From the NCBI GenBank assembly GCA_015654525.1, contig JAATGT010000311.1:1-37244 (forward strand): a stretch of DNA of 37,244 bases. Reading direction: 5' to 3'. Source of the stretch: Bacteroidales bacterium (GTDB taxonomy: Bacteria > Bacteroidota > Bacteroidia > Bacteroidales > Paludibacteraceae). The stretch's first letter is position 1. Every line of letters begins with the position of its first letter. The notes under the pieces were generated by a model that saw nothing but the letters and a program-made list of their open reading frames with translations, made no database searches and was not told the origin of the DNA. The translations under genes were made by a program, and so were the position numbers. Shown here piece after piece: positions 1-37,244 of the stretch.

Positions 1-254
1 AAGCTGTGATTGCATATCCTACGCAGGTAGCTATAGATCAACTCTGTGTGGTAAAAGTGACAGGCATAGTTGATCGTGATTTGCAGGGAGCCATTTTATC
101 GGTATACAGCACACAGGGAGTCTGTGTTTATTATTCAACGAAAGTATTGCGAACTAATTCAATTGCTCTGTCTCCGGTTCAGGGTGTGTACTTGGGGCGT
201 GTAATTACGAGCAAGGGCAAAAAAATTCAATTTAAAGTGATTGTAATGAGGTAG
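1..254 (+). CDS. C-terminal end of a protein, possible type IX secretion sorting domain (partial)
   Basis: The reading frame is open from the window edge (frame starting at base 3) to the TAG at 252-254, so the 5' part lies outside. The about 83 visible residues look like a Por/T9SS type A sorting domain: an opening YPTQ segment resembling the usual YPNP, a strand of the ILSVYSTQG type, then a GVYLGRVITSKGKKIQFKVIV ending in which the GVY-hydrophobic-K pattern is typical of the domain. Known proteins with this tail are exported across the outer membrane and anchored or released. The assignment rests on pattern only. The passenger cannot be seen, so its function is unknown. An internal GTG at 6 is almost certainly not the true start. 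A strong terminator follows 52 bases after the stop. Confidence 0.5.
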   Translation, partial: AVIAYPTQVAIDQLCVVKVTGIVDRDLQGAILSVYSTQGVCVYYSTKVLRTNSIALSPVQGVYLGRVITSKGKKIQFKVIVMR

Positions 255-564
255 AGAATCCATCAGATAATAATATATTAACTAAAGGTATTCCATTATC
301 TAAGGAAGACCCACTTAAATATCGAGATTAAGTGGGTCTTTTTTAGTTATATAAAAAAAATATAAGAAGAGCTGTTCAAAAAATAAAAACTTTATTATAT
401 ATTTGCTCCATATATGAAAGCATATCTTGGTTTCGGCAAGATTAGTAAGTTATCATATATTTTTTTACCCATATCGAAGAATTGGAAAGAATACAAATGT
501 AGATCGTATGCATATTTAGCTCGATTCAAATGAGTATCTAGTATTAAATCTTAATCACAGTGGA
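255..564. other. Intergenic region and leader of the respiratory operon
   Basis: Apart from the terminator at 306-344 this stretch is AT-rich and non-coding. It holds a Bacteroidota-type -7 element TATATTTG at 398-405, without a good -33 box at the usual distance, and a small hairpin in the presumed leader (ATCTTG at 424-429 pairing with CAAGAT at 437-442). The promoter of the downstream respiratory genes is therefore probably here, with a leader of roughly 150 bases. No riboswitch was recognised. Confidence 0.4.
306..344 (+). terminator. Rho-independent terminator
   Basis: A perfect 13-bp stem (AAGACCCACTTAA at 306-318 with its complement at 328-340) encloses a 9-nt loop and runs into TTTT. 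It closes the partial gene at the window edge and separates it from the respiratory locus. Confidence 0.9.
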
Positions 565-1530
565 ATGAGTGAAAAGGAAAAAAAACCCAGAAAAAAATCA
601 AGAAGGGAGTTTTTACAGGATTTAGGGATTGTTGGCGTTGGCACTTTAATTGGTGGTTCTGCAATCTTTGCAGGCATAAATTATGATAAGAGAAAGAAGC
701 AAGCCGAAAGAGTTAAGGTCCTTACGGCAGAAAATGAACTTCTCGAAATAGAAAAAAGCGATACTACTAAAGTCATAAAATCGAAGCTGGAGAATCTTAC
801 CTATCTTCAGAAAGAGGGCCGGGATGGAATAGCGGGGCGTCGTTTTGTGATGGTTATAGATTTGTCCAAGTGCAGGAATGCCCGTAAATGCATGGCTGCC
901 TGTAATAATGCCCATCATCTTCGCCCGGAACAGCATCATATTAATGTATTGAAAATGCAGGAATCTCATGATACACCTGCTTATTATATGCCCAAGCCTT
1001 GTCAGCATTGCGACAATCCTCCTTGCGTTGCCGTTTGTCCTGTGGACGCTACTTTCAAACGCCAGGATGGAATTGTACTTATTGATAACGAAAGATGTAT
1101 CGGTTGCCGCTTTTGTATTGCTGCTTGCCCGTATAGTGCCCGTATTTTCAACTGGGCTGAACCAATAAAATCAGTAGAAGATGAGGATTTGACCTATAAT
1201 GTTGAATTGAATGTTCCTCAGCGTAAAGGAACCGTTAGCAAATGCCTGTTTAGTGCCGACAGGGTACGCGAGGGTAAATTGCCTTATTGTGTTTCAGCTT
1301 GTCCTAACGGTGTTTATTATTTTGGTGATGAAAATGAAGATACAGTAACTAACGGAACAACAAAAGAAACTGTCCGTTTTAAAAAGCTGCTTGAGGATAA
1401 TGGTGGTTATACATTGATGCCAGAGCTTGGCACACACCCGCGGGTTTATTATCTACCTCCGAAAGGTAAAGACTATCCGTTTCAGGATAAGGATAAACCG
1501 GAAGCTGCAGAGCATTTGGGAAACAGTTAA
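565..1530 (+). CDS. Tat-exported NrfC/PsrB-like 4Fe-4S protein, electron-transfer subunit of a quinol-oxidising complex
   Basis: A 321-aa protein. A twin-arginine signal (S12-R-R-E-F-L) and a hydrophobic stretch at about 20-38 indicate folded export or an N-terminal anchor, followed by a short charged helix. Four cysteine motifs of the NrfC/DmsB/PsrB family are visible. Motifs 2 (C146, C149, C154, C158) and 3 (C178, C181, C184, C188) are complete. Motif 1 has C103, C109 and C113 with Ala106 in place of the second Cys. Motif 4 has C227, C242 and C246 with Ser230 in place of the second Cys. The two clusters shared by motifs 1 and 4 should therefore lack a ligand and be 3Fe-4S or absent. Family members pass electrons between an NrfD-type membrane quinol subunit and a partner. 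The next gene is NrfD-like and the third a cytochrome c, so quinol-to-cytochrome transfer is the likely role. No molybdopterin subunit is present. Confidence 0.85.
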   Translation: MSEKEKKPRKKSRREFLQDLGIVGVGTLIGGSAIFAGINYDKRKKQAERVKVLTAENELLEIEKSDTTKVIKSKLENLTYLQKEGRDGIAGRRFVMVIDLSKCRNARKCMAACNNAHHLRPEQHHINVLKMQESHDTPAYYMPKPCQHCDNPPCVAVCPVDATFKRQDGIVLIDNERCIGCRFCIAACPYSARIFNWAEPIKSVEDEDLTYNVELNVPQRKGTVSKCLFSADRVREGKLPYCVSACPNGVYYFGDENEDTVTNGTTKETVRFKKLLEDNGGYTLMPELGTHPRVYYLPPKGKDYPFQDKDKPEAAEHLGNS

Positions 1531-1587
1531 TACCGATGGTTAAATTCAAACTTCTTCAAATTTGTAACTAAATACTTGTATCTATTT

Positions 1588-2904
1588 ATGTCAGATCAAT
1601 TAAAAACAGAAAAGATTACCACCGACTTGCTTCGGTCAATCAGGCTGAATAAAAGTTTCCTGATTTGGATGGGTTTTTTAGGACTTGCATTCCTGATATG
1701 TTTTGGTGCCTACGGTTTGCAGTTAAAAAACGGAATGGTTGTGACAGGTCTTGGCGATTATGTTTCTTGGGGAATGTATATTTCCAATTTCGTTTTTTTT
1801 GTAGCTACGAGTTTAATCGGAATGCTAATCAGTGCGGCACTTGGGCTCTCAGGGCAGAAATGGGCAGCACCATTGGCCAGAATTGCGGAAATCATAGCTC
1901 TGGCTTTTGCTGCTGTTGCTGGTTTGGTAATCGTGATGGACATGGGACGTCCCGAACGGCTTCTGAATGTAATTATTCATGGACGCATTCAGTCCCCTAT
2001 TGTATGGGATATGACAGTAGTGACAGTATATGTGCTGATTAGTACTTTGTTTCTGTATATTCCACTTATCCCCGATCTGAAAATTTGTTACGACAGACTG
2101 GATAAACTTCCTCCCTTTGCCCGTAATATTTATAAACTTCTATCACTCAACTGGACCGGATCACCCGCTCAGAAAAAACTAATTAAACAGTCAACCCGCG
2201 TTATTGCCATATTTATTATTCCGGTGGCACTGGCTATTCACACAGTTACTTCCTGGTTATTTGCCAATACGTCCAGAGTTGGTTGGGATTCTACGATATT
2301 TGGACCTTACTTTGTTACCGGTGCTTTTGTGGCTGGTAGTGCTGCTGTTATTATTGCCATGTACTTTTATCGCAAAAATTATGGTTTGAAGGATTATATT
2401 ACCGATTATCATTTTGATAAAATGGGACAATTATTGGTATTAGTATCCTTGATTTATTTATACTTTACATTGAATGAATACATGGTCCCAGCGTACAAAA
2501 TGAAAACGTCTGAGGCACTGCATTTATCTGCGTTATTCACGGGCATTCATGCGGGCTTATTTTGGTCGGTTCAGCTTTTTGGATTGGTTTTGCCGATTAT
2601 CTTGCTGCTATTTAAAAAGATGAGAAAGCCTTTACCTATGCTTTTTATAGCCTTAGCTGTACTTATTGGTGCATGGTTTAAACGATACATTATTGTTGTC
2701 CCAACTCAGGAACATCCTTATTTACCGATTCAGAACGTCCCTCTGAGTTTTAAAATTTATACCCCCACACTGGTTGAAACGCTGATTACTATTGCTCCAT
2801 TTATATTGGTTCTGATTATTATCACTGTCTTGTCGAAAGTGATTCCAATAATTTCGGTTCATGAAACCATAGAGCAACTGGAAGAAAACAATCAAAAAGA
2901 CTGA
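1588..2904 (+). CDS. nrfD: NrfD/PsrC/ActC-family integral membrane quinol-interacting subunit
   Basis: From the ATG at 1588 the product has 438 aa. An upstream in-frame TTG at 1576 is less likely as the start. I count about ten hydrophobic segments, which fits the longer HybB/ActC group rather than the eight-helix NrfD of about 320 aa. The family motif GRPERLLNV after the third helix and the DYVSWGMYISNFVFF segment in helix 2 are characteristic. In this family the helices carry a quinone site on the outer face of the membrane and pass electrons to the Fe-S partner, here encoded 57 bases upstream. The cytochrome c gene starts 2 bases after this stop, so the three genes are presumably translated together as one complex. 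The gene symbol reflects the family only. Confidence 0.85.
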   Translation: MSDQLKTEKITTDLLRSIRLNKSFLIWMGFLGLAFLICFGAYGLQLKNGMVVTGLGDYVSWGMYISNFVFFVATSLIGMLISAALGLSGQKWAAPLARIAEIIALAFAAVAGLVIVMDMGRPERLLNVIIHGRIQSPIVWDMTVVTVYVLISTLFLYIPLIPDLKICYDRLDKLPPFARNIYKLLSLNWTGSPAQKKLIKQSTRVIAIFIIPVALAIHTVTSWLFANTSRVGWDSTIFGPYFVTGAFVAGSAAVIIAMYFYRKNYGLKDYITDYHFDKMGQLLVLVSLIYLYFTLNEYMVPAYKMKTSEALHLSALFTGIHAGLFWSVQLFGLVLPIILLLFKKMRKPLPMLFIALAVLIGAWFKRYIIVVPTQEHPYLPIQNVPLSFKIYTPTLVETLITIAPFILVLIIITVLSKVIPIISVHETIEQLEENNQKD

Positions 2905-2906
2905 TT

Positions 2907-3815
2907 ATGCTGAAACGAATTATTGATTTGAGAGTTGCCTTGACTTTAGCAGTCACCATACTATATTGTGCAAATGATTTTGCTGCAAACAATTGGAATG
3001 TACCTGTCGATAAGAAAACGAAAAATAGTTATATCAAGTTTGATGCTGCATCGGCTAGTCAGGGAGAGGCAATCTATAATAAAAATTGTGCATCCTGTCA
3101 TGGTAACCCGGGTAAAGGAAATAGTTTGAAATCTTTAAGTCCTGTTCCGCCGGATTTATCTTCGGCCAAAACTCAGGAATTGACAGACGGTGAATTGTTT
3201 TATATACTATCTACAGGCAGGATGATCATGCCTTCGTTTAAAAATGTTTTATCAGAAGATGAACGGTGGAGGGTGATCTCATTTATACGAAGTTCCAACA
3301 AGAGTTATGTTCAGACTCTTTCTAAATTTGACCCGAACAAAAGTAAGTTAGTAAAGATCAATCTTAATTTTGATCCGGCAACACATAATATTCGTATTCT
3401 GGCTATTGCAAACGAGAAATCAGGGGTCGTAGCTTTGAAAGATGCTGAAGTAGCCTTGTTTGCTATCCGTTATTTTGGCCGGTTGCAAATAGGTAAATCA
3501 ACTAAGACAGATAAAGATGGCATGGCAAATTTCAAATTTTCCAAAGACTTACCTGGTGATAAGGCCGGGATTGTAGAATTAGTCGCGAAGGTCAATGATG
3601 AAAATTACGGTGAAATAGAGTCAGTCACTAAAATGAAAGTGGGTATTCCAACAGACAAACCAGCTTTGAATAAAGACAGAGCTATCTGGAATGTTTTAGC
3701 TAAAGCTCCCATTTGGATAATTGTTTTATACAGCTTTGGGGTTTTGGTGTTTGTATTGGTTCTACTATATCTCTTAAACAATTTGAGAAAACTAAAGAAA
3801 ACAGGTGATAACTAA
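2907..3815 (+). CDS. Membrane-anchored monoheme cytochrome c
   Basis: A 302-aa protein with an N-terminal hydrophobic segment (about 8-27), a class I cytochrome c domain (heme motif C61-A-S-C64-H65, probable axial Met108 in MIMPSF), a middle region of about 130 residues resembling an immunoglobulin-like or transthyretin-like beta domain (KTDKDGMANFKF), and a C-terminal membrane helix (about 266-289) followed by a basic tail. The ATG lies 2 bases after the NrfD-like stop. Position and architecture suggest it is the electron exit of the Fe-S/NrfD module, handing electrons to the cytochrome c domain of oxidase subunit II encoded downstream. The beta domain between heme and anchor is unusual for a small shuttle cytochrome and may be a docking arm. 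Heme binding is sure from the motif; the partner assignment is inference. Confidence 0.85.
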   Translation: MLKRIIDLRVALTLAVTILYCANDFAANNWNVPVDKKTKNSYIKFDAASASQGEAIYNKNCASCHGNPGKGNSLKSLSPVPPDLSSAKTQELTDGELFYILSTGRMIMPSFKNVLSEDERWRVISFIRSSNKSYVQTLSKFDPNKSKLVKINLNFDPATHNIRILAIANEKSGVVALKDAEVALFAIRYFGRLQIGKSTKTDKDGMANFKFSKDLPGDKAGIVELVAKVNDENYGEIESVTKMKVGIPTDKPALNKDRAIWNVLAKAPIWIIVLYSFGVLVFVLVLLYLLNNLRKLKKTGDN

Positions 3816-3827
3816 AAAATTAAAATC

Positions 3828-4220
3828 ATGAAAAAACTTGCAGTTCTTGGACGAATTTTATTCGCTTTACCTTTTGGAATAATGGGTTTAAATCATTTTC
3901 TTATGACTAATGTTTTTATAGGCATGATGTCTTCATTTATTCCCGGTGGGGCTTTCACTGTTTTATTAACAGGTGCTTTACTTATTGTAGGATGTATTAG
4001 CATTATACTAAATAAAAATATGAAGATAGCCTGCTTTGGGCTTGCGGCTTTATTGTGTATTTTCATTATCACTATTCATATTCCCGGTTTATGTACCCCA
4101 AATTGGCAAATAGCCTTGGTGGAGCTTCTTAAAGATACGGGATTAATGGGCGGTGCTATTATGATTGCCATTTCTTCAACTTTGCTAAAGGAAGAACCAA
4201 CGAAAAACGAATCAAAATGA
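3828..4220 (+). CDS. DoxX/MauE-like four-helix membrane protein
   Basis: A 130-aa protein with four hydrophobic segments (about 5-25, 42-60, 66-86, 101-120) and the start pattern of the DoxX family (GRILFALPFGIMGLNHF). DoxX-like proteins occur near terminal oxidases, thiosulfate:quinone oxidoreductases and redox-stress genes, but many have no assigned reaction. It lies 12 bases after the cytochrome gene and its stop overlaps the start of the SCO gene by 4 bases, so it belongs to the oxidase operon. A role in oxidase assembly or quinone chemistry is possible; none is shown by the sequence. The last 15 residues are hydrophilic. Confidence 0.6.
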   Translation: MKKLAVLGRILFALPFGIMGLNHFLMTNVFIGMMSSFIPGGAFTVLLTGALLIVGCISIILNKNMKIACFGLAALLCIFIITIHIPGLCTPNWQIALVELLKDTGLMGGAIMIAISSTLLKEEPTKNESK

Positions 4221-4987
4221 AAAAGAAGATTATTGTTGTATTAAGCATTGCCTTGACTTTTACAGGATTTGTATCTGCCCAGGTAGATCAGTCGCCTGAA
4301 GTTGGAGTTATAGAACACCTTGGTAAAACCATTCCGCTGGACTTGAAGTTTGTAAATGATAAGTTTGATACTGTCACGTTAAAACAATTGATAACCAAAC
4401 CGACTATTTTATCGTTTGTTTATTTTGATTGTCCGGGACTCTGTAGTCCCCTGCTTGAAGGTGTGGGTGATGTCATTCACAAAACTGATATGAAGCTGGG
4501 TAAAGATTATCAGGTGATAACGATTAGTTTTAATTACAGAGATACGCCTCAGAAGGCGAAAGAAAAGAAAAAACGTTTCATCGATAAATATTCAAAGGGT
4601 AATGGTGATGGTTGGATTTTTCTGACTACCGACAGTGCTACTATTTTTAAAATCACAAATGCCACAGGTTTTAAAACAAAAGCAGTCGGGTTGGATTTTG
4701 TACACCCTTCGGCCATTATAGCCATTAGTCCCAAAGGACAGATAACCCGCTATTTATATGGCATTACATTTATGCCTATAGATTTTAAAATGGCAATCAT
4801 TGAAGCGAATAAAGAGCAACCGCGACCAACGATACAAAAAATACTATTGCTGTGTTATAGTTACGATCAAACAAATCAACGATTTGCATTGGATGTAACA
4901 AAAATAGCAGGAATCATCATTGTATTCTTCTTACTGGTATTTATTATCGTGTTTCTGCTCAGACCAAAAAAGAAAAATAAAAATTAG
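4217..4987 (+). CDS. sco1: SCO1/SenC-family copper chaperone for cytochrome c oxidase
   Basis: A 256-aa protein with a cleavable-looking signal (cleavage after SAQ near residue 22), a thioredoxin-like fold with the copper site C72-P-G-L-C76 and H163 in DFVHP, and an additional C-terminal membrane helix (about 229-250) ending in a basic KKKNKN tail. Cys, Cys and His are the three copper ligands of SCO proteins, which deliver copper to the CuA centre of oxidase subunit II. Its position one gene before subunit I fits. Its start overlaps the DoxX-like gene in an ATGA, and only 6 bases separate it from the subunit I gene. The C-terminal anchor, rather than an N-terminal one, is a variant seen in Bacteroidota. 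Confidence 0.88.
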   Translation: MKKKIIVVLSIALTFTGFVSAQVDQSPEVGVIEHLGKTIPLDLKFVNDKFDTVTLKQLITKPTILSFVYFDCPGLCSPLLEGVGDVIHKTDMKLGKDYQVITISFNYRDTPQKAKEKKKRFIDKYSKGNGDGWIFLTTDSATIFKITNATGFKTKAVGLDFVHPSAIIAISPKGQITRYLYGITFMPIDFKMAIIEANKEQPRPTIQKILLLCYSYDQTNQRFALDVTKIAGIIIVFFLLVFIIVFLLRPKKKNKN

Positions 4988-4993
4988 AAGTAT

Positions 4994-6604
4994 ATGATTA
5001 CTGCAACAGAAAAAACAGAATATGTAAGCTACCTCGACCATAAAGGCAAATACAAGGGGATTTTTGCGTGGATTTTTGCCACCGATCATAAACGGATTGG
5101 GTTGCTTTATATGTATGCAATCATGTCATTCTTTTTTATCGGAGCATTTTTAGGACTGCTGATGAAGATTGAGTTGATAGCACCGGGGGAGACTATTATG
5201 AAGCCGCAGACTTATAACGGTGTTTTTACCCTTCATGGCATCCTGATGATTTTCATGGTGGTAATTCCCGGCTTGTCTGCTGTGTTTGGAAATTTCTTCC
5301 TGCCCATTTTAATTGGGGCAAAGGATGTGGCTTTCCCTAAACTAAACCGCTTTTCATGGTGGATCTTCATCGCCGGAAGTATCATGGCTATTGCTTCGCA
5401 ACTGCTAAAAGACGGACCTCCCGATACGGGTTGGACATTTTATGCACCTTATAGTACAACAACGGGTACAAATGTAATCATGGCAACTGCTGCAGCTTTT
5501 GTGTTGGGTTTTTCATCCATCCTCACCGGTTTAAATTTTATAGTAACTATTCATCAGATGCGGGCACCGGGGATGAAGTTTTTTAATATGCCTTTATTTC
5601 CCTGGGCATTGTACGCAACAGCCTGGATACAATTACTTGCTACGCCTATAGTAGGTATTACACTTCTGATGTTGATAGCTTAACGCTTATTTGGGATCGG
5701 CTTTTTTGATCCTAATCTGGGGGGTGATCCACTGCTGTTTCAGCATTTATTCTGGATTTATTCGCATCCGGCTGTGTACGTTATGATTCTTCCTGCTATG
5801 GGTGTGATTACTGAAATAATCCCGACTTTTTGTCAACGGCAGATATACGGTTATAAAGCAGTGGCTATATCCAGTCTTGCTATTGCCGGAGTCGGCTTTT
5901 TGGTTTGGGGACATCACATGTATACCTCTGGAATGAGCGAACAAGCCCGGTGGTTTTTCTCACTGCTTACTTTTATAGTTGCGGTGCCTAGTGCCATCAA
6001 AGTATTTAACTGGATATCGACTATGTACAGAGGGTCGATAGATGTAAAACCTCCCTTTCTTTATGCAATTTCGTTTATCTTCCTTTTTATTATTGGCGGA
6101 ACCACGGGACTGTTGCTTGGTTCGGTAGCCACCAATGTGCAGGTGCATGATACTTCGTTTGTGGTAGCGCATTTCCATTATATCATTTTTGGAGGCATGG
6201 GCTTTGCATTCTTTGCTGCAATTCATTATTGGTTACCCAAAATGTACGGTAGAATGTATAATTTCAAGATAGCTTATATAGCATGGGGAATTAATTTTGT
6301 TGGTTTTAATTTATTGTATTTTCCACAATTTATTATTGGAGTCGAAGGTATGCCAAGAAGATATTTTGATTATCCGCCACAGTTTCAACCGATGCAAATT
6401 GTTTCTTCCATTGGAGGTTTCATCTTAATCTCAGGATTAATCCTGATGGTTTATAATTTGGTACAGGGTGTGCGAAAAGGAGCACCGGCACCGGCTAATC
6501 CGTGGCATGGCTCTACACTGGAGTGGCAAATACCATCTCCACCATCGTTGGAAAACTTTGATGAAGAGCCTGAAATAAAAAAGAATCCGTACGATTATAA
6601 GTAA
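4994..6604 (+). pseudogene. coxA: caa3-type cytochrome c oxidase subunit I, interrupted by one in-frame TAA
   Basis: The frame codes for a complete 536-codon heme-copper oxidase subunit I except for a TAA at 5681-5683 (codon 230). The reading frame resumes immediately, giving ...GITLLMLIA-stop-RLFGIGFFDPNLGGDP, where relatives usually carry Glu at the stop position (GAA to TAA is a single change). Heme and CuB ligands are present: His in FTLHGILM, H258 in YSHPAVY, the His pair in WGHHMY and the two His of VVAHFHY. The YSHPxVY motif in place of GHPEVY marks the A2-type group, which lacks the D-channel Glu and uses Tyr-Ser instead. A GTG at 5774 could restart the distal part but would give a useless fragment. 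The gene stands in the middle of an otherwise intact oxidase operon, so a sequencing error or a very recent mutation is likely. Confidence 0.88.
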
Positions 6605-6789
6605 AGAATCTCAAGGCTTAAAGGATAGTGATGTCGGTTCGACTTTAGTTTTTTTTGGTCTCGGGAATTTGAGGCTTTACCAGAACGATTTGAAAAATAG
6701 ATAGAAATAATAGCTCTCCGTTGAATTTATTTTCAGGAGACATAACTAACACGATCTCCTTTAAGGGATAGGTGTCAATTGAAAATTAT

Positions 6790-7407
6790 ATGAGTGAAAT
6801 GATAACACACGTTGAGGAGCATAGAGACGATGAAGCCTCTAAACTGGGAATGTGGCTCTTTATTTTTACAGAACTATTATTGTTCGGAGGATTATTTTTG
6901 GTATACTCTATTTTCAGAGCAGAATATCCGCTGGCTTTTCACGAAAGTAGCCTGGAACTCAGTGTTACTATTGGTGCAATTAATACCATTGTCCTTCTGT
7001 TTAGTAGTATGACCATTGCTATGGCACTGACAGCTATTCAAAAAAATGATCAAAAACGGGCTTTGATTTTTATAGGAATAACATTATTTTGTGCAGCGAT
7101 TTTTCTTGTAAACAAATATTTTGAGTGGGGTCATAAGTTTGAAATGAAGTTGTATCCGGGCTCGCCTTTGATGCCGCTTTTGGGTAGAGGATATTTGCTT
7201 TATTTCAGTCTCTACTTTTTTATGACCGGACTGCATGCCTTACATATAATTATTGGAATGACTCTTTTGGTTGTTTGTTATTTTAAGGTGAAAAGTAAGA
7301 ATATAAATAGTAAAGATTATGTACTACTCGAAAATGGCGCTCTTTATTGGCACTTAGTGGACTTAATCTGGATTTTCCTTTTCCCGCTGATGTATTTAAT
7401 TTCCTGA
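6790..7407 (+). CDS. coxC: Cytochrome c oxidase subunit III (heme-copper oxidase subunit III)
   Basis: From the ATG at 6790 the product has 205 aa; a GTG at 6772 would add six residues and sits just after AAGGGA, so it cannot be excluded. Five hydrophobic segments and the subunit III signatures are visible: LGMWLFIFTELLLFGGLFLVYSIFR at the start, MTGLHALHIIIGM in the third quarter and ALYWHLVDLIWIFLFPLMYL at the end (His and Trp of WHFVDxVW). Subunit III stabilises the oxidase core in the membrane and does not bind metals. The 185-base gap after subunit I is longer than elsewhere in the operon and holds a short AGGAGA/TCTCCT inverted repeat (about 6736-6759) of unknown meaning. Confidence 0.9.
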   Translation: MSEMITHVEEHRDDEASKLGMWLFIFTELLLFGGLFLVYSIFRAEYPLAFHESSLELSVTIGAINTIVLLFSSMTIAMALTAIQKNDQKRALIFIGITLFCAAIFLVNKYFEWGHKFEMKLYPGSPLMPLLGRGYLLYFSLYFFMTGLHALHIIIGMTLLVVCYFKVKSKNINSKDYVLLENGALYWHLVDLIWIFLFPLMYLIS

Positions 7408-7463
7408 AAGGGGATACTCTATGAAAGACAATCGAAATTAAAGTATTTTTTTATTGATTTATT

Positions 7464-7748
7464 ATGGCAAATAATACTACACATACTACCGAATACAGAG
7501 TGCTGGCAAAAATCTTGTTGGTACTTATGTTTCTTACCTTTCTGACTATTAGTATAACTTCCTTTCATTTGGGGGCATTTACAGTTACGGTAGCCTTATT
7601 GATTGCCGGGGTGAAGGGCTTTCTTGTGTTATCTTATTTTATGCATTTGAAATATGAGAGTCTGTTACTTCGCATTCTGGTGGGTATGGTTTTCGTGCTC
7701 TTTATTGTAATTGTGCTTATTACATTTATTGATTATGCATATCGATAG
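7464..7748 (+). CDS. caa3/cbb-type oxidase subunit IV (small prokaryotic COX4-like protein)
   Basis: A 94-aa protein with three hydrophobic segments and the pattern of the prokaryotic subunit IV family: a short polar start, TEYRVLAKILLVLMFLTFLTI, then ALLIAGVKGFLVLSYFMHLKYE (the K-F-MHL motif is diagnostic) and a final helix. It lies between subunits III and II, the usual place in caa3 operons. The small subunit is believed to help assembly and CuB binding; it has no catalytic residues. Confidence 0.85.
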   Translation: MANNTTHTTEYRVLAKILLVLMFLTFLTISITSFHLGAFTVTVALLIAGVKGFLVLSYFMHLKYESLLLRILVGMVFVLFIVIVLITFIDYAYR

Positions 7749-7801
7749 ATGTTTCTTTTGTATTTCATTTAAAATTGTAACTTGTAACTAATAACTAGAT
7801 T

Positions 7802-8716
7802 ATGTTCAGTAACGCATCAAATTTTGTTCAGGGAGTTGATTCGGCATTTTTTATCATTACGGGAATATCCGTATTCTTTCTTGTAACTCTTACGGCTACT
7901 ATGATTTTTTTTGTTGTGAAATACAATAAGAAAAAAGGCAAACCGGCAATTCAGATTAAAGATAATTCGCTGCTCGAAATCACATGGATCACTATTCCTA
8001 TGATTCTGGTTCTTTATATGTTTTATATCGGTTGGCAAGGATTCTTACCAATGCGTCAGGCTCCCAAAGATGCTATGCAAGTGAAAGCCATCGGCTCCAT
8101 GTGGAAGTGGACATTTGAATATGCCGGAAATAAACAATCTTATACCTTAGTATTACCAATCAATAAACCAGTAAAAGTAAATCTTGTGTCAACTGATGTA
8201 TTACATGGTTTCTTTATACCTGCATTTAGGATTAAGGAAGATGTGGTGCCTAAAAAGCACAATTACTCATGGTTTATACCGGGTCAACTTGGTGATTTTG
8301 ATTTGTTTTGTACCGTGTATTGTGGCGTAAGTCACTCGTATATGTCGGCAATTGTCCGAATTGTAAATCAGCAGGACTACGACAAATGGATAGCTGCACT
8401 GCCGGTAAAAAAGGCTAACACTAATTCAGGTCATGCGGTTTTGGAGAAAAATGGTTGCATCGCCTGTCACTCTCTTGATGGCTCAAAATCTGTTGGTCCG
8501 ACTTTTAAAGGACTGTCGGGCTCAAAGGTTGATGTTACTACCAATGGAGCACCCCGAAAGGTTACTGCTGATGATGCTTATATTAAGACATCTATTCATG
8601 AACCAAACAAGGATGTGGTGGTCGGGTATCCACAAGGACTGATGAAATCATACAAAGGATTGATAACAGATAAGGATATCGAACAAATAAATGAATATCT
8701 GAAAACATTGAAATAA
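7802..8716 (+). CDS. coxB: caa3-type cytochrome c oxidase subunit II with fused cytochrome c domain
   Basis: A 304-aa protein: two membrane helices (about 15-39, 60-79), a cupredoxin domain with the CuA ligands H135, C170, C174, H178 and M181, the aromatic patch SMWKWTFEY that receives electrons, and a C-terminal cytochrome c domain (heme motif C219-I-A-C222-H223, likely axial Met281 in GYPQGLM). The usual Glu between the CuA cysteines (CxEYC) is Val172 here (CTVYC); its ligand is a backbone carbonyl, so function may survive. The fused cytochrome makes this a caa3 enzyme, able to take electrons directly from the membrane cytochrome encoded upstream. The stop codon overlaps the next ATG by one base (TAATG). 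Subunit order I-III-IV-II differs from the common II-I-III order. Confidence 0.93.
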   Translation: MFSNASNFVQGVDSAFFIITGISVFFLVTLTATMIFFVVKYNKKKGKPAIQIKDNSLLEITWITIPMILVLYMFYIGWQGFLPMRQAPKDAMQVKAIGSMWKWTFEYAGNKQSYTLVLPINKPVKVNLVSTDVLHGFFIPAFRIKEDVVPKKHNYSWFIPGQLGDFDLFCTVYCGVSHSYMSAIVRIVNQQDYDKWIAALPVKKANTNSGHAVLEKNGCIACHSLDGSKSVGPTFKGLSGSKVDVTTNGAPRKVTADDAYIKTSIHEPNKDVVVGYPQGLMKSYKGLITDKDIEQINEYLKTLK

Positions 8717-9582
8717 TGAAAAACTACCTGCAACTGGTTTCGGCCTTAATAAAATACAAGGTTTCCATAGCTGTAACTTTTACAGCTATTACCGGTTACG
8801 TTGTCTATGCGGGTCACTTTAATTTAGAAACTCTGTATTTAGTGCTTGGTGTCTTTTTTCTTGCCGGAGGTTCCAGTGCATTAAATGAATGTCAGGAAAG
8901 TGAATACGATGCCAGAATGGAGCGAACAAAGAACCGTCCCATTCCGACAGGGCAGATCTCCCCAAAAAATGCATGGCTGGTTGCTTCAGCTTTTGTTATT
9001 GTAGGGTTGTTGATTTTATATATTGCTTTTGGTGCGGTGACTGCTTTACTTGGTGTAGTAAATCTGGTGTGGTATAATCTTATTTACACATACTTGAAGC
9101 GTATTACTCCTTTTGCTGTTGTTCCTGGGTCGTTGGTTGGAGCTATTCCTGCACTGATGGGTTGGACAGCAGCCGGTGGTTATGTGTTCGAAACAACAAT
9201 TATTTTTATTGCGTTCTTTCTGTTTACATGGCAAATACCTCATTTTTGGTTACTGATGATTAAATATGGCAAGCAATACGAAGAAGCCGGTTTTAAGACT
9301 ATAAATCAGGCAGTAAATCCGGGCAATTTAAAAATGATCATTTTTGCCTGGGTAGTAGCCACTTCATTTTCTTCCATTATTGTACCTTTATTTCTGGTTA
9401 ATATCTCATTACCCTTCTTCCTGATTATTTTTGCCTTGAATTTATCGTTCATAGCTATTTTCACTAAACTCTCGTTTGGTGATGTAGCAGAGTTAAACTT
9501 CAGGAAATCATTTATCAGCATTAATATTTATATGATGCTTTTTATGTTGATGCTTATTATCTTCCATATAGTTGCTTCATGA
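8716..9582 (+). CDS. ctaB: Protoheme IX farnesyltransferase (heme O synthase)
   Basis: A 288-aa UbiA-family membrane prenyltransferase with about eight helices. The first substrate motif is N57-x3-E61-x3-D65 followed by ARMERTKNRPIPTG, so the usual middle Asp is Glu; the second motif region is YLKRITPFAVVPGSLVGAIPALMGW. The enzyme joins farnesyl diphosphate to heme B, making heme O for the oxidase. It overlaps coxB by one base and is the last gene of the oxidase operon. No heme A synthase gene (ctaA) is in the window, so the oxidase either uses heme O or depends on a ctaA elsewhere. A hairpin without a T-run follows at 9614-9642. Confidence 0.92.
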   Translation: MKNYLQLVSALIKYKVSIAVTFTAITGYVVYAGHFNLETLYLVLGVFFLAGGSSALNECQESEYDARMERTKNRPIPTGQISPKNAWLVASAFVIVGLLILYIAFGAVTALLGVVNLVWYNLIYTYLKRITPFAVVPGSLVGAIPALMGWTAAGGYVFETTIIFIAFFLFTWQIPHFWLLMIKYGKQYEEAGFKTINQAVNPGNLKMIIFAWVVATSFSSIIVPLFLVNISLPFFLIIFALNLSFIAIFTKLSFGDVAELNFRKSFISINIYMMLFMLMLIIFHIVAS

Positions 9583-9735
9583 TAAGAGCTGTGAATGGCT
9601 GTACTTTGGCAGACAACCAGTAAAGATAACTTTTGCTGGTTGAACAAACTGTCAGGATAGCTTGTTGAATGCAACGAATGTAGATTTGTATTCTATTTTT
9701 CACAAGTTTTACAAATGTCGCAATTTTATTCTTTG

Positions 9736-9743
9736 TAATTTTG
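9736..9743 (+). promoter_or_regulatory. -7 element of a Bacteroidota-type promoter
   Basis: TAATTTTG matches TAnnTTTG and lies 16 bases before the ATG of the small His/Cys protein gene. No convincing TTTG lies at the -33 distance, so the call rests on the -7 element and position. Confidence 0.45.
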
Positions 9744-9759
9744 CAGTTCAATAATTAGA

Positions 9760-10098
9760 ATGTCTCAATTTATAAAACGTAAAGTTCATGCATTTGTAGC
9801 ACTGCTTTTTTCGGCGGTACTACTGGGTTCCCTGCTCGTAAAGCCGGTGCATATTTTATTGGTTAGCCACGACCGGGCAGAGACATTAAAAGTTCAATCG
9901 GATTTTGGTGTTATTACCAATATACACCACGATTGTTCAGTATGTAATTTTGAGTTTTGTTCTTTTATTCCTCAAGCGCAGGTTCATGTTCCAAAGGCTG
10001 ACGTAAGCTTTGCACGCGAAATGACTCCGCGAATCGTTGATGGAATAATTAAACAAAGTGCACACCATTTCCTGTTACGGGGTCCTCCTGTACTTTAA
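9760..10098 (+). CDS. Small exported His/Cys protein, DUF2946-like, probable metal-handling partner of the TonB receptor
   Basis: A 112-aa protein with a basic start, one hydrophobic signal segment (about 10-30), a cluster of metal-type residues in the middle (HHDCSVCNFEFC) and a C-terminus LRGPPVL. Short proteins with a His-rich/CxxC centre and an ending like (R)GPP are typical of the DUF2946 group in proteobacteria, often found just before copper TonB receptors, and Bacteroidota have analogues in the same place. I infer periplasmic binding or delivery of copper (or zinc). The direct family match is not certain. It begins a new transcription unit after the oxidase operon and precedes the TonB receptor by 393 bases. 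Confidence 0.5.
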   Translation: MSQFIKRKVHAFVALLFSAVLLGSLLVKPVHILLVSHDRAETLKVQSDFGVITNIHHDCSVCNFEFCSFIPQAQVHVPKADVSFAREMTPRIVDGIIKQSAHHFLLRGPPVL

Positions 10099-10491
10099 AC
10101 TTTCTCTTTTTTATTGATTGCATTGTTATTTTCTGTTTCATTGTGCAGACAACTCAACAGTTGTTTGCGACTGAGCATTTCGAACTAACATAGAGATTGT
10201 GCCTGCGGAATAAATCGTTTCTTGCCGGGCAGTATCTGTAGCATTCATTATTACAACTACATTTTACAAACATCTAAAAACAGATTCAGTTATTCTGTAA
10301 TCCCAAGTCAGATTTATGGTTAAGACTCTTTTTTGAAAGAAAAAGAGTTCTGGCGGTAAGCTCTTGCTTTCCGATACTTCTTAGTCAATATAGTTTATAT
10401 TTAACTGTACAGATGCAATGGTTGACGGAAGTTGGCTGATTTCAGGTTTAGAGAATAGATGTGCTGAATAAATTCAAAAAAGAAAACAGGA
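10099..10491. other. Intergenic region before the TonB receptor
   Basis: No coding potential is evident. The only clear structure is a 9-bp inverted repeat at 10325-10348 (ACTCTTTTT / AAAAAGAGT, 6-nt loop), without a T-run on the + side. I looked for a cobalamin riboswitch, common before TonB receptors, and did not find its conserved boxes. A consensus TAnnTTTG element was not seen. Confidence 0.3.
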
Positions 10492-12912
10492 ATGAAAAAG
10501 ATATTTATATTACTTCTCTTATTTGTCGTGACATTCAATGTGGCGGCAGAAGTCATGGCAGGTTCGCAAACGAGCTTGCAAGGCAAAGTTACCGACAAGA
10601 ACGGAGAGCCTGTAATTGGTGCCAATATTTACTTGCCGGAACTGAAAACCGGAGCATCTACCGATGCACAGGGCTTTTATCAAATAGATAACTTACCCAA
10701 ACACAGACTATCTGTTCAAATTAATTCGGTGGGTTACAAAATGATTTCGGAAGTTATTGATTTGTCTTCGACGACGCATAAAGATTATGTATTGAAGGAG
10801 TCGGTTACTGAAATTGCTGAAGTGACTGTAACGGGACAGGCTATTACTTCACAAATAAGCAAAACGCCAACGCCTGTGAGTATAGTTACCTTAACTGAAC
10901 TGCAGCAACATCCATCTACCAATATTATCGATGCGTTGAGTTCTCAGCCCGGTGTGTCGCAAATAACAACCGGAGGAGGTATTTCAAAACCGGTTATCCG
11001 TGGATTGGGTTATAATCGTGTAGTAGTTGTGAATGACGGAGTGCGTCAGGAAGGGCAACAATGGGGTGACGAGCATGGTATTGAGATAGATGAAAATCAG
11101 GTGAACCGGGCCGAAATATTGAAAGGACCGGCCAGTTTATTATATGGCTCCGATGCTATGGCAGGAGTGATCAGCTTTTTCTCGGCACCCATATTGCCCC
11201 AGGGCAAAGTGCAGCTGAATGCCAGTGTAAATTATCAGACCAACAATGGGCTGATGGCTTACTCGCTGGACTACGCTGGACACAAAAAGACCTTTGTATG
11301 GGATTTGCGCTATAGCGGCAAAGAGGCGCATGCTTATCAGAATAAGTATGACGGATATGTATACGGTTCCGGCTTTAAGGAAAATGCAGCTTCGGCTTTA
11401 GTGGGGATAAGTAACTGGTGGGGATATTCACACCTGACTCTTAGCATGTATCATCTGACTCCGGGCATTGTGGAAGGTAGCAGGGATAGTCTTTCGGGCA
11501 AGTTCACGAAAGATATCGTACTCCCTGATGGTACGGTCGGTACTGCTATAGCAACGCATAATGATCTTACTTCGTATAGCCATCAGATGCCTTATCAGCA
11601 GGTTTATCATTACAAGGCTGTGTGGAATAACAATATTCTACTGGGCGATGGAAGTCTGAAAGCGAGTCTTGGCTATCAGCAAAATCGCAGACAGGAATTT
11701 GCCGATGTGCTCACCCCCAATAATTATGGCTTGTACTTTCAGCTTCATACCGTAAATTATGATGTGCATTACCAATCGGCCGAGCGGAATGGCTACAGTT
11801 TTTCGTTTGGAGTAAGCGGTATGGGCCAACGCTCGTTGAACAAAGGAACCGAGTTTCTGGTGCCGGAGTATGGGTTGTTTGATATCGGAGCATTTGTAGT
11901 GGCTAAGAAAACAATAGGCAAGTTGGATATCAGCGGCGGACTCCGTTTTGACAATCGGTCTGAAACCGGTAAGTCTCTTTATCTGGATGCGAACGATGCT
12001 AAAACCACTGCATCCGATCCCACTGCTAGACAGCGCTTCTTTGCTTTTTCGAAAGACTTCAATGGTGTAAGCGGAAGTATAGGAGCCAGCCTACAACTAA
12101 ACGACAACTGGGTTACCAAGTTAAATATCTCTCAAGGATTCAGGGCTCCGAGTATTGGCGAGCTGGCTTCGAATGGGGTGCACGACGGAACGGTACGTTA
12201 TGAAATAGGAAATTCAAACTTAAAGTCGGAACATAGCTTGCAGCTTGATTACGAGCTGGGTTATAATACCGAGCATGTGACGGCTAAGGTCAATCTGTTT
12301 GTTAATAATATCAGAAACTATATTTATTCACATAAAATCAATAGTGTGAATGGTGGAGACTCTATTCGAAGTGGATATTCTACTTACAAATTTGATTCGG
12401 GCAATGCATTGCTTTTTGGTGGTGAGGCATATCTGGATATTCATCCACATCCATTGGATTGGTTACATTTCGAAAATAGTTTTTCGTATGTCTATTCCGA
12501 GCTGAAGAATCAATCCGATTCTACCCGCTATTTGCCCTTTACGCCTGCTCCCAAATGGACTTCGGACATCAGGGTCGACCTGAATCATACCATTAAATCG
12601 TTGAAAAATACTTATGTGTCGTTTGGTTTGGAGCATGACTTTAAGCAAACTCATGTTTATTCGGCTTACAATACCGAAACTCCGACAGATGCATATACAC
12701 TGTTGAATGCTGGTATCGGTACAGACGTGGTTTGGAATAAACGTACCTTGTGTACGATTTATATAAGTGGTACAAATCTGGCTGATGTGGCTTATCAAAG
12801 TCACCTGAGCCGATTGAAATATGAAGCGGAGAATTATGCTACGGGTAGGGTAGGGGTTTATAATATGGGACGAAATATTAGCTTTAAGCTGATTGTTCCT
12901 GTTAATCTGTAG
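10492..12912 (+). CDS. TonB-dependent outer membrane receptor, metal-type (copper/zinc group)
   Basis: An 806-aa protein: signal peptide (about 1-23), a carboxypeptidase-regulatory-like beta domain (about 30-105; GKVTDKNGEPVIGANIYL), the plug (about 110-235) and the 22-strand barrel to the C-terminus. In the plug, PVIRGLGYNRVVVVNDGVRQEGQQWGDEHGIEID and the following ILKGPASLLYGSDAMAGVI closely recall the ZnuD/OprC-like metal receptors rather than SusC sugar importers or siderophore receptors. There is no SusD-like gene beside it. The neighbouring DUF2946-like gene and caa3 operon make copper the favoured substrate, but the sequence cannot tell copper from zinc. A terminator follows the stop by 35 bases. 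Confidence 0.85.
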   Translation: MKKIFILLLLFVVTFNVAAEVMAGSQTSLQGKVTDKNGEPVIGANIYLPELKTGASTDAQGFYQIDNLPKHRLSVQINSVGYKMISEVIDLSSTTHKDYVLKESVTEIAEVTVTGQAITSQISKTPTPVSIVTLTELQQHPSTNIIDALSSQPGVSQITTGGGISKPVIRGLGYNRVVVVNDGVRQEGQQWGDEHGIEIDENQVNRAEILKGPASLLYGSDAMAGVISFFSAPILPQGKVQLNASVNYQTNNGLMAYSLDYAGHKKTFVWDLRYSGKEAHAYQNKYDGYVYGSGFKENAASALVGISNWWGYSHLTLSMYHLTPGIVEGSRDSLSGKFTKDIVLPDGTVGTAIATHNDLTSYSHQMPYQQVYHYKAVWNNNILLGDGSLKASLGYQQNRRQEFADVLTPNNYGLYFQLHTVNYDVHYQSAERNGYSFSFGVSGMGQRSLNKGTEFLVPEYGLFDIGAFVVAKKTIGKLDISGGLRFDNRSETGKSLYLDANDAKTTASDPTARQRFFAFSKDFNGVSGSIGASLQLNDNWVTKLNISQGFRAPSIGELASNGVHDGTVRYEIGNSNLKSEHSLQLDYELGYNTEHVTAKVNLFVNNIRNYIYSHKINSVNGGDSIRSGYSTYKFDSGNALLFGGEAYLDIHPHPLDWLHFENSFSYVYSELKNQSDSTRYLPFTPAPKWTSDIRVDLNHTIKSLKNTYVSFGLEHDFKQTHVYSAYNTETPTDAYTLLNAGIGTDVVWNKRTLCTIYISGTNLADVAYQSHLSRLKYEAENYATGRVGVYNMGRNISFKLIVPVNL

Positions 12913-12947
12913 TTCTTTGTAACGGAATGATAAAACAGTCAATGTCT

Positions 12948-12985
12948 AGCAGCGATTCAGCAATGGATCGCTGCTTTTATTTTAT
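12948..12985 (+). terminator. Rho-independent terminator of the TonB receptor gene
   Basis: AGCAGCGAT (12948-12956) pairs perfectly with ATCGCTGCT (12967-12975) around a 10-nt loop, followed by a T-rich tract. Confidence 0.85.
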
Positions 12986-13093
12986 TTGCAGATCTGTTCT
13001 GAAACATGTTGACTGCATTATGTGTGTTGATAAAAAGCAAGAACACTCAATATATATTGTTACGACAAGCTGAATATTCACCATTTGTGGGGA

Positions 13094-13124
13094 TTGCCCG
13101 CCCTGCTGTTGTACCTTACTTTTG
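13094..13124 (+). promoter_or_regulatory. Promoter for the 120-aa hypothetical gene
   Basis: TTG at 13094-13096, a 20-base spacer and TACTTTTG at 13117-13124 fit the Bacteroidota housekeeping consensus (TTTG, N19-21, TAnnTTTG). The ATG follows 27 bases later. Confidence 0.65.
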
Positions 13125-13151
13125 CAATGTTGATTTAAACGGACAGCTAAA

Positions 13152-13514
13152 ATGGAAAATATAAAACAAATCATAGTAGGGCAAACAATTCATGGAATGG
13201 TATTCAAATGCTTTAAGTGCAATTTAATTCATGTCGAATTTAAAAATCTGAACTTCAATTTTACTGCAGAACAATATAAGCATTTTGCAGACTATATCAA
13301 AAGTCTGGATGGTGCTCAGTGGGAGTCTGCAAATCGGAATTCAAGCTATATACGGAAGATAATGATTCCAATCGGGTATCAAAACATTAACATGATGTTC
13401 AATAGCGATGAACTATCAGAATTTAAAACCCTGCTGAGTATATCACAACCGGATTATACATATAAGCAATACATAAAAACTAATCAACTCGATTTTTTCG
13501 TTTTCCTCAATTGA
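13152..13514 (+). CDS. Hypothetical protein, possible DUF6686-like
   Basis: A 120-aa soluble protein without signal or membrane segments. It opens with HGMVFKCFKCNLIHVEFKNLNFNFT, a CxxC followed by alternating hydrophobic residues that resembles a small family widespread in Bacteroidota (DUF6686, from memory), and continues with an amphipathic helix and a strand-rich half. The two Cys could bind a metal or be structural. It has its own promoter and stands alone between the TonB receptor and the flavodoxin gene. No function can be named. Confidence 0.6.
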   Translation: MENIKQIIVGQTIHGMVFKCFKCNLIHVEFKNLNFNFTAEQYKHFADYIKSLDGAQWESANRNSSYIRKIMIPIGYQNINMMFNSDELSEFKTLLSISQPDYTYKQYIKTNQLDFFVFLN

Positions 13515-13604
13515 TAAATCTGTAGATGCCCATACAGGTTTATTTATGCCGGATGTTTAATGAAACGTCTATTCTAAATTCAATAACTTTAATTTTAAAA
13601 TAAA

Positions 13605-14111
13605 ATGAAACCAATAGCAATAATTTACGGTTCGTCGGGTGGTAACACTAAAGGAGTGGCTGATAAGCTGGTGAAACAGTTGGGAGATGCTCAAGTTAAC
13701 TTATTTGATGTGGCAAAAATCAAAACTACCGATTTAGAAGCTCACGCCAATTTGATTTTAGGAACTTCTACCTGGGGCAGCGGTGACTTACAGGACGACT
13801 GGGATTCATTTCTACCCAAACTGCAAGCGCAGAACTTAAAAGACAAAACAATAGCTCTGTTTGGACTCGGTGACTCATCGTCGTATTCCGATACCTTTGT
13901 AGATGGTATGGGAATTTTATACGAAACAATCAAAGATCAGGGCTGTAATATCGTAGGGTTTGTCGGAACGGAGGGCTATGATTATGAGTCTTCGAGAGCA
14001 GAAGAAGCTGGCAAGTTCGTCGGACTGGCACTGGATCAGGATAATGAATATGAAAAAACTGATGCCCGGATAGTCAGTTGGGTGTCTGCAATTTTGCCGG
14101 AGTTTCAATAA
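13605..14111 (+). CDS. fldA: Flavodoxin (long-chain)
   Basis: A 168-aa protein with the FMN phosphate loop GSSGGNTKGVA at residues 9-19 (usually GSTTGNTE), the aromatic-flanking loop STWGSGDLQDDWDSF near 55-69 and the GLGDSSSYSDTFVDGMG loop near 91-107, which marks the long-chain class. Flavodoxins carry single electrons at low potential, replacing ferredoxin under iron limitation, for example with pyruvate oxidoreductase. The small DUF2023 gene follows 99 bases later, a pairing I know from other Bacteroidales. Upstream there is a weak TAACTTTA -7-like element near 13583 and no recognisable Fur box. Confidence 0.92.
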   Translation: MKPIAIIYGSSGGNTKGVADKLVKQLGDAQVNLFDVAKIKTTDLEAHANLILGTSTWGSGDLQDDWDSFLPKLQAQNLKDKTIALFGLGDSSSYSDTFVDGMGILYETIKDQGCNIVGFVGTEGYDYESSRAEEAGKFVGLALDQDNEYEKTDARIVSWVSAILPEFQ

Positions 14112-14210
14112 TTATTTCGAAGTATTTCAGGAAGCGGATTGCCAAATAGGGGAGAATAATCAACGGGGTATAACATGAAGTATAAGTATAAGTATAATAT
14201 TTAATTTAGT

Positions 14211-14573
14211 ATGAAAGTATTAGTTCATCATATTTACGAATATAAAAAGGGGCTTCGGCATTTGGTGCTGCATACTCTGGATGCAAGTTTCAGATATGAA
14301 GCAGAGCGAAAGTTACAGATTCAAAACATTGATTATATCGTTCGTGAGGTTACTCCTTCCAAAATCAATCTGTTTTTTGGCGATAAAGAATGTGTAGATG
14401 TATTACGAGAAATTGGGAATAAGAAACTCAACGAGTTTACTCCTGAGGAAGATTTTATTCTGGGAACCATGCTGGGTTACGACGGGGTTTTGCAGTGTCG
14501 TCGGTATCTGAAGTTGAAACAAAACAATATGAATAAATTATCGTATGTACCCATGGTTAAGCGTAGTGCTTAA
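14211..14573 (+). CDS. DUF2023 family protein, flavodoxin-associated
   Basis: A 120-aa soluble protein beginning MKVLVHHIYEYKKGLRHLVLHTL, matching the DUF2023 pattern (short alpha/beta protein, thought to be dimeric), with the late segment GTMLGYDGVLQCRRYL. The function of DUF2023 is not known. Its regular place next to flavodoxin suggests a partner or regulator of flavodoxin-dependent electron transfer. The pair is closed by a strong terminator at 14621. Confidence 0.75.
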   Translation: MKVLVHHIYEYKKGLRHLVLHTLDASFRYEAERKLQIQNIDYIVREVTPSKINLFFGDKECVDVLREIGNKKLNEFTPEEDFILGTMLGYDGVLQCRRYLKLKQNNMNKLSYVPMVKRSA

Positions 14574-14620
14574 TCAGTTTTGTTCGGTTCATATTATCTT
14601 TTGGTTTCTGGTTTTTAGGA

Positions 14621-14657
14621 AGATTTTGTCAGTTTGGTGCTGGCAAAATCTTTTTTT
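14621..14657 (+). terminator. Rho-independent terminator after the flavodoxin/DUF2023 pair
   Basis: GATTTTGTCAG (14622-14632) pairs with CTGGCAAAATC (14640-14650), with one G-U pair and a 7-nt loop, followed by seven T. Confidence 0.88.
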
Positions 14658-14876
14658 GTATCCTTATTTGTGAGCAATTAATCAATTATAAATCCCTATT
14701 AATGATGATTGGACGGCAAGTGTATTGTTTGTTACTTTGTATCAACAATAAATAACATCTTTTCTGATGCACGTATTTGTGAAGGCAAGAATTAATAAGA
14801 ATTGCAATGATGTATTAAAATTACGATTTAAGACCAGTATAAAAATATTAACTGAGATAACCAATAAGAAGAATAT
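14658..14876. other. Upstream region of the hemerythrin-like/LuxR pair
   Basis: The remainder of this 303-base gap is AT-rich. A near-consensus promoter is possible around 14709-14738 (TTGG and later TTACTTTG, one base short of TAnnTTTG). No other structure was seen. Confidence 0.3.
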
Positions 14877-15590
14877 ATGTATCAGATTTATAAGATTTAT
14901 ATTAAACCGTCCATGCAGGTGCTGGATCTGATTAATGAAAATCCGTCGTTATTGTTATTGATGGAATATTTTGAAATAGATTATGCTGTTAATAATATGA
15001 CTGTCGAAGAGATTTGCCGGATAAACAGAATAGACCAGAATGTATTCTTAATCTTCAGTAATCTGTATAATGGCTTTTATCCGAATATGGAAGAATTAAT
15101 GTCTGCCAATTTAGATATTTTACTTGTTATCAAATTTCTAAAGAACAGTCACAATTATTATAAAAACGATAAGTATCCAGAGATTAAACAATATATTAAT
15201 CAGTTATACAATCATCAGAATTCAAGCGATGTGAAACGAATAGAGGTATTCTTTAATGATTACTTTAGTGAGGTTTTAGAACATCTTGACTATGAGGATA
15301 AAATAGCTTTTCCATATTTTAAGCAGCTCTTTGAACTTAATATAGATATTGAAAAATGTGTTTTCTCTTCGAAAGAATACAAGGTTCATCATACTGATAT
15401 AGAAACTAAATTATCCGATTTGAAGAACCTGTTGCTAAAGCATATTTCTTTAAATAAGGATTATATTCTTAGACGAAAACTTCTTTCGGCTTTGTTTGAA
15501 CTTGAACGAAATTTAAATATTCACTCTATCATTGAAGAGGTTATTTTACTTCCGTTGATTGAAGAAATTGAAAATAAATTAAAGAGATGA
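14877..15590 (+). CDS. Hemerythrin-like (HHE) domain protein with ScdA/RIC-type N-terminus
   Basis: A 237-aa protein. Residues 10-65 resemble the N-terminal region of ScdA/YtfE-type proteins (VLDLINENPSLLLLMEYFEIDY...MTVEEICRI), though without that region's conserved Cys. The rest is a helical HHE domain with the spaced ligands H92, H136 and E140 (HLDYEDKIAFP), H171/H172 and H216 with E220/E221 (HSIIEEVILLP), suited to a non-heme di-iron site. RIC proteins repair iron-sulfur clusters after NO or oxidant damage; other HHE proteins sense O2 or NO. Because the stop overlaps the start of a LuxR-type regulator (ATGA), a sensor role is attractive. Confidence 0.75.
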   Translation: MYQIYKIYIKPSMQVLDLINENPSLLLLMEYFEIDYAVNNMTVEEICRINRIDQNVFLIFSNLYNGFYPNMEELMSANLDILLVIKFLKNSHNYYKNDKYPEIKQYINQLYNHQNSSDVKRIEVFFNDYFSEVLEHLDYEDKIAFPYFKQLFELNIDIEKCVFSSKEYKVHHTDIETKLSDLKNLLLKHISLNKDYILRRKLLSALFELERNLNIHSIIEEVILLPLIEEIENKLKR

Positions 15591-16180
15591 GTAAATGCAG
15601 GGTTAATATTGCCGTTATTGAACCTTCTCAGATTATTTATGAGGGATTCTCCAATATGTTGTTGAAATCGACAGAGCATTATTGCCTGTACAGATTATCG
15701 GAACTGGCAGAACTGACAAATAGTTTAACGCTGAAGTTTAGCATTGTGATATTGAATCCGGCCATTATTCAAAACAAGATCAATTCTTTTTTAAAGATAA
15801 AAAAGAATTTTCCCGACACTGTGTGGATAGGTCTGGTCTACTCTTTTTATGATAGTGAGCTGTTGATGAGACTCGATGATGCAATTTCTATAACTGATTC
15901 TGCGGAACAAATAATACAACGTATTAATAACCTCCATAGTAAGTATAATTGTGAAGCTAATCACAATAAAGATCTGACCGATCGGGAAGTTGAAGTGTTG
16001 ATTCATCTGACCAGAGGATTGTCCAGCAAAGAGATTGCCGATAAGCTGAATATTAGTGTTCACACAGTAGTTAGTCATCGTAAAAATCTGGTAGAAAAGA
16101 CAGGAATAAAAAGCCTGCCGGGTTTGACACTCTATGCCATATCAAAGAACTTCATAAAACTTGAAGATCATCTTACTTAA
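15587..16180 (+). CDS. LuxR-family response-regulator-like transcription factor with degenerate receiver
   Basis: A 197-aa protein. The C-terminal third (about 128-190; LTDREVEVLIHLTRGLSSKEIADKLNISVHTVVSHRKNL) is a clear LuxR/NarL helix-turn-helix. The first about 115 residues have the alternation of a receiver domain, but the segment where the phosphorylated Asp should be reads FSIVILNPAI, with Asn57 at the expected place. Phosphorylation by a histidine kinase is thus unlikely, and no kinase gene is nearby. It overlaps the hemerythrin-like gene by 4 bases, suggesting that the di-iron protein supplies the signal. Targets are unknown; the oxidase and cytochrome genes nearby are candidates. Confidence 0.85.
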   Translation: MSKCRVNIAVIEPSQIIYEGFSNMLLKSTEHYCLYRLSELAELTNSLTLKFSIVILNPAIIQNKINSFLKIKKNFPDTVWIGLVYSFYDSELLMRLDDAISITDSAEQIIQRINNLHSKYNCEANHNKDLTDREVEVLIHLTRGLSSKEIADKLNISVHTVVSHRKNLVEKTGIKSLPGLTLYAISKNFIKLEDHLT

Positions 16181-16392
16181 AAAAAACGTTTTAGGGAGGT
16201 AAAGCAGGCTTATTGTGTCAGTACCCCATTGCTTCGTTAGCTACCATTAATAGTGGAATGACAAAGAAGTAGCTACACTATTTGAAGATAAAATATTTGA
16301 TCAACTGTCTGCTGAGCGACTCGATTAAGACAAAATAATGATCGTGATTCTTAAAAAAACACAGTATAAAACCTGTATAACGTGAGTATAGG

Positions 16393-16436
16393 ATCAGTAT
16401 TATATCAGTATTATATCAGTATAGGATCAGATAGTA
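16393..16436. repeat. Four 11-bp tandem repeats in an intergenic region
   Basis: ATCAGTATTAT occurs at 16393 and 16404, a variant ATCAGTATAGG at 16415 and a weaker one at 16426. The spacing is one DNA helical turn, as in stacked protein-binding sites. It lies 213 bases after the LuxR-type gene and about 130 bases beyond the 3' end of ccsBA, so between convergent genes. No other content was recognised in the gap 16181-16569. Confidence 0.6.
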
Positions 16437-16569
16437 CTGGAAAAGGAGTTTGTTATGGCTGGCTTTATGCTAACTTGATAAGATATTGAAGCCAACCTTC
16501 CATCATCCCGAATGTAATCCGTAGATAAAGAGAATCGGATACTATCAATCAGGGGCATTCTTTATGTAT

Positions 16570-18937
16570 TTAAACACATATTTTTTTGTATTCCCGGTAC
16601 GAGAAGATAATGAGAAAAAGAAGTATTAGCACGGATAAAACAACAGCGATCCATGTACCGGTTAAGTCCATTTCGCCCGCATAGCTGTGCATCCCTCCCA
16701 ATATATAATTGACCCCAAAATAAGTCATAAGTACCGTGTAAAAAGCAAGCAGACCAAAGACGTGAAACCAGAAACGATGGCCTATACAGCTGATATGCCG
16801 GTGTAGCGGCAGAGCATAAAGCATAAAGGTAATAAGTGCCCATACTTCCTTGGGATCCCATCCCCAGTATCGGCCCCACGACACATTGGCCCATACAGCT
16901 CCGATAAATATGCCGGCGCCAAGCAGTAATATAGCTGGGTACAAACACAACAAACTGAATATCCGGTTACGCTCCAGCATAAGTACTGCCTGTGGGTAGG
17001 TTTCGCGACGGGCTGGTAACAGCAGGATGAGTGTCATCAGGCTGTTGAGTGCTACGAAAGCCAGTAAAGTATAGGGCCAGCATAATGACTGAAACATGTA
17101 TGCTTAGCAGTGGCGATGACAATACGGGCGTCAGTGGGGTAATCTTGGGATTGGATATGCCAAGATGTGCTACAAGCAGTGCGAAACCGGAGAGCAAAAA
17201 GCTAAAGGCCATAATAAGTGAGAACTTGCGCCGGAGAAACAGGCCACCCAACATGGCACACCAGGCTATCGTCAGCATGGTTTCAGCCCCGTTGGTGAGT
17301 GGCAAGTGTCCGGCAATCCAGACTCTGAGGGCTATGGATAGCGTATGAGTGAACAAGCTGCACAGGAGTAGATAAAATAGGATACGTTCCATGAGAGGTC
17401 GTTTTGATCCTATGGGGAGGAGTGCGATTAACAACGCTATGATACCGAGTGTAAGATTGATCTTGAATAATAAGGAACTGAATCCGGCTTTGAGGTACAA
17501 AATCTCCATGTTGCGCTTTTGAGCAGATGGTAGTACCACGTCGGCCTGATTGTGCTGAAAGTCGGCGATACGGTTAAGTACGCCGCTTGCCTGCTGTTCA
17601 TTGTTGGCCAATAAAGCAAGATAATAGGATGTGAGCGCAGCGCGCACAAAGCTACTGTCGGTAGCGGTTGTGTTGCGTGGAAGTGCTTGGATCGGTTGCA
17701 CCCACTGTACTGTAGCGGCAGATGTTTTCAACGGAAAGAGTTGCATCAGCACTCCGCTGTGAAGCATGTTGATGAGTTGTATCTTGTCATTTAGTTTTTC
17801 TACTTCTTTCTGTTGAGGCGATTTGACAGTCATTGTTCCCATACCGCTACGGTAGTTCAGGAGCTTATACCTTCCCGTCTGATCGAAGAAATCGGAGATA
17901 GCCGCCTTTCCTTCGGGCGAATTCAGATCGTGCATTAAAGCAGGATCATTCACTTCGAATAAAGCCACCCGCTGCCACCGGTCGGGAAAAAATAGAAGTC
18001 CCATAAGGAATTGTTCGGCAGTGAGGTATCCAAACCGAGGCTTGCCGGTAAGCTTGAGGCTAAAGTCCCGCGCAAAAACCGAAATGGATGTGATGCGCCC
18101 TTCGTATAACATGTATAGCTTCCCGAACTGATCAGCTTGCGAACTGTTCACCGACAGGCTGTCTTTGGTTCTGAGCTGAGCATTTGTACTGATTGGTATC
18201 ATCAATAAAAGCAGACAAATGCCGGCGGCTTTAAACAAGGGGTGCCGTAACAGTTGGCGGAATGCGTTATGGGGCGAAAGCAGATACCAAATCATGGTTA
18301 ATACAAATAGGGCATAGCCGGAATAGGTGAGCGGAATTCCCCATTGATCTCTGTTTACCGTCAGTACACTTGTTTTTCCACCCTCGCTGTACGACAATTG
18401 GTAAAAACGATAGCCGTCGTAAGAGCATATCTTGTTCATAGAAACCTGATATATGCTGGTTTGACCTATCGTATTTGTAATTCTGAAATGCGTTACGTAA
18501 TCCGCCGGAGCGTCAGTTCCGGGATAAAACTCTACATAAAAGGTATCCAGTTGCAACGAAAAGGGTAGTTGCTGAAGTTGTTCGTCGGTTTTTAGAATGC
18601 TTGTCGGGGCGGTTGTTTGTAAAACCACATAGCCTTGCTGCGAGAATAAGCGGGTGCATAGTGCACCTGCCAGAATAACCACAAATGAGAGGTGAACCAA
18701 AAAGAGAGACGGATTTCGGTATATCTTACCTATAATCATGCCAATACAAACCAGTACTACCAGCAATGTCCAGAGTGTTGTAAACCAACATGTTCCATAA
18801 ATATTGTCGTAAACATATCCGCTTCCGTGATTTTTTTCTAAAAGCGTCGCGCAGCCCATCAACAGCATAAGCACTATCAGGATGTAAAATGCGAGCGATT
18901 TCGTTAGTTTTTCAAACACTATCTTAGCTTGTTTCAT
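16570..18937 (-). pseudogene. ccsBA: Cytochrome c maturation protein CcsBA (fused ResB-CcsA), split by a 1-nt frameshift
   Basis: Starting at 18937, one frame runs through an N-terminal ResB part with several membrane helices and a large periplasmic loop, then the first helices of the CcsA part (HLPLTNGAETMLTIAW, a heme-ligand His region) up to SIHVSVIMLA. It then leaves the family pattern at about 17075. The next frame (visible from 17097 to 16570) continues exactly with YTLLAFVALNSLM, the heme motif WGRYWGWDPKEVW and the final GVNYILGGMHSYAG helix. One extra base in the run of three G at 17074-17076 (GCCC for GCC on the coding strand) explains the break; joined, the protein would have about 788 aa, normal for Bacteroidota CcsBA. 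CcsBA exports heme and attaches it to CxxCH motifs, needed by all cytochromes of this window. It is the last gene of the - strand train, 3 bases after the Rid-family gene. Confidence 0.87.
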
Positions 18938-18940
18938 TCC

Positions 18941-20170
18941 TCAAAACGGCTCAAACCTGTTATTTTCTGTGGCTTTGATAGCAATACATTCAATCTCAAT
19001 AAGCCAGCCCGGACGGCATACCGGAGCCCACACGATCACCTTCGGGATTTGAGGGTAGTGAATGTCTATATATTCATTAACAAGTTGATAGTCGGCTGTG
19101 TCGCGCAGATAAACAATCATTTGGGCAATATCTGCCATCCCGGCTTGAGTCTCGGAGAGTAAGATGCGGATGTTTTCAAACGTTCGTTCAATCTGTTTCT
19201 CAATGCAAAGCGGGTGTACAATTTGTCCTTTGTTATCAATACTCGCCGTTCCCGACACGTAGATATGACGACGGTCGGCATAGTCTACCGCCGTTGCCCG
19301 CTCAAAAGTCACACCGTATTCTATGGTGGGATTCAGATGCGATAAACCCTGCAAATAGGTGATCTGTTCCTTTTTGACACCTTCAATGCTGTATGCATCC
19401 ATCAATATAATGGAGTCGGGATATTTGTATTTTCCTTCGATGCCCGTACTGGCAATATAATGCGTTTTATCGGTTAGATCCTCGCGGTCGAAATAGGTTT
19501 TGCGTGCCGTTACCATTTTTTCATAATGAATATCCACGCCCTGTACATAAATCCATGTGCGGATGCAGTTATCTTTGAGTGTGCAATGACGGGCTGTGAG
19601 TATTTCGGTGTAATTATCAAAAATGAAATAGGTCTCGGCAACTTCATTTTTCTGGCGACTGTGCATTTGTGTCGTGTACAGATGGCGGAATGAAGGGCGT
19701 TCCAAGCAAATGGTATTGGGCTTCATTGTCGACACCCGGCTGTTTTTTACCCAATACATCCATACACTTACTTTCGTACCGTTGAGTGGTGGTTGTTGTA
19801 CCACCGAAACAGCTATATCTTTGTTTTCAGGCAGTAAATAGGCCTGATTAATAGCATCGCTCACAAAATAACGTTTGAATACCGGACTAGCATTGTGCAA
19901 TAGCTCTGTTTCGATTTGTAAACGTTCAATAGCTGTTTCTACGGCTTTAAACTGCATTTCCGTATCGGCGACTGTATCGGTCAGTTCAATCGTGGCATGG
20001 AATTCGGCTCCACTCTTTCCACTACCAAATATGGTCAAATTCACTTCTGCCATTGGGTTAGTCCATACTATCTTTTTGTACGCCATTGTTCCGTTTTCTA
20101 TCCTTGCCGAGTTCTTGGGGTTTGGTAAGCTTGCGTTGGGTTTCTTTTTTATATATGAGTTTGAATACAT
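18941..20170 (-). CDS. Rid/YjgF-family protein with chorismatase-like N-terminal half
   Basis: A 409-aa protein without a signal peptide. The C-terminal part (about 275-405) has the YjgF/RidA fold pattern: RRHIYVSGTASIDNKGQIVH, then a helix ERTFENIRILLSETQAGMADIAQMIVYLRD, and finally a WLIEIECIAI strand. The larger N-terminal half has no such motif, and the overall length and layout recall the FkbO/Hyg5-type chorismatases, which are built on the YjgF fold. RidA enzymes hydrolyse reactive imines; chorismatases cleave chorismate. Which, if either, applies here is open. The gene lies 16 bases after the cytochrome c lipoprotein gene and 3 bases before ccsBA, an unexpected partner in a heme/cytochrome operon, since a cytoplasmic enzyme is otherwise surrounded by exported proteins. 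Confidence 0.65.
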   Translation of the reverse strand: MYSNSYIKKKPNASLPNPKNSARIENGTMAYKKIVWTNPMAEVNLTIFGSGKSGAEFHATIELTDTVADTEMQFKAVETAIERLQIETELLHNASPVFKRYFVSDAINQAYLLPENKDIAVSVVQQPPLNGTKVSVWMYWVKNSRVSTMKPNTICLERPSFRHLYTTQMHSRQKNEVAETYFIFDNYTEILTARHCTLKDNCIRTWIYVQGVDIHYEKMVTARKTYFDREDLTDKTHYIASTGIEGKYKYPDSIILMDAYSIEGVKKEQITYLQGLSHLNPTIEYGVTFERATAVDYADRRHIYVSGTASIDNKGQIVHPLCIEKQIERTFENIRILLSETQAGMADIAQMIVYLRDTADYQLVNEYIDIHYPQIPKVIVWAPVCRPGWLIEIECIAIKATENNRFEPF

Positions 20171-20186
20171 AAAGACTATTGTTGTT

Positions 20187-20906
20187 TTAATTGTTATTTT
20201 GTGCTCCGGACATGATCCAAGCTTCGGCCAAAGTAATGTCTTCTGCGTTTAATGTGCTTATGTCGGTATGATTGTATTTAACCACATTTTTGGTTTGCAG
20301 TACATTCATCAGGAAACTGTTGCTTGTGCTATACGGAGTCACCCGGTTTTTGATCGAATTTTTGGCTACGTGGTTCACCAGGTATTTGTACACACTGTCC
20401 GGAGTAAGATACAGTCCGGCTGAGGCTGATGACCCTCCTCCATGACATTGAATACATTGTGAAAATAGCTGTGCACTTAAACGACCCAGGGGCGCAAGGT
20501 CAATATGCTGCTGCGGGATGTTCAGATTGGCTTTGGGTGTTTCGGTGAACGGATAGTTGTAAAAAGAGTATACTTTTTTATTCCCGACGGCTTGTAACAA
20601 ACACAAGCTGATAGAAGTAGTTCCTTCAGGAATACTTGATAATGACACTGTAACAATACCGCCCTCTTCGGTTGGTTTATCAATTACTGTAAACGAGCCG
20701 GGATAGAGTGAGCTCCCATTGAATGATGCTATTGCAATTTTATAATTTACCGGAAAGGTTTCTATATTGCTAAGACTGAAGACTGCTGTGACTTTTATGT
20801 TTAATACATTGCCAGAGCTGTCTTTTGGGTAAATGTCTCCGCTATCGCAGGATGAAAGACAACAGAGGATAAAAGCAAGCAGGTAGTGTATCGTTTGTTT
20901 TTTCAT
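20187..20906 (-). CDS. Monoheme cytochrome c lipoprotein
   Basis: A 239-aa protein with a lipoprotein signal (lipidated Cys20 in LSSC, followed by the acidic DSGD). Residues 30-135 look like a beta-sandwich of unknown type; the last hundred hold one heme motif, C151-I-Q-C154-H155, followed by GGGSSASAGLYLTPDSVYKYLVN, a pattern of predicted cytochromes of the planctomycete/Bacteroidota group. Tethered by lipid, it probably receives or hands on electrons at the membrane surface, with the di-heme lipoprotein two genes upstream as a likely partner. It needs CcsBA, encoded in the same train. Confidence 0.8.
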   Translation of the reverse strand: MKKQTIHYLLAFILCCLSSCDSGDIYPKDSSGNVLNIKVTAVFSLSNIETFPVNYKIAIASFNGSSLYPGSFTVIDKPTEEGGIVTVSLSSIPEGTTSISLCLLQAVGNKKVYSFYNYPFTETPKANLNIPQQHIDLAPLGRLSAQLFSQCIQCHGGGSSASAGLYLTPDSVYKYLVNHVAKNSIKNRVTPYSTSNSFLMNVLQTKNVVKYNHTDISTLNAEDITLAEAWIMSGAQNNN

Positions 20907-20990
20907 TTGTTTTGTTTCCTAAATTTAGTTAGGTGGCATAACCCCCTTTTTTTGAGGGATGTTGTTTGCAACTCTTTATTTGTGCTAGAA

Positions 20991-22208
20991 TCAGAAAGAG
21001 AATTGTAGCATAACCTGAGCATAGTGTTTTGCCAGACCCAGATCATCATTGTCTCTGGCTAGCTGAGTAGCATGTCCCCATTTACCCAGATATTGATACA
21101 TGGCCTGTAACTTCAGGTTGTATCCGGCAATGAAGTAGTTTAGTCCTACAGCGGGAGCATTGAGTATACCAGCCGTTTTGAATGAGTTTCGATCGAAAAA
21201 GTCATAACGTGTCGCCAATTGTATTTTGTTGGTTATAAAATAACCGGCCTGTGCATAACCTCCTGCAAAGCCGTAGGCGGGAGATATGTTTTGCTTTTTC
21301 GTAAACTTCATGTTCAGATAGTAAGCTTCGGCCGTGAAATACCATTTTTTATAGAGGTACGCAAATTCAAGTCCAGCCCTGAAATCGTTACTTGCCTGAT
21401 AGTTGGCTTCCACGTTGTAGGACGACGACAAGGCAATCAGGTACTTGTTGTTATTCAGATCATCGGGACTCCCCTGATGGGTTGGCATCACACCTTTAGG
21501 CATGAAAGCCAACCGTCCGGCATAGAGTAGCGACGGAATACCCAGGTCATCGCTCATTGTCTTTTTAGCACTGTTTACCGATACACCTGTACCGTTGAAT
21601 ATACCCACACTATACTGCCATTTGTTGGCGAGTAAGCCGTGCACCTGTACTCCGAGATCAAAGCTGGTAGCTATGTTTGGGTTTACCGAATTCAGCGAAT
21701 ACGGAATGTTTACCGCCGAAGTTAATGATAGGGGCAAGGTTGGAAACATCGTTTCGCCCAGAGTAACCAGATAGGCCTGATTATAGGGCGTTTTAAATTT
21801 TCCCACGCGGAAGCGCAATTGGTCTTTCAGTGCCAGATCGAACCAGGCTTGCTGAAGCAATGCATCACCCGACTGTGCGGCATTGATGGTGACATTGAAT
21901 AATAACTTATTGAATGCTTTACCAGCAAAACCAATCAGGGCATTGCTGATCTCAAAACCACTGTTGGCAATGTTATCCTGGTCGTCGAGTCCCAACCCTT
22001 CGTCGTCGTAATAGTTCATTTTGGCCGAGGTTTGTACCAACACAAAGGGTTTGAATACAAAATCACCAGCTTTGGTTTCAAAGCTGAAGCCTTTTTTCCC
22101 GGCCAGAGGAATCACATCACTTTCGATGTTCTTATCGTTAGTAAGCTGTGCCGAAATGCCACAGGCGCAACAGAGGGTTAGAAAGAGAGTATAAAATCTG
22201 AGTTTCAT
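20991..22208 (-). CDS. Outer membrane porin, phosphate-selective porin O/P-like
   Basis: A 405-aa protein with a signal peptide (to about residue 20), a beta-barrel composition and a terminal Phe (QFSF). The pattern GKAFNKLLFNVTINAAQ...QAWFDLALKDQLRFRVGKFKTPYNQAYLV is typical of the porin O/P family of 16-strand barrels. Substrate selectivity cannot be predicted: the family includes phosphate, pyrophosphate and general anion porins. It lies between the di-heme lipoprotein and the cytochrome c lipoprotein, with gaps of 97 and 84 bases. A second, different porin begins the same gene train. Confidence 0.8.
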   Translation of the reverse strand: MKLRFYTLFLTLCCACGISAQLTNDKNIESDVIPLAGKKGFSFETKAGDFVFKPFVLVQTSAKMNYYDDEGLGLDDQDNIANSGFEISNALIGFAGKAFNKLLFNVTINAAQSGDALLQQAWFDLALKDQLRFRVGKFKTPYNQAYLVTLGETMFPTLPLSLTSAVNIPYSLNSVNPNIATSFDLGVQVHGLLANKWQYSVGIFNGTGVSVNSAKKTMSDDLGIPSLLYAGRLAFMPKGVMPTHQGSPDDLNNNKYLIALSSSYNVEANYQASNDFRAGLEFAYLYKKWYFTAEAYYLNMKFTKKQNISPAYGFAGGYAQAGYFITNKIQLATRYDFFDRNSFKTAGILNAPAVGLNYFIAGYNLKLQAMYQYLGKWGHATQLARDNDDLGLAKHYAQVMLQFSF

Positions 22209-22305
22209 ATATCTTGTAAATTAATTAAGTAATCAATAATATGTTTTTTGTTGGTCATATTCAGATAAACGGTCTTGTAACTCGGAACTATTTACTTATA
22301 ACCTA

Positions 22306-23733
22306 CTATAAGCTTCGCAAAAAAGTAAGTAATGCATCCCGGTCATCTTTGGACATACGGCGGAACAGCTCGCGCGAAACAGCTCCTTCGCCATCGTGCC
22401 ACATGATGGCTTCGGTAAAGTTTCGTGCTCGCCCATCGTGTAAAAAGCGCGTGTGTCCGTTTACCGTTTCCTGTAACCCGATGCCCCAGAGTGGTGTGGT
22501 GCGCCACTCATAACCGGCTGCCAGTCCCGAGCGATAGTGGCTATCCAGTCCGGAGCCCATATCGTGCAATAAAAAGTCGCTGTACGGGTGAATAGTTTGT
22601 CCACTCAGCCAGGGCAGGCTTGTTCCATTGAGCAGAGAAATAGCATCCTGCCGGGTGTGTAACGTAGGCGTATGACAGAGGTAGCATTTGGCTGCATAGA
22701 AGTTTGCTTCTCCCTGTTTTACCGCGGCATTGTTCACGTTCCTACGGGCCGGCACGCCCAGTGAACTTAAATATAAGTCCACATCTTCCATGTCGTGGGT
22801 GGAAATCTGAATGCCGTAATGGCTGTATCCCAGTTGCTGCGATTGACCGTAACCCACTTCCAGCGGATAGCGGTCGGAAGTAACCCCCAGATCGGACGAG
22901 AAACCCAGTTCCACTGTTAAGTCGGCATGTTGTGCTTTATTTCCTCCCACTCCGATATAACTTTTGTTGCGTTCGGTGATAATGTTCATTTTTCCCGATA
23001 TGCCATATTCTGGATAATTGCTGGCCGCGGCCAGTTTTTTAAGTTCATCCAGATCTAACGCCATAATCTGACCCATACCCACGTGGCGCAACGGAATACG
23101 TACGTCGATAATTAAATCTTCGGGAGCAATGCTGTCGGCATACCATTCAGTAATTTTATAGGTTGGTTTTACCAGCGCATATTTTTCTCCGTCGGGAAAC
23201 TTATATTCTGTCTCCGTGTATGTGACCGAGAGTTTGCCTTCAGCCTTGGTGCCGAAAATAGCCTGATCTTGTAGCACACGCCCATACTGGCGGAAGAAAG
23301 TTCCGTTTTGCTTGCAAATAAAGACTAACTGGCCGGAGAATCCGGTACCCGATCCGCCTTCGGAGAAGAGGGTAGGGTAGGAGCGTCCGGCATTTTTATG
23401 ACAGCTACCACAGGAAAACCCCACGTACAGTGGCCCCAGTCCACCTTGTGTCTGATCGTTCTGGTCGGCTATGCGTGGGTTGTCATAGAGCTGATCGCCG
23501 GAATAAAACCGTGTTGACAATGACCCGGTAACCCATGAAGCCGGTGTGTCGTAGGCAAAGGCGCTGGTCATAAACACCGTGGAAGTACCGGCCGAGAGTT
23601 CTGCCGGATCGGCAGCTTTACCGTTTGGCTTGAGTATAATATCGTCGCTATCTGTTTTACAGCCATTGAGTGCCATCATGCACAGCAGCAACCCAACACT
23701 CAATAACCATATAGTACAAACTCTGTTAGTCAT
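22306..23733 (-). CDS. Di-heme DUF1111 (COG3488) lipoprotein, cytochrome c peroxidase-like redox protein
   Basis: A 475-aa protein with a lipoprotein signal (C25 in ALNGC, then KTDSDD, an acidic motif like the surface-export signal of Bacteroidota lipoproteins). Two heme motifs are present, C108-G-S-C111-H112 and C350-Y-L-C353-H354, and the family end pattern RTTPLWGIGLQETVNGHTRFLHDGRARNFTEAI with many His. The RFGWKA-like centre of most DUF1111 proteins is only weakly kept. These proteins resemble di-heme peroxidases and are annotated as thiol oxidoreductases without firm evidence. They are frequent neighbours of imelysins, as here, pointing to redox chemistry on a metal, perhaps iron, at the cell surface. 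Confidence 0.85.
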   Translation of the reverse strand: MTNRVCTIWLLSVGLLLCMMALNGCKTDSDDIILKPNGKAADPAELSAGTSTVFMTSAFAYDTPASWVTGSLSTRFYSGDQLYDNPRIADQNDQTQGGLGPLYVGFSCGSCHKNAGRSYPTLFSEGGSGTGFSGQLVFICKQNGTFFRQYGRVLQDQAIFGTKAEGKLSVTYTETEYKFPDGEKYALVKPTYKITEWYADSIAPEDLIIDVRIPLRHVGMGQIMALDLDELKKLAAASNYPEYGISGKMNIITERNKSYIGVGGNKAQHADLTVELGFSSDLGVTSDRYPLEVGYGQSQQLGYSHYGIQISTHDMEDVDLYLSSLGVPARRNVNNAAVKQGEANFYAAKCYLCHTPTLHTRQDAISLLNGTSLPWLSGQTIHPYSDFLLHDMGSGLDSHYRSGLAAGYEWRTTPLWGIGLQETVNGHTRFLHDGRARNFTEAIMWHDGEGAVSRELFRRMSKDDRDALLTFLRSL

Positions 23734-23818
23734 GTTTTTATTAGTTTAACGTAAGTCTCGATCTGAGAAGTAATAAGAATACCATAGCATTTGCTAAATT
23801 ACTTTTGAAATCGATTTT

Positions 23819-24955
23819 TCAATTCTTCAAGGTCTTGATTTTTGTAAGAATTGTTTCCAGATTGCTGCAGGCATCAATTGCTGCATCTACCTTTGTGCCT
23901 GTAAGATTATTGCGAAAAGGATGATCCATGGCATTGATAGAATTAATCGTTGTTTCAATAGCATTGGTAATCTCTGTATCCAAAGCGGCATTTTTGCTTT
24001 TTACAAAAGCCGAAATACTATTGGCATTGGCCGTAGCAGCTGTTTTGTTTCGTCCTCCGAAATAGGAGTTGCGGATACTCACAATGTTGTTGGCATAATC
24101 ATCAATAGAATTCCAGCTGTACCACGATTCCACATCCAATACTGCTTGTTCGGTGTCTCCTTTTTTGGCTGTAGCGTTCGGACCACCTATTTTCTGTGAG
24201 CCTACCTCACTGGCTATGTCGATACAACCGTCAATAATCTGATCAATAGCATCGCTTTGCGACAAGAAGATACTCCCGGCGTTACCGGCATTTTTAAACT
24301 GGGTGGAAAAGTTATACTTGATTTCTGTTTCGTCTTCGGCAAAAGCAGCCAATACTTTACTGTCAGTGATATTCGATTCACCTATCCAGTTTGCCCATAG
24401 CTCGTAAGTGTCATTGCGTAAGTATTCGGTTGCCACCACCAGGTAGCTGAGTTCTCTGACCGACAAGGTTGTAGTTCTAGGACTTCCGTCTTTAAAAATA
24501 AGATATTCTATGGTATGAAATCCGTGCACGTTAGATGATGCAATGGCATCTTTGGTAAGCGCTATATTTGAATCGATAATGGATTGGAGCTGAGTTTTAT
24601 CCAGTGGCCAGGAATCGAGCGACGGATCAAGGCTTAGCAGTGCTGCCGGTCCGAAGAGGAAGCCTTCGCTTTGTTCCCATGGAATACGCAAAGCCCGCCA
24701 GGTTGCACATACATTGGTTAAGCCGATAGAAGGATTGGCTTCATATGCCTTGACTGCTTCATAAAGCGTTGTTGCTTTATCTTTCATATCGGTATAGGTA
24801 TTCAGTACCACATCATCAATATATGTGTCAATCACACTTGTAAATTCATATCCGTAGCCATCTTCTGTGGCTTCCGTTTTAGAGTCATCGCATCCGGCGA
24901 GGCCAATACCCACACATAACACGGATAGTACTAGGAAGAGTCTGTTTTTTTTCAT
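23819..24955 (-). CDS. Imelysin (peptidase M75-like) lipoprotein, iron-regulated type
   Basis: A 378-aa lipoprotein (C22 in GLAGC, then DDSK). The imelysin signature GxHxxE is present as G145-F-H147-T-I-E150, and the rest is helical with typical segments such as WRALRIPWEQSEGFLFGPA and SIDDYANNIVSIRNSYFGG. Despite the peptidase name, most imelysins (EfeO, IrpA, Algp7) act in iron handling rather than proteolysis; GxHxxE is thought to bind metal. The product presumably sits in the outer membrane or on the cell surface. Its neighbour encodes a di-heme DUF1111 protein and it is second in the train after a porin gene. Low-iron control is plausible, but no Fur site was identified. Confidence 0.85.
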   Translation of the reverse strand: MKKNRLFLVLSVLCVGIGLAGCDDSKTEATEDGYGYEFTSVIDTYIDDVVLNTYTDMKDKATTLYEAVKAYEANPSIGLTNVCATWRALRIPWEQSEGFLFGPAALLSLDPSLDSWPLDKTQLQSIIDSNIALTKDAIASSNVHGFHTIEYLIFKDGSPRTTTLSVRELSYLVVATEYLRNDTYELWANWIGESNITDSKVLAAFAEDETEIKYNFSTQFKNAGNAGSIFLSQSDAIDQIIDGCIDIASEVGSQKIGGPNATAKKGDTEQAVLDVESWYSWNSIDDYANNIVSIRNSYFGGRNKTAATANANSISAFVKSKNAALDTEITNAIETTINSINAMDHPFRNNLTGTKVDAAIDACSNLETILTKIKTLKN

Positions 24956-25003
24956 ATTTCTAATTATTAAGTGACTTGTTATAATTAATGATATTTAGTT
25001 TGC

Positions 25004-25179
25004 TAGTTGACAAGTAGACAAGTTAACTTGTCTACTTCTAACCAGTTTATTCATTTACTCGTAATTTTATAAAAAACATATTCCGGTGCTCTGCACCTAT
25101 TGTTTGTCGGTGTTATTTGGCACCTACAAATATTTTGGTGCTCTGCACCATGCTGGTTTACTGGTCTACTTGTCAACTA
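25004..25179. repeat. 176-bp element with terminal inverted repeats and internal hairpins
   Basis: The ends are exact 15-bp inverted repeats (TAGTTGACAAGTAGA at 25004-25018, complement at 25165-25179). The left end overlaps a perfect 26-bp palindrome (25012-25037, centre GTTAAC). Inside are two identical hairpins GGTGCTCTGCACC at 25085-25097 and 25137-25149, 52 bases apart, and a third weaker GGTG/CACC hairpin at 25109-25124. It has no coding capacity and lies in the gap between the porin and imelysin genes. It looks like a non-autonomous palindromic element. Confidence 0.65.
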
Positions 25180-25188
25180 TTCTGAAAT

Positions 25189-26475
25189 TCATTTTGAAAA
25201 GAACCATCCGGTATAAGCCAAAGCTAATCCAAAGGTATTTTCTCTGTTATAATTGTCATGATCAAGATGACGGATTGAATAGTCGGCCTTGAGCACGAGA
25301 CTTGGAAGCAGGTAATAGTTCATGCCTACAGTTAGTATATTACGTTTGTTTATAGGCATTTCGGACATACCCGTTTCCATGCTTTGAGCACTATTGTAAT
25401 ATTCATAGCGGGCAAAAGGCATCAATCGTTCTTTAGTTTTGAAAAATGACAGTACATTGTATCCAGCTTCGACTGAATAGGCCAACGCATTTTTTGCCAC
25501 GGGAGTGCGTATAAAGCCGGTAGCGCTGGATATATTTTTATTTATTTGCGACAGACGTTTTGAGTCGCTCAAATTTCCCCACAGGTAGTTGGCGCGTATA
25601 GTCAGATTTTTTGTCAGATACTGTGCATCGCCCGACAGGATGGTGACCGCGGCGTCGATGTCGGCTGTTTTTTCGGGTTTACTGGCATTCTTTGCTGTTT
25701 TATTATAATATCCCGATGCACCAAGCCGCAGACCATTTACTCCGCTCCATTCTACACGTCCCGCCACAGCAGGCGAAGTCATTACGGCGGTTTCGAACAT
25801 CCCCTGTTTGCCGCCTTTTATCCAGATTGCCGATGTAAAACCATTTGGATCTAGTCCATTAACCAGCATTACTTCATATTTAAAGTGTGAGAAATACCCC
25901 AGTACTGATATACCTGTTTCATGCCATGTACAGGGTAGGAGAGTCATTTCACCTTCGGGTCGGCTCGTGGTGAAAAACAAGGTTGGCTCGTGGTGTGCGT
26001 TGGTTATTCCTACCGGAACTATCAGATGTCCTGCACGGATATTAAACCACTTGCTGAAGCGTTTGGTAAGGTGGAGTTGTTCCAACTCTATTTCGCCGCC
26101 TTTTTCTATTTCGGTTTCATATTCACCGGCTTCTTCGTATTCCAATTCCATGGCCGATCCGGTTCCACCATATTCAATTTCCACCTCAGAACTTAATACC
26201 AGATCATCGCGCAGTTTATAGTCGAAAGCAAATACTGCGCGCGGTACCGAGATGTATGCTCGGTTTTCCGACTGCGCTCCGGTAGCATACTTGTACCTGT
26301 CGGCTCCGTAATCCATATGCTGATAGAGAATTTCTCCATACCCGCCAAAGCGAAATTTAGAAAAATTCCATTCGTAAGGAGTTTTTTTACTGATGCTGTC
26401 TTGTTTTATTTGTTGCGAAAAGGTAGTACACAAAGTAGCTGCCAAAAAGAGAAAAAGAAATAATACTCGTCTCAT
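25189..26475 (-). CDS. Outer membrane porin-like beta-barrel protein
   Basis: From the ATG at 26475 the product has 428 aa; an upstream in-frame ATG at 26529 lies within the promoter and is rejected. The start MRRVLFLFLFLAATLCTTFSQ is a signal peptide. The rest is beta-barrel-like: EWNFSKFRFGGYGEILYQHMD, a strongly acidic loop (YEEAGEYETEIEKGGEIELEQL, about residues 110-131), WFNIRAGHLIVPVGITNAHHEP, and a final strand ending WFFSK. It belongs to the broad porin/OprO-like barrel group but differs from the second porin of the cluster. The acidic loop could attract cations. It is the first gene of the - strand train and has a clear promoter. Confidence 0.75.
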   Translation of the reverse strand: MRRVLFLFLFLAATLCTTFSQQIKQDSISKKTPYEWNFSKFRFGGYGEILYQHMDYGADRYKYATGAQSENRAYISVPRAVFAFDYKLRDDLVLSSEVEIEYGGTGSAMELEYEEAGEYETEIEKGGEIELEQLHLTKRFSKWFNIRAGHLIVPVGITNAHHEPTLFFTTSRPEGEMTLLPCTWHETGISVLGYFSHFKYEVMLVNGLDPNGFTSAIWIKGGKQGMFETAVMTSPAVAGRVEWSGVNGLRLGASGYYNKTAKNASKPEKTADIDAAVTILSGDAQYLTKNLTIRANYLWGNLSDSKRLSQINKNISSATGFIRTPVAKNALAYSVEAGYNVLSFFKTKERLMPFARYEYYNSAQSMETGMSEMPINKRNILTVGMNYYLLPSLVLKADYSIRHLDHDNYNRENTFGLALAYTGWFFSK

Positions 26476-26499
26476 GATGTATAAATTGTTTAACCGATG

Positions 26500-26530
26500 C
26501 AAAGGTACTATTGGCTTTTTTTTGCACAAA
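26500..26530 (-). promoter_or_regulatory. Promoter of the porin-imelysin-cytochrome gene train
   Basis: On the - strand TTTG (26530-26527), a spacer of exactly 19 bases and TACCTTTG (26507-26500) form a full match to the Bacteroidota consensus, 24 bases before the porin ATG. Confidence 0.75.
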
Positions 26531-26537
26531 TCCCTAT

Positions 26538-26654
26538 TTATAATGGTTTTTTAAGCTCTTTGACCCCAACAATGCGGTAGTTAGAACTTCCATTAAATAC
26601 AAAACTCTCGTAATAATTGCCGTTAAGTTCTTCTAGATTTACTTTGATTCTCAA
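26538..26654 (-). pseudogene. Possible gene remnant of 38 codons
   Basis: Reading the - strand from a TTG at 26654 gives a protein-like stretch, KVNLEELNGNYYESFVF followed by NGSSNYRIVGVKELKKPL and TAA at 26538. In the same frame, just before a TAA, lies another plausible segment ending RPDHDNRNDTILSIDF. The composition looks like the eroded 3' end of a real gene, but no family was recognised and the claim is weak. Confidence 0.2.
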
Positions 26655-26793
26655 TTAAAAATCAATAGATAAGATAGTATCATTTCTATTGTCATGATCT
26701 GGTCTGAATATTCTATTTTTAGTTTTTTGCCGTAATTGTTGGCTTAAAATGTGGTTTGTAATAAAAAAAGCTCATTTTATTTAAATAAAAGCA

Positions 26794-26824
26794 TTCGTTT
26801 GTTTAAAATAATGTTTTATATTTG
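26794..26824 (+). promoter_or_regulatory. Promoter before the PorT-like gene
   Basis: TATATTTG at 26817-26824 with TTCG at 26794-26797, 19 bases upstream. The leader to the ATG at 26965 is about 140 bases and holds a short AGAGTT/AACTCT hairpin. The remaining part of the gap 26655-26793 is AT-rich and shows nothing else. Confidence 0.5.
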
Positions 26825-26964
26825 CCGAGTAATACATCACTACATGTTTTGTAACCCTCAGAGTTTAGAACTCTAGAAAAGTCTAATTTTTTATTTCATA
26901 CCTGCTGCATAGCGGGAAGCGGAAGCCGAAAAGCTTATGAGTAGGCAAAAACAATAAAATGATT

Positions 26965-27549
26965 ATGTAAAAAACAATTTTAATGGTTCTGGTTGCTATG
27001 GCAACCGTGTCGGTATCGGCACAGTGATTTGGTGTAAAAGCCGGTTTGAATTTCTCAAATTTCTATGGAAATGATGCTGATGGTACAAAAACACTTATCG
27101 GTTTCCAATTTGGGGGGCTGTATGAGTTGCCTCTTTCGGGCGACTTTTATCTGCAACCCGAAGCATTGCTTACACTTAAAGGTGCTAAATCAGATGGCAC
27201 TGATCAAAAAATCAAACCATTTTATCTTGAAATTCCGGTAAGGTTTATGTATAAATTGCCAGCTGGGCCAGGCAAATTGACTTTGGCTACTGGTCCTTAT
27301 CTGGGTTTCGGAGTTTTCGGAGAATATACTCAATCCGGAGTGGGATATAATCTATTTACAAAAGTACTTGATGCAGATGAAGCTCTTATGAAACGCTTCG
27401 ATTTAGGTCTTTCTTCAGCTCTAGGTTATGAACTACAGAGCGGACTCTTTTTTAATCTGGAATCGTCTTTGGGCTTTTTGAAGGTTATTAATGGTGGTGG
27501 TGATGTGAAGAATACCACTGTTGCTTTAGTAGCAGGATATAAGTTCTGA
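26965..27549 (+). pseudogene. PorT-family outer membrane beta-barrel protein with two stop codons in the signal peptide
   Basis: In one unbroken register from ATG 26965 the codons read M-stop-K-T-I-L-M-V-L-V-A-M-A-T-V-S-V-S-A-Q-stop-F-G-V-K-A-G-L-N-F. The stops are TAA at 26968 (codon 2, where AAA for Lys is usual) and TGA at 27025 (codon 21, right after the SAQ cleavage site, where TGG is common). From 27028 on, the barrel is intact: FGVKAGLNFSNF, ALLTLKGAKSDG, and the ends FDLGLSSALGYEL and VALVAGYKF are typical of this small OMP family. A start at ATG 26983 avoids the first stop but not the second. Promoter and terminator are preserved, so the lesion is recent or a sequence error. Confidence 0.75.
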
Positions 27550-27569
27550 TTAATTTGTTCAAAAACATA

Positions 27570-27611
27570 AAATGCCCGTTGACTTATTAAGGTCAGCGGG
27601 CATTTATTTTT
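27570..27611 (+). terminator. Rho-independent terminator, possibly bidirectional
   Basis: A 14-bp stem (27570-27583 with 27592-27605, one G-U pair) with an 8-nt loop, followed by ATTTTT. It lies between the convergent PorT-like and esterase genes and has A residues on its 5' side, so it could serve both. Confidence 0.85.
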
Positions 27612-27628
27612 AGAATTTTATAAAGCAA

Positions 27629-28708
27629 TTACCATTTGATATTTTTATCAATGAATTCAGTCAACGTATCAGCCATTATCTTTTGTTCAGCCACATTGGG
27701 GTGGCCATTTGCATTTTTAAACTTGAAAAAGCAAGTATAAATCTTCGGGTCGTTCAGCAGTGTTGCGGCTTTTTGCACATATCCCGGCCAGGGAGAGCCT
27801 TTGCGGGTGGCATCCATGCTACCCAGTGCACAAATGATGGACGCTTTGGGGTACTTGCTGCGGATGGTAGTTACAAAATCTTTATAGGCGGTAATGATGG
27901 TTGCCTCGTCGGGCTCGGTAGTTCCAAACCTTCTTTTGAACTCCGGATTATCGTGGAGCTTTACAATCCATGAGTCGTTCTGGAACAGATTAATCACCAC
28001 CAGATCCGGTGTGTACATAGAAAAATTCCAGGTCGACGTAGAATCGGTAGCATCCGTCCGGTTATACATTTCGGGCATGATAAGCGGAAACCAACTGACC
28101 ATAATACCAATGCCACTTTTGGCGATGCATTGGTACTGTGCATCGTAGTGACGGGCAGTAAGTGCCGCATAAGTCAGATAATTATTTTGAAAATAACCAA
28201 ACCACCGGTCTTTTCCACTTGCATCCTCAATGGCATAACCACAGGTGATGGAGTTGCCATAAAATTCTATTTTCCGTTTTTTAGGAGCCGATGGAGGCAA
28301 TAGCTTAGCATTGTCGGAGGTCTCGAAACCAAAGAACAGGGTTTTACCCTTGTCCCATTCAGTGCGTTTGAATAGCTGCACGGTATGTTTACCTTCGCTG
28401 AGCCCCGAGGCTAGTAGGTAGCTGCGTTTTGTCGTTTCGGTATGGAGCTTGAAGCTGACTTTATTATCCACAATGACGTTGTAGTAATTGGCCGAATCCA
28501 GGTCCTGTAGAATGGCCGACAGCTCTTTGCCCTGAAAGTTGAGCGTGACTGATGTTCCCGGCCACGAAAGTATGGCTGCATCAGGTTTATATACAACTCT
28601 GCCTTCATAACTGATGTTCGGGCTGTTGAATTTGACAGTTTTTGCCTCCAGATTATTTAGAACAACGAACAGAAGCAAAAGGAGTGAACAGGTGATTTTT
28701 TTAGACAT
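27629..28708 (-). CDS. SGNH/GDSL esterase, carbohydrate esterase family 2-like
   Basis: A 359-aa secreted protein (signal to about residue 22). Residues 30-135 form a beta-sandwich as in CE2 enzymes; the SGNH hydrolase domain follows with the nucleophile S153 in FYGNSITCGY, N244 in LFQND and the catalytic His336 in NGHPNVAEQ. CE2 enzymes remove acetyl groups from plant polysaccharides such as xylan or glucomannan. The gene is not beside other carbohydrate genes. It shares its strand and orientation with the cysteine hydrolase gene upstream, 30 bases away, although their roles seem unrelated. Assignment to CE2 rather than another two-domain SGNH group is probable but not proven. Confidence 0.85.
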   Translation of the reverse strand: MSKKITCSLLLLLFVVLNNLEAKTVKFNSPNISYEGRVVYKPDAAILSWPGTSVTLNFQGKELSAILQDLDSANYYNVIVDNKVSFKLHTETTKRSYLLASGLSEGKHTVQLFKRTEWDKGKTLFFGFETSDNAKLLPPSAPKKRKIEFYGNSITCGYAIEDASGKDRWFGYFQNNYLTYAALTARHYDAQYQCIAKSGIGIMVSWFPLIMPEMYNRTDATDSTSTWNFSMYTPDLVVINLFQNDSWIVKLHDNPEFKRRFGTTEPDEATIITAYKDFVTTIRSKYPKASIICALGSMDATRKGSPWPGYVQKAATLLNDPKIYTCFFKFKNANGHPNVAEQKIMADTLTEFIDKNIKW

Positions 28709-28738
28709 ATGGATGACGTTTTAAAATTATTTTGATGA

Positions 28739-29278
28739 TCAGATAAAGTCTTCGACGGTAGTTACGGTAGCGTAGGTAACATTCAGTGCAGCTAAAAAAG
28801 CATTGTGCACATCGATAGCTTTCACTTTTTCTCCGTTTATTTCCAGATCACGACTAGCGCACGCATTGCCAATCAGCGTACAGTTGTATCCCAGGTCTTT
28901 AGCCGCACGGGTGGTGGCATCTATGCACATATGTGTCATCATGCCGGCAATTACCAGATCGGTGATTCCTTCTTTTCTCAGAACGTCCAGCAATTCAGTT
29001 TCTCTGAAGCTATTGGGAAAATGTTTGATGATCACTTTTTCGCCGGTAAGCGGTTGCACGTTTTTGTGTATCTCCACTCCGAAAGTATCGGGCAAAAAGA
29101 AAGTAGCATCCGCTTTGGTGGCGATATGTTGAATGTGAATAACGGGTAAGCGTTTGCTTCTGAATGTTTCCAGTAGCAGTTTAGCGTTTTGGCTTGCTTG
29201 TTCTGCATTTACCAGCGTCATGGTTCCACCTTCAAAGTAATCGTTCTGAATATCGATAATCAGGAGGGCTTGTTTCAT
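28739..29278 (-). CDS. Isochorismatase-like cysteine hydrolase
   Basis: A 179-aa cytoplasmic protein with the catalytic triad of the family: D9 in LLIIDIQNDYF, K85 in IIKHFPNSF and C118 in MMTHMCIDATTRAAKDLGY. The cis-peptide region before the Cys (GMMTHMC) is standard. Members hydrolyse amides such as nicotinamide or N-carbamoylsarcosine, or isochorismate; the nicotinamidase metal-site residues are not evident, so the substrate is open. A -7-like element TATATTTG lies on its strand at 29325-29318, 40 bases before the ATG. The repeat at 29367-29442 is just upstream. Confidence 0.88.
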   Translation of the reverse strand: MKQALLIIDIQNDYFEGGTMTLVNAEQASQNAKLLLETFRSKRLPVIHIQHIATKADATFFLPDTFGVEIHKNVQPLTGEKVIIKHFPNSFRETELLDVLRKEGITDLVIAGMMTHMCIDATTRAAKDLGYNCTLIGNACASRDLEINGEKVKAIDVHNAFLAALNVTYATVTTVEDFI

Positions 29279-29366
29279 CGTTTTTAGTCAGATTTTGATG
29301 TTATGATTTAATGACTGCAAATATAAAATTAAAAAAGCGGAATGCGACTGGTTGGAGGAAAGAATG

Positions 29367-29442
29367 TTATTACTAATGGTTAATGGTGAATTATAAATAA
29401 TAAATCATGAATTACTCATCATTGACCATTAACCAGTAATAA
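29367..29442. repeat. Imperfect inverted repeat between two - strand genes
   Basis: TTATTACT followed by AATGGTTAATGG (29367 onward) is mirrored by ATTGACCATTAACCAGTAATAA at its far end (to 29442), with an AT-rich centre. Such ATGGTTAATGG/CCATTAACC repeats are frequent between genes in Bacteroidota. It may be a dispersed palindromic element or act as an mRNA stem-loop. Confidence 0.5.
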
Positions 29443-29456
29443 TTAAGCATTTATTA

Positions 29457-30227
29457 TTATTTTGTTGTGAGTAGTTCAGTGGCTTTTAGCGGTTCGTCGG
29501 TAGTGATAAAGTCAACGTTCAGATCAATTAATTTTTGAATGCTGTCCGGATCGTTTACTGTCCAGGCATTGGTTGTTAGTCCCAATGCTTTGGCTTCAGC
29601 TATCCATTCGGGTTTTTGGAGCAAGAGGGCATAGTGGTAGTCCAGTCCGGAAACACCGATTTCTTTCAGCTCTTCAGGTGTAAAAAGAAAATCTTTGTAG
29701 GCCAGGTAAGCAATGGGGATGTTGTGTGTTAGTTTTACCAGTTCTTTGCATACATTCATGCTGAACGAAATATATTCGATATGCTGTTCCATCTTATACT
29801 TTTGCACCAAATCAATCACTGTACGAACGGTCTTTTTTTCCAGCTCTGCATCTTTTTTATACTTAATCTCAATAATGAGTTTGGTCTTTGTGTTTTTCTG
29901 AGCCTGTTCCAGATAAGCATCCAGCGTGGGCACCACTTCTCCGTTTTCGAGTCTCAGATCTTTCAGTTCGGCGTATGTAGAACTGTTGATATCGTGATGT
30001 TGAATGGAATCGTCGTGACAAACAATGACCTGGTTGTCGGCTGTGATGTGTACATCCAGTTCTGAACCGTATACACCAAGTGTTTGTGCGTTTTTTAGCG
30101 ACGAGATGGTGTTTCGCGCCGACCCGGGTTGGTTCCAGTAACCCCGGTGTGCAATAATCTGTGTTTTAGCAAAAAGCGAAACGGATAAAATCGTCAAAGC
30201 TGCTGCAATAAAAATGGTCTTTTTCAT
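29457..30227 (-). CDS. glpQ: Secreted glycerophosphodiester phosphodiesterase
   Basis: From the ATG at 30227 the product has 256 aa; the longer frame to 30425 adds 66 residues without a signal-like start and is rejected, because MKKTIFIAAALTILSVSLFA is a clear signal peptide. The GDPD fold is visible: H27-R28-G in IIAHRGY, E56 and D58 in GSELDVH, H71 in VIVCHDDS, then LIIEIKYK and a C-terminal NAWTVNDPDSIQKLIDLNVDFITTDEP. These enzymes split glycerophosphodiesters into glycerol 3-phosphate and alcohol, in the periplasm here. The catalytic pair His27/His71 and the metal-binding acids are present. The length is near the small bacterial norm. Confidence 0.9.
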   Translation of the reverse strand: MKKTIFIAAALTILSVSLFAKTQIIAHRGYWNQPGSARNTISSLKNAQTLGVYGSELDVHITADNQVIVCHDDSIQHHDINSSTYAELKDLRLENGEVVPTLDAYLEQAQKNTKTKLIIEIKYKKDAELEKKTVRTVIDLVQKYKMEQHIEYISFSMNVCKELVKLTHNIPIAYLAYKDFLFTPEELKEIGVSGLDYHYALLLQKPEWIAEAKALGLTTNAWTVNDPDSIQKLIDLNVDFITTDEPLKATELLTTK

Positions 30228-30802
30228 ATTGTACTGTTTATTTGATAAGTATTTAGACAGAGACCTGTATTCAACAGTATTCTGCCTGATAAAAAGGGAT
30301 ATACATCGGAATACATAATGCAATCCTATTTGTATTTGATAAGGATTGCTGCTAAGGATAATAGCTCTCGTATTCGGATTTAGCACATAAATAAATTCGT
30401 TTATGATAACATCGAAACTTTTCACTACATAAATAGCCTGTGTGTCTAAAGCATGACTTGCGCCCTGGTCCTAGTTCAATAAGTTAGCAAAGTTAAATAT
30501 ATTAGTTTAAATTTGAGTGCTTTATCATTGAATAATACAAATTGTCCAGACAAGAAATGTTTTCAGAAGGTGCATATTTGAATGGTGAGTATGTTTGTTG
30601 TAAAACTGTTATTCGTTCTAAATGTACAAAAGTAAATGTGCTCTGTTTCAAATTTGCGACAACCCGATGACAGTAATGTTTAGTTTAGATATTGTAATTA
30701 GGAGCATCATTCTTTGACATTAATTACTTTTTTAGATGGTAAATAAATGACAAACTTGTATATTTGTAACGTATATAAATCATTCTCTCCTTAAATTAAA
30801 TA
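30228..30802. other. Divergent intergenic region
   Basis: This region between divergent genes is AT-rich and non-coding. -7-like elements occur on both strands: TAACTTTG reading leftward (30495-30488) and TAAATTTG (30508-30515) and TATATTTG (30759-30766) reading rightward. No repeats or RNA genes were recognised. Confidence 0.35.
30759..30766 (+). promoter_or_regulatory. -7 element before the 142-aa hypothetical gene
   Basis: TATATTTG fits TAnnTTTG and lies 36 bases before the ATG; no clear -33 box. Confidence 0.45.
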
Positions 30803-31231
30803 ATGAAAATCGAGTCATATCTTACAACAGACAGTGGTCAAAATGTTTCGGCAGCTATGCAGTGTGTCACGATTAACTTGCTAAAGGATGTGCTGGTCCA
30901 TCCCGGGAACTTAGAGAGTGGCAAGAAACATCTGAAAGCATATTGTGATAACGAACAGCTGGAATACAATGCTGTGGAGCATAACCTGAATTTGTTTTTA
31001 GGTTTGTTTAATGACTATCAGAAAACTAAAAGTCCGGTCTTGTACCGGTTTTTGAAATTACAGGCCCGGCTTTGCTTTGTCGACGAGCAGCTGTTTGGTT
31101 TACTAGCTATTGTCCCACCTGACGAGGATTATCCCGATGGTATAGAAAACTTAAACACCTATTGTAAAACTACGGACTCAGGATCTGCTTATCATGGTGG
31201 TATGGTGGGCGGTCATTTAATCGGTTTGTAG
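30803..31231 (+). CDS. Hypothetical 142-aa protein with a Gly-rich C-terminal tail
   Basis: I do not recognise this protein. It is soluble, without signal or membrane helices, has four Cys (MQC, AYC, RLC, TYC) and a mostly helical first hundred residues with regular polar/hydrophobic alternation. The last twenty residues are quite different: a Thr/Ser stretch then YHGGMVGGHLIGL with two GG pairs. It has its own promoter, and the gene for a glycosyltransferase-like protein starts 10 bases after its stop, so the two are co-transcribed. It could be a substrate or cofactor protein of that enzyme, for example a large precursor with a short modified tail, but nothing in the sequence proves this. 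Confidence 0.6.
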   Translation: MKIESYLTTDSGQNVSAAMQCVTINLLKDVLVHPGNLESGKKHLKAYCDNEQLEYNAVEHNLNLFLGLFNDYQKTKSPVLYRFLKLQARLCFVDEQLFGLLAIVPPDEDYPDGIENLNTYCKTTDSGSAYHGGMVGGHLIGL

Positions 31232-31241
31232 GGAAAAAAGC

Positions 31242-32114
31242 ATGACACATCCTTTCTACACGGCTTTTCATGTTTTATGGACAAAACCTTCCACCACTGG
31301 TGGTCAGCTTTTCAGCATGAATAATGCCGAAATAATGACCATGATTATTTCTGCTTTGATGTGGCAAAAGTATAACGGAACAATAAAACTTTATACCGAT
31401 AAAGCGGGATATGAGTTTATCAGAGAATATGATCTGCTCTGGTTGTGGAATGGTGGAATAGATACAGATCTCTTTGAAAACAATAATTATCCGATTGATC
31501 CTGAAATATTTTGGGCGGCAGGAAAATTAATGGCACTGGAAGCGCAGGAGACTCCCTGCGTGATGCTTGATACCGATCTTATCGTTGTTCGTCCCATACA
31601 TGAACTATTAATGAAAACGGATATAATGGCCTTACATACCGAGCTGTTGGATCCGAATGTTTACCTGAGTCCGGTTTTATTAAAGCAAGCTAATGGCTTC
31701 AATTTTCCGGCATATTATGACTGGGAAGTCTTACCGTCGAATACTGCTTTCTTGTACGTCCGCGATAAAGCATTTAAAAACTTTTATCTTAGCGAATCCA
31801 AACGATTTATGTTTCAGAATACAGAGAAACCTGCTGAACTTGTTTCGCAAATGGTTTTTGCCGAACAACGGTTACTCTCTATATGTGCCGCTTATTGGGG
31901 GATGCCGGTGAACCATTTGTTGGCTGATCCGTTTTCTCAGTCAAATGAAACGGTTATTCACCTATGGGGGTTTAAAAACCTGTTACGTCAAAACGAAAAT
32001 CTGCAAGCCGTTTACTGCAACCAATTAATTAAAACGATAGGAAAAAAGTTTATTACGAATCGTTTCTTTCAGGAGTATGTACAACGTATTTCGGTATGGA
32101 GTAAAAAGGAATAG
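31242..32114 (+). CDS. Glycosyltransferase-like protein (GT-A DxD motif, DUF6734-like)
   Basis: A 290-aa cytoplasmic protein. PFYTAFHVLWTKP at the start, a nucleotide-sugar-type half with TIKLYTDKAGYEFI and IFWAAGKLMALEAQETPCVMLD, and the metal-binding D110-T-D112 in MLDTDLIVVRP are typical of GT-A glycosyltransferases; the overall pattern fits a Bacteroidota family I recall as DUF6734. A late HLWGFKNLLRQN resembles the HxxG/H acceptor-side motif. It is in one unit with the 142-aa protein. No polysaccharide or O-antigen genes are adjacent, which suggests an unusual acceptor. The substrate is unknown. Confidence 0.65.
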   Translation: MTHPFYTAFHVLWTKPSTTGGQLFSMNNAEIMTMIISALMWQKYNGTIKLYTDKAGYEFIREYDLLWLWNGGIDTDLFENNNYPIDPEIFWAAGKLMALEAQETPCVMLDTDLIVVRPIHELLMKTDIMALHTELLDPNVYLSPVLLKQANGFNFPAYYDWEVLPSNTAFLYVRDKAFKNFYLSESKRFMFQNTEKPAELVSQMVFAEQRLLSICAAYWGMPVNHLLADPFSQSNETVIHLWGFKNLLRQNENLQAVYCNQLIKTIGKKFITNRFFQEYVQRISVWSKKE

Positions 32115-32179
32115 CACTAAGCTTAGGGCTGGATGTCTGTTTTTTTGTGGTTGATAAATAACAAATCAATTAAAATAGC

Positions 32180-32187
32180 TAACTTTG
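32180..32187 (+). promoter_or_regulatory. -7 element before the MscS gene
   Basis: TAACTTTG matches TAnnTTTG. It lies inside the longer open frame that begins at 32133, which supports the later start codon at 32277. Confidence 0.45.
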
Positions 32188-32276
32188 AGCCGTCTAAGCT
32201 TGTGCCAATCTCTAATAATTTATTGTTACAGGTTTATTGTTTAGTCTCCTATGTTTTATTCAAAAATGTGGTTTTA

Positions 32277-34715
32277 ATGAAGCGATTATTTCTTTTATAC
32301 TCTTTTCTTCTTGTAATTATAGCAGCAATTGCACAATCGGTTCCGGCAATAACTCAGGTCGTAAACGGACAGACTCTGACGCAAGCTGTACCTACTGATA
32401 GTGTAAAAGCTAAAACAGAAAAATTAAAGAGCAAACATGGTAAGCACCGGAAATTCATTCAGGCGGCGGATACGCTGTCTGCAAGTGATTACATGCTAAG
32501 CATTGAACGGGTGAATGATAATCTTAATTCGATCAGGGATAGTGTCAAGCTGGGTTTCGAGATTGTAAACATGGGCCGTAGACTGGATTATATTACGAAA
32601 GATATTAATCGGATTCGCCAGAATATTCGCGACCGGCATTCTGTAATCAATATCCGGAATTTATATCTTTATCAGAGCTTTGCTTCAGAGCTGGATGAGG
32701 AAAATGACCGCATTCAGGCGCGTCTGAACAAGATATACAAAAAAGTATATCATTCTAAACTCAGAATGAAGAAAGTATTGAACGATTCTGTCTTCCGGGC
32801 ATTGTATGCCGACAGTACCCTCCGAAACACATTCGACAATAAGCTGGTACGATTAGAGCGAAAATGGACCCGGACTGACAGTATTACAAAGTTGAATGTG
32901 GATAGTTTAAATGCTCTAAAGGTAAAAGCATCCGACAATTCCATGACTTTATCCAATATGTTGAACATGATGGACACCCGGTTGGACAAAGCCGGGCAGC
33001 AACTTTTCGGTCAGGAAGTAAATTATCTCTGGCAACCGCCTAAACCGGATAGTATAGCCAACGACTCTACGAAAAAAACATCAAGTTTTCTGGGCAGTGA
33101 GCAAAAAGCAATCGGGTACTACATTAGTCAGACCTGGGGAAAGCGAATTACTATCCTGTTATTGGGAATCTTACTGTTTCTGTGGTTATTCCTGAAGCGG
33201 AAACTACTGAAAAACATTCTCATAAAGAAAGAATCTTTTGAATTTCTGCACCTACAATATCTCAATGCACATCCTGTTTTGTCCATCTTACTGCTGCTAT
33301 TGTGTCTGATGCCTTTTTTTGATGCGTATGCTCCCACATCGTATATAGCCATCGAATATTTTCTATTGCTGGCAGTTTCATCCAGCATTTTGTTGCAGCG
33401 GGAGGATCGTACATTCAGACTGAACTGGCTGGCACTGCTGGCTGTGCTTTTGGTAAATATGCTGACTTACCTATTGGCAGAGCCTACATTCTTAGCCCGT
33501 GTGTGTATGTTGGTTATACAGGCTGTCATTATTATTTTCTCTATCCGGTTTTATAAAAAACTCGACAAACAAAGACCGTATTATAGCTGGATAAGAATAG
33601 CGGCTATCATATCGGCTACTTTATCTGTATTTAGTATTCTTTTTAATGTTTTCGGACGGTTCTCGCTGTCGGGTATAGTTGGAATATCAGGTATCATTGC
33701 TCTTACGCAGGTAATTGTGCTGACTGTGTTTGTTGAAATTATTATCGAAATTATTTTAGTTCAATTGCAAGGCAGTCGGTTGAAGAAAGGAATTGATAAA
33801 GCTTTTGATGCTTCTCTGGTGGTAAAAAAAATTAAGATTCCATTGGTGATACTTGCCGTGATTATATGGCTTATCATGCTTACTTCCAATCTGAATATTT
33901 ATCATAGTCTGAGTCAAAATGTGGTGGATATGCTCACCAGCACCCGGACTATAGGAAGTATCTCCTTTCAACTTATCAGTGTGATATTATTCTTTGCTAT
34001 TATTTGGTTGGCCCACATCCTGCAGCGCCTCATCAGCTTTTTGTTTGGAGAGACTGGTATGGAACCTGAGGATCTCGCACCCGTTACCAAAGGGCAACAC
34101 TCCCGTTTGCTTATTACCCGTTTACTGGTGCTTATCGGCGGTTACCTGTTGGCTATAGCAGCTTCGGGATTGCCTATTGATAAACTAACCTTCCTGTTAG
34201 GCGCATTGGGTGTTGGTATTGGTATGGGCTTACAGGCCATAGTCAACAACTTTGTGTCGGGTATCATTCTGATTTTTGATGGATCGTTGCAGATAGGCGA
34301 TGAAATAGAGGTAAGCGGTCAAGCCGGTAAGGTGAAAGAGATTGGCCTGCGTGCTAGTACGCTCAATACTGCCGACGGCGCCGAAGTGATTATTCCGAAC
34401 GGAAGTATCCTGTCGCAGAACATTGTGAACTGGACTTACAGTAACGACCAGAAACGGGTCACACTAGCCTTTTCGCTGTCGGGCGAGGAGCTGGATGCCA
34501 ATGTGATCAACGAAGTGATTAATGATACGATGAAAGTTATTCCGAGTGTGATAGCACACCGCAAGCCTGTGATATTGTATACCAAAGTTACCCCCGAAAG
34601 TTGCTCCCTGACAATTCGTTTCTGGAGCACCATAAGTAAAGTGGATCAGGTAAAGAGTGAGATGATGTTGCAACTCAGTACCGCTTTTGCCGCTAAAAAA
34701 ATCGGATTTGAATAG
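32277..34715 (+). CDS. Large MscS-family mechanosensitive ion channel
   Basis: From the ATG at 32277 the product has 812 aa; the open frame extends upstream to 32133, but MKRLFLLYSFLLVIIAAIAQ is a proper signal peptide and a promoter element lies between. A periplasmic, charged helical domain (about 25-265, with many KL/RL helices) precedes roughly ten membrane helices. The last helix and channel domain follow: FLLGALGVGIGMGLQAIVNNFVSGIILIFDGSLQIGDEIEV, then VIIPNGSILSQNIVNWTY, the MscS hallmark. The overall plan is that of MscK/MscM-like channels, which release solutes on osmotic downshock. The gene is monocistronic. The periplasmic helices are probably a tension or osmolyte sensor. Confidence 0.93.
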   Translation: MKRLFLLYSFLLVIIAAIAQSVPAITQVVNGQTLTQAVPTDSVKAKTEKLKSKHGKHRKFIQAADTLSASDYMLSIERVNDNLNSIRDSVKLGFEIVNMGRRLDYITKDINRIRQNIRDRHSVINIRNLYLYQSFASELDEENDRIQARLNKIYKKVYHSKLRMKKVLNDSVFRALYADSTLRNTFDNKLVRLERKWTRTDSITKLNVDSLNALKVKASDNSMTLSNMLNMMDTRLDKAGQQLFGQEVNYLWQPPKPDSIANDSTKKTSSFLGSEQKAIGYYISQTWGKRITILLLGILLFLWLFLKRKLLKNILIKKESFEFLHLQYLNAHPVLSILLLLLCLMPFFDAYAPTSYIAIEYFLLLAVSSSILLQREDRTFRLNWLALLAVLLVNMLTYLLAEPTFLARVCMLVIQAVIIIFSIRFYKKLDKQRPYYSWIRIAAIISATLSVFSILFNVFGRFSLSGIVGISGIIALTQVIVLTVFVEIIIEIILVQLQGSRLKKGIDKAFDASLVVKKIKIPLVILAVIIWLIMLTSNLNIYHSLSQNVVDMLTSTRTIGSISFQLISVILFFAIIWLAHILQRLISFLFGETGMEPEDLAPVTKGQHSRLLITRLLVLIGGYLLAIAASGLPIDKLTFLLGALGVGIGMGLQAIVNNFVSGIILIFDGSLQIGDEIEVSGQAGKVKEIGLRASTLNTADGAEVIIPNGSILSQNIVNWTYSNDQKRVTLAFSLSGEELDANVINEVINDTMKVIPSVIAHRKPVILYTKVTPESCSLTIRFWSTISKVDQVKSEMMLQLSTAFAAKKIGFE

Positions 34716-34836
34716 TCCGGTTTCGGCAACAGAAAAAACAGAATGACTGACTTCATGTGAATCAGATAGAAATAGTAGTCCGTTAGGGCTTAAACAGTAA
34801 TAGAAAATAGTTTATCCTTAATTCAATAATACAAAT

Positions 34837-35223
34837 ATGAAAATATATTCCATGATAGGTTCTATGGTGGTAACACTGGCGTTAATATCTTATTCCATTG
34901 GCTTTTTCAAGGAACAGCGACGCCGGCAAATTACTCCGGACGTGTTGCTGTATTTCACTATCGGTGTTATACTCGATATTTCCGCCACCATCCTTATGAT
35001 CCTCGGGTCAACCAAAGGAGGATTGACTTTTCACGGACTTATCGGCTACTCATCTTTGTTAGGGATGACTATTGACACCATCTTGCTGTGGAGATATAAG
35101 CCCCAAAACGGCTCGGTTCAAACAGTCAGTAAAACATTGAATATCTACACCCGTTGTGTTTATATATGGTGGGTGGCAGCCTTCATTACCGGTGCATTAC
35201 TGGTAATGCTGCGGCATCATTGA
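34837..35223 (+). CDS. Small four-helix membrane protein, possibly TIGR03987/HsmA-like
   Basis: A 128-aa protein with four hydrophobic segments (about 6-24, 37-56, 63-82, 104-124), a basic loop KEQRRRQ after the first helix, and TIGVILDISATILMIL in the second helix. A family of small membrane proteins called TIGR03987 (HsmA) has a similar layout, but I cannot confirm membership. A role cannot be assigned. It stands alone between the MscS gene and the REP region. Confidence 0.55.
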   Translation: MKIYSMIGSMVVTLALISYSIGFFKEQRRRQITPDVLLYFTIGVILDISATILMILGSTKGGLTFHGLIGYSSLLGMTIDTILLWRYKPQNGSVQTVSKTLNIYTRCVYIWWVAAFITGALLVMLRHH

Positions 35224-35306
35224 GTTTTTCCGGTTTACGTCATAAATGCCAAAATTGAATTGGTTAAGTGTTATTATTCAAATCTAGTCCGGCTTTAGTT
35301 GTAGTC

Positions 35307-35474
35307 CGACTTTTAATCGTGCTACAACAGGGTGCTCTGGAAGTACTACTACTCATCAGATGACTTCAGGTCATCTGATGAGTATTCGAAGGACTAAAAG
35401 TCGTGTTACAACCAGTTGCTCCGGAAGTTCAGCTATTCATCAGATGACTTGAAGTCATCTGATGAATAGCTGAA
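35307..35474. repeat. Two REP palindromes in a tandem 84-bp unit
   Basis: Each unit has a 26-bp conserved lead (35319-35344 and 35403-35428; 21 of 26 bases agree) followed by a palindrome: 14-bp arms ACTCATCAGATGAC / GTCATCTGATGAGT at 35351-35383, and an extended 23-bp-arm version at 35428-35474 with a one-base loop. These are REP sequences of the transposase encoded at 35605. The remaining gap 35475-35604 shows nothing. Confidence 0.8.
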
Positions 35475-35604
35475 TCAGCTGCCCCGGAAATAATGTTTCA
35501 GTTACCATAATCTTCCCACAGAAAACTTATATTCAGAAAAACGATTATTTCAGAGATTCAATCTCCGTTAGGTGATAGATGCATTGATTTTCAGTGACTT
35601 TTAA

Positions 35605-36279
35605 TCAAATTACCAACCCATACTCTTCTGCCCGTTTTCTGTTTATCAGTTTTCCGTTTCTTATTCCGCAGTAGTCGGGGTAAGATGAAAACTCCCAATC
35701 TTCAGCATTTTTCACTAGTCCGGCCTTTACCGGATTTTGGTGGATATAGTTGAAACATACCTGCGGATATTCTTTCTCCGGAATCCAGACATTGAGTTGA
35801 GTCCTAAAACCGGTATTAAAAAATACCGGCGTAATACCTTGCGGAGTCGTTAGGCATTCGGCTTGGGTGTGTGCCTTGAATAATGAACTTGTTCTACCTT
35901 CCTGCATATTAATGGCGCGGGTGTAGGAGCGAAGCATAACTGCAATGGATTGTGTAAGATCTTGCTTTTTTTCTTGTCTCCTCAAATTTTGGTCACCTAT
36001 GCTACTCTTACTATCGCTATTACTCATCTGATGACTTAAAGTCATCTGATGAGTATCCGGACTAGCTTCTTCAGCCCCGGATACTTCTACCGTATGCACA
36101 TAAATCATCAGATGAAAATGATTGGGCATCAGACACCAGGCCAGTACATCGGCATAAGGAAGAATATGTTGGTTGATTTTTCTGAGAAAGAAAAGGTAGT
36201 TGGCGCGCGTAAAGAATATCTTCTGACGGTTATTACCCAGATTAAATACGTGGTATAAATCTTCGGATTCAAAATGCAT
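35605..36279 (-). CDS. REP-associated tyrosine transposase (RAYT, IS200-like Y1 family)
   Basis: A 224-aa protein with the Y1 transposase layout: YHVFNLGNNRQKIFF at the start, the HUH motif H54-F-H56 in MPNHFHLMIY, the catalytic Tyr119 in LRSYTRAIN, and FNYIHQNPVKAGLV near the C-terminus. RAYTs cut and join the single-stranded REP palindromes that surround them and act without typical insertion-sequence ends. Between the HUH motif and the tyrosine helix is an extra segment of about 45 residues (65-109), part of which (about 75-86) is the translation of a REP palindrome. The same palindromes flank the gene on both sides. Core motifs are intact, so it may be active. Confidence 0.85.
   Translation of the reverse strand: MHFESEDLYHVFNLGNNRQKIFFTRANYLFFLRKINQHILPYADVLAWCLMPNHFHLMIYVHTVEVSGAEEASPDTHQMTLSHQMSNSDSKSSIGDQNLRRQEKKQDLTQSIAVMLRSYTRAINMQEGRTSSLFKAHTQAECLTTPQGITPVFFNTGFRTQLNVWIPEKEYPQVCFNYIHQNPVKAGLVKNAEDWEFSSYPDYCGIRNGKLINRKRAEEYGLVI
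36021..36055. repeat. REP palindrome inside the RAYT coding sequence
   Basis: TACTCATCTGATGACTT at 36021-36037 and AGTCATCTGATGAGTA at 36040-36055 form the same hairpin as the flanking REPs, with one mismatch in an arm. It keeps the transposase frame and encodes residues around 75-86 (DTHQMTLSHQMS). Confidence 0.85.
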
Positions 36280-36298
36280 GTTGTATAAATTTTAGGAC

Positions 36299-36545
36299 TA
36301 CTTATACGATGACTTTGAGTCATCGTATAAGTACTGGTTATTTTCATCAAATTACTTCAGGTCATCTGATGGGTGATCATTAAACTCATCGGATTACTTC
36401 AAGTCATCAGATGAGTAATTGTTAGACTTATCAGATGACTTGAAGTCATCCGATAAGTACTCGTTATTTTATTAAGATTACTTGAAGTCATCCGGTGAGT
36501 GGTTCTTATTTAAATGGGAGTGCGACTCTGAGTCACACTCCCATT
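36299..36545. repeat. Array of five REP palindromes and a terminal hairpin
   Basis: Copies lie at 36299-36333 (16-bp perfect arms, variant TATACGATGACT), 36345-36372 (imperfect), 36384-36416, 36426-36458 (variant ACTTATC...GATAAGT) and 36468-36501 (degenerate). All have the core GATGACTT-AGTCATC or close relatives. The last hairpin, AATGGGAGTG-GACT mirrored at 36531-36545, differs outside the centre and may serve as terminator of the gene to its right. Apart from the array the gap 36280-36640 has no gene. Confidence 0.8.
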
Positions 36546-36640
36546 AATCAGATCACTACCGTTCTCCGATAGTTTTACTACCGGCATTACCCTTCCGGTT
36601 TGTATTCCTCACAAAGCACTCATTTCCAGAATACCTGTTT

Positions 36641-37244
36641 TTACACAATCAATACTGTTTCCAACGTACTCCAGGGGCCGTTCAGCTCCGGATGTTTTGT
36701 GTTGTACCAGCGAAAATAGATGTACAGGTATTTTGCCGAGTTCTCTGCTCCCAAAGCCAGTGTGAAAATTGCTTTGGTCGACAAATCATACGTGAGTCCC
36801 TCTGCTTTAACCGATGCTGGTGGAGTAGTTCCAACACAATAAGCAATTTGTACACTGTCGGCATCATCTATTATAGCGGCCCGTTGCCCGGTCGTGCTAT
36901 AACATTTGATGGTCACCGAACCACCACCAATAGCTTGTACAATGGCAGCTACCAATTCGCTGATAGGGGTGTTGGAAACCGAACGGGCGCTTTTTTGCAA
37001 TACACCTTTTTTAATGTTGAAAGTTTCCATGTCCACTATCGTTACATTGGGCGAAGCCGCAATACGATCGAGGATGTGACTCGTGTGGTCAAAATCAATA
37101 CATTGATCAATAATACGCACTGACGGTTGAACAGTACGTACTGTTACTCGAACAGTATACACTGTTACTCGAACAGTACGCACTGACGATTGAACAGTAC
37201 GTACTGTTACTCGAACAGTATACACTGTTACTCCAACAGTACGC
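36641..37244 (-). CDS. Unknown protein with heptapeptide repeats, 5' end outside the window (partial)
   Basis: The frame is open to the window edge, so the start is not seen; a Met codon at 37225 lies inside the repeat. The visible N-terminal part (about 40 residues) consists of heptads of the form V-[RY]-T-V-[RQ]-x-[TS] made by a 21-bp DNA repeat. Then follow IIDQCIDFDHTSHILDRIAAS, an alanine-rich helix, VTIKCYSTTGQRAAIIDDADSVQIAYCV and a C-terminal strand YIYFRWYNTKHPELNGPWS. The end resembles uncharacterised Bacteroidota proteins I cannot name. No enzyme motif is seen. It may be a structural or adhesive protein with a repeated stalk. Confidence 0.5.
   Translation of the reverse strand, partial: RTVGVTVYTVRVTVRTVQSSVRTVRVTVYTVRVTVRTVQPSVRIIDQCIDFDHTSHILDRIAASPNVTIVDMETFNIKKGVLQKSARSVSNTPISELVAAIVQAIGGGSVTIKCYSTTGQRAAIIDDADSVQIAYCVGTTPPASVKAEGLTYDLSTKAIFTLALGAENSAKYLYIYFRWYNTKHPELNGPWSTLETVLIV
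37108..37244. repeat. 21-bp tandem repeat with 63-bp higher-order unit
   Basis: Units beginning AACAGTA recur with a 21-base period (GAACAGTA at 37129, 37150, 37171, 37192, 37213; a variant at 37234), with a degenerate one at 37108. Three unit types alternate in the order A, B, C, A, B, C. Type A contains the perfect 16-bp palindrome AACAGTACGTACTGTT. The array runs out of the window. Confidence 0.85.

Follow-up and report, generated by a model that had tools for sequence, protein, structure and literature searches.

Quinones normally pass electrons to cytochrome c through much larger complexes than the three genes considered here could encode. In a contig of a Bacteroidales bacterium, analysed as a stretch of 37,244 nucleotides that is referred to below as the window, genes for an Fe-S protein, an NrfD-family membrane protein and a monoheme cytochrome c (together, the trio) precede genes for a SCO protein and a caa3-type oxidase, raising the question of whether so small a set could stand in for complex III. 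The initial annotation had described it as a reduced quinol module resembling alternative complex III (ACIII) and directly coupled to the oxidase. Sequence comparison indicates that the trio is probably a compact and portable quinol:cytochrome c oxidoreductase with the predicted activity of complex III, and the best reading is of an apparently ACIII-like module lacking ActA and the Mo-like domain, which would not be specific to caa3.

The trio and the oxidase genes

The genes follow one another closely, with intergenic spacing of 57, 2, 12, -4 and 6 bases from 565 to 4994, and the trio, the SCO gene and a caa3-type set do lie in one train as initially proposed, though subunit I is not a single open frame (Table 1). 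Ferredoxin domains are the sole domains of the Fe-S protein, and no gene for a Mo-like domain is adjacent. Its cysteine pattern (CACC / CCCC / CCCC / CSCC) provides 14 ligand-type cysteines, and since two groups are complete and two lack the second cysteine, the established pairing of groups and clusters in this fold suggests two [4Fe-4S] and two [3Fe-4S] clusters. A simple hydropathy count gives ten hydrophobic segments for NrfD, for which an alternative TTG start at 1576, upstream of 1588, is possible. Met108 of the cytochrome c is invariant across 14 aligned rows. The small membrane gene, missing from the initial gene list, is found in many related loci and absent from some.

Table 1. Genes of the train from the trio to the heme O synthase-like gene, in window positions.
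Feature	Position	Strand	Remarks
Tat-type Fe-S protein	565..1530	+	RR motif, four cysteine groups, 321 aa
NrfD-family membrane protein, ActC/DsrP-like	1588..2904	+	PF03916, 2.3e-34
Membrane-anchored monoheme cytochrome c	2907..3815	+	one CASCH, C-terminal domain, C-terminal hydrophobic segment
Small membrane protein	3828..4220	+	DoxX-like at best, E 0.19
SCO1/SenC family protein, copper chaperone by family	4217..4987	+	
coxI, oxygen reductase subunit I	4994..6604	+	in-frame TAA 5681-5683
coxIII	6772..7407	+	
coxIV	7464..7748	+	caa3 subunit IV model 68.8 vs cut-off 37.25 bits
coxII	7802..8716	+	COX2 and C-terminal cytochrome c domain (CIACH); CoxB model 155.7 vs cut-off 147.7
UbiA-family protein, CyoE-like heme O synthase	8716..9582	+	by sequence and place

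The oxidase is of caa3 type by family models, having subunits I to IV, CuA and a heme c on subunit II, the COX1 match spanning the stop; the CuA-type Cys/His/Met motif of coxII was read by eye. As to the heme a of such an oxidase, which calls for the heme A synthase CtaA, the operon showed only the heme O synthase-like UbiA gene. The TAA splits the 536-codon coxI frame into 229 and 306 codons, and the COX1 profile match (1-436) runs across it. Farther along, a ResB/CcsA-type cytochrome c assembly gene is spread over two frames (16570-18937), and a bd oxidase is also present in this genome, as two fragments. The interrupted coxI and the split assembly gene could be taken to mean that the aerobic branch is decaying in this particular strain, but either lesion may be an error in an assembly of 361 contigs, and a sense codon occupies the position of the stop in 32/32 other related loci (33 loci aligned there at >55% identity, near-duplicates included, one being the window itself), so that we regard decay as unlikely. 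The operon is intact on a complete chromosome of the same genus.

Relation to alternative complex III and other NrfD systems

Among solved structures the NrfD of the trio is closest to ActC (6f0k_C, 5.6e-48), and it keeps the equivalents of ActC Ser164, Asp169 and Arg395, whose roles in the quinol site and gate are described in the excerpt of PMC8076601, which bears out its initial identification as ActC-like. By alignment, D118, S136 and D141 form the putative menaquinol site and R366 the gate; Asp253 of ActC is replaced by Leu, and the quinol-site His139, unlike in ActC, by Asp as in DsrP. With the ACIII of Rhodothermus marinus and Flavobacterium johnsoniae the trio shares an ActC-like NrfD, Fe-S clusters, a monoheme cytochrome c, a position upstream of a caa3-type oxidase and, putatively, the function of a quinol:cytochrome c oxidoreductase. 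Unlike ACIII, and in agreement with the initial reading that ActA and the Mo-like part of ActB are not here, the trio operon contains no multi-CXXCH protein that could correspond to the penta- or hexaheme ActA, and its Fe-S protein has no Mo-like domain. The altered cysteine also lies elsewhere, in group III of ActB (6f0k) as opposed to groups I and IV of the trio protein.

A bc1 or Act locus elsewhere in the genome, which would have told against the proposal, was not detected by the following markers in this 89%-complete genome: ActD (PF11821) gave no match, cytochrome b (PF00033) gave none in a search that was positive in 8/14 control genomes, and PF03916 matched once genome-wide, with no second NrfD, although this profile could overlook ActF, which is only distantly related to ActC. 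The trio would share its overall reaction with cytochrome bc1/b6f, of which membership was rejected for want of a cytochrome b match in the genome. Within the Paludibacter-type caa3 group, ActD was found with 0/21 handles (at most 19 distinct genomes) and cytochrome b in 0/19. Among caa3-only handles, ActD occurs in 2/26 (the L034 and L036 genomes) and cytochrome b in the L036 genome. ActD is also present in both genomes with cbb3 and divergent caa3 (L055 and L057), and cytochrome b in those of L041 and L042. In a sample of 345 genomes of the phylum, 7/7 other genomes with trio-type NrfD also have ActD, and no oxidase genes were found in the 14-17 kb examined around the NrfD of these seven.

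Other NrfD systems also dispense with a Mo subunit. Like DsrO-DsrP and the dsrOhPh locus of cable bacteria, the trio combines an Fe-S protein, an NrfD and a cytochrome c with the Mo subunit absent, and the cable-bacteria locus has already been termed a candidate alternative complex III (PMC13047784, excerpt). According to that excerpt, however, its cytochrome is tetraheme, its NrfD groups with DsrP and not ActC, and no oxidase operon is named beside it, whereas the cytochrome of the trio is monoheme and its NrfD nearer ActC. A Mo-free pair of Fe-S protein and NrfD has been proposed, in excerpts on Melioribacter (PMC3534657) and MBNT15 (PMC9386147), as a route by which quinol electrons are exported to cytochromes of the periplasm, the partners of these NrfCD-type proteins being multiheme cytochromes for which Fe(III) reduction is discussed, in contrast to the monoheme cytochrome here; the canonical ACIII of Melioribacter is, in the excerpted account, clustered with its oxidase. 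Mo-free modules with multiheme partners are already published. Among open-licence papers, screened by title and abstract opening, none was seen to describe the trio with an oxidase in Bacteroidales. Membership of Qrc was rejected, QrcD scoring 48.1 of 570 bits.

Distribution and neighbours in Bacteroidota

The arrangement recurs in other genomes, as the initial annotation had proposed to check: caa3 genes follow downstream on the same strand in 27/59 Bacteroidota loci, which exceeds chance. In 47/59 loci the sequence extends 3.8 kb or further downstream from the start of NrfD, examples of the neighbour calls were verified with family models, and the scan is biased toward close relatives because it was built on peptide patterns of the window's NrfD. 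Three further loci carry same-strand cbb3 genes (two of them with divergent caa3), 2/59 have Nap as neighbour, and in 1/59 the full trio lies by a narG-type gene. The module is thus portable, adjoining cbb3, periplasmic nitrate reductase or a narG-type gene in relatives, and direct coupling to caa3 proved too narrow a description, given these neighbours and the copies in named Flavobacteriaceae, next to which no oxidase gene was seen. Modules away from oxidases, which the initial annotation had named as part of the evidence that would count against its proposal, do exist in relatives. In the Flavobacteriaceae loci the cytochrome c and the C-terminal domain are two separate genes and a hexaheme cytochrome precedes the module; the genomes of the named members, in which the module has this split cytochrome and no visible oxidase neighbour, carry ActD as well.

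The trio is not always complete. In six relatives NrfD lacks an adjacent Fe-S gene, one of these loci being cut before the cytochrome, and in three nitrate-cluster loci NrfD stands alone; the Nap locus L042 has its own NapGH. In the Fe-S alignment of 56 Bacteroidota rows, L039 and L067 look like narH products about 5.5 kb from NrfD. The NrfD tree comprises 69 rows, 10 of them without a context label, with a root for drawing only and long branches for ActC and the outgroup; short rows (L066, L067) and near-identical ones (L024, L054, L004, L005) were left out. Some MAG names (Bacteroides fragilis, Porphyromonas cangingivalis) look like misnomers and carry no weight. Viral contigs yielded one Fe-S relative at 32% identity, and 35 plasmid records matched the NrfD query, every one at <60% identity.

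Within the family, trio-type NrfD occurs in 6/150 genomes, the same six that have a caa3-type COX1, and the five relatives among them also carry the Fe-S and cytochrome genes. Trio-type NrfD was accordingly found in 6/6 of the 150 family genomes with caa3-type COX1 versus 0/9 with other enzymes of the COX1 superfamily, a co-occurrence that is partly trivial given operon linkage and that comes from a single genus, to which all six belong. The nine other genomes encode NO-reductase-like enzymes (six), a bo3-like quinol oxidase with an NO-reductase-like enzyme (one) or divergent forms (two; G024 and G043). Second copies with the Pfam NorB cytochrome-c-like domain are present in G119 and G144, G119 also having a bo3-like subunit I. 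A cbb3 assignment of the weaker COX1 matches was ruled out, this NorB domain being found in 6/9 of the other genomes.

Proposed electron flow and candidate functions

If the trio acts as a compact stand-in for complex III, menaquinol would be oxidised on the periplasmic side of NrfD, as homology to ActC and PsrC and the conserved residues suggest, and electrons would move via the clusters of the Fe-S protein, exported by Tat, to the one heme of the cytochrome c anchored in the membrane. From this heme they would enter caa3 subunit II at its cytochrome domain and CuA. The direction of this flow, like the assembly of the three proteins into a physical complex and any proton pumping, is put forward here as a prediction. 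NrfD-containing complexes are known to run in both directions, and six loci with NrfD oriented divergently to the gene of a YdiJ-like FAD/Fe-S dehydrogenase could point to a module run in reverse, from a periplasmic donor to the quinone pool; the main neighbours, terminal oxidases and nitrate reductases, serve as electron sinks, however, which favours quinol oxidation and makes reverse flow improbable. A sulfur or nitrogen oxyanion module of DsrOP, Psr, Ttr or Nrf type with the oxidase as a mere neighbour seems just as improbable, if not slightly more so. The best NCBIfam matches are indeed DsrO (185.9 bits) and DsrP (125.2 bits), and nitrate reductase genes adjoin in some relatives, but both scores fall below their cut-offs (200 and 350), the operon encodes neither a catalytic Mo subunit nor a multiheme one, the DsrO sequences of four dsrMKJOP loci, unlike the trio protein, align without most of cysteine group I, and NrfD is 30% identical to ActC versus 25-27% to DsrP. 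Membership of DsrMKJOP was rejected on these cut-offs and on the neighbouring SCO and oxidase genes, and no orthology to a reductase of sulfur or nitrogen compounds, which could have overturned the initial reading, was seen.

A more serious alternative, which we consider possible though the lesser candidate, is that the trio is a general exporter of electrons from quinol to the periplasm with several partners, caa3 being one client and the oxidase serving O2 scavenging and not growth. The Nap, narG and cbb3 neighbours in relatives and the Flavobacteriaceae versions that follow a hexaheme cytochrome with no adjacent oxidase fit this role, as do the bd oxidase in this genome and the type strain of Paludibacter propionicigenes, described in the excerpted source as strictly anaerobic and oxidase-negative. 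The last two, with the interruption of coxI here, are also counterpoints to a stand-in for complex III. Against a general exporter, trio NrfD and the caa3-type oxidase coincide across the family sample, and the position of the trio upstream of SCO and coxI is conserved.

The compact oxidoreductase is thus the preferred reading. Its furthest extension is a third kind of complex III in Bacteroidales, a three-subunit quinol:cytochrome c oxidoreductase free of Mo and multihemes, possibly proton-translocating via NrfD, with two [3Fe-4S] clusters at the exit and reused by several terminal oxidases and nitrate reductases, with which cultured "strict anaerobes" such as P. propionicigenes would respire O2 under some conditions; taken as a whole, this is a close call that we place slightly on the doubtful side. 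If true, this complex III would be much smaller than those described and would offer a minimal model, working without the ActA heme wire and the Mo-like domain, for how NrfD links the oxidation of quinol to the transfer of electrons and possibly to proton pumping. It could likewise account for the feeding of a cytochrome c oxidase, without bc1 or canonical ACIII, in a Bacteroidales lineage regarded as anaerobic.

Gene train and protein identities

The initial annotation had placed an Fe-S protein, an NrfD protein, a membrane cytochrome c (the trio), SCO and a full caa3 oxidase set in one gene train. Their order and single strand were borne out, with first intergenic gaps of 57, 2, 12, -4 and 6 bases, but coxI is not intact, being interrupted by an in-frame TAA. 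At this site 32 of 32 other loci carry a sense codon (33 aligned including the window itself; all above 55% identity, some of them near-duplicates). The contig has a further lesion in a cytochrome-related gene, that of a ResB/CcsA-type cytochrome c assembly protein, whose coding sequence is divided between two frames; both lesions may reflect either assembly error or true decay. The genome comprises 4.16 Mb in 361 contigs, of which the window is C31, and is 89% complete.

Features of the window and of related loci
Feature	Location	Strand	Remarks
Fe-S protein, NrfD, monoheme cytochrome c, small membrane protein, SCO (in order)	within 565-9582	one strand	
coxI, coxIII, coxIV, coxII with heme c, heme O synthase-like gene (after SCO, in order)	up to 9582	same strand	
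In-frame TAA of coxI	5681-5683		
112-aa protein, then TonB-dependent receptor	9760-12912		Cys/His-rich stretch, no Pfam match in the 112-aa protein
Similar 112-aa-type and TonB-dependent receptor genes	L127:11441-14396		same place as in the window
Hemerythrin-domain protein adjoining regulator-like protein	14877-16180		LuxR-like DNA-binding end of the latter, by eye
ResB/CcsA-type gene	16570-18937	-	split
Imelysin-type protein and di-heme oxidoreductase (DHOR) cluster	20187-26529	-	both by Pfam; by eye also an unassigned CXXCH protein and two outer-membrane-like proteins
Two extra CXXCH proteins between SCO and coxI, same-genus genomes	L128:6540-8330; L129:8181-9971	-; -	133-aa cytochrome c; 451-452 aa, no Pfam match in L128; pair absent from window and L127

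The 112-aa protein and the TonB-dependent receptor downstream of the train perhaps serve metal uptake for the oxidase.

At its N-terminus the window Fe-S protein bears a twin-arginine motif, which was matched by pattern in 23 of 26 relatives; the three misses are a motif present by eye (L059), a single Arg (L053) and a truncated frame (L051). Ten hydrophobic segments were counted in NrfD, in agreement with the ten helices annotated before, and the cytochrome carries a single CXXCH motif, with a hydrophobic segment at its C-terminus. Among solved structures, NrfD matched four ActC sequences strongly and over nearly their full length (5.6e-48 to 6.3e-43) and ActF weakly (0.51), its nearest relatives being of Paludibacter-type Bacteroidales. 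Equivalents of ActC Ser164, Asp169 and the gate Arg395 are retained; ActC His139 is replaced by Asp, as in DsrP, and Asp253 by Leu (residue roles as given in PMC8076601).

The best solved structure for the Fe-S protein is the PsrB/NrfC-type chain 2vpw_B and its best family model is DsrO, which scored below its cut-off. NrfD is 30% identical to ActC (two relatives) versus 25-27% to DsrP (four dsrMKJOP loci), and clear orthology to a sulfur or nitrogen reductase, which the initial annotation had named as a refuting outcome, was not seen. In aligned Bacteroidales Fe-S rows the four cysteine groups read CACC, CCCC, CCCC and CSCC, with the exception of locus L042 (first group CECC), and in two Flavobacteriaceae rows the fourth group is complete. 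Over 56 Bacteroidota rows, two of which look like narH products, position 2 is Ala in group I in 51, and Ser (48) or Cys (8) in group IV. The trio protein is thus altered in groups I and IV, ActB (6f0k) in group III; DsrO from the four dsrMKJOP loci, in contrast, lacks most of group I in the same alignment.

Genomic contexts of the module

Scanning GTDB species genomes with the window NrfD found 59 loci in Bacteroidota and 7 more distant ones, 66 in all; 47 of the 59 have enough downstream sequence (at least 3.8 kb). Downstream on the same strand lies caa3 only at 25 of the 59 and cbb3 plus caa3 at two; cbb3 occurs with divergent caa3 at two and alone at one. Two loci have a Nap context, four a Nar/NarK context (full trio only in L058), six a divergent YdiJ-like dehydrogenase without an Fe-S gene beside NrfD, and four are of a Flavobacteriaceae form. 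No partner was seen at four (L010, L049, L050, L054), and at nine the contig is cut within 3.8 kb downstream with nothing else seen. L010 has SCO, then a 453-aa frame, then the contig end, and a similar insert precedes coxI in two same-genus genomes. An Fe-S gene is apparently missing at L016 and L022, which are contig ends, and at L059, an artefact with that gene directly upstream. In example loci, NapA, NapG and NapH scored above family cut-offs and fused CcoNO was also confirmed; NapB was identified by Pfam, as was CcoP from the domain at its N-terminus. A NarG-like protein was also confirmed, cut by the contig end. Contexts cluster on a tree of 69 NrfD rows, eight labels needing 8 changes versus a shuffle average of 29.6.

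The six YdiJ/GlcD-like FAD/Fe-S dehydrogenases (L038, L040, L044, L046, L047, L056) measure 975-984 aa where read; a cytochrome c lies beside NrfD at five, L056 being cut by the contig end, and such loci are a possible link from dehydrogenase to quinone or cytochrome c. At L039, L061 and L067 NrfD follows NarK-like genes without an adjoining Fe-S or cytochrome partner, NarG being matched too in L039 and L067. The cytochrome gene is split in two with a hexaheme cytochrome upstream at L062, L063, L064, L121 and L122, preceded at L062 also by a DUF5777 outer-membrane barrel. Two consecutive copies of the Fe-S/NrfD pair occur at L121 and L059.

Co-occurrence with caa3 and with complex III markers

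Trio-type NrfD occurs in 6 of 150 family genomes, the window's included, and COX1-superfamily genes in 15; among the latter, the genomes with a caa3-type COX1 are precisely the six that have NrfD. Each of the five relatives has both genes on a single contig and in the same direction, and the Fe-S and cytochrome genes adjoin NrfD. Within the genus, NrfD and caa3 are each present in 5 of the 12 other genomes, and in the same five. Such an overlap has a probability of 1 in 792 by chance, a figure that serves only as a guide, given shared descent and operon linkage. The nine other COX1 genomes have proteins with the NorB cytochrome-c-like domain (G061, G136, G140, G033, G104, G121), a bo3-like quinol oxidase subunit I and NorB-like protein (G119) or divergent forms without a firm assignment (G024, G043). 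Quinol-fed enzymes of NorB-like and bo3-like kinds need no complex III. In three same-genus genomes that lack the trio (L131, L132, L133), two proteins with four CXXCH motifs lie near a NorB-like protein to which a cytochrome-c-like domain is fused; Pfam assigns the two in L131 to the NrfA and NapC/NirT types. The proposed pairing of trio and caa3 recurs (27 of 59 loci; family match 6 of 6), but cbb3, Nap and Nar contexts show it to be not exclusive.

The window's genome has one PF03916 match, and neither cytochrome b nor ActD was found in it (89% complete), consistent with the marker absence expected for a module standing in for bc1 or alternative complex III (ACIII). Of 46 genomes with trio-type NrfD, a set taking in 40 of the 59 Bacteroidota loci, 11 have an ActD match that exceeds the cut-off, but none of the 21 handles in the Paludibacter-type caa3 group does (no more than 19 distinct genomes, two repeating). 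For cytochrome b, 4 of 31 genomes gave a match, 3 of them exceeding the cut-off; none of 19 from the Paludibacter-type caa3 group did. A 345-genome phylum sample has trio-type NrfD above 600 bits in eight genomes, the window's included (the scores that follow are 398 bits, 277 and lower); all seven others carry ActD. Their Fe-S, NrfD and small cytochrome genes were matched, mostly together with the membrane-domain gene of the split form, whereas the 14-17 kb covered around them contained no oxidase match. This coexistence disfavours complex III replacement as a general rule and slightly lowers confidence in our verdict; as ActD is present in 254 of the 345 genomes, its absence is a minority state.

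Relation to known systems and a cultured example

The trio is a conserved, portable module, and its quinol:cytochrome c mechanism we infer from homology and context. It is ACIII-like in its proposed work, yet not a member of ACIII by the tests made. In Flavobacterium johnsoniae, actA deletion led to loss of cytochrome aa3 activity and ActE is dispensable for it (PMC8552683), and a module without ActA is notable for that reason. Mo-free NrfD-type modules already published are described as feeding multiheme cytochromes (PMC3534657, PMC9386147), and a DsrOP-homologue locus of cable bacteria, named a candidate alternative complex III, has a tetrahaem one (PMC13047784), whereas the trio cytochrome is monoheme. 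Searches of open-licence papers listed none describing such a monoheme trio in Bacteroidales beside caa3, cbb3 or Nap; we regard it as a novel variant.

G001, taken as Paludibacter propionicigenes WB4T (one contig, 3,685,504 bases), carries the entire train uninterrupted at L127: Fe-S protein 321, NrfD 435, cytochrome 304, CoxI 536 and CoxII 304 residues. The published description has this strain as a strict anaerobe that is oxidase-negative (PMC3072083), and the module is testable in a type-culture strain.
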